From Bacteroidales bacterium (GTDB taxonomy: Bacteria > Bacteroidota > Bacteroidia > Bacteroidales > WCHB1-69), in NCBI GenBank assembly GCA_017527945.1, contig JAFXPL010000057.1, forward strand, positions 1-64,000: a DNA stretch of 64,000 nt, given 5' to 3'. A program made the position numbers and the translations under genes. The notes under the pieces were generated by a model that made no database searches, was not told where the DNA came from, and worked only from the letters and a program-made list of their open reading frames with translations. Below are positions 1 through 64,000 of the stretch, in pieces. Numbering within the stretch: position 1 is the stretch's first letter; every line of letters starts with the position of its first letter.

Positions 1-359
1 AGCAGTTCGAAGTCTCCAAGGCCGACCAAATCGACCTACTGAACCGCTCTTTGGAGTTCTTCAAAGAGAACGACACCTTCGAGATGGAGGAGTTCGCCAA
101 CGAGGTCATCGAACAGCCCGAGGTCATCGAGAGCTTCCGCCAGTACAAACGAAGCTACGAAGAGGAGAACGACGTGGTGATCGACGACAGCTTCGACATC
201 TCCGACTACGCCTTCCGCCGCCAGCAACGCTCCTACAAGCGCGTCATCCGCCTCGACCGCAAGATCCAAATCATCATCGACGGCAACCGCGACCACGTGG
301 AACAGGGCGAGGACGAGCGCGGCAAGTACTATAAGGTGTACTACAGCGAGGAAGAGTAG
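1..359 (+). CDS. Nucleoid-associated protein (NdpA/YejK, NA37 family), 3' end only
   Basis: The frame is open from base 3 to the TAG at 357-359, so this is the C-terminal ~118 residues of a gene that starts outside the window. The tail is acidic, then basic (RSYKRVIRLDRKIQIIIDGN), and ends in YYKVYYSEEE. This resembles the end of Bacteroidota proteins of the 37-kDa nucleoid-associated family (PF04245), which bind DNA in the nucleoid. The family call rests on this short tail only. The TTG at 51 is an internal codon, not a start. No neighbour on the left can be seen. Confidence 0.6.
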   Translation, partial: QFEVSKADQIDLLNRSLEFFKENDTFEMEEFANEVIEQPEVIESFRQYKRSYEEENDVVIDDSFDISDYAFRRQQRSYKRVIRLDRKIQIIIDGNRDHVEQGEDERGKYYKVYYSEEE

Positions 360-395
360 TTGTTTCTGCCCGTATCGACCATACAAATATTTTAT

Positions 396-403
396 TATTT
401 TTG
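396..403 (+). promoter_or_regulatory. Bacteroidota -7 promoter element (TATTTTTG) for the 501 ATPase
   Basis: TATTTTTG followed by CGGCGG is the usual Bacteroidota sigma-ABfr -7 box and start region. It lies about 100 bp before the ATPase start and immediately before a large inverted repeat, so the repeat would sit in the 5' leader. Confidence 0.7.
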
Positions 404-415
404 CGGCGGACAAAA

Positions 416-463
416 GTTCACTGATTGGTGGTCCACCAAACAGTGGCCCACTAATCAGTGAAC
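416..463. repeat. Large inverted repeat (21-bp arms, 6-bp spacer) in the ATPase leader
   Basis: The left arm is 416-436 and the right arm 443-463. They match at 19 of 21 positions, and the outer 11 bp (GTTCACTGATT) are identical. Each arm also contains its own short palindrome (GGTGGTCCACC on the left, GTGGCCCAC on the right). The element is centred about 60 bp before the ATPase start and downstream of the -7 box. That position suits an operator or a leader hairpin. There is no T-run directly after it, so it is not a simple terminator. Confidence 0.7.
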
Positions 464-500
464 AAGGTAAAATGTTTGTTTATAACATATTGTAATCTTT

Positions 501-1637
501 ATGCGGGAAATTGAAAGACCTTTTGTTTATGGCGTTTCTGTAAGTGGAGACAACTTTACAGACAGAGTGAAGGAAACTCATCGGTTAAAGGTGAACTTTG
601 AGAACGGACTGAACGTAATCCTCATCTCCCCTCGTCGCATGGGCAAGACATCGCTCGTCAAAAAAGTACAACAAGAAGTGGATCCGAAAGTTGTTCACAC
701 GGTATATGTTGACATATACAATTGTCGATCGGAATATGACTTCTACAACAAATTTGCTGTCGCACTGTTGAAGCAAACGGCTTCCAAAATGGAAATGGCC
801 ATCGAAAACATCAAACGCTTTCTGGTCCGCCTCACTCCCAAAATTTCATTCAGTCCGGATCCGACCGCCGACTATTCCATATCATTGGGCATCACACCGA
901 AGGAATATGAGCCGGAAGAAATCCTTAATTTGCCCGAAGTTCTTGCTCAACACATCGGGAAGCACATCGTGGTTTGCATCGACGAGTTCCAGCAAGTGGG
1001 CGACTGGCCGGACAGTCTTAATGTGCAAAAACAGATGCGCAGTGTTTGGCAACACCAAAAGAATGCTTCCTATTGTTTGTTCGGAAGCCGCCAGCACATG
1101 ATGACCAACCTTTTCCAGAACAAACGTATGCCGTTCTATCAGTTCGGGGAACTAAACTATCTGCAACCCATCCCAACCGCCGACTGGATTCCCTTTATCC
1201 AGCAGAAATTTATCGAGAAAGGACATTCCATAGATGAACGCTATGTGATCCAAATTTGCGAAATGGTACAGAACCAGTCGTCATACGTGCAGCAACTGGC
1301 CTGGAATGTAATGCTTAACACTGAAAACGAAGTTACGGATGCCGATCTCGAACAAGGCGTTGAAGATCTGTTGATGCAATGCACACCGTTGTTTATGGAA
1401 CAGACTGGGGCACTCACGACCTACCAAATGAACTTCCTACGCGCCATCATGGCAGGACTGCATTCGGGCTACTCTTCTCGAGAAATACTTGAAAAATACC
1501 AGCTTGGAGCGAAATCCAATGTAAACAAGATGCAGAAATCCTTGATAGAGAAGGATTTTATCGAGATTCGGCAAAATGGACTGTATTTATCCGACCCTGT
1601 ACTCCAAATTTGGCTACAACGACAACAGATATTATGA
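501..1637 (+). CDS. AAA-type ATP-binding protein (ATPase_2-like)
   Basis: A 378-residue soluble ATPase. The P-loop SPRRMGKTSLVKK lies near residues 43-55 and a Walker B strand ending in DEF (IVVCIDEFQQV) near 155-165. An R-rich sensor region and a winged-helix-like C-terminus (SNVNKMQKSLIEKDFIE) follow. This layout is common in the archaeal ATPase-like family (PF01637), which has many copies in Bacteroidota. Specific roles are mostly unknown. The ATG at 501 is the first after the promoter and inverted repeat. The stop overlaps the start of the next gene as ATGA, so translation may be coupled. The gene is more AT-rich than its neighbour, which suggests it was acquired. Confidence 0.8.
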   Translation: MREIERPFVYGVSVSGDNFTDRVKETHRLKVNFENGLNVILISPRRMGKTSLVKKVQQEVDPKVVHTVYVDIYNCRSEYDFYNKFAVALLKQTASKMEMAIENIKRFLVRLTPKISFSPDPTADYSISLGITPKEYEPEEILNLPEVLAQHIGKHIVVCIDEFQQVGDWPDSLNVQKQMRSVWQHQKNASYCLFGSRQHMMTNLFQNKRMPFYQFGELNYLQPIPTADWIPFIQQKFIEKGHSIDERYVIQICEMVQNQSSYVQQLAWNVMLNTENEVTDADLEQGVEDLLMQCTPLFMEQTGALTTYQMNFLRAIMAGLHSGYSSREILEKYQLGAKSNVNKMQKSLIEKDFIEIRQNGLYLSDPVLQIWLQRQQIL

Positions 1638-2839
1638 ACATCAACTCCACCACCCGCCAATACATCTCCGCACACGCCACCGACGACGTGGCCCATCTTG
1701 CCCTGCACCCCTCCAAGGACCCGCAGGTCGATATGCCCATAGCGCTGCAACAGATCGCCGGTCGGCAGAAAGCCAGGGAGAAGATGCCCGAATGGTACGC
1801 CATCGAGGGCATCCTCTACCCGAGGAAGGTCTCCATGGAGCAGTGTTCTTCATCGCAAACAGCTGATTATAAAGCCTCTTTGGTGGAAGGGGAATCATTT
1901 GCGGACTTCAGCGGCGGCTTCGGGGTCGATACGGTCGCGCTTGCCCGGGAGTTCTCCTCGGGCTACTACGTGGAACCGCAGGAGGAACTCTGCGAGCTGT
2001 TCCGTCACAACAGCAAAACATTGGGCATCAACAATGTGGAAGTCATTAACGGCACGATGGAGGAACGGCTGGCCTCCATAGAACCCGTCGATACGATCTA
2101 CCTCGACCCGTCGCGGCGCGACACACACGGCCGAAAGGTGGTGGCCCTCGCCGACTGCACCCCCAACCTCCTCGAATGGAAATCCGCCCTGCTGGAACGC
2201 TGCAACACCCTGATGATCAAGTTGTCGCCGATGATTGACATCCACCAGACATTGCGGGATTTACCCGAAACCTTCGCCGTCCACGTGATTGCCGTAGAGG
2301 GCGAATGCAAGGAGGTGGTGTTTCTGTTATCTCGTGCGGACAATATAAACCGCATCCCGACAATCATTGCCATCGATATTTGCAAAGAAGCAACCAACCG
2401 CATCGAATCCACCCTGGAGACCGAGCGCACCACCCCACCCCGCATCGCCACAGAACTGGGCACCTACCTCTACGAACCCAATGCCGCCGTGATGAAGGCA
2501 GGGCTTTTCAACACCCTGTCGCAGCAGTTCCAGATTTCGAAGCTGGCGGCAAACACCAACCTGTTCACCGCCGACGAGCTGCACGAGGACTTCCCCGGGC
2601 GCATTTTCCGCATCGAGGCCGCCCACGAGTTCCACCCGCGCAAAACCGCCAAGGAACTTTCGCACATCGGGTGCGCCAACATCGCCGTCCGGAATTTCCC
2701 GCTCTCAGCGGAAGAACTACGTAAGATATTGAAAATCAAGAACGGAAACAAACATTATCTATTCGGATGCACCATCGGGGAAAGGCATCGGACACTACTG
2801 CTTTGCACTGCGGCAAAGTCACACCCCGGTCTCTCCTAA
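1634..2839 (+). CDS. Class I SAM-dependent methyltransferase with THUMP-like C-terminal domain
   Basis: The ATG at 1634 (MNINSTTRQY) overlaps the upstream stop by four bases and gives 401 residues. An in-frame TTG at 1610 lies inside the ATPase gene and is a less likely start. Motif I of the Rossmann methyltransferase fold is DFSGGFGVDTVALA, and the later LDPSRRD matches the motif IV region. The C-terminal third (HEFHPRKTAKELSHIGCAN, then NGNKHYLFGC) fits the THUMP-like domain paired with this enzyme in Bacteroidota. The family is predicted to modify RNA; the substrate is not visible. The gene converges on the minus-strand gene at 2819-3085 with a 21-bp overlap. Confidence 0.8.
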   Translation: MNINSTTRQYISAHATDDVAHLALHPSKDPQVDMPIALQQIAGRQKAREKMPEWYAIEGILYPRKVSMEQCSSSQTADYKASLVEGESFADFSGGFGVDTVALAREFSSGYYVEPQEELCELFRHNSKTLGINNVEVINGTMEERLASIEPVDTIYLDPSRRDTHGRKVVALADCTPNLLEWKSALLERCNTLMIKLSPMIDIHQTLRDLPETFAVHVIAVEGECKEVVFLLSRADNINRIPTIIAIDICKEATNRIESTLETERTTPPRIATELGTYLYEPNAAVMKAGLFNTLSQQFQISKLAANTNLFTADELHEDFPGRIFRIEAAHEFHPRKTAKELSHIGCANIAVRNFPLSAEELRKILKIKNGNKHYLFGCTIGERHRTLLLCTAAKSHPGLS

Positions 2840-3085
2840 CCAACGCTCCAGCTCCGCGACCCGTGCGCGGTACTTCGCGATCTGCCCTTCGATGAAGTCG
2901 TCGCTGAACTTGCGGTCGCAGAAGCCGTTGCCTCTCGCCACGTACTCGTCGTCCTCCAACGAGCCGTACAGCTCCAAATAGTTATCCAAATACCCCTGGT
3001 TCTCAAGCAGCAGGCGCTTCAAATCCTCCGCATCGGCCTCGAACGATTCGCCGGTGGAATAACGGTATGTTTTCTTTTTCTGCAT
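2819..3085 (-). CDS. Small hypothetical protein
   Basis: An 88-residue, highly charged, largely helical protein beginning MQKKKTYRYS and rich in acidic residues. No family is recognised. Two things favour a real gene: an ATG start, and a -7 box (TATTTTTG on the minus strand, 3133-3140) 48 bp upstream. Its 3' end overlaps the 3' end of the methyltransferase by 21 bp, which is unusual but possible for convergent genes. No signal peptide or membrane segment is present. Confidence 0.55.
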   Translation of the reverse strand: MQKKKTYRYSTGESFEADAEDLKRLLLENQGYLDNYLELYGSLEDDEYVARGNGFCDRKFSDDFIEGQIAKYRARVAELERWLGETGV

Positions 3086-3132
3086 AATCGATTTTAAGAC
3101 TATTCATACGGCAAACCTTAGATTTGCAGCCA

Positions 3133-3140
3133 CAAAAATA
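3133..3140 (-). promoter_or_regulatory. -7 promoter element for the 3085 gene
   Basis: TATTTTTG on the minus strand followed by TGGC, 48 bp before the start of the small hypothetical gene. Confidence 0.55.
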
Positions 3141-3210
3141 CACTTTTTCCATCAAGAGAAATGCTATAGAAAAAATATATTTGACATACACTTTGTGTTA
3201 TTTATTTTTG

Positions 3211-3218
3211 TATCTTTG
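3211..3218 (+). promoter_or_regulatory. -7 promoter element (TATCTTTG) for the HigB/HigA operon
   Basis: TATCTTTG followed by CGGTC lies 31 bp before the GTG at 3249. Its position decides the start: the in-frame start at 3195 would precede the promoter, so GTG 3249 is preferred. Confidence 0.65.
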
Positions 3219-3248
3219 CGGTCTAAAATTCAAACTAAATTTGAACTA

Positions 3249-3581
3249 GTGAAGATATCGTTTGTTGACCATAACCTAAAGAAATACGCATCCAATGAGA
3301 AGGTGTGCAAAAAGAAGCTCGGAGAAAAACGAGCGAATCTGTTTCTGCGCCGTATCAGTGAGTTGACAGCCGCTAACACGCTTGAGGATGTGCGTTATCT
3401 GCCAGGTCATTATCACGAATTGACAAACGACAGGAAAGGCCAATGGGCCTGCGATTTGGACCAACCATATCGTTTGATTTTCAGACCTTCTGACGAACCC
3501 ATACCCGAAGATGAATATCATCGTTTTATTTGGGCGGAGATAATAGGGGTTGATATTATGGAAATTATTGATTACCATTGA
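3249..3581 (+). CDS. higB: HigB-type toxin (RelE superfamily mRNA interferase)
   Basis: Starting at GTG 3249 (VKISFVDHNLKKYA) the protein is 110 residues, normal for the plasmid-maintenance killer family (PF05015). The conserved core YLPGHYHELTNDRKGQWACD followed by QPYRLIFRP is typical. Family members cleave mRNA on the ribosome and are silenced by a HigA antitoxin. The partner starts 13 bp downstream on the same strand. The toxin-first order is characteristic of higBA loci. The AT-rich sequence differs from the flanking GC-rich core genes, which points to transfer. Confidence 0.8.
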   Translation: MKISFVDHNLKKYASNEKVCKKKLGEKRANLFLRRISELTAANTLEDVRYLPGHYHELTNDRKGQWACDLDQPYRLIFRPSDEPIPEDEYHRFIWAEIIGVDIMEIIDYH

Positions 3582-3594
3582 AAAAGAAAAAAAT

Positions 3595-4704
3595 ATGTCT
3601 AATAGAAAACATTTCAAACTGGTTTACGCTTATCACCCGGGGGAGACGCTGCGGGAGAAGCTTCAAGAAATGGAGATGAGCGTCAAAGAATTCGCCATTC
3701 GGACGACAAAACCCGAAAAGACCATCAATGCTGTGTTGATTGGCGAAAGTGCTGTCACGCCCGACATGTCTATTGCATTTGAGCAAATCACCAGAATACC
3801 TGCTCATTTTTGGTTGAATCTTCAACGCAATTTTGACGAATACGTGGCACGACAGAAGCGCGAGGCAATATGTCAGGACGCACAGACTATTGAATGGGCA
3901 AAACGATTCCCTTACGCGGCCATGGCGAATCTGGGCTGGGTTGAGAAAACACGAATCTTGTCAGAAAAAATCATGAATCTGCTCTCCTTTTTCAGAATCA
4001 CTTCCGTCAAGGCGTGGGAAGACTATTTCATGAACCAAGCCCTGAAATCCGCGTTCAGAATTTCGCTCTCAAGTACCAAGGATCCATACGCGATATCCGC
4101 ATGGTTACGGCAGGGGGAAATCCAAGCTGCAGAAGGCAAAACGAAAAATCCTTATTCGGAAGCCGCTCTAAAAGGAATTATGCCAAAAATATTCTCGTTC
4201 GTCAAAGACCAGCCAGATGATTTCGCCTTACAACTCAGCAATTTATGTTCTGAAGCCGGTGTAAAAATCCTCTATACGGCACACATTCCGCATGCTCCAA
4301 TCAATGGTTGCACGCGATGGATTGACAATGTACCCTGTATCCAAATGACTGACAAACAGAAGCGGAATGACGTGTTCTGGTTCTCTTTTTTTCACGAAAT
4401 AGGACATATATTGTTGCATGGGAAAAAGGATGTTTTTCTGGAAGATGCTGAGCACCGGGAAACACTTAAACAAAAAGAGGAAGAAGCAGACCGGTTCGCG
4501 GCAGAACAACTTCTCAGCCAAAATGCCGAAAATGAGATTGTCCGAGAATTGGATGGCGCCCAACCGACAAAACAATTCATTGTCGATCAAGCAAATCGAT
4601 ACCAGACTCACCCCGCCATCATTGTCGGTCGTCTGCAGCATAATGGCATTATACGACAGGATTCCGCTTTGAACAGTTTCAAAGTCCCTGTCAATTTGTT
4701 TTGA
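3595..4704 (+). CDS. higA: HigA-like HTH protein fused to an ImmA/IrrE metallopeptidase
   Basis: The ATG at 3595 gives 369 residues. The N-terminal ~90 residues (YHPGETLREKLQEMEMSVKE, then IPAHFWLNLQ) are a HigA/XRE helix-turn-helix. The C-terminal half carries the zinc-protease signature FHEIGHILLHG (HEIGH at 267-271), with a downstream acidic stretch EEEADRFAAEQLL, as in COG2856/ImmA-IrrE peptidases that cleave regulators. Ordinary HigA proteins are about 100 residues, so this is the long form with its own peptidase. By analogy it should bind and neutralise HigB and repress the operon. A role for the peptidase in antitoxin turnover or sensing is inference. Confidence 0.8.
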   Translation: MSNRKHFKLVYAYHPGETLREKLQEMEMSVKEFAIRTTKPEKTINAVLIGESAVTPDMSIAFEQITRIPAHFWLNLQRNFDEYVARQKREAICQDAQTIEWAKRFPYAAMANLGWVEKTRILSEKIMNLLSFFRITSVKAWEDYFMNQALKSAFRISLSSTKDPYAISAWLRQGEIQAAEGKTKNPYSEAALKGIMPKIFSFVKDQPDDFALQLSNLCSEAGVKILYTAHIPHAPINGCTRWIDNVPCIQMTDKQKRNDVFWFSFFHEIGHILLHGKKDVFLEDAEHRETLKQKEEEADRFAAEQLLSQNAENEIVRELDGAQPTKQFIVDQANRYQTHPAIIVGRLQHNGIIRQDSALNSFKVPVNLF

Positions 4705-4748
4705 AACAACGCCATAAAAAAAATCGCAAAATTCGCCGACAAAAATCG

Positions 4749-4756
4749 TATCTTTG
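4749..4756 (+). promoter_or_regulatory. -7 promoter element (TATCTTTG) for the DUF4301 gene
   Basis: TATCTTTG followed by CCGC lies 23 bp before the ATG at 4780. Confidence 0.7.
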
Positions 4757-4779
4757 CCGCGAACAAAAACCCCACGATT

Positions 4780-6276
4780 ATGCAATTGGAATTCAACTTT
4801 GAAGATAAGGAATTTATGGCGCAGCGCGGCAGCGACCCCGCCCAGGTGGAACAGCAGTTCGCCAACTTCGAGAAGGGCTTCCCCTTCGCCGACATCGACC
4901 GGCCCGCGACCGTGGATGACGGCATCCTGCGCCTCGACGAGGACCAGGTGGCCGAACTGGAGGCCGAATACCCCTACGCCATCGAAGGCAAGAAAATCGA
5001 GAAGTTCGTGCCCGCGTCCGGTGCCGCCTCCCGCATGTTCAAGGACCTCTACGCCCTGCTGAACGAGAACTTGGACGACAAACAACAGGAGCTGGCGAAG
5101 ACCTTCCTCGCCACCCTGCCCCGCTACCCGTTCTACGAGGCACTCAAGCAGGTCATGGCCAACAAAGGCCTCGATCTCGACACCGAAATCCAGAAAGGCG
5201 ACTTCCGCCTCATCATCCAATATCTCCTTGAGAAAGAGGGACTTAATTACGGAAACCTGCCCAAGGGTCTGCTCCTTTTCCACCGCTACGACAACGAAAT
5301 CCGCACCGCCATCGAAGAGCATTTCGTGGAGGCCGCGCTCTACGCCACCTCCGGCACCGACGCCTACCTGCACTTCACCGTCTCCGAGCACCATTTGGAG
5401 CTCTTCAAGGCGAAAGTGGCGGAAATCCAGCCCGTGTATGAGGAGCGTTTCGGGGTGAAATACCACGTCACCTTCTCCATGCAGGCCGCTTCCACCGACA
5501 CCTTGGCGGCCACGGAAGACAACCTGCCCTTCCGCGACGAGAACGGACGGCTGCTCTTCCGTCCCGGCGGCCACGGCGCGCTCATCCACAACGTCAACGA
5601 CCGCGACGCCGACATCCTCTTCGTGAAGAACATCGACAACGTCACCAAGGACCAGAACGTCGTGACCACGGTCATATACAAGAAAGTGCTGGCCGCGTAT
5701 CTGTCGCAGCTGCAAAGCATCCAGTTCACCTACCTGCGGGCGTTGGAGAGCGGCGACGTGGACCCGATGGACTTGTGCGAGATCATTGACTTCGCGCAGG
5801 ACAAGCTGATGATCCAGGTGGGCGAGCAACCCACGCCGGAGGAACTTTTCGACCTGATGAACAGACCGTTGCGCGTGTGCGGCATGGTGAAGAACGAGGG
5901 CGAGCCCGGCGGCGGCCCCTTCTGGGTGCGCGACTCCGAGGGTCGCTGCTCGCTGCAGATCGTGGAATCGTCGCAGATTGACAAGAACGACCCCGAAAAG
6001 GCGGCCATCATGGCGAAGGCCACGCACTTCAACCCCGTCGATATGGTCTGCGCCATCAAGGACTACAAGGGCGAGAAGTTCGACCTGCTGCAGTACGTGG
6101 ACCCGGCCACGGGATTCATCTCCTCGAAGTCATACAATGGCAAGACACTGAAAGCCATGGAGTTGCCCGGTCTCTGGAACGGAGCAATGGCCGACTGGAT
6201 CACCGTGTTCGTGGAGGTGCCATTGGCTACGTTCAACCCCGTGAAGACCGTGTTCGACCTGCTGAAGCGGAACTAA
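4780..6276 (+). CDS. DUF4301 family protein
   Basis: 498 residues, full length for this Bacteroidota family. Residues 78-86 (PASGAASRM), followed by FKDLY, resemble the glycine-rich nucleotide-binding loop of sugar-nucleotide pyrophosphorylases (PAGxGTRM). A later GGHGALIHNVNDRDADILFV also fits a GT-A-like nucleotidyltransferase fold. That functional reading is inference, because the family has no assigned reaction that I know of. No signal peptide is seen. GC-rich codon use matches the core chromosome. The stop codon TAA lies inside a short heptamer repeat (6270-6290). Confidence 0.8.
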   Translation: MQLEFNFEDKEFMAQRGSDPAQVEQQFANFEKGFPFADIDRPATVDDGILRLDEDQVAELEAEYPYAIEGKKIEKFVPASGAASRMFKDLYALLNENLDDKQQELAKTFLATLPRYPFYEALKQVMANKGLDLDTEIQKGDFRLIIQYLLEKEGLNYGNLPKGLLLFHRYDNEIRTAIEEHFVEAALYATSGTDAYLHFTVSEHHLELFKAKVAEIQPVYEERFGVKYHVTFSMQAASTDTLAATEDNLPFRDENGRLLFRPGGHGALIHNVNDRDADILFVKNIDNVTKDQNVVTTVIYKKVLAAYLSQLQSIQFTYLRALESGDVDPMDLCEIIDFAQDKLMIQVGEQPTPEELFDLMNRPLRVCGMVKNEGEPGGGPFWVRDSEGRCSLQIVESSQIDKNDPEKAAIMAKATHFNPVDMVCAIKDYKGEKFDLLQYVDPATGFISSKSYNGKTLKAMELPGLWNGAMADWITVFVEVPLATFNPVKTVFDLLKRN

Positions 6277-6290
6277 GAACTAAGAACTGC
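6270..6290. repeat. Short heptamer tandem repeat (GAACTAA x ~3)
   Basis: Two exact GAACTAA units and a partial third begin in the last codon and stop codon of the DUF4301 gene. The unit belongs to the same heptamer family as the array at 56183-56322. Confidence 0.6.
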
Positions 6291-6295
6291 CTTTG

Positions 6296-6333
6296 GTTGT
6301 CCTGGTTGTCGTCAATTGAGAGACGGGCGGGAC
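6296..6333. repeat. Dispersed 38-nt repeat, copy 1
   Basis: This stretch directly after the DUF4301 gene (GTTGTCCTGGTTGTCGTCAA and following bases) matches 34355-34392 at most positions. Both copies lie within about 25 bp of a stop codon. Confidence 0.6.
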
Positions 6334-6335
6334 AA

Positions 6336-7871
6336 TCACTCCCGCTTCCCGATCCTTTTCGACACCCCGATGGCGGATACCGGGCAGACCAGCCGGCACA
6401 GGTGGCAGCCAACGCATTTCGCGCCCACAAGACGCGGGCGTCGGCTCTCCGCATCGAATGTGAGGGCCTGGTGGCCGCCGTCGCGACAGGAGATGTAACA
6501 CCGGCCGCAGCCGATGCATTTCCCGTGGTCGAACACCGGCAGCACTTTCGTGTCGCGGTCCAGGTCGGAGGCGGACACAAACGACGGCACCCTTTCGCCG
6601 ACAATATCCTCAAGACGCTCGATGCCACGCTCTTGCAGATACGTCTGCATTCCGGAGATGAGATCGTCGATGATACGGTAACCGTACTGCATGACAGCGG
6701 TGCACACCTGCACGTTGCGGCAACCGAGCTGCATGAATTCCACCGCATCGCGCCAAGTCTCGATGCCGCCGATGCCGCTGAACTCGATATTCTCGTTTTT
6801 CGGAAGCCGGGTGTTGCTGGCCGGATACGACTGGGCAATCTTGACTTTGTCATCGTTGTGCTGCCTGTTCACGACCGGATTCTGCGCCATTTCGAGGATA
6901 AACCGCAGGGCGATGGGCTTCACGGCACGCCCCGAGTAGCCTGAAACGGTCCATTTGTCATCAACTTTGGATTCCGGAGACATGGTCACGCTTTTGATGG
7001 TGTTGATGGCCGAGACGGCATCGGCGCCGGCGAAGTAGGATGCCAGGAGCGGGTGGTTCATTTGCGTGATGTTGGGCGTCATCTTGGGAATGACGGGGAT
7101 GCTGACGTGGTGTTTCACGTAGGTGGTGTAGTACGCCACGAGTTCCACATTCTGGCCCACGTCGCTGCCCATGCCCGCAAGGCGCATCTGCGGACACGAG
7201 AAGTTCAGCTCCACGGCGTCACAGCCAGACTCCTCGGCCATTTTCGCCAAATCAATCCAATCCTCCTCAAATTCACCCATGATGCTGGCCACGACCACCT
7301 TGGACGGATATTGCTGTTTCAGCCGGCGCAGTATCCCGAAATCGACCTCGTAGGGGTTCTCGCTCAGCTGTTCCATATTCCGGAAACCGGTGATTTGCGG
7401 GCCCTCCTTGACCGCATCGAAGCGGGGCGACACCTCGTGGATGTCCTGCTTGCAGATGGTCTTGTAGAAGACTCCCGCCCAGCCCATGTCGAAGGCGCGG
7501 GCCACCATCTCGTAGTTGGTGCAGATGGCCGACGAGGCGAGAAAGAACGGGTTTTCGCAGGGTATGCCGCAGAAAGTGATGGCGAGACTGGGAGCCTGCC
7601 CTTGGGGTTCAACGGCTTCGCGCTTGGCCGCGTTCAACAACTCGCGTATGCGGATCGGCCGGTCGTAGTGGATGCAGGCCTGTTCGGCGCGTTCGAAGTC
7701 GGCGTCGGTGCAGCCGTCCAGCCACTTTCCGACATTCTTCGCGTTGTCGAACCGGATCGCGCGGATGGCGCGTGCGGGATCTCCTTTCCCGCAAGCCTTT
7801 GTGCAGGGCGCGTCCTCGCATAGCAAACAGCGGGCCGCCTCTTCGTGGACAGGTATTTGGCGCTGATTCAT
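6336..7871 (-). CDS. preA: Dihydropyrimidine dehydrogenase PreA-like Fe-S flavoprotein
   Basis: The start is taken at ATG 7871 (MNQRQIPVHEE), five codons inside a longer TTG-initiated frame, giving 511 residues. An N-terminal cysteine module (CLLCEDAPCTKAC, residues 15-27) is followed by the FMN-binding barrel of the dihydroorotate/dihydropyrimidine dehydrogenase family (NPFFLASSAICTNYE; CDAVELNFSCPQM). The C-terminus has two 4Fe-4S motifs (CIGCGRCYISC and CVGCHLCRLVC). E. coli PreA is about 411 residues and lacks the N-terminal cluster, which sits in its partner PreT. This protein therefore fuses part of PreT to PreA, and no FAD/NAD subunit is adjacent. The likely role is reduction of uracil or thymine or a related compound. 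Confidence 0.85.
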   Translation of the reverse strand: MNQRQIPVHEEAARCLLCEDAPCTKACGKGDPARAIRAIRFDNAKNVGKWLDGCTDADFERAEQACIHYDRPIRIRELLNAAKREAVEPQGQAPSLAITFCGIPCENPFFLASSAICTNYEMVARAFDMGWAGVFYKTICKQDIHEVSPRFDAVKEGPQITGFRNMEQLSENPYEVDFGILRRLKQQYPSKVVVASIMGEFEEDWIDLAKMAEESGCDAVELNFSCPQMRLAGMGSDVGQNVELVAYYTTYVKHHVSIPVIPKMTPNITQMNHPLLASYFAGADAVSAINTIKSVTMSPESKVDDKWTVSGYSGRAVKPIALRFILEMAQNPVVNRQHNDDKVKIAQSYPASNTRLPKNENIEFSGIGGIETWRDAVEFMQLGCRNVQVCTAVMQYGYRIIDDLISGMQTYLQERGIERLEDIVGERVPSFVSASDLDRDTKVLPVFDHGKCIGCGRCYISCRDGGHQALTFDAESRRPRLVGAKCVGCHLCRLVCPVSAIGVSKRIGKRE

Positions 7872-7918
7872 AATGGATATTTGCAAAGGTGTGGTTTCTT
7901 CTCGTTCATTTCAGCTTG

Positions 7919-7926
7919 CAAAAATA
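7919..7926 (-). promoter_or_regulatory. -7 promoter element for preA
   Basis: TATTTTTG on the minus strand followed by CAAGC, about 48 bp before the preA start. Confidence 0.6.
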
Positions 7927-8184
7927 ACATTTTCAAATTATCGGGGCATCCCCGGAGAAAAATTTCCCCTTCTGACCCCGTGCGCGACGCACCATTCCGC
8001 AAGTGCTGCTTCGCTGTTTTTTTGGATCATAGTCAATAGGCTTAAAAACAGACAAATCTGCATAAAAATTGCGCGAATAGTATTGACGGCTTTATCAACA
8101 GGAGGTTTCTTGGCTTCAAAGTCGGATTTCCACGTTGTGGAATCCATGCATGTAAATATGTTTAACGGAGCAAAGTATTTTTAT

Positions 8185-8192
8185 TATTTTTG
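8185..8192 (+). promoter_or_regulatory. -7 promoter element for abiEi-abiEii
   Basis: TATTTTTG followed by CAC, 33 bp before the abiEi ATG. Confidence 0.65.
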
Positions 8193-8224
8193 CACTTGAA
8201 AAATTATCAAAATTTCAAAGGTGT

Positions 8225-8839
8225 ATGGACAAGAAACATTCTGCCAATGAAGGAGTTCCGCTTCGAGAACGTATTGAGGCGTTGCCAAATGACAGCGTGC
8301 TGTTCCGTTCCGATTTCCCAGAGTTTCATCCCGAGTTTGTTGGAGAGACTTTGGCGGAACTAACGCGCGAAGGTGTATTGGTGAAATTAGCCCAGGGCAT
8401 CTATGCGAAGCCGTCTAAGAGTAGATACGGGATAGTGCTTCCTTCGGTAAATAAAATAGTGAGAGCCATTGCTTATAGAGACAATGCAAAGGTTTTGCCT
8501 TCAGGCATGACGGCATTGAATGTGCTGGGACTTTCAACACAAGTACCAATGGATTACACCTATCTAACCACTGGCAGCGAGCGCACCATAAAGCTTACCA
8601 ATTGCCAAATCAAGCTGAAACGCGGTGTGCCCAAAAATTTCTGCTATGAGACAGGTCTCATCGGCCTGCTGGTACAAGCTTTGAAGGCATTAAAACAAGA
8701 AAATGTTGGAGATAATGAATTGCGGGTGATTCGTGAACTCATCACAATGGAACCCGACAAGGATGCTCTGGCAAAGGACGTGGATATGATGCCTGCATGG
8801 ATGAAACGGATTGTGAAACCGATGCTAAAAACTAAATAG
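8225..8839 (+). CDS. abiEi: AbiEi-like type IV antitoxin (DUF6088 family)
   Basis: 204 residues. An N-terminal winged helix (VGETLAELTREGVLVKLAQG, then IYAKPSKSRYG) is followed by the AbiEi-type domain (KVLPSGMTALNVLGLST; TTGSERTIKL). In characterised AbiE systems this protein represses the operon and antagonises the nucleotidyltransferase toxin without direct binding. The toxin gene begins three bases after the stop codon. The operon is AT-rich relative to preA upstream and has its own promoter. Its position beside other defence genes agrees with an abortive-infection role. Confidence 0.85.
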   Translation: MDKKHSANEGVPLRERIEALPNDSVLFRSDFPEFHPEFVGETLAELTREGVLVKLAQGIYAKPSKSRYGIVLPSVNKIVRAIAYRDNAKVLPSGMTALNVLGLSTQVPMDYTYLTTGSERTIKLTNCQIKLKRGVPKNFCYETGLIGLLVQALKALKQENVGDNELRVIRELITMEPDKDALAKDVDMMPAWMKRIVKPMLKTK

Positions 8840-8842
8840 GCT

Positions 8843-9865
8843 ATGAGAAAATTGTGGATAGACAATGATTTGGTTGACCGTCTGGCAATGTTACAGCAAA
8901 CAGAGATAGATCATCCAGGAATCAATCAGGTGGCAATAGAAAAAGACTGGTGGGTGACCGTAGTGCTAAAGGCTTTGTTCCAAACAGAATGTCGTGAATC
9001 GCTACTGTTCAAGGGCGGCACGTCGCTCTACAAAGGATTTCACCTCATCGAACGTTTTTCCGAAGACATTGACCTGTCCATCAGCCATTCTTTCTTTGGA
9101 ATAGAGCATACCAACAAAAACCAGCGCGACAAGTTGCGCAAGACGGCTCGGAGATATATCCATGAAGTCCTTTCCAAACAACTGGATCTCAACTTGAAGA
9201 ACATGGGTGTTTCTGGATACAACGTAGAGAATGTGGACCGGTGGCAGGACGACATGGGCGAATGGCATCCGATTGATTCAGACAAAGATCCAACTGTCAT
9301 TATCCTACAATATCCTTCCGTTTTGGAAGATGAGATCAATTATATTCCGCCACGAGTCAAAATTGAAATCAGTTGTTTGTCTATGGACGAGCCCACGGTA
9401 GAACGAGAAGTCCACTCGCTGATTGGCGACAGTTTTTCCGTTGAAGATAATGGAGCTCGGAGCACGATAAAAACAGTTTTGCCCACTCGCACATTTCTGG
9501 AAAAGGTACTCCTACTCGCGGAGGAATTCCAAAAAGAGAGGCCAAGAAGTGTACGCATGTCGCGTCATTTATATGATTTGGAGAAATTGATGGACACCCA
9601 ATATGGTCTTGGCGCTTTGGCGAACCGCACGCTCTATGACGCCATAGTGGAGCATCGCAGGGCATATTATGCTTTGAAGTATGTCAACTACACTCTATTG
9701 CAACCCTCCACCATCAACTTTATGATTCCAGAGCAACACAAAGAGGAATGGCAAGCTGACTACACAAATATGAGACGTTTCTTCATTTACGGCCAGTCAC
9801 TGGATTTTGACATGCTGATGGATCGGATGGCAGAATTGCAGATGAGGGTGAGGAATATGGGATAA
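8843..9865 (+). CDS. abiEii: AbiEii/AbiGii nucleotidyltransferase toxin
   Basis: 340 residues, normal for the family. The nucleotidyltransferase signature is intact: FKGGTSLYKGFHLIERFSED, where GGTS is at 58-61 and the acidic EDID at 74-77. A further conserved KIEISC strand follows. AbiEii toxins transfer nucleotides, in characterised homologues to tRNA acceptor ends, and arrest growth on phage infection. The gene pairs with abiEi (three-base gap) and converges with the exported nuclease at 9979-10773. No frameshift or missing catalytic residue is seen. Confidence 0.88.
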   Translation: MRKLWIDNDLVDRLAMLQQTEIDHPGINQVAIEKDWWVTVVLKALFQTECRESLLFKGGTSLYKGFHLIERFSEDIDLSISHSFFGIEHTNKNQRDKLRKTARRYIHEVLSKQLDLNLKNMGVSGYNVENVDRWQDDMGEWHPIDSDKDPTVIILQYPSVLEDEINYIPPRVKIEISCLSMDEPTVEREVHSLIGDSFSVEDNGARSTIKTVLPTRTFLEKVLLLAEEFQKERPRSVRMSRHLYDLEKLMDTQYGLGALANRTLYDAIVEHRRAYYALKYVNYTLLQPSTINFMIPEQHKEEWQADYTNMRRFFIYGQSLDFDMLMDRMAELQMRVRNMG

Positions 9866-9978
9866 CATTCTCTGGTCCCCAAAAAAGGTTATCGTCATTT
9901 ATAGTGCAAGGATAAAATCCATCATCCAAACCGCTCTCCTTGTTCAGATCCAGCAACAACGCGAAAGCGACACGAAAG

Positions 9979-10773
9979 TCAACGCACCCAAAGCCCGACT
10001 TCAACCTCATCTTCAATGGTTTCTTCCACGGCATCATCCAAAAATCCAAAGAAGTCATAACCCGTGAAAGATTCGACAGCGTTCACCGATTGGGCAGTTC
10101 CAGCAATGGTTACGGAGTCGGGATTGTTGGGGCAGAGGAAGGCGATGGTGTGGTAGCCATCGTCGTCGGATACCAGAAAAGCCTTGAAGAAGCTGTCGGG
10201 AACCGGAATGGCGTGGATACCGAAAGTTTGTAACTGTGACGAGGTAAACACGGGACCGCACACAATCATCACCGAATCGTATCTGACGGCCAACTTTCGA
10301 GCCAGATTCTCAATCTGGTGCCAAACGCCGTTGTTCATCTCCTTGTTTTGGGGACAGATGTTGGTAAAGTAGTCGCTCTCTTTCACCGCCTGTTCCGACC
10401 ATTTCATATCTTGCCATCGTGCCATGTGTCCTCTCACCCACCCCGAGCCGCTGTAATCCTCGTTTGTGGCTTGGGGGAGACTTAGATTCGGGTCTGGCAT
10501 GAAACAGCGTGGAATTTTGGGGGTATGTTTTGTCTGCTCAACCTGCTCGGCCGTCAAAGTATAAGATACCCAATCGGGTTGGCGGGTTGAGGGGTTGTAG
10601 GAGACGGTGAAACCTGTATAATGGATAATGGTTGAGGATTGCTGTTTTTCGTAACGTTTTCCTTGCTGTTGCGTGTCCACTAACGGATGCGGCCGATTAG
10701 GAGGCACACAAGTAATGAGTAACGACGTAATCAACAGCAAGCAGAGACTACTTCTTTGGAAGATTGTTAACAT
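9979..10773 (-). CDS. Exported DNA/RNA non-specific endonuclease (NUC family), candidate lipoprotein
   Basis: Start taken at ATG 10773, giving 264 residues that begin with a hydrophobic export signal (LCLLLITSLLITC). Cys22 could be a lipid anchor, although T at -1 is atypical for a lipobox. The beta-beta-alpha-metal nuclease core is present: GSGWVRGHMARWQDM with catalytic His116, then TNICPQNKEMNNGVWHQIE with metal-binding Asn and Glu. Family members usually have DRGH; here the Asp is Val. The gene is last in the 14-gene operon, 31 bp after the zinc-ribbon/PH-like gene. Periplasmic or surface nucleic-acid degradation is the likely activity. Confidence 0.75.
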   Translation of the reverse strand: MLTIFQRSSLCLLLITSLLITCVPPNRPHPLVDTQQQGKRYEKQQSSTIIHYTGFTVSYNPSTRQPDWVSYTLTAEQVEQTKHTPKIPRCFMPDPNLSLPQATNEDYSGSGWVRGHMARWQDMKWSEQAVKESDYFTNICPQNKEMNNGVWHQIENLARKLAVRYDSVMIVCGPVFTSSQLQTFGIHAIPVPDSFFKAFLVSDDDGYHTIAFLCPNNPDSVTIAGTAQSVNAVESFTGYDFFGFLDDAVEETIEDEVEVGLWVR

Positions 10774-10804
10774 ATCAATGAATGGTTTCACAATGTTTAT
10801 ATAC

Positions 10805-11899
10805 CTATTGATTGACAATTTGGAGCAGACACAGCACAAACCAACTGTCGAAGCCTTGCAACACCAACCGTTTTGCATCGCCTTCCTTGTGAACCTCAAT
10901 CCCATCTGTATAGGGAGTGATGCCGATCAGTTTTGCGAAAGGCACTTTGACGGCTTTTGTTGGGGATTGGAAAATCAGATGCTTGTTGGTCACATAAAGT
11001 TCCCCTGTCCCCATGTTGTTCATGTAACTATGTTCTACGGGCTTCCCTTTCATTTTACCCGTGCGCAAAGTTACTCCTTTGATTACGCGAACACTGACAC
11101 CATTGTGACGGCCTACATACTCTTTTTCTATCTTTTCCTGATACAATGTCACATTGTTATATGACCAAAGCAAGGATTCTCCTTTACCCAACACGATAGG
11201 CAGCATTGAATGTTGATTTGGTAGATTGCCGGCTTGTATATTGTTTAAGATGCTGTTTTGTGCAATTCTGGTGATGCTTCCGCTCTGATACTTAACTGGC
11301 AGATTTTGGACTTGTATATTCAGTGCAGCCATGTACTGGTTCAAAAGATGTTCCTCTTTTCCTGACAATTGACCATCTTTCAAAAAGTTGTCGGCAGCCT
11401 TGTTGAGCATATAGTGATAAGTCTCATTAATATCGTCAGGAAGAATGGGAAGTGCGCTGATAACTTTGTGAATACGATCTTGCATTTGGGCAATGTCAAT
11501 GGCACCAGTGAAATAGTCGGCGATATGTCCCTTAATGATTTTCTGCGACAACCGTGTTATTGCACCTAATTGGTTCGCGTCGGAATAAGACACTTTGAAC
11601 TGGATCAGGAACTGCGAGACCATTTGCAAGATTGACGCGGAGAACGGTCTGTGCAGCGAATCAGCGTATCGGTCGATAGCCGCTCCCGCAATATTTGCGA
11701 TATCCTCTCTGTTCAGGTAATGTTCCTTAACCAACTGTTGATATTCTTGGAGAATAGTTGTGACCCCGTTGGGATTTCGGAAATAATCGTCCACAAGCGT
11801 ACGTAACCGCACAAGCCCCTGGGTATGTTTCGTTTCGCATTCTTTATGACAGTCGGAAAAGAGTCCGACTTTTTGTCCACAGTATTTACAGGTTCTCAT
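10805..11899 (-). CDS. Zinc-ribbon protein with C-terminal PH/GRAM-like domain
   Basis: The start is ATG 11899 (MRTCKYCGQKVGLF), giving 364 residues. Four N-terminal cysteines (4, 7, 17, 21) form a probable zinc ribbon. A long helical middle follows. The last ~110 residues (GTGELYVTNKHLIFQSPTKA, then VPFAKLIGITPYTDGIEV) are a beta-rich PH/GRAM-like fold that resembles bacterial PH domains. I do not recognise a named family for the whole protein. It lies between the FtsK-like gene (80-bp gap) and the nuclease gene. It may be an adaptor that recruits partners to membrane or peptide ligands; that is inference. Confidence 0.65.
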   Translation of the reverse strand: MRTCKYCGQKVGLFSDCHKECETKHTQGLVRLRTLVDDYFRNPNGVTTILQEYQQLVKEHYLNREDIANIAGAAIDRYADSLHRPFSASILQMVSQFLIQFKVSYSDANQLGAITRLSQKIIKGHIADYFTGAIDIAQMQDRIHKVISALPILPDDINETYHYMLNKAADNFLKDGQLSGKEEHLLNQYMAALNIQVQNLPVKYQSGSITRIAQNSILNNIQAGNLPNQHSMLPIVLGKGESLLWSYNNVTLYQEKIEKEYVGRHNGVSVRVIKGVTLRTGKMKGKPVEHSYMNNMGTGELYVTNKHLIFQSPTKAVKVPFAKLIGITPYTDGIEVHKEGDAKRLVLQGFDSWFVLCLLQIVNQ

Positions 11900-11988
11900 A
11901 ATTTTCAAATAATATTCCTAAAAAGACACCTTCTATAATTGGATAATCACTTTGACAAATTGTTCTTTGATTGATTTAAGATATTTCA

Positions 11989-13752
11989 TCATAACAACTG
12001 TAAATCTGCAAGATGTTGCCTTAGTTCTGTTTCTGTTTTTATAAGCACTTGTCTCGGTTTACTCCCAATTCCTGGCCCTACAATCTTTAAATCTTCCAAC
12101 TGTTCCATAACACGTCCCGCCCTATTATAACCAAGAGACAACTTGCGTTGGACTACAGAAGCGGATCCCGCCTGAGTTTGCACTACGAGTGTAGCAGCTT
12201 CTATTATTAATGGATCAAGCTCGTTAGAATTGTATGGCTCAGTAATACTAAATTCATCCATAATGTATGGAACATCGGGCAACTCATACGGCATCAACAA
12301 AGGATAAGATGTGGATTGCTTTTTGATGAAATTCATAATTCTATCAGTCTCTTGGACATCCACAAAAGCACATTGTAGATGGGCGACTTCACGTGCACTT
12401 TTGAATATCATATCGCCATTCCCTGTTAATTGGTTTGCACCAACAGATTCAAGTATCGTTCTTGAATCAGCAGCAGAAACCATACGAAATGCCATACGAG
12501 CCGGGAAATTTGCCTTAATATTGCTGGTAACGACATCGGTAGAGGGTCTTTGCGCAGATATGATTAAATGAATACCTGTTGGCCGAGACAACTGAGCCAA
12601 ACGTGTCAAGGGTTCTTCAACTTCCTTTTTGGCATTGATTATCATATCAAAATCATCAATAACAACAACAATGTAAGGGAGATACCTGAAGCCCAATGAA
12701 AGGGAAAGCTCACGTGAACAGAATTTTTTATTGTATTCCTTAACACTTCTTGTTTGAGATTTTTTTAGCAATTCATATCGCGAATCCATTTCTATGCAAA
12801 GAGATTGCAATATACTCGGGACTTGTTTTTTGTCAGTAATGATAGTATTTCCGCTAAATGGAAACTTAGCCAGGTAATAACTTCCCATAGCCGCATAGGA
12901 AGAATACTCCAAATCTTTTGGATCTACAATCACAAACTTCATTTCAGAAGGATGTTTCGCATAGAGCAAAGATGTGATAATCGCTTGTATTCCTACTGTC
13001 TTTCCTTGACCCGTTGTACCAGCAATCAACAAATGTGGCATTTTTGCCAAATCAAAAACATAAACATCACCTCGGTCCGTTTTCCCTATTCCTACAGGCA
13101 ATTCGTAAACACTGTTTCTAAATGTATCAGAGGATAGAACCTCCCTAATTGGAACAATGTTTACTCCTTCTTCATCTGCTATATTTGCATAATCTTTATT
13201 GAAAAAATCTATTGAAGGGAACACGAAGTGAGATAATTCATTTCGGGGATCGTAAGGCCCGACTTTTAGACTCTCTTTGAATTGGGTGTTATCATGAGTA
13301 TTCTCATCAATGTTCTGTCTCTCGCTTGACCCAACCGGGTTTGGATTAGTACTCGTGTTCTGCTCAAAGAATTTTTCTTGCTTTGGAATAGTTTTAAGTT
13401 GTGACTCAATTTCTGACAGCTGTTGGAGGGTGTCTTTGGCTTTAGAGATTTTCCCCATCATTTGATACGTTTCTGCCAACATTTGATAGCTGTTCTTGTT
13501 GTTAGGGTAAGAATGGATCGCTTCTTGGAAATACTCCAAAGCTTGAGTATATTCACCCGAATTAAAGAATTTCAACCCTGTCAGATAATATTCATTTTCA
13601 CAGGAACTGCAGTCTGCCGCCTGCATCACATCAATGCTCTCCAAAGCGCTCTTGTGATCAGAGATAAACAAATCTTCGTAGTCGTCTATTTCTTCAAGCT
13701 TTGATGGTATTTCTTTTTTATTTTTTTTCTTAAATAAATGTCGAAATATCAT
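11989..13752 (-). CDS. Soluble FtsK/SpoIIIE-type DNA translocase with N-terminal TPR
   Basis: 587 residues from ATG 13752 (a TTG six codons upstream is less likely). Residues ~50-120 form TPR helices (YYLTGLKFFNSGEYTQALEY). The RecA-like motor has Walker A AGTTGQGKTVG near 244-254, Walker B VVVIDDFD, and HLIISAQRPSTDV. A C-terminal gamma winged helix follows (ASVVQRKLSLGYNRAGRVME), the part that reads DNA orientation signals in FtsK. Housekeeping FtsK has an N-terminal membrane domain; here it is missing and a TPR module stands in its place. The gene lies 34 bp after the TPR-MORN gene, whose TPR is similar. The likely activity is directed movement along DNA, recruited by protein-protein contacts. 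Confidence 0.82.
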   Translation of the reverse strand: MIFRHLFKKKNKKEIPSKLEEIDDYEDLFISDHKSALESIDVMQAADCSSCENEYYLTGLKFFNSGEYTQALEYFQEAIHSYPNNKNSYQMLAETYQMMGKISKAKDTLQQLSEIESQLKTIPKQEKFFEQNTSTNPNPVGSSERQNIDENTHDNTQFKESLKVGPYDPRNELSHFVFPSIDFFNKDYANIADEEGVNIVPIREVLSSDTFRNSVYELPVGIGKTDRGDVYVFDLAKMPHLLIAGTTGQGKTVGIQAIITSLLYAKHPSEMKFVIVDPKDLEYSSYAAMGSYYLAKFPFSGNTIITDKKQVPSILQSLCIEMDSRYELLKKSQTRSVKEYNKKFCSRELSLSLGFRYLPYIVVVIDDFDMIINAKKEVEEPLTRLAQLSRPTGIHLIISAQRPSTDVVTSNIKANFPARMAFRMVSAADSRTILESVGANQLTGNGDMIFKSAREVAHLQCAFVDVQETDRIMNFIKKQSTSYPLLMPYELPDVPYIMDEFSITEPYNSNELDPLIIEAATLVVQTQAGSASVVQRKLSLGYNRAGRVMEQLEDLKIVGPGIGSKPRQVLIKTETELRQHLADLQLL

Positions 13753-13804
13753 ATCAGTAATCGTTTTCAAACACTAATTAATATGCTTTTAAGATACAAT
13801 ATAG

Positions 13805-14572
13805 TTAGAATTGTATATTTGGCCAACATTTGATAATGCTTGCCACAAGCTCGGCATCAATTCTGTCGGCATCTTTATTGGTCGGGACAAATACCATGTT
13901 AATAAAACGCCCCGTTAGAGTTTTTCCAGTATTATCTATTACGGTACATTCCTCTTTGGGATCTAATTCTGATCCATGAAACGTACCTTCTATTATTATC
14001 CCGTTGGATAAAGTAATCGTACACCGCCCGCAAGGCAATGAGTTTTTCAAATATCCCTCTATTTTTGTGCCGCCTGGCAAAAGTATTAGCCCGTTCTCAA
14101 CAACATCATCGTTAAAATGTGAGATAACAACGGCTCCATTTGAACTTTTCATAATACCCTCACCATACATTGTACCATGTCGCATACAGCCGCTATAAAA
14201 TGTGCCATCGGGTCGGATGAATGTTCCATACTTATGGGGTTGTTTGTTTTCATCAACGCATCCGTAATAGATTGGCGTGTTGAGAGACGCACCCTTATTG
14301 TACAACATATTCTCACCCCCAAAGTTTATGGATAGTTCTCTCATAGCATTTTGATTGTTTGGATTGATAGAGAGTAATCTATGCAAAGTTTTTCTATGTT
14401 CCAGTTCTTTTCCAGTGTTCTTATAACACTTGGACAGATACAAGTATGCAGTTTCATTACGGGGACTATTTTCAATTTCCGCCTGAAAAAACTCAATGGC
14501 GGTGAGATAATCCTCTTGTTCGTAAAGGCTTAGCCCTTTTTTGAAATATTGATCCTGATTCGTTTTTTCCAT
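13805..14572 (-). CDS. TPR and MORN-repeat protein
   Basis: 255 residues. The N-terminal ~75 residues are TPR (FKKGLSLYEQEDYLTAIEFF; ETAYLYLSKCYKNTGKE). Residues ~100-225 contain MORN-like units (YGTFIRPDGTFYSGCMRHGT; IEGYLKNSLPCGRCTITLSN; IIIEGTFHGSELDPKE). MORN repeats are beta hairpins often used as membrane-proximal or protein scaffolds. No signal peptide is present, so it is cytoplasmic. It lies 31 bp after hxsC and 34 bp before the TPR-FtsK gene. The shared TPR style suggests the two proteins are partners in one complex (inference). Confidence 0.75.
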   Translation of the reverse strand: MEKTNQDQYFKKGLSLYEQEDYLTAIEFFQAEIENSPRNETAYLYLSKCYKNTGKELEHRKTLHRLLSINPNNQNAMRELSINFGGENMLYNKGASLNTPIYYGCVDENKQPHKYGTFIRPDGTFYSGCMRHGTMYGEGIMKSSNGAVVISHFNDDVVENGLILLPGGTKIEGYLKNSLPCGRCTITLSNGIIIEGTFHGSELDPKEECTVIDNTGKTLTGRFINMVFVPTNKDADRIDAELVASIIKCWPNIQF

Positions 14573-14603
14573 GATAACAGATAGTTTTTTCTTTAATACT
14601 CTT

Positions 14604-15476
14604 TTAGAGGTTCATTGGTTTTATTCCCTGAAATTTACATTTAGAAGTGCTGAATAAGCCACAGCACATCTCTTTCACATCACAATCATTGCAGATTGCA
14701 AGGAACTTCACTTTCCAATCGGAAATGCTTTGTTTTGCAAACGGCCAGCAATCGTGCGGCAACAGACACAAAGGGATATTGTAGATGGCCACATCCATTC
14801 GCCAATCGTCCATTGCCATTACAGCCTCTCGCAATATGGAAGCGTACTCATTGGGTTCCACCCAAATTTTCTCTGCATTTTTAACAGACAAACCAACTCT
14901 TTCCATTCCCATAAAAGCGGTCCATGCAACAAACGGCAGATTTTTGAAAATGTATTCAGCCATTCTTGGTAATCTAGTATAGTTGAGTTTATTGACAACC
15001 ACTCTCAGTTCAATCTCAACACCAGCATCAGCAAGATTGTACAATCCTGTCATCGTCTCATCATAGGCGTGTTTACTGCCTGCTATCAAGTTGTGGTCCC
15101 CGGAATAATCCGAGTGGAATGGAATTCCAACAAAAAAGTTCTCTCCCGCAGCTTGACATACTTCTCGTGTAAAAGCAGTATCCTTGAAAGCACGTCCATT
15201 GCTCAATAATTGAATGGCAGTTTCTGGCAGGCATTTACGAACTTCTTGCAAAAGAGTAATCAATTTGCCTCCAAGCAAAGTAGGTTCGCCTCCGGTAATA
15301 CCCAGCACCTTCAATTCTTTTGGGGCTGAATACAACAACTGTATGTTGTGCTCATACAAAGACTCAATATCATCCACCTTACCAGGTGGTTGGCAGCACA
15401 TCAAACAATGGTTGTTGCATTGAGCTGTTACGAACAAAGCATTGTCGTTAGAGTTGATGTCAAATTCCGTCCTCAT
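14604..15476 (-). CDS. hxsC: His-Xaa-Ser system radical SAM maturase HxsC
   Basis: 290 residues with the radical-SAM cluster motif CNNHCLMC at residues 20-27, followed by CQPPG and ITGGEPTLLGGKL, as in HxsC proteins (TIGR03977 type). Extra cysteines near the C-terminus (CNDCDVKEMCCGLF, then CKF) could hold an auxiliary cluster. The start codon overlaps the hxsB stop by four bases. HxsC is one of two radical-SAM enzymes presumed to modify the partner HxsA; the chemistry has not been established to my knowledge. Its fixed place next to HxsB and HxsD supports the assignment. Confidence 0.85.
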   Translation of the reverse strand: MRTEFDINSNDNALFVTAQCNNHCLMCCQPPGKVDDIESLYEHNIQLLYSAPKELKVLGITGGEPTLLGGKLITLLQEVRKCLPETAIQLLSNGRAFKDTAFTREVCQAAGENFFVGIPFHSDYSGDHNLIAGSKHAYDETMTGLYNLADAGVEIELRVVVNKLNYTRLPRMAEYIFKNLPFVAWTAFMGMERVGLSVKNAEKIWVEPNEYASILREAVMAMDDWRMDVAIYNIPLCLLPHDCWPFAKQSISDWKVKFLAICNDCDVKEMCCGLFSTSKCKFQGIKPMNL

Positions 15477-16873
15477 AGCAGCCAGCGTTTAAAGATGGGA
15501 AGTACTTCTTCTTCACGCTCAATAATCAGCGTAATCAAATACTCAATAATGGCTTTGTTCTTCTTGCAAAGCAAAGAGGTGGGGCGATGCCCGTACATAT
15601 CGCCCTGAGTGGAATAGTTGCGCACAGGGTCGGCTCCACAATAGTTTCTCAAAGCACAGTCGGAACAACCGGCGAGAGTTTCGTTAGCCCATATTTGTGC
15701 TATCCTTTGCACCTTTGGACCAAAAACAATATCTTCGTACCGATCGTGGACACTACCCAATCGGAAGGTGTTGTCGCCGTTTTCGGCCAACATTCGCGAC
15801 TCATCGGACGCATATACATATCCGTCGTAGTTGTAAACCAACACCGAATTGATGATACCGGCTGGCGATTGAAGATCCACAAACCCTGTGCAGAAAGGCG
15901 TCAGCATCTTGCGGAGGACAATCACGGCAAACTCCTCCATAAAGAAGGTTCCCTGTTTGTTTATCTCCAAAATATGCTCGAAAGCGATCTTGTAAAACTC
16001 AATGAAACGCTCTGTGTATTGATACCAGTTATGATTGTAGGCAGCCAATCCGTATGGATTCAAAGCACGTAAGAAAAGGCCGTTAAATCCCATTCTCACA
16101 TATTCATCCACAATCTCTATTGGATAATCCAACGCCATTACCGATGTTGTCTGCAATGGGGAAACCATATCAAAGCCCAAAGCTTCACGAGCTTTCTCTA
16201 TACCAGCCACCACTTTCTCGTAGCTGTCGGTTTTTCCTCGATTCGTATTATGCAAAAATGACGGACCATCCAGCGAAGTGGAAATCATAACCTGATACTG
16301 CTTGCAAATATCCAGCATCTCATCGGTTAGATGGACACAGTTGGTGCAAAGAACATATCGCATCTCGCGATTCTCATTTTCATTGATACGTTCTGCTGTC
16401 TCTATACCAAATCGTATCAGCTCTGGATGCAAGCTCGGTTCGCCTCCTTGGAATTCCATTGTCAGCACGGGTGCTGGAGAACGGAACATCAGTTTGACGG
16501 CACTCTCCATCGTGTTGAACGACATTGTGCAATGAACACTTTGTTCCGTCCGGCTTGATGCCTGACAATAGACGCAGTTTTGATTGCATTGGAGGGTGAC
16601 AACAAAAATATGCAGAGCCGTAAAATCATCCAGAAAGCGTTTTTTCTCACGCAGTCGGGAAACATATATATCGAGATTGGCAGGAATCCTGTTCTCGCTA
16701 ATGAAATAGTTTGCTACAAGGTCTTTGTAGGTATCATCTTCTTCCAACTGATGGCTTACAATCTTATCCACACTACCATCGGGCAACACCAACATGTCGC
16801 CAAACTCATTCACCAATACCTCATGATTGGCAATGCGGGTAAAGTCGAATGGAAGAAGATAATATGTTTTCAT
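15473..16873 (-). CDS. hxsB: His-Xaa-Ser system radical SAM maturase HxsB
   Basis: 466 residues. The radical-SAM motif CNQNCVYC is at residues 96-103. FQGGEPSLHPELIRFGIE binds SAM as in peptide maturases. The C-terminal SPASM-like cysteines include CSDCALRNYCGADP and a late LLCKKN. Length and layout match HxsB (TIGR03978 type). It overlaps hxsD and hxsC by four bases each, so the maturation genes are translated as a block. The enzyme probably installs a modification on the histidine/serine-rich segment of HxsA; the exact product is unknown. Confidence 0.87.
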   Translation of the reverse strand: MKTYYLLPFDFTRIANHEVLVNEFGDMLVLPDGSVDKIVSHQLEEDDTYKDLVANYFISENRIPANLDIYVSRLREKKRFLDDFTALHIFVVTLQCNQNCVYCQASSRTEQSVHCTMSFNTMESAVKLMFRSPAPVLTMEFQGGEPSLHPELIRFGIETAERINENENREMRYVLCTNCVHLTDEMLDICKQYQVMISTSLDGPSFLHNTNRGKTDSYEKVVAGIEKAREALGFDMVSPLQTTSVMALDYPIEIVDEYVRMGFNGLFLRALNPYGLAAYNHNWYQYTERFIEFYKIAFEHILEINKQGTFFMEEFAVIVLRKMLTPFCTGFVDLQSPAGIINSVLVYNYDGYVYASDESRMLAENGDNTFRLGSVHDRYEDIVFGPKVQRIAQIWANETLAGCSDCALRNYCGADPVRNYSTQGDMYGHRPTSLLCKKNKAIIEYLITLIIEREEEVLPIFKRWLL

Positions 16874-17169
16874 TGCTCAACCTCCTCATCAAAATCGTCA
16901 CAATCGGCAAACGCTTTTGCATACAGTATTGTGCGAATATCCTTCGTTTCAGAAGCAATGATTTCACGTGCCTTATAGTCATTCAGCATTTGAAGAAACG
17001 CATGTCGGGTTTCCTCCTCGGAAACTGAGCTGTCTCGAGGAGTTATCTCAACCGATTCTTTTGCACCATCTAAAGAACGGTGGCAGTCGTAATCTTTTGA
17101 CAGCGCGTATATGCTCTTGGTAATGCAAGCGTCAGAATATATTTTTCTATCAATTATGCATTCTATCAT
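16870..17169 (-). CDS. hxsD: His-Xaa-Ser system protein HxsD
   Basis: A 99-residue protein beginning MIECIIDRKIYSDACITKSI. It has a short beta-alpha layout (ALSKDYDCHRSLDGAKESVE; ARHAFLQMLND-type helix) and an acidic tail, as expected for HxsD (TIGR03976 type). It may present the substrate to the radical-SAM enzymes in the manner of a peptide-recognition element, but that is inference. It overlaps hxsA by four bases upstream (ATGA) and hxsB by four bases downstream. Confidence 0.8.
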   Translation of the reverse strand: MIECIIDRKIYSDACITKSIYALSKDYDCHRSLDGAKESVEITPRDSSVSEEETRHAFLQMLNDYKAREIIASETKDIRTILYAKAFADCDDFDEEVEQ

Positions 17170-18083
17170 TTGTTTTCGTATTTGGTTGAAGATTTAAGTT
17201 TGTTGATTGTTATCAAATCAGCACGCCCTGTTACGGTTAATCCAGCGAATGCCTGAAACACACGAACAGCCGTTGCCACATCTTCCGTATAGACGAACTT
17301 GTCGTTATCTTTTTTGAACAAATTCGGATTAGGTGGGCATTTCGCTTCATTTAGTAATTGGATTAACATACCCACATCATCCCCAGAACAACCCACATAT
17401 AAATCGCGCATTCCTAATCGCAGTTGGGTTTTCGATGGAGTCCAATTTGAGAGGACTTTATTGGAGTTAGCATCAAAAATGCCGTTAGTGGCAAGAAACG
17501 CATCTTCTTGAAAATATTTCACCGCTTGTTCCACTTGGCTATCAAACAAATAATATCCAGACTGTTTCTTCAAGCCATCAGTTCTCAAGTATTTGCAATT
17601 CACCAACTTGTCCACCAATTCATCAACATCAGCTCCATAAAGACCTTTTTTCAATGTCCGATCCCCTAATGAATATGTTTCAAATGTCTTTTTAGGAGTA
17701 GAGTACAAACTCGCGGTTCCATTTGTTAAGACTGAACTACTACTTGAAGATCTATAACTGCTACTGCTCGAATAATGAGAACTAGAATAGTGTGAACTCG
17801 AATAATGGGAACTATGACCGCTTCTGCTTGATCGATGAGAGCTGTGTGAACGATGAGAACTGTGTGATCGATGGTCATTTACACCATAGAGATTGCCGGA
17901 AGGCCCTATTTTAATGACATTATGGTATGTTTTTGTTTTAACAAGCTGATCCACAGTGTTATTCTTATCTTCATCATCCAACAATTTCGGCATTACTATT
18001 TCAGCTTTTGCTGTAGTGTTTATCAAAGAATATGCAGCCGAAATTAACAGAGCTTTTATCAATTTTTTTTGATGCCTTTTCAT
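17166..18083 (-). CDS. hxsA: His-Xaa-Ser repeat protein HxsA
   Basis: 305 residues. A basic N-terminus and hydrophobic stretch (KALLISAAYSLINTTAKA) form a Sec signal, so export is expected. Residues 71-106 are a run of HRS, HSS and HYS triplets, the defining feature of HxsA (TIGR03979 type), followed by poly-Ser. The C-terminal half has two peptidoglycan-binding-like units (KKGLYGADVDELVDKLVN, then VEQAVKYFQED; YVGCSGDDVGMLIQLLNE, then VATAVRVFQAF). The start overlaps the preceding stop by one base. It is the presumed substrate of HxsB and HxsC. The mature product is probably attached to or near the cell wall. Confidence 0.88.
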   Translation of the reverse strand: MKRHQKKLIKALLISAAYSLINTTAKAEIVMPKLLDDEDKNNTVDQLVKTKTYHNVIKIGPSGNLYGVNDHRSHSSHRSHSSHRSSRSGHSSHYSSSHYSSSHYSSSSSYRSSSSSSVLTNGTASLYSTPKKTFETYSLGDRTLKKGLYGADVDELVDKLVNCKYLRTDGLKKQSGYYLFDSQVEQAVKYFQEDAFLATNGIFDANSNKVLSNWTPSKTQLRLGMRDLYVGCSGDDVGMLIQLLNEAKCPPNPNLFKKDNDKFVYTEDVATAVRVFQAFAGLTVTGRADLITINKLKSSTKYENK

Positions 18084-19339
18084 TACTGTTTTTCTTTAAT
18101 GATGTGTAACCAATAATTATCTTTATCACACAACAAGAGAGTATCTATTTTTGACAGTACAGCTATTGTGCGTTCTCCACGATTACTTGAAATTTCATTT
18201 AACAGTTCTACTATATTTTTCTCAATCGCAGCATTAAGAATCGAATCAACTTCGACAAGTCGGGCGTTTTTTGCCTCAGTTTCTTCGTTTGTTAATATCT
18301 CATCTGATGGTATGCTGTCCAACATTTTTTTGACCATATAGCAATCACTTGGGGAAGGTAAGGTCTTATTTGATAAATACACTTTACTCTTCTGCACACA
18401 TTTGTCGCATAAACCAAGGATAAGTTCCAATCGTTTTTGCATTGCTTCTTCTCTATACTGATCAGTAGCCCAAATGCATGTATAATTATCAGCGGCTTGC
18501 TGGTAGTAATTCAATGCGGAAAGATAATCATGTTGTTCCGCAGCACTATCTCCCAATGCAATTGAAGATTCAAAGGCTGCCATATAAGGTTTGACTTTAT
18601 TATATTCATGGTTTGAAACAACTATCACAAAAACAACAAAGCCTATCAAAACAGCCAAAATTATTCTTCGGTTGCGTCTGCGTTTTTGTTTTCGAATTTT
18701 ATTTTTAATTATCGCATTTTTAGAATCAATATCTTGTTGAACTTTTTTCAAAAAACTATTCTTTTTGATGTCACACCAATTATCATATTTAGAAGAAAGA
18801 ATCTCATAAGCGTTTCTTATCTTTTCTTCCAACGCAAACAATTCAGCATTAGATTCGGGTGTATAATAGGCTGATTGAAGGCCTGAAGAATCTTCATCTA
18901 TTGTTATTGAATTGATGAGTAGTTTCAAATAAGCATCCTTTAGCTTGGACAACAAATCGGGATCTTCACTGGTTACATTTATATTCTGCCAAGTTATTGT
19001 AATATCGTTGATCAATCCTATTCCATATAAAAGAGCTTCGGATACGGTGTTAACAGACGCGGAATCATGTTGGGTTTTCCTAATAAAACCATCTATAAAC
19101 TTATCGTTTAGGGTTTTCCAACCAACACTTGGATGAGTTGACCAATAATACACCTTTCTTCCATAGCCCTCATTGAGGATGTCTTTCATAACACTCTTTA
19201 AGTTTGAACTTACAATCGGATTCTGAGGATATGCGTTATAATCCAACAAAACACCGTAAAAGGTATCCTCTTTGATAGCTTTTGTCCCTAGATCGAAAAT
19301 AGCCTGTTTAACAGCAATATGTAATTCGTTTTGTGCCAT
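18083..19339 (-). CDS. Single-pass membrane protein of unknown function
   Basis: 418 residues. The N-terminal ~215 residues are soluble and helical (VKQAIFDLGTKAIKEDTFYG; LKSVMKDILNEGYGRKVYYW). A basic KQKRRRNRR stretch (218-225) precedes one membrane helix at 226-242 (RIILAVLIGFVVFVIVVS). That topology puts the N-terminus inside and the C-terminus outside. The outer ~170 residues look TPR-like (AAEQHDYLSALNYYQQAADN). I do not recognise the family. The gene touches hxsA by one base and follows the PP2C gene by 65 bp. It is positioned to link the cytoplasmic phospho-signalling proteins with exported HxsA (inference). Confidence 0.7.
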   Translation of the reverse strand: MAQNELHIAVKQAIFDLGTKAIKEDTFYGVLLDYNAYPQNPIVSSNLKSVMKDILNEGYGRKVYYWSTHPSVGWKTLNDKFIDGFIRKTQHDSASVNTVSEALLYGIGLINDITITWQNINVTSEDPDLLSKLKDAYLKLLINSITIDEDSSGLQSAYYTPESNAELFALEEKIRNAYEILSSKYDNWCDIKKNSFLKKVQQDIDSKNAIIKNKIRKQKRRRNRRIILAVLIGFVVFVIVVSNHEYNKVKPYMAAFESSIALGDSAAEQHDYLSALNYYQQAADNYTCIWATDQYREEAMQKRLELILGLCDKCVQKSKVYLSNKTLPSPSDCYMVKKMLDSIPSDEILTNEETEAKNARLVEVDSILNAAIEKNIVELLNEISSNRGERTIAVLSKIDTLLLCDKDNYWLHIIKEKQ

Positions 19340-19404
19340 TTATTCTTGAGTAAACTAGGATTTCGTCATTATGATAATCTCATTAACAACACCGCACCAA
19401 GTTA

Positions 19405-20463
19405 TTACTTGTCTTCTTTTATGTGTGCTATCTTTTTATCAATTAACATCTTTTCGTTCCCAAAATGTAATAATTCAGAGAACAAGGAGTCTTTTGTCGG
19501 CACTGGTGGATGATCATAAATAATTTGATGCCAGGCTGAAGCAATCTTACTAGCAAGAGTCTTCTGTTTGGTCATCAAGCGTTGCACCTGCCAAGCTGAC
19601 AATTGAGTTGTCATACCTTCCAATCGCTCATCATACCACCCCGCCACAGACATGTCATCTTGACTACCGCGTTTGCTGAGGACAGGCAACGTTGCTATCA
19701 AATCAGCAATGGTGGCATCATATCCATCCTTGGCAAAACCTTTGGCCAATTGGATGTAGAAATTGTACAGGTTTTCTTCCTCGCCAAACGAGTCGTCAAT
19801 GCCATCGCTGCCCATAAACACTGCGATCGGGAAAGACTCTTTGCCCCCAATGCAATATCGGAACTCTCTTGCGGCATCCGTGTCGCAAATAGAGGTGGTT
19901 TTGTTTAGAAAGCATTTGTCATCCCATGGAATCGGTTCGCAGGGGACTCCCTCGTTGTCAATGACCACACATTTTCCGTCGCCTATCTGAAACGCCAACC
20001 AAAACTGAGGGGTGAGGAGTGTCGCAATGAGCGTGCAACCATACGTCTTCTCCCACTCATGGTCATCTTTCGGATTTGCTATGAGTTGTTCTGTCTCGGT
20101 TAAGGGATTTGCCGTTGCATGTTCCAAGACGGCATTCCGCCACCCTACCACAATAGCTTCCACTAATCGCTGTAGTTCAGGATGATAGGTGTCGCCAATG
20201 CCAACCGGTGTGCTCGACAAATCGGCAAACAAGGACGGGGAAATGCCCTCTGCAAACTCCACTAAACATCGGTGAGCCACTTCCACCACAATCTTCGATC
20301 CCACATCGCTACGAAAATAACGCTCTCCGCCATGGCCATCACTGACCATAGCGATAGCATATCCTTCCGTTTTGATACTGAACGAAAAGTCTTGGCAGGG
20401 TTTGCTCGTTGCTTTGTGGCTTTCACCCTGACAGTGGCTGTTAAAGCACTTAATCCCAATCAT
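19405..20463 (-). CDS. PP2C-type Ser/Thr phosphatase (TerY-P triad)
   Basis: The start is ATG 20463 (MIGIKCFNSHCQGES), giving 352 residues. An upstream in-frame extension lies inside the vWA gene. PP2C metal ligands are visible: PCQDF (Asp25), VSDGHGGERYFRSD (Asp42) and later SDGIDDSFGEEENL. The C-terminal DDMSVAGWYDERL is the last PP2C metal motif. It overlaps the vWA gene by 14 bp. The kinase, vWA and PP2C set matches the TerY-P triad described from comparative genomics of tellurite-resistance-linked stress systems. It should reverse phosphorylation by the adjacent kinase. Confidence 0.85.
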   Translation of the reverse strand: MIGIKCFNSHCQGESHKATSKPCQDFSFSIKTEGYAIAMVSDGHGGERYFRSDVGSKIVVEVAHRCLVEFAEGISPSLFADLSSTPVGIGDTYHPELQRLVEAIVVGWRNAVLEHATANPLTETEQLIANPKDDHEWEKTYGCTLIATLLTPQFWLAFQIGDGKCVVIDNEGVPCEPIPWDDKCFLNKTTSICDTDAAREFRYCIGGKESFPIAVFMGSDGIDDSFGEEENLYNFYIQLAKGFAKDGYDATIADLIATLPVLSKRGSQDDMSVAGWYDERLEGMTTQLSAWQVQRLMTKQKTLASKIASAWHQIIYDHPPVPTKDSLFSELLHFGNEKMLIDKKIAHIKEDK

Positions 20464-21190
20464 CGTAGGAAACGGTTGAAGATGGAGCGGAAGCCACTTC
20501 GGCGCCGCCGATATTGTCAACCGCCGACTTCACTTCTGCGATTACTTGTTCCTGCTTGGTTGTATCGCCAGCCGTACTGCTCTTGCTGCCGATCTGTGAG
20601 GAAGTAACGGCCACAATACGAATCACTTGCTTCAGGGCTTCAATATTGTGGACAGTGAAAACGGCTTCGTTAGTCCCGGTGAACTGTGCCAACACTTCTT
20701 TATCTGCATCTTCTCCAATCGCTACAGCCACCTTGATGGCGGCCTTGAACCAATTGTTGTTTTTCAACACAGCAAGTCCTGATTCAAAATCATCCGTTGG
20801 AGCTCCGTCAGAAAGCAATATGATAGCAGGTGCGAAAGAGCCGCTGGCGGATTTCATAAATCCACTTCTGGACAGTTTGCCTGACAATTCTTTGCAAGCA
20901 GCACCGAGAGAAGTAAGTGCTGATGCTTGAACATCTTGCCAGACAAACTCATTAGCGGGTTTGGGCTCGTTATAGAGCCAATGGCAGGTGGTGGAGAATT
21001 CCAATGCAGCCACTTTGATTTCTGCATCGGGGTTTTCTGCGGAAATTTCCTCCAACATGGGAAGAACATTGACCACGGCGTCATTTACGGCACCAATCTT
21101 ACTGCCAGCCATACTGCCGGAGGTGTCAATCATGAAGAAAAGCGTCATTGTGCGACGCGGGATTTCTACGGTTTCGTCTAAAAGTGACAT
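20450..21190 (-). CDS. TerY-like von Willebrand A domain protein
   Basis: 246 residues, almost entirely one vWA domain. The metal-ion-dependent adhesion site is intact: FFMIDTSGSMAGSKIGAVND (DxSGS at 22-26), a central TSLGAA and LLSDGAPTDDF. TerY proteins of this class act as phospho-target or scaffold components with a kinase and a PP2C phosphatase. A low-complexity tail ends in SYDDWD. It lies 58 bp after the TerY-C zinc gene and overlaps PP2C. In many relatives TerY and the TerY-C zinc domain are fused; here they are separate genes. Confidence 0.88.
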   Translation of the reverse strand: MSLLDETVEIPRRTMTLFFMIDTSGSMAGSKIGAVNDAVVNVLPMLEEISAENPDAEIKVAALEFSTTCHWLYNEPKPANEFVWQDVQASALTSLGAACKELSGKLSRSGFMKSASGSFAPAIILLSDGAPTDDFESGLAVLKNNNWFKAAIKVAVAIGEDADKEVLAQFTGTNEAVFTVHNIEALKQVIRIVAVTSSQIGSKSSTAGDTTKQEQVIAEVKSAVDNIGGAEVASAPSSTVSYDDWD

Positions 21191-21248
21191 GATGGTATGT
21201 TTTTACGTTATTATTAAAATTTCTTTTTTCTATATAGTTTCAATGCTA

Positions 21249-21620
21249 CTAATATGCACTTCCTTCAATATTAATCTTTTCAACTTGGGTTATCTCCCCT
21301 TTACAACCACATTTTGGACAAGTAACATGACTTTGACCATGGTAACATATAATTGTATGGCAATTATTACAACTATACCAGTGTTTAGATTCACAATAAG
21401 GACACCCAGGAAAGTTTGCATCTTCGACGATTCTTCCAGACACCTTGATGCGATCATACCCTTCTCTTTGAGCCTTTTCATAATCGATTTTGAAAGACCA
21501 CACCATCTTATACAAACCAAATTCCCCCTTATCTACGGTAATCCCATAGGGCTTCTTTGTTTTTTCACACATCGCCAGTGTGACAAACGCAGCTTCGCTT
21601 AAAGGTGTAATTTCAGGCAT
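21249..21620 (-). CDS. TerY-C-like zinc-binding protein
   Basis: 123 residues. The C-terminal half has closely spaced CxxC pairs (FPGCPYCESKHWYSCNNCHT; VTCPKCGCKGEI) with a HG turn between them, the layout of the metal-binding TerY-C domain (PF15616). The N-terminal half (EAAFVTLAMCEKTKKPYGIT; YDRIKVSGRIV) is beta-rich. The start is two bases after the kinase stop, so the pair is translationally linked. It is expected to bind metal and connect TerY to the kinase; that role is inferred from the triad's gene order. Confidence 0.8.
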   Translation of the reverse strand: MPEITPLSEAAFVTLAMCEKTKKPYGITVDKGEFGLYKMVWSFKIDYEKAQREGYDRIKVSGRIVEDANFPGCPYCESKHWYSCNNCHTIICYHGQSHVTCPKCGCKGEITQVEKINIEGSAY

Positions 21621-21622
21621 AG

Positions 21623-22888
21623 TTATCTTGATATTATTTCTCCTTTAGTCGTTTGATTGAAAGAGACTTTGATTCCCTCCTTCACTGGCACACACTCTCC
21701 AGGTGCAACTGTTTTCAACTTTCCGCTAGGAGTTTCCGCCGTCCATGTAGTATCCGATGAAAGATTCTTTAAGAGCAATAATCCTGCTTTTGCATCCTTT
21801 AACACCAACACATCGGCATTGTTGTCGTGGTCAATATAGAGTTTGGTACCTCCTGTTAGAAAGACATTTCGATTGCCTATTTTAAGCGATAGAGGAACTT
21901 CTACATCCTTTCCACAGTTCATACACATGCTCTTGCCCTCTTCGATAAAGGTTTCTCCTTTGCAATGGGGGCAGATAACAAGGCTATCGCGCAGGGTTGC
22001 AATCAACTTCTCCCAATTCTGCTCAAGCATACGTTTCTGCGGATTTCGGAGTATTTCTTCGCTAAACTCACGAGTGAACGTGTTCCGCAGAATTGCAGGC
22101 AAAACCGGCCAACGGCGAATGACATTTTGATGGATTCCTCGAACAGGGAGGTTGCTTTTGTCGTTGGGGTTATAGATGAATACCGCCTCACTTCCGTAAA
22201 ACTTCTTCTCGTAAGTATCAGTCATACAAGGACAGGCAACAACCTTTGCACCTTCGAGCGGATGGTTGACATAGAAGAGCATGAAGAGGATGACGGACAA
22301 CGAATAGCGGTCGCTGTACTTGTCGGGAATGCCACCGGCCACAACTTCGGGTGCCATATAGCGGGCTTTACCCATGATGCCTGACTTCTCGCCCTGGGGC
22401 ATCACATTGTCATTGTCGCAGATGAGGACGTCTCCTGTTTTCGGATCGATGAAGAAGTTGCCATCGTTCAAGTCCTGATAGCTGTAACCGAAACGGTGGA
22501 GCATCATGAAGCCATTGCATATCTTCATAGCAGCGTTCAGCATCGCGTCGAAACTGGCAAACTTGACTTTCGCCATCAAAAAGTTTCCAAACTCGAAATA
22601 GTTGCCAGGTCGTAAATCCATAAGGTATCCGAAACTACCTTGTTGACGTTCGGCAAGTGCCTTTGGCCAAAGAAAAGCATCACTCGGTGCTCCATTCAGA
22701 ATATTGTTGTTGAGATTGTTGTAAAAACAGCTGTCCAGAGCGTTCAGATACCATTTCAACGCCATATCCTTGCCGTTGTAATCCACCAAATAGACAATTC
22801 CCTGACCACCGCGTCCAAGTTCTTTCTTGATGGTCACAAAACCGCCGTTCGACAATGTTATTTTCGTTCCTTTGGATAATTCTATCAT
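21623..22888 (-). CDS. Protein kinase with zinc ribbon and C-terminal beta domain (TerY-P triad)
   Basis: 421 residues. The kinase fold has a glycine loop GRGGQGIVYLV (25-35) and Lys45. The catalytic loop is YSYQDLNDGNFF, where HRD is replaced by YQD but Asp139 and Asn144 are kept. The DFG position reads DND (158-160), and MAPE is at 178-181. After the kinase comes a zinc ribbon (CPHCKGETF, then CMNCGK) and a ~90-residue beta-rich tail (KIGNRNVFLTGGTKLYIDHD) that may be an FHA-like phosphopeptide reader. The atypical motifs are common in TerY-linked kinases. It is the second gene of the operon, 27 bp after the channel gene. Confidence 0.86.
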   Translation of the reverse strand: MIELSKGTKITLSNGGFVTIKKELGRGGQGIVYLVDYNGKDMALKWYLNALDSCFYNNLNNNILNGAPSDAFLWPKALAERQQGSFGYLMDLRPGNYFEFGNFLMAKVKFASFDAMLNAAMKICNGFMMLHRFGYSYQDLNDGNFFIDPKTGDVLICDNDNVMPQGEKSGIMGKARYMAPEVVAGGIPDKYSDRYSLSVILFMLFYVNHPLEGAKVVACPCMTDTYEKKFYGSEAVFIYNPNDKSNLPVRGIHQNVIRRWPVLPAILRNTFTREFSEEILRNPQKRMLEQNWEKLIATLRDSLVICPHCKGETFIEEGKSMCMNCGKDVEVPLSLKIGNRNVFLTGGTKLYIDHDNNADVLVLKDAKAGLLLLKNLSSDTTWTAETPSGKLKTVAPGECVPVKEGIKVSFNQTTKGEIISR

Positions 22889-22915
22889 AAAACGTTATAT
22901 TACTTGTAACAACAA

Positions 22916-23677
22916 TCAATTATCTTCATTCCCGTCTTTTTTCAGTTGTTTCAACTCGTCCAAATAACTAGCTGTGATAACACCTGATGGCAGTGCAATG
23001 ATAGCAATGCCAAAGAGGGATGACATCATGCTGACCACTCTTCCAAAATCCGAAACGGGATACACATCGCCGTAACCCACCGTGGTCAAAGAGGTGGTCG
23101 CCCAGTACAATGCATCAAAGAATGATTCAAAAACTACAACACCATCTGCATCGGGTTTATTAAGTTCCACATTAAACATGATAAGAGCTGTGGTGAAAAT
23201 GTAGAAAAGGGCAATCGCCAAAACAGTCAATAAGACATAACGTTCTTTTTTGAAGACGCGAAACAGCATCTGTATCCGAGTGGAATATCGCAAAACTTTG
23301 AGCAAGCGAAGCAGTTTCAGCAAGCGTATGGTCCTCAGAATCTTGTACGTCCGCCCAATCAAGTTTAAAGAAGGCAAAATAGACAGCAAATCTATGATTG
23401 CCATAAAAGTGAACGGATACGTGGCAAACGCAAAGGCTGGCTTCCTATCTGGATGTCGAAAATCAGCGGTAATCCATCTTGCAAAATAGTCAAAGACGAA
23501 TGCTGTAACGGATATTCGGTCAAACCAAACGAAAAGTTCCAACTGCGTTTTGAACATCAGAGGTATAAGACTGACAACAATCATGGTAAGCATAAAGCAA
23601 TCGTATGCTATGCTTGCCGTTGAACGATCTGTGTCTTTCTCAATAATAGAAAACAACCTTTGTCGGTCCATCTTCAT
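22916..23677 (-). CDS. Voltage-gated potassium channel (Kv-like ion transport protein)
   Basis: 253 residues with six predicted membrane helices. The S4 helix carries regularly spaced Arg/Lys (RTYKILRTIRLLKLLRLLKV). The pore loop ends in the K+ selectivity filter TTVGYGDVYP. A short cytoplasmic tail (YLDELKQLKKDGNEDN) follows S6, with no RCK domain. Two adjacent ATG codons (23677 and 23671) are possible starts. This is the first gene of the minus-strand operon and lies downstream of the structured RNA's terminator. It would couple membrane potential or K+ efflux to the kinase module, but that link is inference. Confidence 0.88.
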   Translation of the reverse strand: MKMDRQRLFSIIEKDTDRSTASIAYDCFMLTMIVVSLIPLMFKTQLELFVWFDRISVTAFVFDYFARWITADFRHPDRKPAFAFATYPFTFMAIIDLLSILPSLNLIGRTYKILRTIRLLKLLRLLKVLRYSTRIQMLFRVFKKERYVLLTVLAIALFYIFTTALIMFNVELNKPDADGVVVFESFFDALYWATTSLTTVGYGDVYPVSDFGRVVSMMSSLFGIAIIALPSGVITASYLDELKQLKKDGNEDN

Positions 23678-23730
23678 CTCAAGGGAACTTTCATTCCCAT
23701 TTTCACCCTCCGGCGACTCCCGATTCCGGA

Positions 23731-23742
23731 CAAAAAAAATTA
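23731..23742 (-). promoter_or_regulatory. Weak candidate promoter of the 14-gene operon
   Basis: On the minus strand TAATTTTTTTTG resembles a -7 box with an over-long T-run, about 54 bp before the channel start. It is the only candidate between the RNA terminator and the operon. Read-through from the RNA promoter is the alternative. Confidence 0.3.
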
Positions 23743-23758
23743 CTCAACTAAACCACAT

Positions 23759-23797
23759 AAAAAAAGCGCGGGAATCTGAGTTCATCGCTCATCCCGC
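23759..23797 (-). terminator. Intrinsic terminator of the structured RNA
   Basis: On the minus strand GCGGGA pairs with TCCCGC across an 18-nt loop, followed by GCGC and seven T residues. It separates the RNA gene from the downstream operon. Confidence 0.65.
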
Positions 23798-24022
23798 TTG
23801 TGAGGCCTTCGCATTGCCTTGTACCCGAGGATAAGCAATGCCGAAGCCCACGCTGTATGCATATACGAGAATATACACAACCATGGACATTGGCCATTGC
23901 CTTACCGTGCGGATACAAGATGAAAGTTGCGAAGTTCCACAAGCCGCAGATAAGACGTTGACTCAACGCCTTTTATGTCTGTCTCCCACCCGCAAACCCG
24001 TCAACGGGCCACGGAAGATTGA
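23759..24022 (-). ncRNA. Structured non-coding RNA, possibly Bacteroidales-1 or 6S-like
   Basis: Two overlapping -7 boxes (24028-24043) precede a ~260-nt stretch that ends in an intrinsic terminator (stem 23768-23773 with 23792-23797, seven T residues at 23759-23765 on the minus strand). Near the 3' end, 23804-23817 pairs with 23835-23848 in a long hairpin of about 13 pairs with a bulge. A frame across it (23748-23966) has no usual start context and looks like the spurious ORF seen at such loci. I recall similar sequence in other Bacteroidales and suggest the Bacteroidales-1 family or a 6S-type RNA; this is from memory and needs a covariance search. Confidence 0.6.
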
Positions 24023-24027
24023 CGATG

Positions 24028-24043
24028 CAAAAGTACAAAAATA
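24028..24043 (-). promoter_or_regulatory. Overlapping -7 elements of the structured RNA
   Basis: Minus-strand TATTTTTG (24036-24043) and TACTTTTG (24028-24035) lie end to end, with the start site expected near 24020. Confidence 0.6.
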
Positions 24044-24248
24044 ACATATCACATCGTGAAAAAAGCTTAATGTTTTTTGATGTGGTTATTTAAGCATAGA
24101 CTTATTGCCCGATCTCCTCAAAAATAAAACCCAAATAATCAAATAGACTTTTTGTCAAAGAAAAATGATAAGTCACGGTTATTTTGTGGCCCTAAAGAGA
24201 GAAAACGCGGTTGAACAGTTTCGTTTTAGTTGATTTATTGCATTTGTA

Positions 24249-24266
24249 ATGCTAATATACTAGCAT
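24249..24266. repeat. Perfect 6-bp inverted repeat upstream of the Avs1-like operon
   Basis: ATGCTA and TAGCAT flank ATATAC about 90 bp before the -7 box at 24355. It is a possible operator for a dimeric regulator, though it is short enough to arise by chance in AT-rich DNA. Confidence 0.35.
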
Positions 24267-24354
24267 GTTGCTGTTGTAAACAGGCATATCGGGCGGACGT
24301 GTGCCTAGTTGATCTTTTTGGAGAAGAACTTGTTGAGTGCTTCGAAAATTTAAT

Positions 24355-24362
24355 TATTTTTG
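24355..24362 (+). promoter_or_regulatory. -7 promoter element of the Avs1-like operon
   Basis: TATTTTTG followed by CGGCC. The distance to the ATG at 24545 implies an unusually long leader of about 175 nt for Bacteroidota. Confidence 0.6.
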
Positions 24363-24544
24363 CGGCCATGATTGGTGTTGATATGAGATAGTATGTGTTG
24401 AACCTAAAGATCTAACAACAATCATTTTGCAAAAAGAATATCAGAAAAGCTGCCAAACGCCCGAATATTAATAACTTTCTAAATGTCAATAAGATAAAGA
24501 AAATTTGAAAATTTTATCACGTGCTCAAATTACAGACTATTAAG

Positions 24545-25510
24545 ATGATAATAGATTTTTTAACAGCAGGAAGTGGCGATAGCATATGGATTAGTCATAA
24601 CAAAAGAAATGTTGTGATAGATGGCGGGAAAAGTATATCTACCATAAAGGCTCGATATGACCAAATGCCCGCGGATGAGCACATTGACTTACTGGTTGTA
24701 ACTCATATAGATTCTGACCATATAGCAGGGGTAATTGAATTGGTTAAGCACATGAAAGAAAAAGGAGAGTTGAATAGGCTAGAACAAGTATGGTTCAATT
24801 TTCCCAAAAAAGAAGAAACTGGTGAATATTCTGTAACCGAAGGAAACACTTTGTCAACAAATCTCTGCAACATTGAAGGATTGTATTGGAACAACAACAC
24901 ATCCCTATTGTTAGGCAAACCTGTGAATATTGGGGGTATCAAGCTCCATGTTTTAGCTCCTGACCACGATGTTGCCAATGAATATAAAACTAAAGCACCT
25001 GCTGAACTGGGTTTTGAGAATGCGGATTGGGATGTTGAATTAAAAACTTTGGTTGAGAGTGTGGATGATGACGATTTAGATGAAGGTGGTCCCAATAGCC
25101 AGTCGACAGTCATTTTGGTTGAGTGTGGAGATAAAAAAGTCTTACTGCCTGGAGATTGTACCCCAAACGAACTACACAATGTTCTTCAATCATATAATAG
25201 CATCAATGGAACTCCGCTGAAGTTAGATTTGATGAAACTGCCACATCATGGGAGTTATAGAAATCTCACAAAAGAGATATTGGCTGAAGTGGAGTGTTCG
25301 AACTTTGTGATTTCGACAAACGTGAACAAAAAATATTGTTTTCCAAACAAAGGTACAATTGCCAAGCTAATATGCTACAGGCGTAATGCAGAGGAAAAAA
25401 TCAATATCTATTTCAATTATAAGGAAACCCTTGAGATTCTTGGAATAACGAAAGAAGAGCAGGAAAAGTACAACATAAAACTCTACAACCGTCATGAGTT
25501 CACTTTATGA
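24545..25510 (+). CDS. MBL-fold metallo-hydrolase of an Avs1-like system
   Basis: The start is ATG 24545 (MIIDFLTAGSGDSIWI); GTG 24521 is in frame but adds non-conserved residues. The 321-residue protein has the ComEC-like MBL signature: VIDGGKS, then VVTHIDSDHIAG (metal ligands at 54, 56, 58, 59), LLPGDCT and KLPHHGSYRN. An MBL hydrolase beside a protease-STAND protein is the defining layout of the Avs1 type of antiviral STAND systems. It overlaps the STAND gene by 17 bp, so the two are co-translated. The substrate is unknown; regulation or execution of the immune response is likely. Confidence 0.82.
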   Translation: MIIDFLTAGSGDSIWISHNKRNVVIDGGKSISTIKARYDQMPADEHIDLLVVTHIDSDHIAGVIELVKHMKEKGELNRLEQVWFNFPKKEETGEYSVTEGNTLSTNLCNIEGLYWNNNTSLLLGKPVNIGGIKLHVLAPDHDVANEYKTKAPAELGFENADWDVELKTLVESVDDDDLDEGGPNSQSTVILVECGDKKVLLPGDCTPNELHNVLQSYNSINGTPLKLDLMKLPHHGSYRNLTKEILAEVECSNFVISTNVNKKYCFPNKGTIAKLICYRRNAEEKINIYFNYKETLEILGITKEEQEKYNIKLYNRHEFTL

Positions 25511-28500
25511 TATACGTCGTAACTGTGTCAGGATTAAAGCTGACATAAAAGGAACTGGTATTGCTTTCCGGGGGAGCGGTGTGCTATATCCATTAGGCAC
25601 AGATACAGGCTACGACTATGTCCTAACGGCACAGCATATCCTAAAAGATGCTAAGAATAAGAATCTGATTTCACAACTTAATAAAATCACGGCTATAGAG
25701 ATTGAAATATCAGAGGGCGGTTCTTTTGCTACATATAAAACGATTGCAAAAGAAGACGTTTGGGAGTCATTATTGCCTATAGGCGAAGATTTTCTCATCA
25801 TAAAGATAGACAAGGGAGAAAAGCAGTTTGAGACTTTCCAACTGGCTGATGACCTTATTGAAGAAAAGCCCATGCATCTTTATGGTATTTCTGGTGATGC
25901 ACAAGATGTGATTACCAGACTGGACTGTAAGTGTGTGGACAAGAATGTGGAAATGGTAAATGTCACCTCGCCTGTTGACAATATGGATAGTCTTCGTGGT
26001 ATGTCAGGTGGCGGTTTGTTTGCCATGAATCAACCCTTGATGTATGGTGTGCTTTGGAAATATGCTGCTACAGATGGAGAGTTCCATAACGTTAGGATTT
26101 CGCAAACATTAGAGGATCTGATAAGTGAGCAACTGACAGCACGGGGATGGGCAAATATTAATTTCATAAACATTGCGGAGTGTAAACATGCCATGTGCGA
26201 TGTTTACAAAAAGGTATTTCATGATATTAATGATACGATTTTGGTGAACCGTAGGGATACTACATTTCCTTTGGAAGCCAGATTCGTAATGCCTGACTTT
26301 ATTGATGAAGTGCAAAGCTTGAATACTAAGGACTCTGAAACACTTGAGGATAAATCTGAAGATTTTGATATGACAGTTAACTATCTGAAAGGTGATAATG
26401 TTCAAGAATTTGGTAAGCAGTATTTGAAAGAGTTTTATAGCCAACTAAACAAGACAAGTGATAGGGAAATAAGACTTCCCGCCTCATCTATATTGACCCC
26501 TGATAGGAATATCTTGCTCATTGTTGGAGGCCCAGGCGCTGGAAAGTCTACGGTTCTAAAATTTCTTACGCTGAAGTTGTTAAAGGGACAGATGGATGCT
26601 TATGAAGGTTATCTACCTGTATGGATGCCTTTTGCATATATGGCAAGATACTCTGACCGTGAAATAAAGAATATTATACAGGTATGGCTTGAAGAATACA
26701 AACTTTGGGAAAAATACAGCTACTATCTGGAGTATGCTTTCGAGCAAAAAAAGATTCTCCTGATAGCTGACGGAATAGATGAATGGGGTGATGAGCCTTT
26801 GCAGGCAGACCAGATTATCAGAAAAGTGAAAGCAGAAACGGAGGCAGGGAACATGCTTGCTATTTTCTCAAGCCGTGAATATGGCATTGCAAACATTAAC
26901 TCTCCTTTCAGCACGGACGACACCTATACTATTGCTCCCCTATCAGCCTCACAGCAGGATATGCTGATAAAGAATTGTTTGGAACATTACAATGGCCTGA
27001 TAAGCGACATAAAGCGACAGACCGCTTTCCTATCTACGAAGTTGAGGTTGTTACAGAATGTGGACCGCATGAAAGAAAATCCAATGCTTTTGACAATCCT
27101 CATTGGTCAGTATTTACAGGGTAACGAACTGCCTCACAATAATATAGCTGCAATGGACTGCATCGTGGAACAATTATTTGTAAAGCACCAACAATCTCGT
27201 AAATATCAGGCTTTCGATTATTCCAAGTCCTTTGACTTCACGAGCAATAAGATGTTGTTAGGCGTTCTATCGAAGGAAATGTTTGATTATTATAATGATG
27301 GAATCATGGATAGGACGCAGGCAGAAATACTGCTCAACCAATATCTTAATAGTCAGACAACTGGGCAGGAGTTGAACAATGCTCATATTGTGGATGATTT
27401 GTTTAGCCACGATACGCATCAACTTGGCGTTATTGAAGAAAGAACTGGATCCAGAATTTCTTTCATCAACCGACAGTTACAGGAATTCATGACGGCCAAA
27501 TACCTTTCATTAGATGAAGGAAAGTCTAAAGCATTCATACAGGAGCAGGCCGCTAAAACAGGAATGCATCAGGTAGTGCTGTTTCTTTTTGAGATGATGC
27601 CTGCTTCCGCTTTTGTGGGACTATACCAAGTCTTAAAATCAGTAACAACTAATGACTACAGGGATTATTATCTGTATAAGCTAAGGCTGGAAATTTTGGT
27701 AAGGTCAATTAAGGCCCCCAAGCAGTTCCTTCTTGAAGAAATAGAGGAATATATTCAGAAAATCGAGTGGTCTTTTGATTATGACACCAAACACGATTTG
27801 CTGGAAATACTTCTTGATGGCTTGTATAATAAAGCGTTGGCGGATCGAGTGGTGGATTTCATCTCAATATATATACCTTCCACCTCCGTGTATCACGATA
27901 TTCGGTTATACGGACTGTTGAATGTTTTAGGGTTGACTGAATTGGAACGACAGTTTGTTGTCCTAACCATTATCAACGGCGAAGTAAGCAACAAGATTCT
28001 CGCCTCAAAGGTGATAAGGAAGCATATCGCTGGTGATGAGAAACTGCTGGAGTTAGTGAATGGTTATATAACTCCATCTACTATCCCTGAAGTTGTGGCT
28101 TTTTTCATCAGAAGCGTCATTGTTGAAGGGATTGACATGGACAAGGAAGAAGAGTTGGTTAGGAAGGTAGTGGCGGGTGACATCTATACTCAGTTCTACC
28201 AGATGGAGTTTTCATTATTTAAAGGAGAAAGAATTGAAGAAGGAGACTGTTTGGAACTGGTGTCAAAGTTGTCATATACACTAAACGATGAGGCTATCAG
28301 GGTGCTGCTAAAGTATTATAAAGAAAGTGAGGAAATCAAGAAGATAGCACTAAAATCCGTTTCTGCTCAATTTAGAGAACAAAACAATATAGGCAGGAAT
28401 ATTGCTTGGCAGTACCTGCTAACCTGTTGGTTGAATGATCCTGACGTTATCAAGGCAATAGAGAAAGAGCTTAAAGAGACATATCCTTTCAATCACGGAA

Positions 28501-30377
28501 ATGGCCATGAATTATGGGGAATTATTCAAAGACAGGAGATTTCACCAGAATTGCGACAAGTGATAACCGACTGGGCAGTGAATAGAGGTAAGCAGAAATC
28601 AATCTGGGGCATAGATTCCGCCATTGTGAACACTATTGTTGATGACCCCCGCATTAAGGCAAAACTTCTTGAGGCATTAGATGGAATGACAAGCTTTCAA
28701 CATATCGTAGTTCACCCTCTGATTAAAAACTGGGGGCATGACACAGATGTTATAGAACGACTCCAAAGATGCTTGGACGATGATTCGTTAGAGAATTCAT
28801 CATGGATTGCCGGTTATGCTTATGATATATACCAAGGAGATGATGAGCGTACAAAGGAATATCTTGACAGGTGTATCAATGACGCAAATGAAAGTTTAAT
28901 GAAAGACCGTGCGGTTTCTGTATATATAAGTCATTATAAAGAAGAGTTTGCTGAAAAACACCTACAACGGATTCTAAACGGCGAAATCGCAATGAGTGAC
29001 CTCTTATTTGGTTCCAAGTGGAATATATTAGATGCTATCATAGAAAACTATTCGGAACGCCAGGAAGTGAAGGATTTCCTACAGCAGAATTACTCAGATG
29101 ACTATAGATTCGCAGGGCAAATAATTGCGAAATATCATGGTTCTGAGTTAGCCTCTAAAATGTTAAGGAAATGGTATCACTTGGATACACGATTAAGATT
29201 AATGATGATTCACAAGATTTCCAACCTGTCGAATATTGATGAACGTATTGAGGGCTTATTGCATTTGTTCCAACAGGAAGGTAACGCATACGTACTTTGT
29301 GACATGGTTTTATGTCTGGCAAGTCATTTGAAAAGAAAGGGTAGAGATGCTGACGTATTCAGAGTGACGGAGGAGGTGTTCAAGACAACTCAGGTAACAA
29401 CAGAATATACGTATAAGATGCGATTCTGCATTTACTTGATGTACCATAAGTTGGATGAATATGTTCAACTGAATTTACGTACAGGAGGAAGAGACTACGA
29501 GTTTAACCATTTTAATCTTTTCAACAATGACAGTCCGTATGTTGAGAAAACTATTGCAGATGAGGCTGATTATCTGCTGGCAGATGATATGGCAAACCTT
29601 AAGAAAATTGTCAAAGAAGAAAAGAATATTTATACGTATATGGTTTTCTTTTCCAAATATATCAATCCAGCTTCAAAAGCGGCAAATTGCATCGTAAAAT
29701 ATCTTAATGAAAACAAGGACAAAATAAATGATGCCAATATATTGTTGTTCTTAAAAAAAGTGGGTAACCAGAAGCCATTGTTGAAAGAATTGGTAATAGC
29801 CAATATAGACAATACTGAAAACGAAATGTCTGCAACTGTGGCTCAAATCATAGCATCTGATTTTAATAAAGACGAAGACATCAAACATCTGTTGAATCTG
29901 GATGAGTGGAAATGGTATGTTAATTCCATAAACCGCATTTCGCTCAACTGCTCTCTTAACTCGAATGTTGGGAAGTTAAAAGAGCTATTTTGTGAGTACA
30001 AAGAACATCAATACGATTTGCCCAACTGTTATGCTACATACAACTTCATATTCTCTATGATGGATGAGAGCAAGGTGGTCGAGAATCTAAAATACTACTT
30101 AACTGAACTACAAGACACCTACGTCTATCGGATGATTGTGACACCATTGACGGTGAGGTTGAAGCGTAATAAGGCGGTTGCAGATAAACTATATGATGAA
30201 CTGCTGCAGACAGGTGATCCTCGTTTGACCATTGGATATTATTCAATTCTTTCTTCTGCCGGGGTGAAATCAGCGGAATTGAGAGAGTGGCGCCTTCAAC
30301 AGCATGAGCATCTACATGAATACGGTCATGATATAGTGAGAAATAGAGAAAGAAAATTGATTACAACGATACAATAG
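25494..30377 (+). CDS. Avs1-like antiviral STAND protein: trypsin-like protease, NACHT ATPase, helical repeats
   Basis: 1627 residues. The N-terminal ~220 residues are a trypsin-fold protease with His48 (LTAQHIL), Asp99 (GEDFLIIKI) and Ser171 (RGMSGGGLF) all present. A NACHT ATPase follows, with Walker A VGGPGAGKSTVL (345-353) and Walker B ILLIADGIDEWGD (421-433). The C-terminal ~1000 residues are alpha-helical repeats, the part that recognises phage proteins in Avs proteins. Avs1-3 are reported to sense the phage terminase large subunit and form tetramers that activate the effector. With the upstream MBL gene this is an apparently intact Avs1-type locus. No frameshift or missing catalytic residue is seen. 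Confidence 0.87.
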   Translation: MSSLYDIRRNCVRIKADIKGTGIAFRGSGVLYPLGTDTGYDYVLTAQHILKDAKNKNLISQLNKITAIEIEISEGGSFATYKTIAKEDVWESLLPIGEDFLIIKIDKGEKQFETFQLADDLIEEKPMHLYGISGDAQDVITRLDCKCVDKNVEMVNVTSPVDNMDSLRGMSGGGLFAMNQPLMYGVLWKYAATDGEFHNVRISQTLEDLISEQLTARGWANINFINIAECKHAMCDVYKKVFHDINDTILVNRRDTTFPLEARFVMPDFIDEVQSLNTKDSETLEDKSEDFDMTVNYLKGDNVQEFGKQYLKEFYSQLNKTSDREIRLPASSILTPDRNILLIVGGPGAGKSTVLKFLTLKLLKGQMDAYEGYLPVWMPFAYMARYSDREIKNIIQVWLEEYKLWEKYSYYLEYAFEQKKILLIADGIDEWGDEPLQADQIIRKVKAETEAGNMLAIFSSREYGIANINSPFSTDDTYTIAPLSASQQDMLIKNCLEHYNGLISDIKRQTAFLSTKLRLLQNVDRMKENPMLLTILIGQYLQGNELPHNNIAAMDCIVEQLFVKHQQSRKYQAFDYSKSFDFTSNKMLLGVLSKEMFDYYNDGIMDRTQAEILLNQYLNSQTTGQELNNAHIVDDLFSHDTHQLGVIEERTGSRISFINRQLQEFMTAKYLSLDEGKSKAFIQEQAAKTGMHQVVLFLFEMMPASAFVGLYQVLKSVTTNDYRDYYLYKLRLEILVRSIKAPKQFLLEEIEEYIQKIEWSFDYDTKHDLLEILLDGLYNKALADRVVDFISIYIPSTSVYHDIRLYGLLNVLGLTELERQFVVLTIINGEVSNKILASKVIRKHIAGDEKLLELVNGYITPSTIPEVVAFFIRSVIVEGIDMDKEEELVRKVVAGDIYTQFYQMEFSLFKGERIEEGDCLELVSKLSYTLNDEAIRVLLKYYKESEEIKKIALKSVSAQFREQNNIGRNIAWQYLLTCWLNDPDVIKAIEKELKETYPFNHGNGHELWGIIQRQEISPELRQVITDWAVNRGKQKSIWGIDSAIVNTIVDDPRIKAKLLEALDGMTSFQHIVVHPLIKNWGHDTDVIERLQRCLDDDSLENSSWIAGYAYDIYQGDDERTKEYLDRCINDANESLMKDRAVSVYISHYKEEFAEKHLQRILNGEIAMSDLLFGSKWNILDAIIENYSERQEVKDFLQQNYSDDYRFAGQIIAKYHGSELASKMLRKWYHLDTRLRLMMIHKISNLSNIDERIEGLLHLFQQEGNAYVLCDMVLCLASHLKRKGRDADVFRVTEEVFKTTQVTTEYTYKMRFCIYLMYHKLDEYVQLNLRTGGRDYEFNHFNLFNNDSPYVEKTIADEADYLLADDMANLKKIVKEEKNIYTYMVFFSKYINPASKAANCIVKYLNENKDKINDANILLFLKKVGNQKPLLKELVIANIDNTENEMSATVAQIIASDFNKDEDIKHLLNLDEWKWYVNSINRISLNCSLNSNVGKLKELFCEYKEHQYDLPNCYATYNFIFSMMDESKVVENLKYYLTELQDTYVYRMIVTPLTVRLKRNKAVADKLYDELLQTGDPRLTIGYYSILSSAGVKSAELREWRLQQHEHLHEYGHDIVRNRERKLITTIQ

Positions 30378-30418
30378 CATTGCCTTATATTGACCTTTTG
30401 TTGCCAGAAATAGCTTGT

Positions 30419-30496
30419 GCATTTACTGCAATCCAACCCCTCAAAATCCTACCGTTTAGTGCAGTTTAGAAAATTAAAAATTTACCGTTTAGTGCA
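30419..30496 (+). repeat. Three 12-mers at exact 33-bp period upstream of the DUF4143 ATPase
   Basis: CCGTTTAGTGCA occurs at 30452-30463 and 30485-30496, and a degenerate copy (GCATTTACTGCA) at 30419-30430. The spacing is exactly 33 bp, about three helical turns, and the last copy ends 30 bp before the -7 box. This layout suits iterated operators bound on one face of the helix. Confidence 0.65.
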
Positions 30497-30525
30497 ATTA
30501 TAAATTGTAATTCGTTGAAAAAGTG

Positions 30526-30533
30526 TATTTTTG
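30526..30533 (+). promoter_or_regulatory. -7 promoter element of the DUF4143 ATPase
   Basis: TATTTTTG followed by CGGCGG, 24 bp before the ATG at 30557. Confidence 0.7.
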
Positions 30534-30556
30534 CGGCGGATTAAAATATTGCGGAT

Positions 30557-31834
30557 ATGAATGAATTGGAAAGAGTGTTGCGCGACCAACGGGAGGAACT
30601 GGAAAGCACCGATTTCAGCCAGTTTGTCACCCGGAGGGAAGAGTCACAATTGGAACTGGACAGCCCTGTGGCTCAAATCGTTATAGGGGTACGGCGTTGC
30701 GGAAAGTCAACCTTATGCCAGAAAGTGCTTAAAGAGAGCGGCGTGTCTTTTGCCTACGCCAACTTCGATGATGCCGTGTTGGCTTCCCTGAAAGCCACCG
30801 AGATGAACCTCCTGATGGAGAACCTTTATCGGATCTATGGAGAGTTCGACTATCTCTTCCTCGATGAGGTGCAGAATATTGACCAATGGCCGTTGTTTGT
30901 CAACCGACTGTTACGGCAGAAGTTACATCTGATTCTGACAGGAAGCAACGCCAATCTGCTGAGCGACGACTTGAGCTCCCATATTACCGGACGCTACAAC
31001 GAAATTCGTCTCTTCCCTTTCTCATACGAAGACTATTGTGTAGCGAAAAGTGTTGATACCCAAGGGCTGACCACCAAGGCGGAGGGCTTGCGGCAACATG
31101 CTCTCGACAACTATCTGATGTCGGGGGGACTGCCCGAAACCTTTAACATGAGGAATCAAAGCAAATATGTTCGCTCCCTGCTTGATGCCATCATCAACAA
31201 GGACATCTGCAAGAGGTATAAAATTCGTTACAAGAAGACGTTGCAACAAATCGCCAACGGACTCCTTGACCGTTTTTGCCAAGAGGTGAACTATCAGGAT
31301 ATTCAGGAGATCTACCGGCTGAAATCAATTCACACGGCCAAGAATTACGTCAACTATATCGAAAAATCCTACCTCGTGCGTCTGGTTCCGCGCTATTCGT
31401 TCAAGAGCATTGAGCGGCAGAACCACCGTAAGGTCTATGCCATCGATACGGCATTCGTCACGGATCACTCCGATGTCCTCCAAACCGACAGCTGGGGGTG
31501 GCGTTTGGAGAATGTGGTGTGCGTGGAGCTGCTCCGTCGCATGGAATATGTCACGCAAGAGTTGTTCTATCTGCGGGAGAACCGCAGTTATGAGGTGGAT
31601 TTCGCCGTTGTGGACCAGGGACACGTCACAGAATTGGTGCAAGTGACCTACGATTTCAGTAATCCCTCAACAAAACTCTACAACCGTGAAGTCGGGGGCC
31701 TTCTGAAAGGTGCCGCCGCTACACGGTGCCATAATCTCACCCTCGTCATGATGCAAGGAGAACAGCGTGATATTCAAGTGGGAGAATATACTGTGCGCTG
31801 TGTACTGGTTACCGATTGGCTACTGAAACGTTAA
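30557..31834 (+). CDS. ATP-binding protein with DUF4143 domain
   Basis: 425 residues. The AAA domain has Walker A VIGVRRCGKSTLC near residues 41-53 and Walker B YLFLDEVQNI, with ILTGSNANLLS as sensor. The C-terminal DUF4143 half includes ENVVCVELLRRMEY and YEVDFAVVDQ, which resembles a nuclease-like fold in this family (E and D-x spacing). Such genes are numerous in Bacteroidota and their role is not established. It has its own promoter and three upstream 33-bp-period elements. The ATG at 30557 is the first after the promoter. Confidence 0.85.
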   Translation: MNELERVLRDQREELESTDFSQFVTRREESQLELDSPVAQIVIGVRRCGKSTLCQKVLKESGVSFAYANFDDAVLASLKATEMNLLMENLYRIYGEFDYLFLDEVQNIDQWPLFVNRLLRQKLHLILTGSNANLLSDDLSSHITGRYNEIRLFPFSYEDYCVAKSVDTQGLTTKAEGLRQHALDNYLMSGGLPETFNMRNQSKYVRSLLDAIINKDICKRYKIRYKKTLQQIANGLLDRFCQEVNYQDIQEIYRLKSIHTAKNYVNYIEKSYLVRLVPRYSFKSIERQNHRKVYAIDTAFVTDHSDVLQTDSWGWRLENVVCVELLRRMEYVTQELFYLRENRSYEVDFAVVDQGHVTELVQVTYDFSNPSTKLYNREVGGLLKGAAATRCHNLTLVMMQGEQRDIQVGEYTVRCVLVTDWLLKR

Positions 31835-32042
31835 GATATGAGCGATATGAGCTACCCCCCCAGCGCAGTGCGCAACGCAACCCACGCGACCCGCAAGAGC
31901 AAGGACAACCGACCAACCGTGACACCCGCAAGCGCAAGCGGAGACGAACAGCAAATGCACCTTTCCGTTTGGCAACCCTCCCCTACCGGAAACAACACGC
32001 ATATCCGAAAACCTCCGCTCTAACGTTAAAGCGATGCCTTGT

Positions 32043-32074
32043 CCGGCAAAACGGAACCTCCGATCCGCAAGGGC
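32043..32074. repeat. 32-nt repeat downstream of the ATPase, copy 1
   Basis: CCGGCAAAACGGAACCTCCG and the next 12 bases match 33153-33184 at 26 of 32 positions. The copies follow different genes, which suggests a dispersed element. Confidence 0.5.
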
Positions 32075-32205
32075 CCAAAACCAGCGAAATTCCGACCCTA
32101 TTTCTTAACAATCAACAAAACAAATTGTAAATAAAAATTGCAACCATCTGGCTTTCAACGTCAACAAAAATAACGCAAATCCACTGACAAACAGCATTTT
32201 TTTTG

Positions 32206-32213
32206 TATCTTTG
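32206..32213 (+). promoter_or_regulatory. -7 promoter element of the RhuM gene
   Basis: TATCTTTG followed by CAACG, 42 bp before the ATG at 32256, after a run of T residues. Confidence 0.7.
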
Positions 32214-32255
32214 CAACGTGAATTATGTAACCTCAAAACAAAAAAAAGACCCTTT

Positions 32256-33131
32256 ATGGAAGAAAACAAATTTTTGGCACAAAACGGCGAAATCATCCTC
32301 TACCAACCCGACAGCAGCATCCGGCTGGAGGTGCGGATGGAGGAGGAGACGGTGTGGCTCACGCAGGCGCAGATGGCGATGTTGTTCGGAACACAAAGAT
32401 CGGCTATCACAAAGCATCTGAACAACATTTACAATAGTGGTGAGATCGAGAGAGAAACCACATGTTCCATTTTGGAACATGTGGGTCAAAATGGAACAAG
32501 GCTCTATCATACAACGTATTACAATCTTGACGCAATATTATCTGTCGGGTATCGCGTCAACAGCAAGAATGCCACTATCTTTAGGCGATGGGCCACAAAA
32601 ACACTAAAAGAGTATCTTTTACGCGGATATAGCATCAATCAGCATTTTAGACAAGTGGAACAACGGATTGACAGACAGCTTCAAGAACACTCCGAGCAAA
32701 TCCACTCTCTTCAAGACAAGGTTGATTTCTTCGTGCGCACCGCCCTGCCGCCTGTCGAGGGCATCTTCTACGACGGCCAGATTTTCGACGCATACGCCTT
32801 CGCGGCGGACCTGATCCGGTCGGCGCGGAAACGGATTGTGCTCATCGACAATTATGTGGACGATTCGGCATTGCTGGCACTGGCGAAACGGGAAAAGGGC
32901 GTGGCGGCGGAGATTGTCACGAAACACGTTCCGGAGACGCTGAAGCTTGACCTCAAACGGCACAACCGGCAATACCCGCCCGTCAGAGTTCGGGAATGTA
33001 ACCGATACCACGACCGCTTCCTCATCATCGACGACACTGTCTATCACCTCGGTGCGTCACTCAAAGACTTGGGCAAAAAGCTGTTCGCGTTCAGCAGGAT
33101 GGAAATAAAGGCAGAGGAGGTGTTGTCATAG
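32256..33131 (+). CDS. RhuM-family protein with PLD-like C-terminal domain
   Basis: The start ATG 32256 (MEENKFLAQNGEIILYQPDS) gives 291 residues. The N-terminal RhuM domain is clear (TVWLTQAQMAMLFGTQRSAI; YYNLDAILSVGYRVNSKNA). The C-terminal third (RKRIVLIDNYVDDSALLALA; RYHDRFLIIDDTVYHLGASL) resembles a degenerate phospholipase-D nuclease half-site with one HxR-like motif. RhuM was named from a Salmonella pathogenicity-island gene, but its molecular role is unclear. Many copies occur in mobile and defence regions. The coding sequence contains two nested inverted repeats near codon 70. Confidence 0.82.
   Translation: MEENKFLAQNGEIILYQPDSSIRLEVRMEEETVWLTQAQMAMLFGTQRSAITKHLNNIYNSGEIERETTCSILEHVGQNGTRLYHTTYYNLDAILSVGYRVNSKNATIFRRWATKTLKEYLLRGYSINQHFRQVEQRIDRQLQEHSEQIHSLQDKVDFFVRTALPPVEGIFYDGQIFDAYAFAADLIRSARKRIVLIDNYVDDSALLALAKREKGVAAEIVTKHVPETLKLDLKRHNRQYPPVRVRECNRYHDRFLIIDDTVYHLGASLKDLGKKLFAFSRMEIKAEEVLS
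32458..32494. repeat. Nested, mutually exclusive inverted repeats inside RhuM
   Basis: A perfect 12-bp inverted repeat (arms 32458-32469 and 32473-32484, 3-nt loop) overlaps an 8-bp one (CCATTTTG at 32467-32474, CAAAATGG at 32487-32494). The two stems share bases and cannot form together. Confidence 0.6.
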
Positions 33132-33152
33132 GGCGAAAGGCACAGTCCTCTT

Positions 33153-33184
33153 CCGGCCAAACGAAACCTCAAACTCGCAAGGGC
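33153..33184. repeat. 32-nt repeat downstream of RhuM, copy 2
   Basis: This matches 32043-32074 at 26 of 32 positions and starts 22 bp after the RhuM stop. Confidence 0.5.
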
Positions 33185-33483
33185 GAGAAGCGACAAAAGA
33201 CCACCAACTCCGAGACGCACTTGGCTCCTGCACGGCCATACGAGAGCAGCGACCCGGGGCGATGATCCCGCGATAAACATGCCTCATCATCTAACGATTG
33301 GCTCGTCGAATTGTTAAACGGCAACACAATCATCTGCCACACAAGAGTAACCGAAATCTCACAAAACTCTCTCCGACAAAGAGGCCTTGGATTTATGACG
33401 GTGAGGGAGTTGAATGACGGACAACCCTACGGAAAAGGCGAGGTAGTAGATAACACGGTATTTCTGCTAAGACAGCGGATTCT

Positions 33484-33534
33484 GCGTTTAGTGCAACCCA
33501 TCCCCTCAAAAACCTGCCGTTAAGTGCAGTACAG
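33484..33534 (+). repeat. Orphan copy of the 33-bp-period element
   Basis: Two 12-mers (GCGTTTAGTGCA at 33484-33495 and CCGTTAAGTGCA at 33517-33528) are 33 bp apart. The spacer is also similar: 33492-33534 matches 30427-30469 over 43 bp at about 36 positions. No DUF4143 gene follows, so this may be the remnant of one. Confidence 0.6.
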
Positions 33535-33604
33535 ACTATTTTGCAATATTTCTTCCTAATCAACGCCATCCGCACAAGCCAGACGGCAGAAAGGGAAAAA
33601 AATG

Positions 33605-33612
33605 TATCTTCG
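33605..33612 (+). promoter_or_regulatory. Near-consensus -7 element (TATCTTCG) for the 33638 gene
   Basis: One base departs from TATCTTTG; it lies 25 bp before the ATG at 33638. Its position shows the frame that opens at 33602 starts too early. Confidence 0.5.
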
Positions 33613-33637
33613 CAGCGTCATTCAAAACCCCAACATC

Positions 33638-34333
33638 ATGAACCCGGGAAAGAACAGATGCGAGTACCTGAAGGCGGTGCGGCGTCGGATTGCCACGGAG
33701 AACGGCATCCCGTTGGAGCAGCACGAGTGCACCTTCAAGGGCGAGTGTTCTGGCACGTGCCCCTTCTGCGAGGCGGAGATGCGCTACCTCGAAAAGGAGC
33801 TCCGCCGGCGCAAGGCCCTCGGCAAGGCGGTGACCGTGGCCGGCATCGCGCTGTCGTCGGTGATGCTGTTCCCTGCCTGCGGACCGAAGAACACGCTCCA
33901 AGGCGAGCCCGAACTCCCGCCCGAGCCGGACACCACGCTGACTGTCGCCGACACGGTGCCGACAGACACGATAGCGGAGCTGGTCCCCCCGCCTCCGCCC
34001 TCGCCCAATTTCCCCGATGAAATAGTTTGCGGGGAGATAATCCTCTATAGCGATTTAGGGTTTCCGCCCGAGTACGGCACTCCGCAACAATGGTTCAATA
34101 ACCAGCTGCAGGATTCGGGTTTGCAGGCCAAAATCAAGGAATATGTCCACGATGCCGTTTCGTTGAAATACTCAACCGACGACAAGGGATTCGTGGAATC
34201 TGTGAGTGTTTACGGTTTGCCTACGGATTCCGTCGGCAAGGAAATCAAGGAGGAACTGAAAGCCATCCTGTTCAACATGCCCCAGTGGGACACCGCCAAA
34301 ACAGTATCGCCACTCCACCGATTCAAATTGTAA
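33638..34333 (+). CDS. Membrane-anchored protein with zinc-like N-terminal motif and TonB-like tail
   Basis: The ATG at 33638 (MNPGKNRCEYLKAVRRRI) gives 231 residues. The N-terminal ~60 residues contain CTFKGECSGTCPFCEAEM, a cysteine motif of a Bacteroidota family that typically precedes an anchor and TonB-like domain. A hydrophobic segment follows (AVTVAGIALSSVMLFPACG), with a lipobox-like end, then a Pro-rich linker (PPPPPSPNFP). The tail (VSVYGLPTDSVGKEIKEELK; ILFNMPQWDTAK) resembles TonB_C but is shortened. It may transduce energy or act as an envelope protein; this is weak inference. Confidence 0.6.
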   Translation: MNPGKNRCEYLKAVRRRIATENGIPLEQHECTFKGECSGTCPFCEAEMRYLEKELRRRKALGKAVTVAGIALSSVMLFPACGPKNTLQGEPELPPEPDTTLTVADTVPTDTIAELVPPPPPSPNFPDEIVCGEIILYSDLGFPPEYGTPQQWFNNQLQDSGLQAKIKEYVHDAVSLKYSTDDKGFVESVSVYGLPTDSVGKEIKEELKAILFNMPQWDTAKTVSPLHRFKL

Positions 34334-34354
34334 CCTTCAGATTCAGAATTATAA

Positions 34355-34392
34355 GTTGTCTTGGTTGTCGTCAATTGGAAGACGACGGGGAC
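34355..34392. repeat. Dispersed 38-nt repeat, copy 2
   Basis: This resembles 6296-6333. In this copy GTCGTC and GACGAC can pair across AATTGGAA, giving a small hairpin 21 bp after the 34333 stop. Confidence 0.6.
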
Positions 34393-34474
34393 AAAAATGC
34401 CCTGCTGGAACACGACCACAAAAGGAAAACAAATTCCGAAATCCAGAAGTTCGTTACAATTTCCGAAATTTTTG

Positions 34475-34482
34475 TATCTTTG
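34475..34482 (+). promoter_or_regulatory. -7 promoter element of the second HigBA operon
   Basis: TATCTTTG followed by CGGCC, 19 bp before the ATG at 34501. It rules out the longer frame that opens at 34285. Confidence 0.7.
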
Positions 34483-34500
34483 CGGCCTAAAACAACAGCG

Positions 34501-34797
34501 ATGAGAATAATATCTAAAAAGACACTCGTCAAGTACTATACAGCCCATCCGCAGTCGAAATTAATGCTCGAGGACTGGTATGAAAAAACTAAAAAAGCTG
34601 ACTGGAAAAACTTTGCAGACATTCGTGCAACGTTCAATGCTGTATCAAGCGTCGGAAACCAACGATATGTTTTCAACATAAAAGGGAATGACTATCGACT
34701 TGTGGTAATTATCAAATTCCATCCCAGTCACGTTCTGATCCGTTTTGTTGGAACTCATGCCGAATATGACAGAATCGCAAATATAACAAGTATATAG
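34501..34797 (+). CDS. higB: HigB-type toxin (mRNA interferase)
   Basis: The ATG at 34501 (MRIISKKTLVKYYTAHPQSK) gives 98 residues. The sequence LEDWYEKTKKADWKNFADIR, followed by NQRYVFNIKGNDYRLVVIIK, is typical of the HigB family of RelE-fold toxins, including the terminal HAEYDRI. It cleaves mRNA unless bound by HigA. The cognate antitoxin follows after two bases. The operon is AT-rich compared with the flippase downstream. It lies at the right edge of the accessory island. Confidence 0.86.
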   Translation: MRIISKKTLVKYYTAHPQSKLMLEDWYEKTKKADWKNFADIRATFNAVSSVGNQRYVFNIKGNDYRLVVIIKFHPSHVLIRFVGTHAEYDRIANITSI

Positions 34798-34799
34798 GT

Positions 34800-35165
34800 A
34801 TGGCACAAATAAAAAATGAAGCGGCATATAACGCAGCATTGAATAGAATTGAGGAACTGGAGGATTTGGTGGATGACAACACCCCAGAAACAGATCCGCT
34901 ATATCTTGAATTGGACATGCTCGTGGATATGGTAGAGGAATACGAGGACATCCACTACCCTATCGGCACCCCCTCCCTCATTGACACCATCCGGCTGCGC
35001 ATGTACGAGATGGGGCTCAACCAGCAGAAGGTGGCCGCCCTGCTCGGCATCAGTGCGCCCCGCATGAGCGAGATCATGAACGGCAAGACCGAACCCTCTC
35101 TCGCCCTCGCCCGCACCATGTGCCAAAAGCTCAACATCGAACCGGAAATCGCCCTCGGATTATAG
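34800..35165 (+). CDS. higA: HigA-type antitoxin (HTH, COG5499)
   Basis: 121 residues. An acidic N-terminal half (ALNRIEELEDLVDDNTPETD) is followed by an XRE helix-turn-helix (QQKVAALLGISAPRMSEIMN, then GKTEPSLALARTM). This is the usual antitoxin paired with HigB in Bacteroidota. It should neutralise the toxin and repress the operon through sites near the promoter. Codon use becomes more GC-rich toward the 3' end, where the sequence meets core chromosome. Confidence 0.86.
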   Translation: MAQIKNEAAYNAALNRIEELEDLVDDNTPETDPLYLELDMLVDMVEEYEDIHYPIGTPSLIDTIRLRMYEMGLNQQKVAALLGISAPRMSEIMNGKTEPSLALARTMCQKLNIEPEIALGL

Positions 35166-35179
35166 ACTTAAGACAACTT

Positions 35180-35214
35180 CTATAACCTATAACCTATAAC
35201 CATTAACCATTAAA
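35180..35214. repeat. Heptamer tandem array (CTATAAC/CATTAAC), 5 units
   Basis: Three CTATAAC units and two CATTAAm units in one 7-bp register run up to the flippase start codon, whose A is the last base of the array. Confidence 0.65.
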
Positions 35215-36704
35215 TGTCAAACAACGAAGTCAAGAAACTGGCCGGACAGACGGCCATATACGGCGGCACCACCGTGCTCAGCAGGCTGCTCAACTACCTG
35301 CTCGTGCCGCTCCACACCTACCTCTTCAGCAACGCCGCCGACTACGGCGTGGTGGGCGAGCTCTACGCCTGGACGAGCCTCTTCATCGTGATCCTCACCT
35401 ACGGCATGGAGACCGCCTTCTTCCGGTTCTCGCAGGACGAGGGCGTCAAGGACCGCGTCTATAGCACCGTGGTGGGGTCGCTGCTCGTCACCTCCACCCT
35501 CTTCATCGTGCTCTGCTCGGCCTTCGCGCAGCCCATCGCCGACTGGCTCCGCTACCCCGCCCACCCCGAGTACGTGCGCTGGTTCTCCGTCATCATCGGC
35601 GTGGATGCGCTCACCTCCATCTTCTTCGCCCACCTGCGCTTCCTCAACAAGGCCCTGCGCTTCGCGGCGGTGAAGCTCACCAACATCCTCGTCAACGTGC
35701 TCCTCAACCTCTTCTTCCTGCTGCTCTGCCCGTGGCTGCTCACCAAGAACCCCGACTCGGCCTTCGTCAACGCCATCTACAACCCGGAAATCGGGGTCGG
35801 CTACATCTTCATCGCCAACCTCGTGGCCAGCGTCGTCACCCTGCTGATGCTCTTCCCGGGCATCCTCAGGCAGAAGTTCGTCTTCGACTGGCAGCTCTGG
35901 AAGAAGATGTTCCGCTACGCCTTCCCGCTGCTGATCTTCGGCTTGGCCGGCATCGTCAACGAGACCATGGACCGCGTGCTCATCAAACGGCTGTCGCTCG
36001 CCACCGAGCCGCAAGCCTCCGTGGGCATCTACAGCGCCTGCTACAAGATTTCCATCCTGATGACCATCGTCATCCAGGCCTTCAAATACGCCGCCGAGCC
36101 CTTCTTCTTCCGCAAGGCCAAAGACAAGGACGCCAAAGAGACCTACGCGGAGGTGATGACCCTCTTCGTGCTGGTCTGCTCCGTCATCTTCACCGGCATC
36201 ATGCTCTATATGGACATCGTGCAGTATTTCGTGGGCGAGACCTACCGCGTGGGCCTGCCCATCGTGCCCATCCTGCTGATGGCCAACCTCTTCCTCGGCA
36301 TCTTCTACAACCTGTCCATCTGGTACAAGCTCACCGGACAGACCAAGTTCGGAGCCTACATCGCCATTTTCGGCGCCGTCATCACATTGGTCCTCAACTG
36401 GTTGCTGATTCCGCGTTTCGACTACATGGGCGCGGCCTGGACCACCTTCGCCTGCTACCTCTCCATGATGGTGGTCTCCTACCTTCTCGGGCAGAAGTAC
36501 TACCATGTGGATTACGACCTCAAGCGCATCCTCTTCTACCTGCTCTTCGCCGTGGCGGTCTATGGGCTGAGCGTCGGCGTCAACCGTTGGCTCGGCATCG
36601 AAAGCGTGGGTGCCCGCCTGGCGGTCAACACGGTGATTTTGGTCGGGTATTTGGGCGTTTTGGCGTGGATGAACCGGGAAGAGATCAGGAAATTCAGAAT
36701 GTAA
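35214..36704 (+). CDS. Polysaccharide flippase (MOP superfamily, Wzx-like)
   Basis: 496 residues with about 14 hydrophobic segments and the N-terminal QTAIYGGTTVLSRLLNYLLV signature of the oligosaccharide flippase family. Conserved features include FRFSQDEG, the FGLAGIVNETMDRVLI middle segment and the C-terminal polysaccharide-synthesis region. It moves lipid-linked sugar units across the inner membrane for LPS O-antigen, capsule or teichoic-like polymers. No glycosyltransferase genes are adjacent, so its pathway is unclear. GC-rich codon use shows return to core chromosome. An array of heptamers reaches its start codon. Confidence 0.87.
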   Translation: MSNNEVKKLAGQTAIYGGTTVLSRLLNYLLVPLHTYLFSNAADYGVVGELYAWTSLFIVILTYGMETAFFRFSQDEGVKDRVYSTVVGSLLVTSTLFIVLCSAFAQPIADWLRYPAHPEYVRWFSVIIGVDALTSIFFAHLRFLNKALRFAAVKLTNILVNVLLNLFFLLLCPWLLTKNPDSAFVNAIYNPEIGVGYIFIANLVASVVTLLMLFPGILRQKFVFDWQLWKKMFRYAFPLLIFGLAGIVNETMDRVLIKRLSLATEPQASVGIYSACYKISILMTIVIQAFKYAAEPFFFRKAKDKDAKETYAEVMTLFVLVCSVIFTGIMLYMDIVQYFVGETYRVGLPIVPILLMANLFLGIFYNLSIWYKLTGQTKFGAYIAIFGAVITLVLNWLLIPRFDYMGAAWTTFACYLSMMVVSYLLGQKYYHVDYDLKRILFYLLFAVAVYGLSVGVNRWLGIESVGARLAVNTVILVGYLGVLAWMNREEIRKFRM

Positions 36705-36813
36705 AATGATGAATATGTAACTATGAAGAGCCCCAATCCGAAAAACAGAACTGCGAAAGTGCTATCGTTTGTCTCTGCCTCTTTGTGGGCGGTTTTTATC
36801 TTGTCGGGCGAAC

Positions 36814-36841
36814 AAAAAACGGGACCCCAAATGGGATCCCG
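36814..36841 (-). terminator. Intrinsic terminator of the lolD-DUF4293 transcript
   Basis: A 10-bp stem with one mismatch (36820-36829 with 36832-36841) is followed on the minus strand by six T residues. It lies 29 bp after the DUF4293 stop. Confidence 0.7.
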
Positions 36842-36869
36842 TCTTCCTTAGGCTGAATCGGTCTTCCGT

Positions 36870-37358
36870 CTATCGCAGACGGTCGGCGGAGCGCACCAGC
36901 TCCTCATCCTTCTTGATGAAACGGTTCGCCAAGAACAGGCACACCGCCTCCACCACAATCATGATGATCAAAGGCACCATGTTGAAAGTGAACGTGTAAC
37001 CCTCGGTCTTCCCGTTGAAGAACTTCTTGAACACGATGTCGGGGCACACCCACAGCATCAGCATCAGCGTGATGAGAAAGACAATCATCGTTAGCGAGAC
37101 GAGCTGCATCTGCTTCACACGGTTCTTGTACATGAAGATGGAAATTCCAGCCAAGCCGGCAGTGAGGAAAAGGCAGAAAGCGACATAATAGAGCCGCAGA
37201 ACGGAATTCGCGCCATCCGGCACCATCTCCTTCAGGGAAATAGAGTTATAGACATAACGGGCCAGATCCGTGTCAACATAACCCAACGGAATGAAAATCA
37301 AAACGATGGGAATGATGACGGCAATCAGCAAGAAAATGGATTGTACTCTTTGAATCAT
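36870..37358 (-). CDS. DUF4293 family membrane protein
   Basis: 162 residues with four hydrophobic helices (SIFLLIAVIIPIVLIFIPLG; AFCLFLTAGLAGISIFMY; LVSLTMIVFLITLMLMLWV; MVPLIIMIVVEAVCLFLA) and the characteristic N-terminus MIQRVQSIFLL. This is the full-length DUF4293 protein of Bacteroidota. Its function is unknown. It follows the lipoprotein gene by 12 bp and ends before an intrinsic terminator, so it closes the operon that begins upstream with lolD or the etf genes. Confidence 0.85.
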   Translation of the reverse strand: MIQRVQSIFLLIAVIIPIVLIFIPLGYVDTDLARYVYNSISLKEMVPDGANSVLRLYYVAFCLFLTAGLAGISIFMYKNRVKQMQLVSLTMIVFLITLMLMLWVCPDIVFKKFFNGKTEGYTFTFNMVPLIIMIVVEAVCLFLANRFIKKDEELVRSADRLR

Positions 37359-37370
37359 AGTGTTAAAGTT

Positions 37371-37970
37371 TTACTGAAATGTTTTATTTAAGGTTATGGC
37401 GGGCAATTTATTCCCCTTGCCAGAGCCATTGGCGGCATTGATGTACGGCGTGAATTTCACCTTCACGTTCGATTCGGTGCCGTTGCCGTAGTCCATCAGA
37501 TTGCGGGCCAAATTGACGACATTCTTCGCGTCGCCGTTCTTGAAGATGTTGTAAAGGTCCATGCTCAACGGAACACGCACCAGCGTGGTCGCCTGCGGGT
37601 TGATGAGCGTCGTCTGGCTGGAGTTGCTGCCCGTGGCAATGGAGGATCCCTCCAAGAAGAGCTCGTAGTCGTAGGCACAGAGCTTCGCAGGGTTGGCCGT
37701 CTCATTCTTGGCATTCACATTGACGTTGCAGCCGACCTTGAAATCCTTGTTCTTGATGGCCTGCACCGCCTTCTGCAAATCCGACCACTGCAAGTCACTG
37801 ACATTCTTGATGTTGCTCAGGTTTATCCCTGCCCAGGTGATGTCACTGATATTCGCCAAACTGAACTTGCAGTTGATCAGATTGATCAGCTGCGCCAGTC
37901 CGCACCCGCCCGCGAAGAGAAGCGTGGCGGAGATGAGGACGATGGTTAGGGTTTTCTTTAGTATCTTCAT
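37371..37970 (-). CDS. Lipoprotein, LEA14-like
   Basis: The start is ATG 37970 (MKILKKTLTIVLISATLL), which places a clear lipobox FAGGC at residues 19-23, so Cys23 should be lipidated. The mature part (CAYDYELFLEGSSIATGSN; TLVRVPLSMDLYNIF) resembles LEA14/WHy beta-sandwich proteins. A frame opening at 38096 would put extra residues before the signal and is rejected. It is 12 bp before DUF4293 and 129 bp after the lolD stop. The role is unknown; outer-membrane or periplasmic location is expected. Confidence 0.75.
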   Translation of the reverse strand: MKILKKTLTIVLISATLLFAGGCGLAQLINLINCKFSLANISDITWAGINLSNIKNVSDLQWSDLQKAVQAIKNKDFKVGCNVNVNAKNETANPAKLCAYDYELFLEGSSIATGSNSSQTTLINPQATTLVRVPLSMDLYNIFKNGDAKNVVNLARNLMDYGNGTESNVKVKFTPYINAANGSGKGNKLPAITLNKTFQ

Positions 37971-38099
37971 ATTCTTTGGTTTATTGTCCCAGTGGGCTTG
38001 GATTATGTCCCAAAGGGTATGGATTATGTTCCCGGGCTTGCTGCGCTCACCCTGGGTTGAAACGCGTCGGGCATGCAGACCTCCTGGAATATTCATGCA

Positions 38100-38753
38100 T
38101 TAGGAAATCACACAACCGTCTTGCAGCACGATCTTGCGGTCTGACAGCTGCGCCAGCTCCTCGTTGTGCGTGACGATGATAAAGGTCTGCTTGAAAGTGT
38201 CGCGGAGGACGAAGAAAAGGTCGTGGAGCTTGCGGGCGTTCTCGGTGTCGAGATTGCCGGAGGGCTCGTCGGCGAGGATGAGTTCCGGATTGTTCATGAG
38301 GGCCCGGGCCACGGAGACGCGCTGCTGCTCCCCACCGGACAATTGGGCGGGCTTATGCCCTACTCTTTCGCCAAGTTTCAGGAAATCAAGCAGTTCGTTT
38401 GCTCTTCCGAAAGCCTCCTTCCGGTTCTTCCCTGCAATGAGCGCGGGCATCGCCACGTTCTCCAACGCAGTGAATTCGGGCAAAAGATGGTGGAACTGAT
38501 AGACAAAGCCGATGTGCCGGTTGCGAAATTCCGCCAACTTGTCGTCATTCAGCTGACTCAGGTTCACGCCGTCGATGACCACCTCGCCCCTGTCGGGCCG
38601 GTCCAACGTGCCGACAATGTGCAACAGCGTTGATTTCCCAGCCCCGGACGGGCCTACGATCGTCACCACTTTGCTGCGCTCAATCGTCAGCGAAACCTTT
38701 TTCAGGACCTGAAGACTGCCGTAGGATTTCTCGATTTCTTTGACCTCGATCAT
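38100..38753 (-). CDS. lolD: ABC transporter ATP-binding protein LolD
   Basis: 217 residues from ATG 38753 ([18 protein letters not shown]). All ABC motifs are intact: Walker [13 protein letters not shown]-loop [11 protein letters not shown], signature [15 protein letters not shown], Walker [14 protein letters not shown] and the switch His in VTHNEEL. The [14 protein letters not shown] segment is typical of LolD, the ATPase that drives release of outer-membrane lipoproteins. The membrane partners LolC/E are not in the window. The gene lies after etfA with a perfect palindrome between them. Confidence 0.88.
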
Positions 38754-38775
38754 TAATCTAATCGCATCTACACAA

Positions 38776-38807
38776 TTGTAGAGACGCAAAATTTTGCGTC
38801 TCTACAA
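38776..38807. repeat. Perfect 32-bp palindrome between etfA and lolD
   Basis: The two 16-bp arms (TTGTAGAGACGCAAAA and its complement) join without spacer. The type GTAGAGACGC...GCGTCTCTAC is a known dispersed repeat in Bacteroidota and cyanobacteria. It may act as a hairpin in the mRNA or mark a miniature element. Confidence 0.75.
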
Positions 38808-38824
38808 CGGGGGATTTATCGTGA

Positions 38825-39835
38825 TTATTTCTTCTCGATTTCAGATGCCAGACGAGAGGTCAACAGCGGCACGATTTTGTTCAGGTCGCCCACGATGCCA
38901 AGGTCGGAAACCGAAAAGATGGGGGCGAACTTGTCCTTGTTGACGGCAATGATGAAGTCGGACTCCTCCATGCCGGCCAGATGCTGGATGGCACCGGAGA
39001 TACCGAGGGCGAAATAGAGGTCGGGGCGCACAGTCTTGCCGGTTTGTCCCACCTGACGATCATGATCGACGATGCCGGCATCCACCATGGCACGGGAGGA
39101 GGAGACCTCCGCGTTCGGGAACACGTCGGCGAGGGCCTGCAGCTTCTCGAAGCCTTCTTTGCAACCGACACCGCGGCCGCCGGAAACCAGCACCTTCGCG
39201 TCAGTGATATCGACTTTGCCCTTGTCAACCTTCACGTTCTCGACCAGACGGACGAGGAACTTGCTCTTGTCGAACTCCGGCTTGAAGGTGATGACGTTGC
39301 CCTTGCGGTTAGCGTCGCGCTCCATTTTCTGCATCACGCCGGGACGCACGGTGGACATCTGCGGGCGGTGCTCCGTGCACATAATCGTGGCCATCAGGTT
39401 GCCGCCGAAAGCGGGACGGGTCATCATCAGCTCACCCTCCTCGGAAATCTCCAAACGGGTGCAGTCGGCGGTGAGGCCTGTGGTAAGACGGGCGGCCAGG
39501 CGCGGACCGAGGTCACGGCCGATGGTCGTGGCACCGATCATCAGGATGCTCGGTTTGAACTTGTTCACCACTTGGCAGATAGTCTGGGCGTATTGTTCTG
39601 TCAGATAATCTTTTAACTCGGGTTCGTCAATGCAGATGACTTCGTCTGCACCATGCTCGATGAGCATCTGGGCGTGTTTGGTGATGTTGTGTCCGGGAAG
39701 GACGGCCACCACCTTTTCTTTCAGCACACCGGCCAGCTCGTGAGCCTTGCCGAGCAACTCCAATGCAACAGATTGGATGACACCATCGCGTTGTTCTGCG
39801 AATACAAATACGTTTTTATAATCGGTTTTTTCCAT
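38825..39835 (-). CDS. etfA: Electron transfer flavoprotein alpha subunit
   Basis: 336 residues. The N-terminal half has the ETF fold (VVAVLPGHNITKHAQMLIEH). The C-terminal FAD domain is intact: VSGGRGVGCKEGFEKLQALA, AEVSSSRAMVDAGIV, GQTGKTVRPDLYFALGISGA and IIAVNKDKFAPIF. It pairs with EtfB, starting 18 bp after the etfB stop. The pair accepts electrons from the adjacent acyl-CoA dehydrogenase and hands them to the membrane or, in bifurcating types, to ferredoxin. Confidence 0.92.
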   Translation of the reverse strand: MEKTDYKNVFVFAEQRDGVIQSVALELLGKAHELAGVLKEKVVAVLPGHNITKHAQMLIEHGADEVICIDEPELKDYLTEQYAQTICQVVNKFKPSILMIGATTIGRDLGPRLAARLTTGLTADCTRLEISEEGELMMTRPAFGGNLMATIMCTEHRPQMSTVRPGVMQKMERDANRKGNVITFKPEFDKSKFLVRLVENVKVDKGKVDITDAKVLVSGGRGVGCKEGFEKLQALADVFPNAEVSSSRAMVDAGIVDHDRQVGQTGKTVRPDLYFALGISGAIQHLAGMEESDFIIAVNKDKFAPIFSVSDLGIVGDLNKIVPLLTSRLASEIEKK

Positions 39836-39853
39836 TTTTCTGTTGATTTTGGG

Positions 39854-40633
39854 TTAGATAATGAATTTTTCTTTCAGTTTGCTGATGATGATGCCGACGG
39901 CCTCTTCCGCATCCACCTCATACACCTGGCCGGGAGATTTCTGCGGCTTGGTGAAGGACTTCTTCACGCGCGTGGGCGAGCCTTTCAGGCCGAGACGAGC
40001 GGGATCGACGTCGATTTGGTCGGCGGTCCAGATCTCCACCTCGTGGTCGAACGCCTCCATGATGCCTTTCACGCGCATGTAGCGCGGCTTGTTGGCGGTG
40101 GCCAGAACGGTGAGCACGCAAGGCATGGGCACTTCGAGGATCTGGTAGCCCTCTTCGGTCTCTTTCTTGACACGGCAGAGCTTGTTGTCGATCTTGAGGT
40201 CAGTGACGTAGGAGACCTGCGGCAGACCGAGGTGCTCGGCCATTTCGGGAGCCACCTGCGCGGTGTCGCCGTCAATAGCCTGACGACCGGCGATGATCAG
40301 GTCATAGTCGAGGGTCTTGAGCGCACCGGCGAGCGCGTAGGAGGTGGCCAGCGTGTCGGCACCCGCGAACTTGCGGTCGGTGAGCAGGATGGCACGGTCG
40401 GCGCCCATGGCGATGGCCTCGCGGAGCATGATGTCGGCTTGAGGCGGACCCATGGTGATGACCGTGACGTTCGCACCGTACTGGTCTTTCAGGCGCAGGG
40501 CCATTTCGAGGCCGCCCTTGTCATCGGGGTTCATGATGCTGGGCACGCCGTCGCGGATCAACGTCCCGGTCTCGGGGTTGATCTTGATCTCGTTCGTGTT
40601 CGGAACTTGTTTGATACAAACTACAATATTCAT
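39854..40633 (-). CDS. etfB: Electron transfer flavoprotein beta subunit
   Basis: 259 residues beginning MNIVVCIKQVPNTNEIKINP. Family motifs include the AMP/flavin loop DGDTAQVAPEMAEHLGLPQV. GGLEMALRLKD and the loop near LRVKGIMEAFDHEVEIWTAD-like segments also fit EtfB. It starts 21 bp after the acyl-CoA dehydrogenase stop and precedes etfA. Whether the complex bifurcates electrons cannot be decided from sequence alone here. Confidence 0.92.
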   Translation of the reverse strand: MNIVVCIKQVPNTNEIKINPETGTLIRDGVPSIMNPDDKGGLEMALRLKDQYGANVTVITMGPPQADIMLREAIAMGADRAILLTDRKFAGADTLATSYALAGALKTLDYDLIIAGRQAIDGDTAQVAPEMAEHLGLPQVSYVTDLKIDNKLCRVKKETEEGYQILEVPMPCVLTVLATANKPRYMRVKGIMEAFDHEVEIWTADQIDVDPARLGLKGSPTRVKKSFTKPQKSPGQVYEVDAEEAVGIIISKLKEKFII

Positions 40634-40654
40634 AATGTTCTTTAATATTCTTGG

Positions 40655-41794
40655 TTATTTAAATAAGTTACCGGCAATGACCATTCTCTGGACTTCGGAC
40701 GTGCCCTCGTAGATCTCAGTGATCTTGGCGTCGCGCATCATGCGCTCCACCGGGTATTCGCGGGTGTAGCCGTATCCACCGTGGAACTGCACGGCCTTGG
40801 TCGTGACCTCCATCGCGGTCTCGGCGGCGAAGAGCTTGCAGCGTGCGGCCTCGACGGCGTAAGGTTTGTGCATATCCTTATTATAAGAGGCTTCGCGCAC
40901 GAGCAGGCGGGCGGCCTGGATCTTGGCGTCGAGGTTGGCCAACTGGAACTGCGTGTTCTGGAAAGCGCTGAGGGGACGGCCGAACTGCTTGCGCTCCTTG
41001 ACATACTTAACCGTCTCATCCAAAGCACCTTGCGCGATGCCGAGTGCCTGCGCGGCGATGCCGATACGGCCGCCGTTCAGCGTGTTCATGGCAATCTTGA
41101 AGCCCTTGCCCTGTTCGCCAAGGAGATTCTCCTTCGGGATGCGGCAGTTTTCAAAAATCAGCTCGCAGGTGGCAGAACCGCGGATACCCATCTTCTTCTC
41201 CTTCTTGCCGATGGAGAAGCCGGGGGTGCCCTTCTCCACAATGAAGGCGGAGATGCCCTTAGTGCCCAGCTCCTTGTTGGTCATGGCCATCACCACGTAC
41301 ACGTGCGCGTAGCCAGCGTTGGTGATGAAGATCTTCGTGCCGTTGAGCACCCATTCGTCACCGTCCAACACGGCGGTCGTCTGCTGCATGGCGGCATCGG
41401 TGCCGGCGTTGGGCTCGGTGAGGCCGAAAGCCCCGATCCATTTGCCGGAAGCCAGGTTCGGCACATATTTCTGTTTCTGCTCTTCCGTCCCGTATTCGAG
41501 TATCGGATTGATACACAGCGAAGTGTGGGCCGACACGATGACCCCCGTGGTGGCGCACACGCGGGAGAGTTCCTCCACGGCCATCGAGTACATCTGGTTG
41601 GTGCCGCCCTGGCCGCCGTATTCCACCGGCACGGGGATGCCCATGATGCCTATCTCGGCCATCTTCTCGACCGTCTCCATCGGGAAACGCTCCTGCTCAT
41701 CCACCTCCGCGGCGAGCGGTTTCACTTCGTTCTCCGCGAACTCGCGAATCATCTGCAAGAAGAGTTCTTCTTTCTTTGATATTCCAAAATCCAT
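40655..41794 (-). CDS. bcd: Acyl-CoA dehydrogenase (butyryl-CoA dehydrogenase type)
   Basis: 379 residues, full length. Conserved features are FGLTEPNAGTDAAMQQTTAV, YVVMAMTNKELGTKGISAF, QFHGGYGYTREYPVERMMRD and the catalytic-Glu segment EIYEGTSEVQRMVIAGNLF. The strong similarity of motif layout to short-chain enzymes and the etfBA genes directly downstream point to butyryl-CoA dehydrogenase, which reduces crotonyl-CoA or oxidises short acyl-CoAs. The chain-length preference is inference. The CoA-transferase subunit B gene lies 77 bp upstream. Confidence 0.88.
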   Translation of the reverse strand: MDFGISKKEELFLQMIREFAENEVKPLAAEVDEQERFPMETVEKMAEIGIMGIPVPVEYGGQGGTNQMYSMAVEELSRVCATTGVIVSAHTSLCINPILEYGTEEQKQKYVPNLASGKWIGAFGLTEPNAGTDAAMQQTTAVLDGDEWVLNGTKIFITNAGYAHVYVVMAMTNKELGTKGISAFIVEKGTPGFSIGKKEKKMGIRGSATCELIFENCRIPKENLLGEQGKGFKIAMNTLNGGRIGIAAQALGIAQGALDETVKYVKERKQFGRPLSAFQNTQFQLANLDAKIQAARLLVREASYNKDMHKPYAVEAARCKLFAAETAMEVTTKAVQFHGGYGYTREYPVERMMRDAKITEIYEGTSEVQRMVIAGNLFK

Positions 41795-41837
41795 TGTTTC
41801 GTATTCTTGTTTGTTTGTTGTTTTGTTTGCTTAGATT

Positions 41838-41858
41838 GTGACTTGTGAGTTATGACTT
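41838..41858. repeat. Short heptamer tandem array (GTGACTT/GTGAGTT/ATGACTT)
   Basis: Three 7-bp units fill part of the gap between the CoA-transferase and acyl-CoA dehydrogenase genes. Unit length and junction position match the other arrays in the window. Confidence 0.5.
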
Positions 41859-41871
41859 ATGCCACTGCCCA

Positions 41872-42534
41872 CTAATCGATTTCCATTTTCTTGAGATTCG
41901 GGGAGATGATGAGCGTGGCTTCTGTGGCTGCCTGCACATCTTCGACCGTGAACTCAGGATTGATTTCCGTTAAGACGATGCCCTTGTCGGTGACTTCCAT
42001 CACACCCATCTCGGTGACAATCAGGTTGACCTGGCCCTTGGCGGTCAGCGGCAGGGTGCACTTGTGCAGAATCTTGGGGTTGCCTTTCTGGGTGTGCTCC
42101 ATGGCAAGAATCACCTTGCGGGCACCCACGAGCAGGTCCATGGCACCGCCCATGCCGGGGGTCAACTTGCCGGGAATCATCCAGTTGGCGAGGTCACCTT
42201 CCTCATCCACCTGCATGGCACCGAGCACGGTCACATCGACGTGGCCGCCGCGGATGATGCTGAAGGAGTCGGCGGAGCTGAAGGAGACGGCACCGGGCTG
42301 CGCGGTGATGTAGCCGCCGCCGGAGTTCACTAAGTTCTCGTCCTCCTGACCCTCTGCGGGCGTGGGCCCCATGCCGAGCAGACCGTTCTCCGATTGAAGG
42401 ATAACGTTCACATCCTTAGGAAGATAGTTCGGAACCATGGTCGGCAGACCGATTCCCAAATTCACCACATCGCCGTCGTGGAGTTCTTTCGCAACTCTCT
42501 TGGCGATGATTTCTCTCATTTGATTTTTGTCCAT
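41872..42534 (-). CDS. 3-oxoacid CoA-transferase subunit B (AtoA-like)
   Basis: The start is ATG 42534 (MDKNQMREIIAKRVAKEL), giving 220 residues. The catalytic-Glu motif is SENGLLGMGP (family I CoA-transferases). GGGYITAQPGAVSFSSADSF and GGAMDLLVGARKVILAMEHT are also conserved. These enzymes need a subunit A, normally encoded just before B. No A gene is present; a -7 box lies 101 bp upstream at 42635-42642, so B starts the operon. With bcd-etfBA it likely serves short-chain acyl-CoA metabolism such as acetoacetate or butyrate exchange. Confidence 0.88.
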   Translation of the reverse strand: MDKNQMREIIAKRVAKELHDGDVVNLGIGLPTMVPNYLPKDVNVILQSENGLLGMGPTPAEGQEDENLVNSGGGYITAQPGAVSFSSADSFSIIRGGHVDVTVLGAMQVDEEGDLANWMIPGKLTPGMGGAMDLLVGARKVILAMEHTQKGNPKILHKCTLPLTAKGQVNLIVTEMGVMEVTDKGIVLTEINPEFTVEDVQAATEATLIISPNLKKMEID

Positions 42535-42634
42535 ATTGTCTGTTTTTCGTTTGTATTTTCTAATCCATTCCAGGAATTGCCGCGCCAGCCCAGGTTGACA
42601 AGTGCCGAGCTTGCACCTCCTGCAAATCAAACCG

Positions 42635-42642
42635 CAAAAATA
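42635..42642 (-). promoter_or_regulatory. -7 promoter element of the CoA-transferase-bcd-etf operon
   Basis: TATTTTTG followed by CGG on the minus strand, 101 bp before the start. It shows that subunit A is not co-transcribed here. Confidence 0.65.
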
Positions 42643-42693
42643 CAAAATATATTCAAAAAAAACATCCCTTTCTAAATTGATTGCCATTTTTTC

Positions 42694-42701
42694 TATTTTT
42701 G
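42694..42701 (+). promoter_or_regulatory. -7 promoter element facing the GH51-like pseudogene
   Basis: TATTTTTG followed by CACAG, 121 bp before the broken signal-peptide start at 42822. Confidence 0.5.
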
Positions 42702-42821
42702 CACAGATGAAATTTATGGACGTTATCAGCAAGCATTTTTGAAGTTAAATTGCTAAATGAACGAGCATTATGAACACCTTCATCGTCGCTTAAACACTCA
42801 AATGTATAAAACACAGAAGAA

Positions 42822-43193
42822 ATGAAAAAGAAAGCCTGAACCTCTTTCCTCTTTGCGCTCCTGACTTTGCTGTTGGCCGCCTGTACACAGGTGCATGTCA
42901 CGCCAACCCAGAACCGCGTGGGCTACTCCGCTTGTCGCACGCAGGTCAGCTACACCCACTGCGAGCCGCTGCCCAAGACGGGCAAGCCCGAAATCGTCCG
43001 CGGCGCATGGGAACAGCACGCCCTCGAACAAATCTACGGTGACAGCAAAACACAGACGGCCATACGACCCGGGGATGTGGAGACCGGGAGATGGTATGAT
43101 GTCAAACTGGCCGTTGCCGGCGACAGCGTCAAGGCATGGCTCGACAACGAACTTGTGTTCAATGAATTACTTAAGCAAAACAAACATAAATGA
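42822..43193 (+). pseudogene. Remnant of a secreted GH51-type arabinofuranosidase-like protein
   Basis: A lipoprotein signal (MKKKA, stop, then FLFALLTLLLAAC) is interrupted by TGA at 42837-42839. The frame stays open afterwards for ~115 codons. Its tail (WEQHALEQIYGDSKTQTAIR; ETGRWYDVKLAVAGDSVKAW) matches the C-terminal lectin-like part of Bacteroidota alpha-L-arabinofuranosidases. An intact enzyme is over 600 residues, so most of the catalytic part is missing. A deletion joining the signal to the tail, plus a nonsense mutation, is the simplest account. Family assignment from this short tail is moderate. Confidence 0.65.
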
Positions 43194-43336
43194 GGACACA
43201 GACAATGAACGCATACCGCCATACAGGGCCTCGACCGCAGGCAAACTGAGGCTGGCCTTGCCTTGGGATATACCTTCATCCGCGGCTGAAAAAATAATCA
43301 AATATTCAGCACAACCGACGTATTTCGCAAAAAAGA

Positions 43337-44314
43337 TTAACGGAGCAGGTATTGCATGATCTGCACGGCGTTGGTGGCTGCCCCCTTGCGCAAGTTGTCG
43401 GCAACAACCCAAAGGTTCAGAGAGTTAGGCTGTGAGAAATCGCGGCGGATGCGCCCCACGAACACGTCGTCCAAGCCCTCGGCGTATTTCGGCATCGGAT
43501 AGACGTTTTCGGCCGGAGCGTCCAACACCTTGACGCCAGGCATATCGTTCAGCAGTTCATACACTTCCGCAAGGTCGTAGTCTTGCCGGAACTCAACGTT
43601 CACCGCCTCGGAGTGCCCGCCCGTGACTGGCACGCGCACCACTGTAGAGGTAACTTGTATATCGTTGTCTCTCAAAATCTTGCGCGTCTCATTCAGCAGT
43701 TTCATCTCTTCAGTGGTATAGCCGTTGTCGGTAAAGTTGCCGCCATGAGGGAAGAGGTTCATGTCGATGGGATGCGGATAGGCCGGATCGCACGGCTGAC
43801 CGGCGCGCTCGCTCATGAGCTGGTCCACCGCCTTCTTGCCCGTACCCGTGATGGACTGGTACGTGGCGACCACCAACCGCTTGATACCGAAGCGTTTGTG
43901 CAAGGGTGCCAAGGCCATCACCATCTGGATGGTGGAGCAATTCGGGTTGGCGATGATTTTGTCGTCAGGAGATATCACGTCGCCGTTGATTTCCGGCACC
44001 ACTAACGGTATCTTGGGGTCGCTGCGCCAGGCGGCGGAATTGTCGATGACCACCGTGCCCACGGCGGCGAACTTCGGGGCATACTCGAGCGACGCCGCGC
44101 TGCCAGCCGAGAAGATGGCGAAATCAGGACGCTGCGCGATGGCTTCCTCCACCGACACCACCGTCACTTCACGGTCTCCGAACATCAGCTTCTTGCCGAC
44201 AGATTTCGACGAGGCAGCCGGAAAGAACTCACAGTCCGCGAATCCTCTCTCAACCAATACTTTACGCATAACACCACCCACTAAACCGGTGGCTCCAACA
44301 AGGGCTATTTTCAT
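43337..44314 (-). CDS. asd: Aspartate-semialdehyde dehydrogenase
   Basis: 325 residues. The NADP-binding N-terminus GATGLVGGVMRKVL, the active-site loop NPNCSTIQMVMALAPL with catalytic Cys, and GGHSEAVNVEF are intact, as are the C-terminal GRIRRDFSQPNSLNLWVVAD residues. It reduces aspartyl phosphate to the semialdehyde for lysine, threonine and methionine (and the diaminopimelate of peptidoglycan). It stands alone with a divergent promoter overlapping that of the lamin-tail gene. No attenuator is seen. Confidence 0.93.
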   Translation of the reverse strand: MKIALVGATGLVGGVMRKVLVERGFADCEFFPAASSKSVGKKLMFGDREVTVVSVEEAIAQRPDFAIFSAGSAASLEYAPKFAAVGTVVIDNSAAWRSDPKIPLVVPEINGDVISPDDKIIANPNCSTIQMVMALAPLHKRFGIKRLVVATYQSITGTGKKAVDQLMSERAGQPCDPAYPHPIDMNLFPHGGNFTDNGYTTEEMKLLNETRKILRDNDIQVTSTVVRVPVTGGHSEAVNVEFRQDYDLAEVYELLNDMPGVKVLDAPAENVYPMPKYAEGLDDVFVGRIRRDFSQPNSLNLWVVADNLRKGAATNAVQIMQYLLR

Positions 44315-44366
44315 TTTTTCTTGATTATTTTGAAAAAAGTTATCAACAATACTTGATTTTTCGCCG

Positions 44367-44374
44367 CAAAATTA
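44367..44374 (-). promoter_or_regulatory. -7 promoter element of asd
   Basis: Minus-strand TAATTTTG followed by CGGCG lies one base from the plus-strand -7 box at 44376, so the two promoters overlap. Confidence 0.6.
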
Positions 44375-44375
44375 G

Positions 44376-44383
44376 TATTTTTG
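44376..44383 (+). promoter_or_regulatory. -7 promoter element of the lamin-tail gene
   Basis: TATTTTTG followed by CCGAC, 28 bp before the ATG at 44412 and back to back with the asd promoter. Confidence 0.65.
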
Positions 44384-44411
44384 CCGACATAAACAGAAAA
44401 CAAAAACGTCT

Positions 44412-46142
44412 ATGAAGAAAAAAACTTTGAAAGCATTCCTGCTTATCGTATGCATCCTGTTCAACCAGAACATCGGGCTGAGTCAAACAAACTCAGAACC
44501 AAGCCGTTACGACATTATCATCAGTGAAATCATGGCCAAGCCGACACCTGAAATCGGACTGCCGGCCGTGGAGTACATCGAGTTGCACAGCCGACTCCCC
44601 TACCCTTGCTTCCTGCAGAACTGGAAGCTCCTCGTGGGAAACACCACCAAAATTCTGCCCGACATCCCCCTCGACAGTTGCGGGTATGTCGTAATCGTCG
44701 CCCAAAAGTTCGCGGAGACATTCGCCCCGTTCTGCGACCGGTTAGTCACACTCTCCTCGCTCGCCATCACCGACGGGGGACAGGCGCTCACGCTCCTTGA
44801 CGGCAACGGAGAGGTCATCCACCATGTCAGTTTCAAACCGTCCTGGCACTCGGAGCGCATCAAGCAGGAAGGCGGCTGGTCGTTAGAAATAATCGACGAA
44901 GGATGGCCCTGCGCCGGAAGCTGGAACTGGAACTCCTCCACCGACCCTTCAGGGGGAACGCCAGGACGAACCAATTCCATTCGCAACACATTGTATGACA
45001 ACACCATACCGTACATCTCCGGCATCACCATGCGCGACAGTTCCACCCTGCGTGTCCACTTCTCCAAAACACTGATGTATCACGCCGACACCCCTGCAGC
45101 CTCTTTCCAAACCTTGCCGGAACTCGACATTCTGTCTGTCCAGGAAGTGCCGCCAGCGTTCATCTCGTTGGACCTCCGCTTGGCCGGAAGTCCGGAAACA
45201 GGTGTCCTTTACTCGCTGAAAGTGACCGGCGCGTTGACGGACTGCGGCGGCAACACATGTCACACCGAAGAGTCCACCCCGTTCGGAAGGCCACATCCGC
45301 CATCCAACAACGATTTGGTTATCAATGAAATACTAACAAATCCGTGGAATGGGTTGCCTGCCGACTATTTGGAGATATACAACCGTTCCAACCGGGTTAT
45401 CGACCTGAAAGACGTGAAAGTGGGTTACGGCGGCGACACACTGCCACAGAAAGCCGTCACCGCCGTTCCGAAAGGATGTCAGCTGATGCCCGGACAATAC
45501 GCCACGCTCTGCCGAAACAGAGAGGTCACCATAGCGCAATATGTCTGCAAGGATGAAAAACGCCTGTTCGCTTGCGACTCGCTGCCGGATTTTGCCATCA
45601 GCCAGGGAATCATATATCTGACGGACATAAGTTTACAACAGATCGACCGTTTGGCATACACCGAGGAGATGCATTACCCCAAGCTGCTGACCACAAAGGG
45701 GGTTTCGTTAGAACGGCTTTATGCAGACCGCCCCACGCAGGACGAATACAACTGGCGGTCGGCGGCAGAGAGCGCAGGCTTCGGCACCCCAGGATACGAA
45801 AACTCTCAGAAGGGCAGCGCTTTTCCCGAAAGCGAGTTCAGCGTAGAGCCAGAGGTTTTCTCCCCCAACAGCGATGGCATAGAGGATTTCGCGGAGGTAA
45901 TCTGCCGTTTCACCGACGGGGAGCAGCGTGTCAACATCACCCTATACAACAATCGGGGACATCCCGTCAAACATCTGGCAGACAACATTTTATGCGCTAA
46001 TGAAGCACGATTTCGATGGGACGGCGAAGATGACAATGGGCAACCGGCGCCAGCAGGCATGTATGTGGCTCAAATCGAGTGCTGGAACCTGCAATCGCAA
46101 AAAAGCGTACGGAAACGGAAGGTCGTCTCTATTTTTCGATAG
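44412..46142 (+). CDS. Secreted protein with two lamin-tail domains and a FlgD-like C-terminus
   Basis: 576 residues with a Sec signal (LKAFLLIVCILFNQNIGLSQ). The first lamin-tail domain spans ~32-170 (YDIIISEIMAKPTPEIGLPA, then VEYIELHS). After an Ig-like stretch comes the second, ~297-470 (NDLVINEILTNPWNGLPADY, then LEIYNRS). The end (FSPNSDGIEDFAEVICRFTD; WDGEDDNGQPAPAGMYVAQI) is the FlgD-like/gliding-associated module common in Bacteroidota secreted proteins. Lamin-tail domains may bind sugar polymers or nucleic acid; the target is unknown. It overlaps the convergent MBL gene by 14 bp. Confidence 0.8.
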   Translation: MKKKTLKAFLLIVCILFNQNIGLSQTNSEPSRYDIIISEIMAKPTPEIGLPAVEYIELHSRLPYPCFLQNWKLLVGNTTKILPDIPLDSCGYVVIVAQKFAETFAPFCDRLVTLSSLAITDGGQALTLLDGNGEVIHHVSFKPSWHSERIKQEGGWSLEIIDEGWPCAGSWNWNSSTDPSGGTPGRTNSIRNTLYDNTIPYISGITMRDSSTLRVHFSKTLMYHADTPAASFQTLPELDILSVQEVPPAFISLDLRLAGSPETGVLYSLKVTGALTDCGGNTCHTEESTPFGRPHPPSNNDLVINEILTNPWNGLPADYLEIYNRSNRVIDLKDVKVGYGGDTLPQKAVTAVPKGCQLMPGQYATLCRNREVTIAQYVCKDEKRLFACDSLPDFAISQGIIYLTDISLQQIDRLAYTEEMHYPKLLTTKGVSLERLYADRPTQDEYNWRSAAESAGFGTPGYENSQKGSAFPESEFSVEPEVFSPNSDGIEDFAEVICRFTDGEQRVNITLYNNRGHPVKHLADNILCANEARFRWDGEDDNGQPAPAGMYVAQIECWNLQSQKSVRKRKVVSIFR

Positions 46143-46899
46143 AGAAACTGAGCCCGTCGTAACCCAAGGTCACGTTGGGAGGCAGAATTTTCTCCACATC
46201 GGCATAAAGCCCCATGTGATGGGACACGTGGGTCAGGTAGGCGCGTTTCGGGCGGACAGTCTCCACAAACTGCAGCGCCTGCTCCAAGTTGAAGTGCGAA
46301 TAGTGCTTTTCGCGGTGCAAAGCATTGACCACGAGGACCTTCAAGTCCTGCAACAAGGCCACCTCCGTGTCGGCGACAAAACTCGCGTCCGTGATGTACG
46401 CGAACGGGCCGATACGGTAGCCCAAGATGGGCAGTGTCAAGTGACGGACCTGGATAGGCTGAATCTTCACGTTGCCAACATAGAAGGCATCACGGCGGAT
46501 GGCGTGGAGCTGGAATGCGGGCGCCCCGGGATAAGGATGCGGGGTGAAGGCGTAGTCGAAATCCTTGCGGACCACTCCGAGCACGCGCGACATGGCATAG
46601 AGGTCTATCGGAGCCTTCTGCCGGAAGTAAATCGGACGGATGTCGTCAAGTCCTGCCAGGTGGTCTTTGTGCTCATGGGTGAGCAGGACAGCATCAACCC
46701 GAGTGATGTTCTCCCGCAGCAGCTGCTGCCGCAGATCGGGGCCTGTGTCGATGAGCAAGCGAACGCCATCCACCTCCACAAAAGCGGACGTGCGAAGCCG
46801 TTTGTCACGGGCGTCCGTGGAACGACAGACTTCGCAGCTGCATCCTACCACCGGGACACCCTGCGAGGTTCCGGTGCCTAAAAGCGTAACCTTCATCAT
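46129..46899 (-). CDS. MBL-fold phosphodiesterase-like hydrolase (PhnP family)
   Basis: Start at ATG 46899 or the adjacent ATG 46896 (MKVTLLGTGTSQGVPVVGC), about 255 residues. The N-terminal SQGVPVVGCSCEVCRS, the metal motif LLTHEHKDHLAGLDDIRPIY, RTSAFVEVDGVRLLIDTGPD and the late HVSHHMG are all intact. This is the PhnP-like cyclic phosphodiesterase group. No phn genes are nearby, so a general housekeeping phosphodiesterase role is likely. It follows the acyl-CoA ligase by 55 bp on the same strand. Confidence 0.83.
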   Translation of the reverse strand: MMKVTLLGTGTSQGVPVVGCSCEVCRSTDARDKRLRTSAFVEVDGVRLLIDTGPDLRQQLLRENITRVDAVLLTHEHKDHLAGLDDIRPIYFRQKAPIDLYAMSRVLGVVRKDFDYAFTPHPYPGAPAFQLHAIRRDAFYVGNVKIQPIQVRHLTLPILGYRIGPFAYITDASFVADTEVALLQDLKVLVVNALHREKHYSHFNLEQALQFVETVRPKRAYLTHVSHHMGLYADVEKILPPNVTLGYDGLSFSIEK

Positions 46900-46954
46900 A
46901 GACGATCTGTTTTCGAGTAAGAAATTCCTGTTGCCGATGAGTTCCAAGCAGATG

Positions 46955-48622
46955 TCACTTGTACAAAAATCTGCGGATAGAGCGTTTCGGGGTCTTTTCG
47001 AATTCCTGCTCGACCGTCTCGATGGCGGAAATCTGCTCGTACTTCGCCACCATCGTGTTGACCGTCTCCAAGTTACGCTGCATTTGCTCTTCCACGGTGG
47101 TTTTCGACCAGTCGAACGCCGGATCGGGATAGACCAGCGCGACGATGCGGCCCTTGCGGCCCACCACCACCGACTCGGAGACGCCGGGGAGGTTGTTGAG
47201 CTTGGCTTCCAGCTCTTCCGGATAGATATTCTGCCCGCCGGAGCCGAGCAACATCGCCTTGGAGCGGCCCTTGATATAGAGATTGCCCAATTTGTCCATC
47301 AGGCCGAGGTCGCCGGTGTGTAGCCAGCCGTCGCTGTCGATGGCGGCGCGGGTGGCCTCCTCGTTCTTGTAGTAGCCCATCATCACATGCTCGCCGCGGA
47401 ACAGAATCTCGCCGACCTCATTCTCCGGATCGGGTGAATTAATAACTATCTCATTGCGTGTCACCACTTTACCACAAGACCCAAGTGTCTGTTTGTACCA
47501 ATGCTCATAGCTCACCAATGGTCCCGCCTCGGTCATGCCGTAGCCAACCACCAAGGGGAACTTGATGCGCCGCAATACGCGCTCCACATCTTGGTTCAAC
47601 GCGGCACCGCCCGTAATCAGCCAGATCAGGTTGCCGCCGAAAGCGTTCATCAGCTGGTCGTAGATTTTCTTCTCCACAATCTTGCGCAGACCGGGCGTGT
47701 TCCACAGAAGCTTCACGGCCGGTTTCTCCAACGCCGGGAAAATCTTGCTCTTGAAAATCTTCTCGATCACCAACGGCACCGTCAGGATCATGTACGGCTT
47801 GGTCTCGGCATAGCACTTCAGTAGCGTGGCCGGCGTGGGGGTTTTGCCGAGGAAATAGACGTGGCAGCCGCCCGCCACCTGGTACAGGAACTCGATGGTC
47901 ATGCCGAACATGTGCGCCAACGGCAGCATACAGACCTCCGTCCAGCCGGCATGGTTGGGGATTTCCTCCTGGCTGTACTGCACGTTGGCGGAGATGTTGC
48001 GGTAGCTCAGCATCGCCCCGCGCGGTGCCCCGGTGGTGCCGGAGGTGTAGTTGATGATCATCAGGTCGTCGAGGTTGTCGGTCGGCAGCTTGACATCCTC
48101 CTTCTGCAATCCGCGAGGGTAACGTTCGCGATAAATCCGCGCATAGTTCCCGTAGGCCTTCTCCTGCCGTTCGCCACGGGCATAGAGCAACTGGAAATCA
48201 TCGGTGTCGAGCACGAGCTCCACATTCACAAGATGCTGTACATCAATGCATTTCCACACATTTTGGCTAACAAACATCGCCCGGGCATCGGAGTGGTTGG
48301 TCAGCCCCTCAATGTCGGCGGGGGCGAAGGCATCCATGACAGAGACGATGACACCCCGGTTGGCGGCGATGGAGAGCAGCGAAACCGCCCAGTTGGCACA
48401 GTTGCGGCTGCATATCACCACCTTGTCGCCACGCCCGATGCCGGCCTCCTCCATAAGTATTTGGAGTTTGGTCATCTGTGCGGCCATCTCGCCGTAAGTG
48501 TAACTCTTTGTCCCGTTGTAATCGGTCAGCGCAGGCGCATTCCAATTCTCGGGAATTGTATGGTTGTAATAGGTGAAAAAATGCCGTGTCGGCTCAACGT
48601 TTTTCTTACTTTCTTTTGCCAT
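46955..48622 (-). CDS. AMP-forming long-chain acyl-CoA synthetase
   Basis: 555 residues. The AMP-binding motifs are complete: NYTSGTTGAPRGAMLSYRNI, GYGMTEAGPLVSYEHW, GWLHTGDLGLMDKLG and a late KTPKRSIRRF with the catalytic Lys. The N-terminus (EPTRHFFTYYNHTIPENWNA) is typical of the Bacteroidota FadD-like group. It activates fatty acids to acyl-CoA through an acyl adenylate. It is expressed from a -7 box at 48650-48657, with the PhnP-like gene downstream in the same transcript. Confidence 0.9.
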   Translation of the reverse strand: MAKESKKNVEPTRHFFTYYNHTIPENWNAPALTDYNGTKSYTYGEMAAQMTKLQILMEEAGIGRGDKVVICSRNCANWAVSLLSIAANRGVIVSVMDAFAPADIEGLTNHSDARAMFVSQNVWKCIDVQHLVNVELVLDTDDFQLLYARGERQEKAYGNYARIYRERYPRGLQKEDVKLPTDNLDDLMIINYTSGTTGAPRGAMLSYRNISANVQYSQEEIPNHAGWTEVCMLPLAHMFGMTIEFLYQVAGGCHVYFLGKTPTPATLLKCYAETKPYMILTVPLVIEKIFKSKIFPALEKPAVKLLWNTPGLRKIVEKKIYDQLMNAFGGNLIWLITGGAALNQDVERVLRRIKFPLVVGYGMTEAGPLVSYEHWYKQTLGSCGKVVTRNEIVINSPDPENEVGEILFRGEHVMMGYYKNEEATRAAIDSDGWLHTGDLGLMDKLGNLYIKGRSKAMLLGSGGQNIYPEELEAKLNNLPGVSESVVVGRKGRIVALVYPDPAFDWSKTTVEEQMQRNLETVNTMVAKYEQISAIETVEQEFEKTPKRSIRRFLYK

Positions 48623-48649
48623 TATTATCCCATTTTAAAATCAGGGCGG

Positions 48650-48657
48650 CAAAAGTA
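48650..48657 (-). promoter_or_regulatory. -7 promoter element of the acyl-CoA synthetase
   Basis: Minus-strand TACTTTTG followed by CCGCC, about 28 bp before the start. Confidence 0.6.
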
Positions 48658-48695
48658 ACATTTTTCCCGACAACGCGGACCGGAAAAAACCAGCC

Positions 48696-48751
48696 CTAAA
48701 CTCCTAATCTCCTAATCTCCTAAACTACTAAACTACTAAACTCCTAAACTC
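48696..48751. repeat. Octamer tandem array (CTAAACTC and variants), 7 units
   Basis: Seven 8-bp units (CTAAACTC, CTAATCTC twice, CTAAACTA twice, CTAAACTC twice) end five bases before the transglutaminase stop. Unit length differs by one base from the heptamer arrays. Confidence 0.65.
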
Positions 48752-48756
48752 CAAAA

Positions 48757-51399
48757 TCACCTCACCCCTTCCAACAGCAAATCCCCCAAACCGATATGGT
48801 AGCCCTCGGAGACGAAGAGGATGTTGCCGTCCAAGTCTATAATCAGGCAGACCGGGCGTTCGCCAGTGGTGTGCGGCAGCGATCCGTCGTGCACGGCGTT
48901 CTTCAGGGCCGCCTGCACCGCCTCGCTCACAACACCGACCTTCGAGGAAAGCACTTCCACGTTGGCGGGCTGGTTCTTCTCCTTCTTCCAGTTGGCGTTG
49001 TTGGCCAACAGCAGCACCTTGCCGCCCCAAGCCTCGTAAGCGGCTTTCTTCGCCGCCAACTCCTTGGCCAGATGATTGGTCGGCTCCGTGCCGGGTGCCA
49101 CCAAGCAGAGAATCATCTTGTCCTTGCCGGATTGCTCAAGAAGTTCCGACAACGACTTGCCGTTCAACGTGTTGACTTTCATATCCAAACGACCATACGT
49201 GTTATTGCGCGGGGTCAGTTCCGGAATCTTGATGGTGTATTCGTCCGACTTTTTCAGCGTGAAGAAATGCAGTTCCGACAGCACTTCGCCGTCGCTGTAG
49301 CGGTTGCCGGTGGAGAGGCAGTATTTGCCAGGAGGGAGGTTGAGGACAATGTCACGCGCCTCCACGCGCGGGTCACCCTCGAAGTCGTAAGAGACATACT
49401 CGCCGTTCTCGAAACGCTGCAGTGTGTAATGGATGTAATAGGTGTAGCCCTTCGGGTTATGCAAAGTCAGCGTGGCCAGTTCCTCGTTCGGGGTAACCGT
49501 CTTTTCTTCAAACGTAACTTCTTGCCAGTCATTGTTTTGCCAAGCATAGATTTTGTTAGAGGCATTGTCCAAATAGCACGGAATGAACAAGCTGCGGCAG
49601 GCGGCCACGAAGAAGATGTCGCGGGAGTGTGCGTCGGCGCGACGGGTCTTGAACACACCCATCGGACTGATCGGACAGTTGTAGTAGTTGCAAAGCGGAT
49701 CGATGGTGATGTTACGTTTTGTCCAGTCTGTCAGCTGGTTAACAGACGGGGTGGTATTACCGGAAAAGACATTCCGGAACGCCTCGCGCAGACTGCTGCG
49801 CCAGTCGCGGATCAGCTCGTTGGAGATGCGGGCGGGCAACACACCCTTTACGAAGACCTCTAACGGGCAGTTGGCTTTCTTGTCGTAGCTGACCAACTGG
49901 CTTTCCAACGTTTCCGCCTTGGTATCGCGCAAATCTTTGTCCGCCAACGCATTGACAAATTCTTTCAGATAAAGTCCATCCACCTTTTTACTGTGGTTTT
50001 GGAGGAATTTAATGATTTCGGCATGGTTGCCCTCGCTGCGGTGAATTACGTCGTAGAACTCGTCTGCAGTGAAATATTCATTCTTGTACTTGGCCGTTTG
50101 CGCCTTTGTGGGGAAAGTCTTGCGATAGGCCTCGCGCATCTTGTCCTCCTTGGCCATCCGCTTCTCGCAGGCCAACTGAGCCGTGGCGCTCACATTGTTG
50201 TTCAGCGGCTTGCCCACCGGCGGAACCATATCGAACCGCTGAATCAAATTGCCGGCAGAAGACATCCACGGATTCGGGCCTTTATCGCTCAGAATCAGCA
50301 CTAAATGATTCTGTTTTCGCAAGTCAAGCTGGGCGTAAGCATAGTCGTCGCCCTGTTTCGCCCAAATCAACAAATCGCCGAGACCGGTGTTGAGCTGTGC
50401 GCGACCGTTCTCGTCAGTTTTCACCTCGGCAAGGGTGTAGTATTCGGCGTAGTTGTAGAGTTTGAAGCAGACGGAGGCGTTTTTGGCGGGTAGATGCCGT
50501 TTGTCATAGACGGTGACGTAGGCCGTGGCGGTGTCGGCGTAGTTGGAGAGCAGGTTGATGCAGGAGTAGTAAGGCGTGCGCTTGTTGACCTCCTCGGGAC
50601 CCTCGTAGCGGCCGAAGACGTTGGTGTGCACCATCATCGTGCGCGTGGAGACGTTGGCGAACCAGCCCATGTTGAGGGCGGGCGCGGGCTCGCAGGCGCC
50701 GAGGAAGTACCACTTGCCATCGATCCAGGCCTCCACCCAGGCGTGGTTGTCGTCGCAGTGCGCCCAACGCGGGGTGTAGCACTGCCGGGCGGGGATGCCC
50801 ACGGCGCGGAGGGCCGTCACCGTGAGGGTGCTCTCCTCGCCGCAACGCCCGTGCGAAGTCTTCAGCGTAGCCAACGGTCCCGACGTTCTCGCGTCAGCAG
50901 GCTGATAATCAACATATTCGTGACACCAATGGTTCACTTCCAAGGCGGCATCGTACATGCTCATGTTCTGGATGCGCTTCTTCAGTTGATGGAAGATATA
51001 CGACCGCGCGGTGTCGAGGTTCTCGTTGTTCACGCGATAGACGACCACGAAATGGCGGAAGATGTCGTCGGGGATGGTCTTACCCCAGGAGAAGGTCTTC
51101 CGCGCCTCCATGGCCGTGGCCACCTGCTGCTCGAAGAAACTGAAGTCATAGTCGGCGAGATCGCTCTGCGGCATGTAGGCATATAGGAACATAAGGTATT
51201 GCGCCATGTTCCGGGAGTCGTTGGCGGACTTCAGGTTGTACATGCCGATCTGGTCGCGAACCTCCTGAGAGATGTCGCTGCGGTTCAAGTAGTCCTGGCG
51301 AACGGCCTTCCAGTAGTCGTTCTGCGCAACGGAAAAACATGGTAAAAAACTCATTACCAATAAGTTGACAATAAAAGACAGAATTGTTACACGCTTCAT
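48757..51399 (-). CDS. Secreted transglutaminase-like protein with thioredoxin-like C-terminus
   Basis: 880 residues from ATG 51399 with a Sec signal (FIVNLLVMSFLPCFSVAQND). The transglutaminase core has the Cys-His-Asp set: TSHGRCGEESTLTVTALRAV, CDDNHAWVEAWIDGKWYFLG. A second, degenerate transglutaminase-like unit appears near residues 600-680. The last ~120 residues (KDKMILCLVAPGTEPTNHLA; VCLIIDLDGNILFV) resemble a thioredoxin-like fold without a CxxC motif. Similar large proteins in Bacteroidota are of unknown substrate. An Ig-like carbohydrate- or protein-binding middle is likely. It has its own promoter. Confidence 0.8.
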   Translation of the reverse strand: MKRVTILSFIVNLLVMSFLPCFSVAQNDYWKAVRQDYLNRSDISQEVRDQIGMYNLKSANDSRNMAQYLMFLYAYMPQSDLADYDFSFFEQQVATAMEARKTFSWGKTIPDDIFRHFVVVYRVNNENLDTARSYIFHQLKKRIQNMSMYDAALEVNHWCHEYVDYQPADARTSGPLATLKTSHGRCGEESTLTVTALRAVGIPARQCYTPRWAHCDDNHAWVEAWIDGKWYFLGACEPAPALNMGWFANVSTRTMMVHTNVFGRYEGPEEVNKRTPYYSCINLLSNYADTATAYVTVYDKRHLPAKNASVCFKLYNYAEYYTLAEVKTDENGRAQLNTGLGDLLIWAKQGDDYAYAQLDLRKQNHLVLILSDKGPNPWMSSAGNLIQRFDMVPPVGKPLNNNVSATAQLACEKRMAKEDKMREAYRKTFPTKAQTAKYKNEYFTADEFYDVIHRSEGNHAEIIKFLQNHSKKVDGLYLKEFVNALADKDLRDTKAETLESQLVSYDKKANCPLEVFVKGVLPARISNELIRDWRSSLREAFRNVFSGNTTPSVNQLTDWTKRNITIDPLCNYYNCPISPMGVFKTRRADAHSRDIFFVAACRSLFIPCYLDNASNKIYAWQNNDWQEVTFEEKTVTPNEELATLTLHNPKGYTYYIHYTLQRFENGEYVSYDFEGDPRVEARDIVLNLPPGKYCLSTGNRYSDGEVLSELHFFTLKKSDEYTIKIPELTPRNNTYGRLDMKVNTLNGKSLSELLEQSGKDKMILCLVAPGTEPTNHLAKELAAKKAAYEAWGGKVLLLANNANWKKEKNQPANVEVLSSKVGVVSEAVQAALKNAVHDGSLPHTTGERPVCLIIDLDGNILFVSEGYHIGLGDLLLEGVR

Positions 51400-51430
51400 A
51401 TTCCAATATTTAATGTATAAAAGACGAGTG

Positions 51431-51438
51431 CAAAAATA
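51431..51438 (-). promoter_or_regulatory. -7 promoter element of the transglutaminase-like gene
   Basis: Minus-strand TATTTTTG followed by CACTC, 32 bp before the ATG. Confidence 0.65.
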
Positions 51439-51507
51439 CACTTTTTTGGATTGCGTTGCGCCAGATACAAATAACCAGGGCTACTTTTCACCATTCACAA
51501 AAAAATG

Positions 51508-51515
51508 TATCTTTG
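51508..51515 (+). promoter_or_regulatory. -7 promoter element of the T9SS cargo gene
   Basis: TATCTTTG followed by CAGCC, 50 bp before the ATG at 51565. Confidence 0.7.
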
Positions 51516-51564
51516 CAGCCGATAAATTTTAACAGGTAATTCTTAAAATTAAAACGTATTAAAT

Positions 51565-53253
51565 ATGAAAAGAGCAAGTTTACTTTTGTTATCCATTCTG
51601 CTCGCTTTCTGCGGGCTGAACGCGCAAACCGTCGTCCTGAGCGAGGACTTCTCCGCCATCACGGACAGCAGCGGTTACACTATCACCAACAATCTGGACC
51701 AATACACGCAGACGCCGGGCTGGACGGGTGACTGGGTCTATCCGAGCAACGGCAAGGTGAAACTCGGCAAGGCGGCCGAAGCGGGCTACATCCAGACCCC
51801 GGCCCTCGACCTCTCCGCCAACAACGGCCAGTTCACCGTCACGTTCGACGCGAAGGCCTGGAGCGGCGACGCCACCCGCCTCTTCGTGGAGGTGAACGGG
51901 GTCCCCTACACCGTGGAAGGGCTCAGCACTTCGGCCTTCCAGACCTTCAGCGTGCCGTTCAGCGGCGGCACTAACGCCACCACCATCAAGTTCCAGGGCT
52001 TCCAGGACAGCCGCGGCCGCTTCTTCCTTGACAACGTGGTCGTCACCTCCCAGGAACTCGGCCCCGACACCATCGGACCGATCGTGGCCAACGTGGTCCC
52101 CTCCGAGAACTCCCTGCTGGTGAACTTCAACGAGGCCCTTGACCAAACCACGGCCCAGAACAACGGCAACTATGCGCTCAACAACGGCATTTCCGTCACC
52201 GCCGCCACGTTGAACGGCAGTGCGGTCACCCTCACCGTCTCCCCCGCCCTCACCGAAGGCAACGACTACACCCTGATTGTCAACAATGTGGCTGATGCCT
52301 CCGGCAACGTGATGGCCCCCGACACCATCACCTTCACCTACGGCGTCGCCTCCGAGTTCCAGGTGGCCAACATCGCCGAACTGCGCAGCAAGCTGGACTT
52401 CACGGATGTGACGGTCAACCATGCCGACAATGTCGAGTACAAGCTCACTGGCGAGGTGATTGTCACCGCCATCGCCTCTTACAACAACCAGAAGGTGCTG
52501 CAAGACGGTACCGGCGCCATCCTCGTTTTCGACCCGAGCAACACCCTCGGGAGCCTCGAAGTCGGCGACAAAATCAAAGATCTCTACGGCACCCTGACCA
52601 ACTACTACGGTTTCCTGGAGTTCAAGCCCACGCAGCCTTACGGTTCCCAAACCGGCTACTACGAGGATGTCACCCCGTTGACCATCACCCTGGCCCAGCT
52701 GAACGATCCTGAATTCATGATTCAGCACCAGGCCGAGCTGATCCAGCTCAACAACGTGACGTTCACCTCCACGGGTTCCTTCACCGTGCTCAACACCTAC
52801 GGGATCTCCCAGAACGGCGTCACCGCGAATGCCGTGTTCCCCTACTTCCAGGATGCCAACACCATCGGCGCCGACATCCCCACGGGCACCGTCAACATCA
52901 CCGGCTTCAACTTCGCCACCAGCAAGATCGGCAGTAACTACCTCGACTACCGCTACTATATCGTGCCCCGCAGCATGAACGACTTCGGCACCGGCATCCC
53001 GCAATACCTGACGGAGAATGACCTCGTGATTTACCCGAACCCCGTCGGCGACCAGCTCACCGTGACCCTGCGTTCCAACGTCTTCGAGGTCTCCAGCATG
53101 GAGGTCTATGACCTTAACGGCAAGCTCATCCGCACGGCCTCCGTCAGCGGCAACCACATCACGATGAACACCAACAGCCTCGCTGCCGGCCAGTACTTCC
53201 TGCGCCTGAGCGACGGCAAGAACAGCGTGACCACGAAGTTCGTGAAAAAATAG
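51565..53253 (+). CDS. T9SS-secreted protein with DUF5689-like and Ig-like domains
   Basis: 562 residues with a Sec signal (LLLLSILLAFCGLNAQ). A jelly-roll-like N-terminal segment is followed by an SbsA Ig-like domain (VVPSENSLLVNFNEALDQTT). A DUF5689-like unit comes next (YKLTGEVIVTAIASYNNQKV, then LQDGTGAILVFD). The C-terminal ~75 residues (IYPNPVGDQLTVTLRSNVFE; SLAAGQYFLRLSDGKNSVTT, then KFVKK) are a type A T9SS sorting domain, removed on export to the surface. The substrate or ligand is unknown. An intrinsic terminator follows at 53288-53323. Confidence 0.85.
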   Translation: MKRASLLLLSILLAFCGLNAQTVVLSEDFSAITDSSGYTITNNLDQYTQTPGWTGDWVYPSNGKVKLGKAAEAGYIQTPALDLSANNGQFTVTFDAKAWSGDATRLFVEVNGVPYTVEGLSTSAFQTFSVPFSGGTNATTIKFQGFQDSRGRFFLDNVVVTSQELGPDTIGPIVANVVPSENSLLVNFNEALDQTTAQNNGNYALNNGISVTAATLNGSAVTLTVSPALTEGNDYTLIVNNVADASGNVMAPDTITFTYGVASEFQVANIAELRSKLDFTDVTVNHADNVEYKLTGEVIVTAIASYNNQKVLQDGTGAILVFDPSNTLGSLEVGDKIKDLYGTLTNYYGFLEFKPTQPYGSQTGYYEDVTPLTITLAQLNDPEFMIQHQAELIQLNNVTFTSTGSFTVLNTYGISQNGVTANAVFPYFQDANTIGADIPTGTVNITGFNFATSKIGSNYLDYRYYIVPRSMNDFGTGIPQYLTENDLVIYPNPVGDQLTVTLRSNVFEVSSMEVYDLNGKLIRTASVSGNHITMNTNSLAAGQYFLRLSDGKNSVTTKFVKK

Positions 53254-53287
53254 GTCTTGCCACCTGAATTCTGCAACCTGAATCCAC

Positions 53288-53323
53288 AGACGGCGTGCAT
53301 CCACATGCATGCCGTCTTTTTTT
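53288..53323 (+). terminator. Intrinsic terminator of the T9SS cargo gene
   Basis: The stem AGACGGC...GCCGTCT (extended by inner TGCAT/ATGCA pairing) is followed by seven T residues, 35 bp after the stop. Confidence 0.8.
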
Positions 53324-53334
53324 ATTAAATTGTG

Positions 53335-53342
53335 TATTTTTG
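53335..53342 (+). promoter_or_regulatory. -7 promoter element of the GH78 gene
   Basis: TATTTTTG followed by CCGTG, 27 bp before the ATG at 53369 and just after the upstream terminator. It rejects the earlier in-frame start at 53309. Confidence 0.7.
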
Positions 53343-53368
53343 CCGTGTCCTTTAAAATCGAAATCAGT

Positions 53369-56149
53369 ATGCCGAAAAACACCATACTCCTTACCCTCAT
53401 GGCCACAATGCTGACCGTCGGCGCGGCCTTCGCGCAACGCACTGACGACATCCAAATCGAAAGCGCCACTGTGGAGATGCAGGACGGTTCCCAGCCCCTT
53501 GCCACCGCCATTCCCCGCTTCAGTTGGAGATACAACGCCGACACCCTGCTCCGGAACGTGCAGCAGACCTCCTACCGCATCATCGTGAGCTCCACCGAAG
53601 AGAATGCCCGCAACGGCATCGGCGACCTCTGGGATTCCAAAGCCGTCATTTCCGACCAGATGCTCTACATCCCCTACGAGGGGCAGCCGCTCAACAGCCG
53701 TGACAAGGCCTACTGGAAAGTCATCGCTTTCGTCAAACACGACGGTCAGGAGAGGAACGGGCCTCCGCACGACAACGGGACCCAGACCATAGTGGAGGTA
53801 TTGGAAAGTCCTGTCAAATCTTTCGAAATCAGCCTTTTAAACCCGAATGATTGGGTGGCATCGTGGATCGGCCACGAGTTCGACGACGACAGCTTGGTGC
53901 TGAAGACCCGCATCGCGGCGCGCTACCTGCGCAAGGAGTTCCAACTGCGCGATGACATCCGCGAGGCGCGGCTCTACATCTGCGGTCTCGGACAGTACTG
54001 CGCCTACCTCAACGGCGTGGAGGTCGCGCCCGAAGAGATCCTCAAGCCGGCCCTCTCCGACTACAACAAACGCGCCTATTTCAATGCCTACGACGTGACG
54101 GACTTCCTGCGAAAAGGCAACAACGCCATCGGGGTGACGCTCGCGGGCGGCCGCTTCTTCGGGATGCGCTACAACCGGGGCGAGAACGAATGGGGCGGCA
54201 TCAGCCACGCGACCCTCTACGGCCGCCCGCGCCTGATCGCGCAGTTGGAGGTGACCTACGCCGACGGCACCACCGAGCGCATCACCAGCAACAGCAGCTG
54301 GAAAATCACCAACCAGGGACCCATCCGCACCGCCAACGAGTTCGACGGCGAGACTTTCGACATGCGCCGCGACCTCGGCGACTGGACCCGTCCCGGCTAC
54401 GACGACTCCCAGTGGCTGAATACCTTCAACGTCTATCCCCCCGAGGGAAAACTAATGCCGCAGTCCAACCCCAACATCGCCGTGCAGGACCGCGTGCGCC
54501 CCGTCGCCCTGTTCCGGAAAGGCGGCAAATGGTACTTGGACATGGGCCAGAACATGGTCGGCTACCTGCAGCTCTCCATGCGGGGGCTGCGCGACGGCGA
54601 CACCGTGACCCTGCGCTTCGCCGAAACCCTCAACCCCGACAGCACCCTTTACACCGCGAACCTGCGCGATGCCGATGTCATCGACCACTTCATCGCCTCC
54701 TCGTCCGCCGAGGCGCGAGGTTCCGAAATCCTGCGGTGGCACCCGACCTTCGTCTATCACGGGTTCCGCTACGTGGAGATCAGCGGGCTGCGGGAAACGC
54801 CGGAACTGGCTGATTTCCAAGGAATGGTGCTCTACGACAAGATGGCCGTCACCGGCGCGTTCGAGACCTCCGACGAGGTGCTCAACGCTGTCTATCGCAA
54901 TGCCTTCTGGGGCATCCGGGGCAACTACCGTTCGATGCCCACCGACTGCCCGCAGCGCGACGAGCGCATGGGCTGGACCGGCGACCGCACCACGGGAGCC
55001 TACGGCGAATCCTACCTTTTCGACAACCACCGGCTCTATGCCAAGTGGCTCATTGACGGGGAGGACAGCCAGTGGCCGAGCGGCATGCTCTCGGACGTGT
55101 GGCCCAACTACTGGCGGCGCTACACCGACAACCTGACCTGGCCGGGTGCCCTCGTCACCGTGGCCGACATGCTCTACACCCGTTTCGGCGACCTACAGCC
55201 CATCCAGCGGCACTACGAGGCCATGAAACGCTGGCTGGCCCACATCAAGCAGGGTTACATGGTGGATGGCATCCTCACTCGCGACTGCTACGGCGACTGG
55301 TGCATGCCGCCGGAGTCGCCCGAGCTCATCCACTCCAAGGACCCCGCTCGCATCACCCGCGCCGAAGCCATCTCCACGCCGTTCTACTGCTTCTTAGCGG
55401 ACAAGATGGCCCACTTTGCCGAACTCCTGGGCAAGACGGAGGACGTCGCCCTCTTCCGCGCCGACATCGCCTACGTCACCAAGGCCTACAACGACAAGTT
55501 CCTCGACCGCAAGACCGGCCGCTACGACAACAACACCGTCACGGCGAACATCCTGCCGTTGGCCTTCGGAATGGTTCCCAAAGAGTTGGAAGACAAGGTT
55601 TTCGCCAACATTGTCGAGAAGACGGAAAAGGAATGCGGCGGGCACGTCTCCACGGGGGTGATCGGCATCCAGCAGCTGATGCGCACGCTCACGGACCACG
55701 GGCGCGGCGACCTCGCGTTGAAGATTGCCGCCAACGACACCTACCCGAGCTGGGGCTACATGGCGCGCAACGGGGCCACCACCATCTGGGAGCTGTGGAA
55801 CGGCAACACCGCCGACCCCGCCATGAACTCCGGCAACCACGTGATGCTCCTCGGCGACCTCCTGCTTTGGGAGTACGAATACCTCGGCGGCATCCGCGCC
55901 TTGGAGCCCGGCTACCGGAAGATCACGCTCAAACCCACCTTCCTCGACGGCTTAGACTCCGTGCAATGCCGCTACAACTCCGTCTCCGGGGTAATCGCGA
56001 GCCACTGGAAACGCAACGGGAAGGTCATCGAATGGGAATTTTCCATCCCCGCAAATACCACTGCCGAAGTGTGGGTGCCCACCCGAAACGGCTACGAGGT
56101 GAGGACCTACGGCAGCGGACACTACAAGCTCCATTCCTCGCTGCGTTGA
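53369..56149 (+). CDS. Alpha-L-rhamnosidase (GH78)
   Basis: 926 residues from ATG 53369 with a Sec signal (ILLTLMATMLTVGAAFAQ). The N-terminal beta domains are present (ASWIGHEFDDDSLVLKTR; YICGLGQYCAYLNGVEVAPE). The catalytic (alpha/alpha)6 barrel has the GH78 motif PTDCPQRDERMGWTGDRT with the general acid region, and later WELWNGNTADPAMNSGNHVM. It removes terminal L-rhamnose from plant or bacterial glycans. No SusCD pair is adjacent, so this is not an obvious polysaccharide utilisation locus. The strong GC bias produces long antisense frames that are not genes. Confidence 0.9.
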   Translation: MPKNTILLTLMATMLTVGAAFAQRTDDIQIESATVEMQDGSQPLATAIPRFSWRYNADTLLRNVQQTSYRIIVSSTEENARNGIGDLWDSKAVISDQMLYIPYEGQPLNSRDKAYWKVIAFVKHDGQERNGPPHDNGTQTIVEVLESPVKSFEISLLNPNDWVASWIGHEFDDDSLVLKTRIAARYLRKEFQLRDDIREARLYICGLGQYCAYLNGVEVAPEEILKPALSDYNKRAYFNAYDVTDFLRKGNNAIGVTLAGGRFFGMRYNRGENEWGGISHATLYGRPRLIAQLEVTYADGTTERITSNSSWKITNQGPIRTANEFDGETFDMRRDLGDWTRPGYDDSQWLNTFNVYPPEGKLMPQSNPNIAVQDRVRPVALFRKGGKWYLDMGQNMVGYLQLSMRGLRDGDTVTLRFAETLNPDSTLYTANLRDADVIDHFIASSSAEARGSEILRWHPTFVYHGFRYVEISGLRETPELADFQGMVLYDKMAVTGAFETSDEVLNAVYRNAFWGIRGNYRSMPTDCPQRDERMGWTGDRTTGAYGESYLFDNHRLYAKWLIDGEDSQWPSGMLSDVWPNYWRRYTDNLTWPGALVTVADMLYTRFGDLQPIQRHYEAMKRWLAHIKQGYMVDGILTRDCYGDWCMPPESPELIHSKDPARITRAEAISTPFYCFLADKMAHFAELLGKTEDVALFRADIAYVTKAYNDKFLDRKTGRYDNNTVTANILPLAFGMVPKELEDKVFANIVEKTEKECGGHVSTGVIGIQQLMRTLTDHGRGDLALKIAANDTYPSWGYMARNGATTIWELWNGNTADPAMNSGNHVMLLGDLLLWEYEYLGGIRALEPGYRKITLKPTFLDGLDSVQCRYNSVSGVIASHWKRNGKVIEWEFSIPANTTAEVWVPTRNGYEVRTYGSGHYKLHSSLR

Positions 56150-56182
56150 CTTGGGATTCGTCCTCCTGGGTTCAGGCCAACA

Positions 56183-56322
56183 GTTCAAAGTTCAAAGCTC
56201 AAAGTTCAAAGTTCAAGGTTCAAAGAGCTAAGAACTAAGAGCTGAGAGCCAAGAGCCAAGAGCCAACAGCCAACAGCCAACAGCCAACAGCCAACAGCCA
56301 ACAGCCAACAGCCAACAGCCAA
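56183..56322. repeat. Heptamer tandem array, 20 units with stepwise drift
   Basis: In one unbroken 7-bp register the units run GTTCAAA (with GCTCAAA, GTTCAAG variants), then GAGCTAA, GAACTAA, GAGCTGA, then GAGCCAA three times, then CAGCCAA eight times. The stepwise change from one end to the other suggests local unit duplication and drift, as in short tandem repeated repetitive DNA of cyanobacteria. Confidence 0.8.
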
Positions 56323-56433
56323 AGTACAATTTTCAACTTTCAATTCACAATTTTCAATTCTCGATACCAATTTTCAGCTCCAAATCTTACACCATTCACG
56401 AAAACAAGTGTATAGAAAAAAGAGGGGGGAGAC

Positions 56434-56471
56434 TATTTTTGCATTTCGGTATAATATTTTTCCTATCTTTG
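56434..56471 (+). promoter_or_regulatory. Tandem -7 promoter elements of the large surface protein
   Basis: TATTTTTG (56434-56441) followed by CATTT and TATCTTTG (56464-56471) followed by CACCC lie 30 bp apart. Either could drive the gene from ATG 56553. Confidence 0.6.
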
Positions 56472-56552
56472 CACCCATTAATAAGTTAGCATATCTATTT
56501 ATATTAACTTATTGAATTTAAGTAGATTAGAGTAATTATAAATAAATACAGT

Positions 56553-59500
56553 ATGAAGAATAAAAAGTACATTTTCGCGATGTTTTTGACCATCGCCGCA
56601 GTCGTAGGGTTCGGGCTTTCCGGCAAAACCTACGTTGAAAATCCGAAAAACAGCATTTCCCAGAGCGAACCGCTTCAGCCCGACGCCAAGGAGGTGGACG
56701 CGGTAAACCTTCCCACAGACCGGGCGATTGCAGACACTTGGTACTTTCATTTAAGTGAAAGCGGCACCTTAACCATCCGTCTGCTGAACAGCCAGACTTC
56801 GGGCGGATTGACAAAAAACTACAACAGTGCAAGTGCGTGGGATGAAGTATGGTCTAAAAACGGCGAAAACATTCGCCCGTACGTCAAAAAAGTCGTGTTT
56901 GCGGCAAACAACAATGGTGTCAAATTCGATTTTGGCGGATATGACATCTCCTACATGTTCAGCGGATTCAACAACTTGGAAGAGATCGACTTCAGCGGCG
57001 TGAAAGAGGAAGGATCCTATGTGCGAAACGTCAGGGGCCTTTTCCAAAACTGCTCCAAACTGAAATCGGTGGACCTCAGCTGGATGAAGAGCAACAGCAA
57101 AACCTTTGACATGGTGGACATGTTCAACGGATGCTCCAGTTTGGACACGGTGATCCTCAACAATCCCGGCTTCGTGACAAGAGAAAGCACGTTAGATGGG
57201 TCTGAGCCCCCAACATCCGGAAGCGTTCAGATGCAACGCATGTTCCAAGGGTGTAGCAACCTGAAATACGTGGACATGTCGAACATCACCATCTACGGCC
57301 GATCCGATTGGACACAGGTACAGGGAATGTTCCGGGGCCTGCAGTCCCTTGAGGAGGTCCGCTTCGAGAACACCAAGTTCCCGAATGTCACCAATTTCAC
57401 GTCCATGTTCGAGAACTGCCCCAACCTCAAAAAGGCGACCTTCACCAACACCAACGGCGGGTCCATGGCCCCCAACGCCGTGTATATGACCAACATGTTC
57501 AAAGACTGCACCAGCCTCGACACGCTCGACCTCTCGGGCTTCGGCAAATTAGACTGGATTGTCAATATGGACGGGCTTGTGAAGAAATGCACGAGCCTTG
57601 TAATGCTCAACCTCGACAACCTCGACAACTCGCACATCGGCCCCACCAGCTACAACAACTATCACCCTAATGATGCCGCCATTACTGGATCCCCCGAATA
57701 CGGACGCGCCCTGGGGCTCGAGACCTGCACTTCCTTGAAGACCCTCTCGGCCCTGAACTCGAAGATCTGGATGTGCAAGAACAACCGCGGCCTTCCCGGC
57801 AGCGAATACTTCGATGCCTCTTCGGAAGGCAACATTTACTACTTCACCACGAAACAAATGGATCTTGCATCTGACCAAGGTTCAACAGTACGAATCGCGA
57901 CCAAGCGTGATTACATCGACCTCCTCACGGATAGGGACGCCACCAACAAGCCTACCATAGACCCTACCGGAGATCTGCCTGATATAGGGACCAACATCAA
58001 TATGAAATATGGAGACCTGAATACGAATGGCGCCGGTTTCCTTCCCCCTGGCAAATATACCATCACAACAGAGGACTGGGAATTGGACGAGACCGTTGTC
58101 CCTGAAGGGGAGAGTTTCTACAGAATCGCCTATTTGAGTGAAAGACCCTACACCGTGACCGGCGGTTGGGAGAATGGCAAAATTCAATATCAGATAGCTG
58201 ACGACAAAAAGCCAGCTAATTATGTGCAGCCAGCTGAACCAGAACTTCTTTTGATTGAATACAACAGCGAATATGCCGGAGGGCAAAACTATCAACTTAA
58301 CACCATACAAAAAAAATGGGATAATTCCGGCAACGAAGTAATCGATTTGTCATCCAGCCCATTAGTGTTCACTTACGAAAATGCAGCCATCGATGTCAAC
58401 GGCAAACTCCACAACGTCGCCATTAGCATAAAGAAAATCACGTTTAAGGATCTCAACAAGATTCCTCAAAACCCCAATCGAATCCACGACAACAATTATT
58501 ATTATGACGACAACTACGGTGGAGAATACTATCGCCCCATTGTGCGCGCCACCCAAGGGGACGGCCTTATGTTTTTGAACTATGCCCGTCAAGGAGATCC
58601 CATGGATGGCAGTTTATCAGACGAAAACAATATCCGAATCTTGACTGGCGGTTCTGGAACGGACATCGAGTTCACAGTATCCATTGTGGGTGCAAATGAA
58701 AACACCACCTTCATTTTTAACAGCAACGATTTGGATGTACCGGCCTCTCAAGATTGGGTTTACAACGACAATAATGATGCTTGTTTCGACAACCTGCCCA
58801 TCAGCAACGTAACTTATGGCATAAACGGCGAAAGTTTCGTATTGGGGAACGGTAACAACCTGGGAACCGTAACTTTTGCAGAACATACCGGATTAAAACT
58901 GGTGAACAACCATGTTATTTCCACCGGTTCCGACCCATCAACTTCGTGGTCGGAGTTTGCGGTGAAGGCAGACGCCACCGGCGCAGACTACACCTGGGTG
59001 AGCGGTGTCGGCTGCACCACCTACGCGCTGCGCGACACGAAGCCGCTGACTATCGGCAGCATCGCCCTCAAAACCGCCGCGCAAAAGGATTTCGACGGCG
59101 AACTCTCTGCCGGACAGTTCCAGTTCCAGTTAGTGGCGGACGGAGATCAACCCACCACGGTCGAAGGCCTCTCCCAAACCAAAACCAACGATGCTTCCGG
59201 CAAAGTGGTCTTCGACCCCATCGTCCTGGAAAAGGACGCCAACAACAATGGCATCGACAATCCGGGTCTCTATTACCCCGGCACCAACCCTACCAAGAAC
59301 ACCCACGGCGAAGGCCAGCACAACCAATTCACCTATACATTTAAAATAAAGGAAGTGGTTGACGCCTCGAATTCCGACATTCTTTATGACAATGCGGAGC
59401 ACACCGTGACCGTCAAGGTTCGCGGACCAGAAAATGACGAGGAGTTGGCGAAAGGCATCATGGCCGAGTTCTTCCTGGACGGCAGCGAGACGGCCTTTGA

Positions 59501-62480
59501 CACCGTCTGGTCGAAAGTGGAGAAGACCGTGAACCTGGCGACGTTCGTCAACCGTTGGAACAAGACCGCCCTTTGCGGCCGCAAAGTCTGGAACGACAGG
59601 AACAACCAGGACAACAAACGTCCGGAGAGCATCATCGTCCGCCTTCGCGCCGACGACCAAGAGATTGAAGAAAAAACCGTCACGGCGGACAACGGCTGGA
59701 GTTGGGAATTCAACGACCTGCCCAAATTCAACGACAACGCGGTGGAAATCGTCTATACCCTCACTGAAGACGAAATCGCCGAATATGAGACGGCGTACGA
59801 AACCCGGGCGGCGGCCACCGAGACCGCCCCGGACACCATCATTGTGACCAACACCCACATCCCCGACTCCGTGCTGGTGAGCGTCTCCAAGATCTGGGAC
59901 GACCACAACAACAACGACAACTACCGTCCCGCTGCCATCACCCTGCAGCTGACGGCCGACGACGAGGTTGTGGCGACCCGCGTGGTCACCGGCACCGGCT
60001 ACGAATGGGAAGTCTCCTTCGGCAAGTGGCCGCGCAAAAAAGAAGGCCACGACATCACCTACTCCGTCAGGGAGGACGCCGTCAACAAATACGAGACCTC
60101 CGAAGTCGTGCGCATCCCCTCCGGCGACGAGGGCCTCTGCCATCTGCAGATCACGAACACGCACAAGCTTGACAGCATCAGACCGCGTGTTTCCAAGCAA
60201 TGGACCGCCGAACTGGGCATCAACGCAGACGTGGAATTCAGACTCTACCGCACCCTTCGCGCAGACATTCCCTTCGACCCGCACTCCGAGGACTGGACGC
60301 TGTTGGAAAGCGGCTCCGTCATGGCGGCTCCGGCCTATCCGAGTGTGTTTTACTTCGAACAATATCCCAAATTCCATAACGGCACCGCCTACCGCTACCA
60401 CGTCCAAGAGGCCAGCCATTTCAACGGCTTCGAACCCGTCTATGAACACAACGGTGAGCTCAACGAGAGCAACGAATACACCGAACACATCACCAACACG
60501 AAGGTGAACCCCATCTCTGTCACCATCCCGGTGAAGAAGGTCTTGGAAGGCCGCGCATGGAACAGCAGCGACACCTACATGATGGCGCTCGTCCCGCAGG
60601 ATGGCCCCGCACCCGCCAACGCCGTCACCATTGGCAACATCACCTTCGGCACCACGACGATTACGAACGGGAGCGACGGCAGCGGCAACTACCGCACCGC
60701 CGACTTCGCGCCCATCACCTTCACTTTGGAGGACATGGAGGGCAAGAGCGACTCCGTGTTCCACTACCACGTGCGTGAGCTCACCTCCGCCGAGAGCGGC
60801 CTGCCGCGCGTGCCCAGTGTCTCCTACTCCACCGAACGCTACCACGTCTATGTCCACGTCACCAAGGCCAACCAAGTCCTGAACGTTACCGGCATCACCG
60901 TCACCAAGAGCGGCGCGACGACACCCGTCGATACGGCGGTCATCACCAACCATTTCAACAACCTCGTCACCCACTTCATCCTGAAAGCGGAAAAGGAACT
61001 CACCACCAACGGCCTGCACAAGACCCTTGCTGACGGCGACTACAGCTTCACCCTCAAGCCCATTGGCGAGAACGCCGCCATCGCCCCGATGCCGTCCAAC
61101 GCCACCGGCACCAGCGCCGACCGCCGGCTCACCGTCCACAACAAGGGACACTTGGTGCTCTTCGACGACCCCGAGGGCCAGGGATTCGTCTTCCGCTACG
61201 ACGACCTGCTGTACAACCTCCACTTCACCGACGAGCAGCTTGAGCAGGGCGTCTCCTTCCGCTACGAAATCGGCGAGGACATCCCCGACGGCTGCGAGCT
61301 CAACACCACCACCTTCACCCGCAACAGAACGGTGGTCAACACCGAGGGCGTCATGGTGGACGAGACCTACGACGCGGTGAAGCACATCCGCACCATCACC
61401 GTGCGCAAGACCACGGTCGATGGCGAGACGCTCCTTGAGGTCAGCGCCGGCCTCAGCCTCGAAAACGACTTCTGCCTCACCGACAACGGCGACACCGTCA
61501 AGGTGGTCAACGGCAGCGAAGAATATATCCGTCGCCACGGCACCGGCGGCGTGCCTGTCTTCCACAACTCCCTCACGGCACACATTAACGTCACCGTGGA
61601 GAAGCGTTGGGACGACTTCCACAATGCCCTCGAAACCCGTCCCAACGGAGTGACCGTCACCCTGTTGGCCAACGGTGCGGCAACCGGCTTCACACACACC
61701 CTCACCGCCGACGAGAATTGGACCTACACCTTCCGGAACCTGCCCGTCTCGAATGCCAGCGGCATCGTCAACTATACCGTACGGGAGAATGTGGTGAACC
61801 ACTACACAGCCGACTACAGCGGCAACATGGACGAGGGGCTGATCATCACGAACACCCTCGCCACGTACGGCAACGACGAGCAGTGCGCCATCATCGTGAC
61901 GCGCGACCAGCTCTGCGAGTGCACCGAGGCCGACTGCCCCGCCACCTTCACGGCCGACGGCAACACCTACACGGCCGCCAAGATCGACGGCTACTGCTGG
62001 ATGACCGAGAACCTGCGCACAGAGGTGCCTCATGCCATGACCTACCGCTCCTCGGTCAGCACAGACGCTGAAGCCAACGCACAGACCTACGGATACCTCT
62101 ACACGTGGCATGTCGCGGCCGGCGGCACCGACACTCCGCAGCGCATCAACGGCTACGTCAGGGGCATTTGCCCGAACGGCTGGCACCTGCCCACCACGGC
62201 GGAAATCAACGTGCTGCGCACCCACAGCGCCGAAAGCCTCAGCAGCGAAGACCTCTGGGTGAACCAGTTCGGCACCAACGCCTCGGGCTTCAACGCACGC
62301 CCGGCCGGCTTCTACAACGCCGCCCTGGATCGCTTCGAGGCTCTGCACAGCGAGACCTGGTTCCACGGCGACACCTCCTCGTCCGCCTTCGGCCTCCAGT
62401 ACCACTGCTGCACCGTTCCCTTCGACAAACAGTCCCAGCAGAACGCCTTCAGCGTCAGGTGCGTGAAAGACTGCGAATAA
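56553..62480 (+). CDS. Giant mosaic surface protein: BspA-type repeats, pilin-isopeptide and Cna-B domains, Fib_succ_major
   Basis: 1975 residues with an N-terminal signal (YIFAMFLTIAAVVGFGLSGK). Residues ~130-360 are BspA-type DUF285 repeats (YMFSGFNNLEEIDFSGV; MFNGCSSLDTVIL; MFKDCTSLDTLDLSG). After a linker come alternating FctA/Spy0128-like domains (LSAGQFQFQLVADGD; YNNAEHTVTV-type strands) and about four Cna-B domains (ALCGRKVWNDRNNQDNKRPE; LVSVSKIWDDHNNNDNYRPA; VTVEKRWDDFHNALETRPNG). FctA and Cna-B normally build covalently cross-linked Gram-positive pili. The end (~1780-1975; YCWMTENLRTEV, GICPNGWHLPTTAE) is a Fibrobacter-type paralogous domain. No T9SS domain is present. An adhesin role is likely; module transfer from Bacillota is probable. 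Confidence 0.85.
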   Translation: MKNKKYIFAMFLTIAAVVGFGLSGKTYVENPKNSISQSEPLQPDAKEVDAVNLPTDRAIADTWYFHLSESGTLTIRLLNSQTSGGLTKNYNSASAWDEVWSKNGENIRPYVKKVVFAANNNGVKFDFGGYDISYMFSGFNNLEEIDFSGVKEEGSYVRNVRGLFQNCSKLKSVDLSWMKSNSKTFDMVDMFNGCSSLDTVILNNPGFVTRESTLDGSEPPTSGSVQMQRMFQGCSNLKYVDMSNITIYGRSDWTQVQGMFRGLQSLEEVRFENTKFPNVTNFTSMFENCPNLKKATFTNTNGGSMAPNAVYMTNMFKDCTSLDTLDLSGFGKLDWIVNMDGLVKKCTSLVMLNLDNLDNSHIGPTSYNNYHPNDAAITGSPEYGRALGLETCTSLKTLSALNSKIWMCKNNRGLPGSEYFDASSEGNIYYFTTKQMDLASDQGSTVRIATKRDYIDLLTDRDATNKPTIDPTGDLPDIGTNINMKYGDLNTNGAGFLPPGKYTITTEDWELDETVVPEGESFYRIAYLSERPYTVTGGWENGKIQYQIADDKKPANYVQPAEPELLLIEYNSEYAGGQNYQLNTIQKKWDNSGNEVIDLSSSPLVFTYENAAIDVNGKLHNVAISIKKITFKDLNKIPQNPNRIHDNNYYYDDNYGGEYYRPIVRATQGDGLMFLNYARQGDPMDGSLSDENNIRILTGGSGTDIEFTVSIVGANENTTFIFNSNDLDVPASQDWVYNDNNDACFDNLPISNVTYGINGESFVLGNGNNLGTVTFAEHTGLKLVNNHVISTGSDPSTSWSEFAVKADATGADYTWVSGVGCTTYALRDTKPLTIGSIALKTAAQKDFDGELSAGQFQFQLVADGDQPTTVEGLSQTKTNDASGKVVFDPIVLEKDANNNGIDNPGLYYPGTNPTKNTHGEGQHNQFTYTFKIKEVVDASNSDILYDNAEHTVTVKVRGPENDEELAKGIMAEFFLDGSETAFDTVWSKVEKTVNLATFVNRWNKTALCGRKVWNDRNNQDNKRPESIIVRLRADDQEIEEKTVTADNGWSWEFNDLPKFNDNAVEIVYTLTEDEIAEYETAYETRAAATETAPDTIIVTNTHIPDSVLVSVSKIWDDHNNNDNYRPAAITLQLTADDEVVATRVVTGTGYEWEVSFGKWPRKKEGHDITYSVREDAVNKYETSEVVRIPSGDEGLCHLQITNTHKLDSIRPRVSKQWTAELGINADVEFRLYRTLRADIPFDPHSEDWTLLESGSVMAAPAYPSVFYFEQYPKFHNGTAYRYHVQEASHFNGFEPVYEHNGELNESNEYTEHITNTKVNPISVTIPVKKVLEGRAWNSSDTYMMALVPQDGPAPANAVTIGNITFGTTTITNGSDGSGNYRTADFAPITFTLEDMEGKSDSVFHYHVRELTSAESGLPRVPSVSYSTERYHVYVHVTKANQVLNVTGITVTKSGATTPVDTAVITNHFNNLVTHFILKAEKELTTNGLHKTLADGDYSFTLKPIGENAAIAPMPSNATGTSADRRLTVHNKGHLVLFDDPEGQGFVFRYDDLLYNLHFTDEQLEQGVSFRYEIGEDIPDGCELNTTTFTRNRTVVNTEGVMVDETYDAVKHIRTITVRKTTVDGETLLEVSAGLSLENDFCLTDNGDTVKVVNGSEEYIRRHGTGGVPVFHNSLTAHINVTVEKRWDDFHNALETRPNGVTVTLLANGAATGFTHTLTADENWTYTFRNLPVSNASGIVNYTVRENVVNHYTADYSGNMDEGLIITNTLATYGNDEQCAIIVTRDQLCECTEADCPATFTADGNTYTAAKIDGYCWMTENLRTEVPHAMTYRSSVSTDAEANAQTYGYLYTWHVAAGGTDTPQRINGYVRGICPNGWHLPTTAEINVLRTHSAESLSSEDLWVNQFGTNASGFNARPAGFYNAALDRFEALHSETWFHGDTSSSAFGLQYHCCTVPFDKQSQQNAFSVRCVKDCE

Positions 62481-62553
62481 GCACCCAGACATCCCACAAA
62501 CATATACATATATACAATAAAATATCAAATTAAAAATAGGAAACGTGTAATTT

Positions 62554-64000
62554 ATGAAGAGATTTTATGCCATCGTCATGATGACATTGCTCCTTTTCTC
62601 GGGGTTCCCGCTCCAGAAGGAACGCATCAAACTGAAACTCCCCAAACTGGCAAAGCAGCAGATTGAATGCAGCTGGCTCCACCGCCCAACGTCACGGGCA
62701 AAGCAGGAGCGCTCAACCTACGGGAAGAGCTACGCCATGAACGAGGCGGCGAGCAAACAACAACAGTCCGCCGAAAAGAAGCTCCGCCGGAAGGCAGCCC
62801 CATCAAAGCCCTCCGTGAACTTCACCCTGAATGACGGCCAAGAGAAACTGCTGGCCAGCAACGAGGCCGGCACCTCTGAACCCGAGATGGCGGAAGCGGA
62901 GGTCGCATACTGCCCACGCGCGCGTTTTGAGGGCGAGACCGACGAACTGCAGGTCCTGGTGCAGGCCGACGCGGGGGTGTTCCCCTACGGCACGGAGATG
63001 CGCGTGGAGCCAGTGGCTTCTGACTACGCCTTGGCAGCGGTGAACAGCAGCGGCGGCGCAGCCACGGACGCATTGGCGGCCGACATCACCTTCTGGCACG
63101 AGGGCGAGGAGGTGCAGCCGCAAGGGGAGGTCTTCGTGCAGCTGACCGCCAAGCGCGAGATCGCGGGCGACAGCCACCACTCGATGACCATCGACGACGA
63201 AGGCAACGCCACCCTGATTGCCAGTGCGGCTTCCAAAGCCTCCATCTTCAACACCAACCACTTCACGGTGTATGGCATCGTGGGCAGGACATACAACAAC
63301 GGTGAGGTAGAAACGAAGGCACGCTACACCTATGAGTTCTACGCAGGCACGCCCGGAACGGATCCGTCCGGATGGGCTAAGGTCGACAATCAGATCGTCA
63401 TCTTCGGTGAAGATGTCAGGGAGCCCAAGCTTCCCGCGGCAGGCGACGGCTATTATTTCAACGCATGGGAAACGGAAGAGGGTGAGACGCTTCCCTTTAC
63501 AAACGGCGTCATCCAGAGCCCGGTGCCGGAGGGTGCCTCCGAAGATAGGCTGGTCAGGGTGTATGCAAGGTATGACCGTGTCTTCTATGTGTTCTTCCAT
63601 ACGAAGGAAAAGGGCAGTGACTATGACGCGATCCACCTGACAAGGGAAGGAGAAACCGGAGACGAGATCACTGTGGATGACGTGGAGCTCACCTCCGTGG
63701 AAGCGCCGAACGCCTTTGTCGGCTGGTTGAACGAAGACGGAGACACCGTTACCGGAAGCGTCATGATCGGGGAGGAAGATATCCATCTCTATCCGGACAT
63801 CCGTCCGGGCATCACGGTGACCTTTAACGCAAATGAAGGGCAGTTTGGCCTTGGCGATGACGCCGCGGAGACCTATGAAGTGGTGATCCCGCAGGGCTCC
63901 AGTGTGAGTGAGCCGACGGGCGCGTCCCTTCCGACCCGCACCGGATATGAATTCGACGGCTGGTACACGGATGCGGAATGTACAGAACCATACGGTTTTG
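62554..64000 (+). CDS. Surface protein with InlB-type repeats, right end cut
   Basis: The frame runs from ATG 62554 to the window edge (482 codons). A short signal (FYAIVMMTLLLFSGFPLQKE) is followed by a basic, low-complexity stretch. A beta-rich domain comes next (LQVLVQADAGVFPYGTEMRV), seen in Gram-positive cell-wall proteins. From ~63300 InlB B-repeat-like units appear (TVTFNANEGQFGLGDDAAET; TRTGYEFDGWYTDAECTEPY). From that point AGG (Arg) and GGA (Gly) codons, rare before, become common. The gene lies 73 bp after the giant mosaic protein, in the same direction. It is probably a second adhesin; the join could also be an assembly chimera. Confidence 0.75.
   Translation, partial: MKRFYAIVMMTLLLFSGFPLQKERIKLKLPKLAKQQIECSWLHRPTSRAKQERSTYGKSYAMNEAASKQQQSAEKKLRRKAAPSKPSVNFTLNDGQEKLLASNEAGTSEPEMAEAEVAYCPRARFEGETDELQVLVQADAGVFPYGTEMRVEPVASDYALAAVNSSGGAATDALAADITFWHEGEEVQPQGEVFVQLTAKREIAGDSHHSMTIDDEGNATLIASAASKASIFNTNHFTVYGIVGRTYNNGEVETKARYTYEFYAGTPGTDPSGWAKVDNQIVIFGEDVREPKLPAAGDGYYFNAWETEEGETLPFTNGVIQSPVPEGASEDRLVRVYARYDRVFYVFFHTKEKGSDYDAIHLTREGETGDEITVDDVELTSVEAPNAFVGWLNEDGDTVTGSVMIGEEDIHLYPDIRPGITVTFNANEGQFGLGDDAAETYEVVIPQGSSVSEPTGASLPTRTGYEFDGWYTDAECTEPYGF

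What the first reader, a model, noticed from the sequence alone, without database searches (positions are those of the whole stretch)
9979..23677. Fourteen-gene operon joining a TerY-P phospho-signalling triad to the Hxs radical-SAM cassette
All 14 genes lie on the minus strand with overlaps or gaps of at most 80 bp. Four families that are usually discussed separately meet here: kinase/PP2C/TerY-vWA with TerY-C zinc protein; HxsA-D; a soluble FtsK motor; and a K+ channel with an exported nuclease. Neighbours are AbiE and Avs1, which are defence genes. I know of TerY-P and Hxs as described families but not of this full combination. Possible reading: membrane potential or a surface signal is sensed, kinase and phosphatase set a switch, HxsA is modified and exported, and DNA is moved or cut. 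Function is inference.
Basis: partly seen in the sequence, partly recalled or inferred. Interest (0 to 1): 0.9.

Follow-up and report, generated by a model that had tools for sequence, protein, structure and literature searches.

The report
Swappable immune operon with Hxs cassette
A gut-type bacterium carries a 14-gene operon in which a protein-phosphorylation switch is joined to an unexplained cell-wall-protein modification cassette; in relatives that cassette sits where other strains carry a known anti-phage gene, which suggests that it belongs to a modular bacterial immune system.

Summary
The 14 minus-strand genes are real and at the stated places. The TerY-P half (kinase, TerY-C, vWA, PP2C) and the Hxs half lie together on one contig in 8 other Bacteroidales genomes; a ninth, G381, has both on separate short contigs. 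Each half also occurs alone: 9 of 26 HxsB genomes have the kinase, 9 of 22 kinase genomes have HxsB.

The operon is modular. Chassis: kinase-vWA-PP2C, often a zinc/PH-like protein and an exported EXOG/NucA-type nuclease. Variable slots hold TM418-HxsA-D-B-C (sometimes with a K+ channel), TPR-FtsK, or AbiH; other triad loci carry Zorya genes. In close relatives, flanks of 84-95% DNA identity enclose different cargo.

Best reading (function inferred): a TerY-P-controlled immune platform with Hxs as an exchangeable envelope cartridge. HxsA looks exported and peptidoglycan-binding; TM418 is predicted to span the membrane. FtsK is optional cargo; the K+ channel goes with Hxs.

No listed paper joins TerY-P with Hxs, or Hxs with phage defence. 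Nothing has been tested at the bench.

The parts
22916..23677 (-). Kch: voltage-gated-type K+ channel with TVGYGD filter; travels with the Hxs cassette
   Evidence: Pfam Ion_trans 4e-26; filter motif; 5 of 10 Hxs+ and 0 of 14 Hxs- triad loci; precisely absent in G761
21623..22888 (-). Kin: TerY-P protein kinase with two C-terminal CxxC pairs (zinc-ribbon-like)
   Evidence: Pkinase 4e-13; GxGGQG and YQDLNDGN in 25 of 25, CDND in 24 of 25 rows
21249..21620 (-). TerY-C metal-binding protein
   Evidence: PF15616 32.1 bits, cut-off 28.4
20450..21190 (-). TerY-like vWA protein with DTSGSM MIDAS motif
   Evidence: PF00092 4e-10; motif in 24 of 24 rows
19405..20463 (-). PP2C phosphatase (ORF open to 20520; likely start 20463)
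   Evidence: PF13672 4e-32; start judged
18083..19339 (-). TM418: N-terminal helical adaptor-like domain (predicted cytosolic), one TM, C-terminal TPR-like part (predicted periplasmic); directly upstream of HxsA
17166..18083 (-). HxsA-like protein: leader, His-Xaa-Ser region, peptidoglycan-binding domains
   Evidence: PF01471 4e-14; below NCBIfam HxsA cut-offs; 9 HxS triplets
16870..17169 (-). HxsD
   Evidence: TIGR03976 75.5 bits, cut-off 50
15473..16873 (-). HxsB radical SAM maturase (CNQNCVYC)
   Evidence: TIGR03978 560.9 bits, cut-off 370; motif
14604..15476 (-). HxsC radical SAM maturase (CNNHCLMC)
   Evidence: TIGR03977 325.2 bits, cut-off 267.9; motif
13805..14572 (-). TPR-MORN protein (cargo of the TPR-X kind)
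   Evidence: weak TPR and MORN hits below cut-offs; shares the TPR stretch with FtsK
11989..13752 (-). TPR-FtsK with gamma domain (exchangeable cargo); ORF open to 13770
   Evidence: PF01580 1e-40, PF09397 5e-22; FtsK 2iut match over residues 203-577; the slot holds an AbiH set in G005
10805..11899 (-). Zn (C-C-H-C-H) + helical + PH/GRAM-like protein, chassis component; ORF open to 11908
9979..10773 (-). Exported lipoprotein-like EXOG/NucA-type nuclease (VRGHM ... NICPQ); ORF open to 10905
   Evidence: PF01223 2e-48; EXOG 1e-22; leader and motifs
8225..9865 (+). Flanking AbiEi-AbiEii pair (not part of the operon)
   Evidence: PADLOC AbiEi 3e-56, AbiEii 3e-91
24521..30377 (+). Flanking MBL and trypsin-NACHT defence-like genes (not part of the operon)

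Best explanation
The locus is a modular, TerY-P-controlled immune (anti-phage or anti-mobile-element) platform of Bacteroidales. SHOWN by comparison: a conserved chassis (kinase, vWA, PP2C; often TerY-C, the Zn/PH-like protein and an exported EXOG/NucA-type nuclease) holds exchangeable cargo. The cassette TM418-HxsA-HxsD-HxsB-HxsC (with or without a coiled-coil-type protein and a K+ channel) is one cargo; TPR-FtsK and AbiH sets are others; further loci with the same triad carry Zorya genes instead. INFERRED mechanism: HxsB and HxsC modify the His-Xaa-Ser part of HxsA; HxsA is exported and binds peptidoglycan; TM418 reads HxsA with its periplasmic TPR-like part and carries, inside the cell, the same helical adaptor domain that other cargo proteins of these loci carry; disturbance of the envelope (for example phage DNA entry) thereby sets the kinase/phosphatase switch, which releases the effectors: periplasmic nuclease, K+ efflux, and FtsK- or Abi-type cargo.
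For: Recurrent and tight: kinase and HxsB 3.6-6.1 kb apart in 10 of 10 contigs that hold both. Order sample: HxsB 15, kinase 6, both 3 of 393; one-sided Fisher p 0.0008, or 0.011 without the centre genome. All triad-linked HxsB fall in one 15-row clade, support 100/99. Cargo exchange: G004 and G692 share PP2C to nuclease (4071 bp, 90%) and the PH-like gene (1188 bp, 94%), but hold Hxs against TPR-TPR-AbiH between them; G692 and G212 share chromosomal flanks (8.6 kb at 91%, 7.5 kb at 89%) with AbiH against FtsK. Window against G005: FtsK against an AbiH set; window against G761: TerY genes 95.5% in DNA, while TM418 is 28%, HxsA 51% and HxsB 68% identical in protein. The partner label changes 7 times on the kinase tree, at least 5 forced by well-supported branches. 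Defence company: AbiH; Zorya II with the same triad; AbiEii within 17 kb of the kinase in 7 of the 14 kinase genomes checked. In the fetched loci full-length TM418 occurs only with HxsA, one TM each. TerY-P alone protects P. aeruginosa PAO1 from phage (PMC10889362, passages); ZorB peptidoglycan binding matters for Zorya (PMC11890865, abstract).
Against: No functional data. Hxs mostly occurs without TerY-P (17 of 26 HxsB genomes), so Hxs has a life of its own; Hymenobacter and Adhaeribacter plasmids have no TerY genes within 12 kb of it. A neighbourhood of defence genes does not prove defence. No Hxs locus holds ZorB (0 of 10 against 4 of 14), but this is not significant (p 0.11), and no Hxs-for-Zorya swap at one site was seen, so 'same role' rests on analogy. 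The triad label needs 4 changes on the HxsB tree, so some Hxs loci of the clade lack or have lost the triad. The adaptor domain has no Pfam match over cut-off and no tested partner; structure searches say nothing firm on it. Five of the nine relatives bear MAG titles and the others are unnamed drafts; several contigs end inside the locus.
Confidence: 0.5

Rival explanations
1. Hxs is the output, not the sensor: the TerY-P switch reacts to a cytosolic cue, and signalling through TM418 makes modified HxsA alter the cell wall, the channel or export, sealing or killing the infected cell.
For: Hxs sits in a slot that in relatives holds AbiH or FtsK, that is effector-like cargo. The K+ channel follows Hxs (5 of 10 against 0 of 14; all 9 channel rows found lie in Hxs loci).
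Against: TM418, with its adaptor domain inside and TPR-like part outside, fits either direction; the chassis without Hxs would then need its own sensor, which is not identified.
Confidence: 0.2
2. A surface or stress-response system, not immunity: TerY-P tunes export and wall attachment of HxsA in response to metals, antimicrobial or envelope stress; the nuclease digests DNA outside the cell.
For: ter genes are historically tied to tellurite resistance (PMC11090510, passages). HxsA and the nuclease look exported; the nuclease also sits beside Hxs without the triad (G010, G431, G066, G101).
Against: Sharp exchange with AbiH and FtsK, sparse presence (6 of 393 genomes for the kinase) and AbiE, AbiH and Zorya company are typical of conflict systems, less of housekeeping stress responses.
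Confidence: 0.15
3. A defence island in which TerY-P and Hxs are neighbours without working together.
For: Each half occurs alone, and MBL-NACHT and AbiE genes flank the window.
Against: Same strand, overlapping PP2C and TM418 genes in three relatives, TM418 found full-length only with Hxs yet bearing the adaptor domain also seen in triad loci without Hxs, and one HxsB clade that holds all triad-linked HxsB.
Confidence: 0.12

Closest known systems
TerY-P triad (kinase-PP2C-vWA), stand-alone defence system and CoCoNuT accessory
   Same: Kinase with C-terminal Cys pairs, PP2C, MIDAS vWA, here with a separate TerY-C protein; CoCoNuT III-A loci also insert ATPases, one kind of the FtsK superfamily, between vWA genes (PMC11090510, passages)
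   Different: Joined to Hxs, TM418, PH-like protein, nuclease and channel; no McrB-type GTPase or CnuH-type helicase model over cut-off among the 14 genes
Hxs (His-Xaa-Ser) system HxsA-D
   Same: HxsB, C and D pass NCBIfam cut-offs; HxS repeats in an HxsA with a leader; Hymenobacter and Adhaeribacter hxs loci also have a peptidoglycan-binding protein before hxsD
   Different: HxsA is about 250-325 aa in the clade (183 in G008), with peptidoglycan-binding domains in the window, and below the curated HxsA models; HxsC is 290-314 aa, against 373-384 in most other loci fetched (G010, outside the clade, has 291); a TerY-P chassis beside it
Zorya type II (ZorA2-ZorB2-ZorE2)
   Same: Works like it in the proposed logic: a peptidoglycan-bound envelope part plus a nuclease; Zorya II sits in sister TerY-P loci of the same kinase family (pE2-28, G623)
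   Different: The window has no ZorA, ZorB or ZorE match
EAD-coupled conflict systems (Kaur et al. 2020, PMC7159879, passages)
   Same: A small helical domain repeated on several proteins of one operon, including a formylglycine-generating-enzyme-like protein in pE2-28; kinase/PP2C/vWA genes are noted there beside GAP1-N2 systems
   Different: The domain matches no Pfam model over cut-off; no MoxR, VMAP or GAP1 core was found among the 14 genes
MADS (mad6 kinase, mad8 FtsK-like)
   Same: Kinase and FtsK-like partial matches (mad6 1e-10, mad8 3e-27)
   Different: No methyltransferase among the 14 genes; matches cover only the common domains

Membership tests
TerY-P triad | TerY-like vWA domain with MIDAS motif | tested here: met
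   PF00092; DTSGSM in 24 of 24 rows
TerY-P triad | PP2C-family phosphatase gene adjacent | tested here: met
   PF13672 4e-32; DGHGG in 24 of 24 rows
TerY-P triad | Protein kinase with catalytic residues | tested here: met
   PF00069 4e-13; motifs
TerY-P triad | C-terminal zinc ribbon (or OB fold) on the kinase | tested here: inconclusive
   Two CxxC pairs in the sequence, but zinc-ribbon models only below cut-off (E about 0.01)
TerY-P triad | Anti-phage activity | not testable with these tools
   needs phage assays
Hxs system | HxsB, HxsC and HxsD over curated cut-offs | tested here: met
Hxs system | HxsA over curated cut-off (HxsA or HxsA2) | tested here: not met
   31.3 of 121.65 and 30.7 of 48 bits; HxS repeats and leader are present, so it is called HxsA-like
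Hxs system | Radical SAM CxxxCxxC in both maturases | tested here: met
   CNQNCVYC and CNNHCLMC
Hxs system | HxsA is actually modified | not testable with these tools
   needs mass spectrometry
Zorya | ZorA and ZorB | tested here: not met
   No hit among the called genes of the window's first 36 kb with ZorA/B/E profiles grown from pE2-28, nor in PADLOC scans of 9 of the 14 operon proteins
CoCoNuT | McrB-type GTPase or CnuH-type helicase core | tested here: not met
   Pfam scan of all 14 proteins, no such model over cut-off
MADS | DNA methyltransferase plus mad1-8 gene set | tested here: not met
   No methyltransferase domain in the 14 proteins
EAD-coupled system | Same small non-enzymatic domain on a core component and on effectors | tested here: inconclusive
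   The repeated domain is found on 27 proteins of the fetched loci, 25 of them over 80 bits, but no interaction was tested and no known EAD family matched

The most novel reading that the evidence does not exclude
The Hxs cassette is an interchangeable envelope cartridge of TerY-P-controlled immunity, playing the part that the ZorAB motor plays in sister loci: a radical-SAM-modified, peptidoglycan-bound protein that detects phage entry and signals through a single-pass adaptor to a kinase/phosphatase switch that fires swappable effectors. That would give the orphan Hxs family its first function.
Probability: 0.3. Interest if true: 0.92.

Novelty: new variant of a known kind. Interest (0 to 1): 0.73.

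Why it matters
Hxs is widespread (HxsB-like matches in 339 plasmid records), and the searches here listed no paper that gives it a function. Finding it as one of several exchangeable cargoes of a TerY-P chassis, in a slot that elsewhere holds AbiH or FtsK, makes the function directly testable with one operon and one phage panel. It would also show that a phospho-switch can be plugged into different envelope devices (Hxs, Zorya) and different killers.

Tried and rejected

Dropped before counts: kinase matches G664 and G829 (about 73 bits) and G778 (54-residue piece at a contig edge). Second contigs of G560 and G431 with identical HxsB (and, in G560, kinase) are counted once per genome but appear as rows in the trees. 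G006, G007, G009 and G011 are not among the 26.
Full report
WHAT IS THERE. The window holds 14 head-to-tail genes on the minus strand between 9979 and 23677. In order of transcription: a K+ channel; the TerY-P set (kinase, TerY-C, vWA, PP2C); TM418; HxsA, D, B, C; a TPR-MORN protein; a TPR-FtsK with a gamma domain; a Zn/PH-like protein; and an exported nuclease. HxsB, C and D pass curated cut-offs. HxsA does not, although it has a leader, nine HxS triplets and peptidoglycan-binding domains. Catalytic or metal motifs are kept: kinase GxGGQG and YQDLNDGN, PP2C DGHGG, vWA DTSGSM, both radical SAM triads, channel TVGYGD. The nuclease has VRGHM in place of the usual DRGH, but human EXOG has SRGHM there in the alignment. 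Against the closest relative G005, 13 genes show dN/dS of 0.04-0.28 (TerY-C, vWA and HxsC rest on few changes, HxsC on two); FtsK has no counterpart there. In the same comparison HxsA, HxsD and the nuclease have much higher dS (0.73, 0.50, 0.80) than the other ten (0.006-0.16), which points to exchange of alleles rather than to relaxed selection.

HOW OFTEN THE HALVES MEET. A scan of public genomes with HxsB gave 11 loci. In an even sample of the order, HxsB was found in 15 of 393 genomes and the kinase in 6 of 393, both in 3 (one-sided Fisher p 0.0008; 0.011 if the centre genome is dropped). Adding three families (190, 173 and 104 genomes, overlapping with the order sample), 26 genomes have HxsB, 22 have the kinase at 400 bits or more, and 9 have both. 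The other 13 kinase genomes have no HxsB match anywhere at E 1e-25; they are drafts of untold completeness, so absence is soft. Where both lie on one contig they are 3.6-6.1 kb apart (10 of 10 contigs: the window, eight genomes, one of them with two copies). In G381 they are on two short contigs, so adjacency there is not shown.

ONE HXS CLADE. In the HxsB tree every triad-linked sequence falls in one clade of 15 rows (11 with triad; support 100/99), apart from the Hxs of the other Bacteroidales loci and Hymenobacter; the label needs 4 changes, 3 of them forced. G001, G431 (two identical contigs) and G066 belong to this clade without a triad within the fetched stretch. In this clade TM418 lies directly upstream of HxsA in the window and 10 relatives (not in G001 or G431), and in the fetched loci no full-length TM418 was seen without HxsA. 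TM418 has one transmembrane segment in 12 of 12 full-length rows, with more positive charge on the N-side in 11 of 12, so the N-terminal helical domain is predicted inside and the TPR-like part outside. The model has mean pLDDT 86 but pTM 0.44, so the domains are not placed to each other.

CHASSIS AND CARGO. Loci with the triad (22 genomes, the window and one plasmid = 24) fall into those with Hxs (10, G381 included) and without (14). Within the fetched stretches the PH-like protein is in 9 of 10 and 6 of 14, the nuclease in 9 of 10 and 5 of 14, the K+ channel in 5 of 10 and 0 of 14, a coiled-coil-type protein in 7 of 10 and 0 of 14, FtsK in 1 of 10 and 3 of 14, ZorB in 0 of 10 and 4 of 14. 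Several contigs are cut short, which lowers these counts, more so among the 14, and relatives are not independent. The DNA comparisons are the clearest evidence. G004 and G692 share 4071 bp (PP2C, vWA, kinase, most of the nuclease; 90%) and 1188 bp (PH-like gene; 94%), and between them hold 6.9 kb with TM418-hxs in one and 2.65 kb of TPR-TPR-AbiH in the other. G692 and G212 share long chromosomal flanks (8.6 kb at 91%, 7.5 kb at 89%) and differ by AbiH against TPR-FtsK, and again by a 2302-residue adaptor-bearing protein after PP2C. The window and G005 are 94.7% identical over 10.8 kb and 89% over the last two genes, but between them the window has FtsK while G005 has a set with AbiH and a transposase-looking gene (the latter recognised by eye). 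The window and G761 are 95.5% identical in DNA over PP2C to kinase, yet their Hxs cassettes are only 28-68% identical in protein, and the K+ channel is precisely missing in G761. On the kinase tree the Hxs label changes 7 times, 5 of them forced, and is not clustered (112 of 500 shuffles as low). So the Hxs cassette behaves as exchangeable cargo.

ZORYA FORM. The plasmid pE2-28 of Prevotella sp. E2-28 carries the same triad (kinase 61% identical) with an annotated TerY-C gene, the PH-like protein, two FtsK proteins, a UvrD-like helicase and a full Zorya II set: ZorA2 5e-157, ZorB2 2e-80, ZorE2 9e-68. The adaptor domain of TM418 sits on five of its proteins, among them both FtsK proteins and a formylglycine-generating-enzyme-like protein. 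G623 likewise has ZorA2/B2/E2 (4e-143, 3e-82, 7e-84), about 9 kb from the triad. G222 has weaker ZorB and ZorA matches (1e-13, 1.5e-8), and G639 a ZorB match (2.5e-11) whose neighbour had no ZorA match. No Hxs was found in these four fetched loci.

DEFENCE COMPANY. AbiEi/ii flank the window. In 14 of the 22 kinase genomes checked there are 57 AbiEii matches in about 41 Mb, and in 7 genomes one lies within 17 kb of the kinase, in G359 only as a 68-residue piece. By density (my arithmetic) about 0.7 would be expected, but several of these loci are close kin. AbiH is in the cargo of G005 (3e-24) and G692.

HOW IT MAY WORK. The evidence shows a switch (kinase/PP2C/vWA), a shared adaptor domain, parts with export leaders (HxsA, nuclease) and a channel. 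The proposed flow is HxsA at the wall, TM418 through the membrane, TerY-P switch, effectors; the direction is inference. Reported facts that make it plausible: TerY-P by itself protects Pseudomonas PAO1 against phages (PMC10889362, passages); ZorB peptidoglycan binding is important for Zorya, and ZorE is the nickase effector of type II (PMC11890865, abstract and passages); repeated effector-associated domains tie effectors to cores in other conflict systems (PMC7159879, passages). A cytosolic sensor with Hxs as output is nearly as good and is listed as a rival.

NOVELTY. TerY-P joined to other systems is known (PMC11090510, passages). Hxs is a described family whose maturation is called putative (PMC9062424, passages; PMC8446631 only lists the genes). 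Full-text searches: TerY-P with Hxs terms (in both lists papers with more terms come first and one-term papers were already reached, and none joined the two); TerY with Zorya and the three domain terms (none); Hxs with anti-phage (15 of 23 listed); His-Xaa-Ser with phage (2 papers: one only lists hxs genes, the other, PMC6537148, seen as listing and start of abstract only, is on carbohydrate islands); HxsB/HxsC with defense system (2 papers, neither holding the defence term); TerY with effector-associated domain, PP2C or FtsK (11 of 11 listed). None of the listed papers joins TerY-P with Hxs. The library lacks most subscription journals, including the 2012 ter paper and the 2011 Hxs paper (recalled, not read). 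Verdict: a new variant of a known kind, with an unexpected partner.

LIMITS. Five of the nine relatives with both halves bear MAG titles (L002-L005, L008), and the other four are unnamed drafts. Gene calls in relatives come from a simple longest-ORF script; locus counts are partly dependent; no expression or phage data exist.

Noticed in passing
L146 (G623:C17) 1045-17206: TerY-P triad in one stretch with a WG-repeat protein, an Hsp70-looking protein (recognised by eye) and a full Zorya II set; a further kind of TerY-P partner.
   Followed up: partly
L118 (Prevotella plasmid pE2-28) 17624-37041: Isolate plasmid with TerY-P + Zorya II + two adaptor-bearing FtsK proteins + UvrD-like helicase; a cultivable test case.
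   Followed up: yes
L104-L105 (G222:C34): TerY-P genes with ZorA/ZorB-like genes and a caspase-like protein that seems to have a leader.
   Followed up: partly
L117 (G540:C71) 346-16856: Divergent TerY-P triad beside a tubulin-like protein (Pfam hits below cut-off) and a very weakly ZorA-like protein.
   Followed up: no
L093 (G536:C21) 10707-19998: Row of seven TPR-domain proteins about 8 kb from a canonical HxsB without a triad; the FtsK motor profile itself did not hit them.
   Followed up: no
window 24521-30377: MBL gene plus a trypsin-like NACHT protein: looks Avs1-like by layout, but best PADLOC hits are RTasMBL and LmuA.
   Followed up: partly
plasmid collection: HxsB-like genes in 339 plasmid records at E 1e-40, 315 of them Klebsiella; the one Klebsiella stretch read has hxsDBCA between insertion-sequence genes and no annotated TerY gene within 15 kb.
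   Followed up: partly
L121 (Methylomonas plasmid) 11989-17739: Related kinase-vWA-PP2C followed by three paralogues with one shared N-terminal stretch (Sel1 repeats in the first), an adaptor-like pattern in another phylum.
   Followed up: partly
L055 5543-6499 and G692:C18:37111-38100: AbiH genes as cargo inside TerY-P loci, next to TPR proteins.
   Followed up: yes
L055 (G005) 11135-11578: A short 147-residue second nuclease-like piece downstream of AbiE-like genes, probably a remnant.
   Followed up: no
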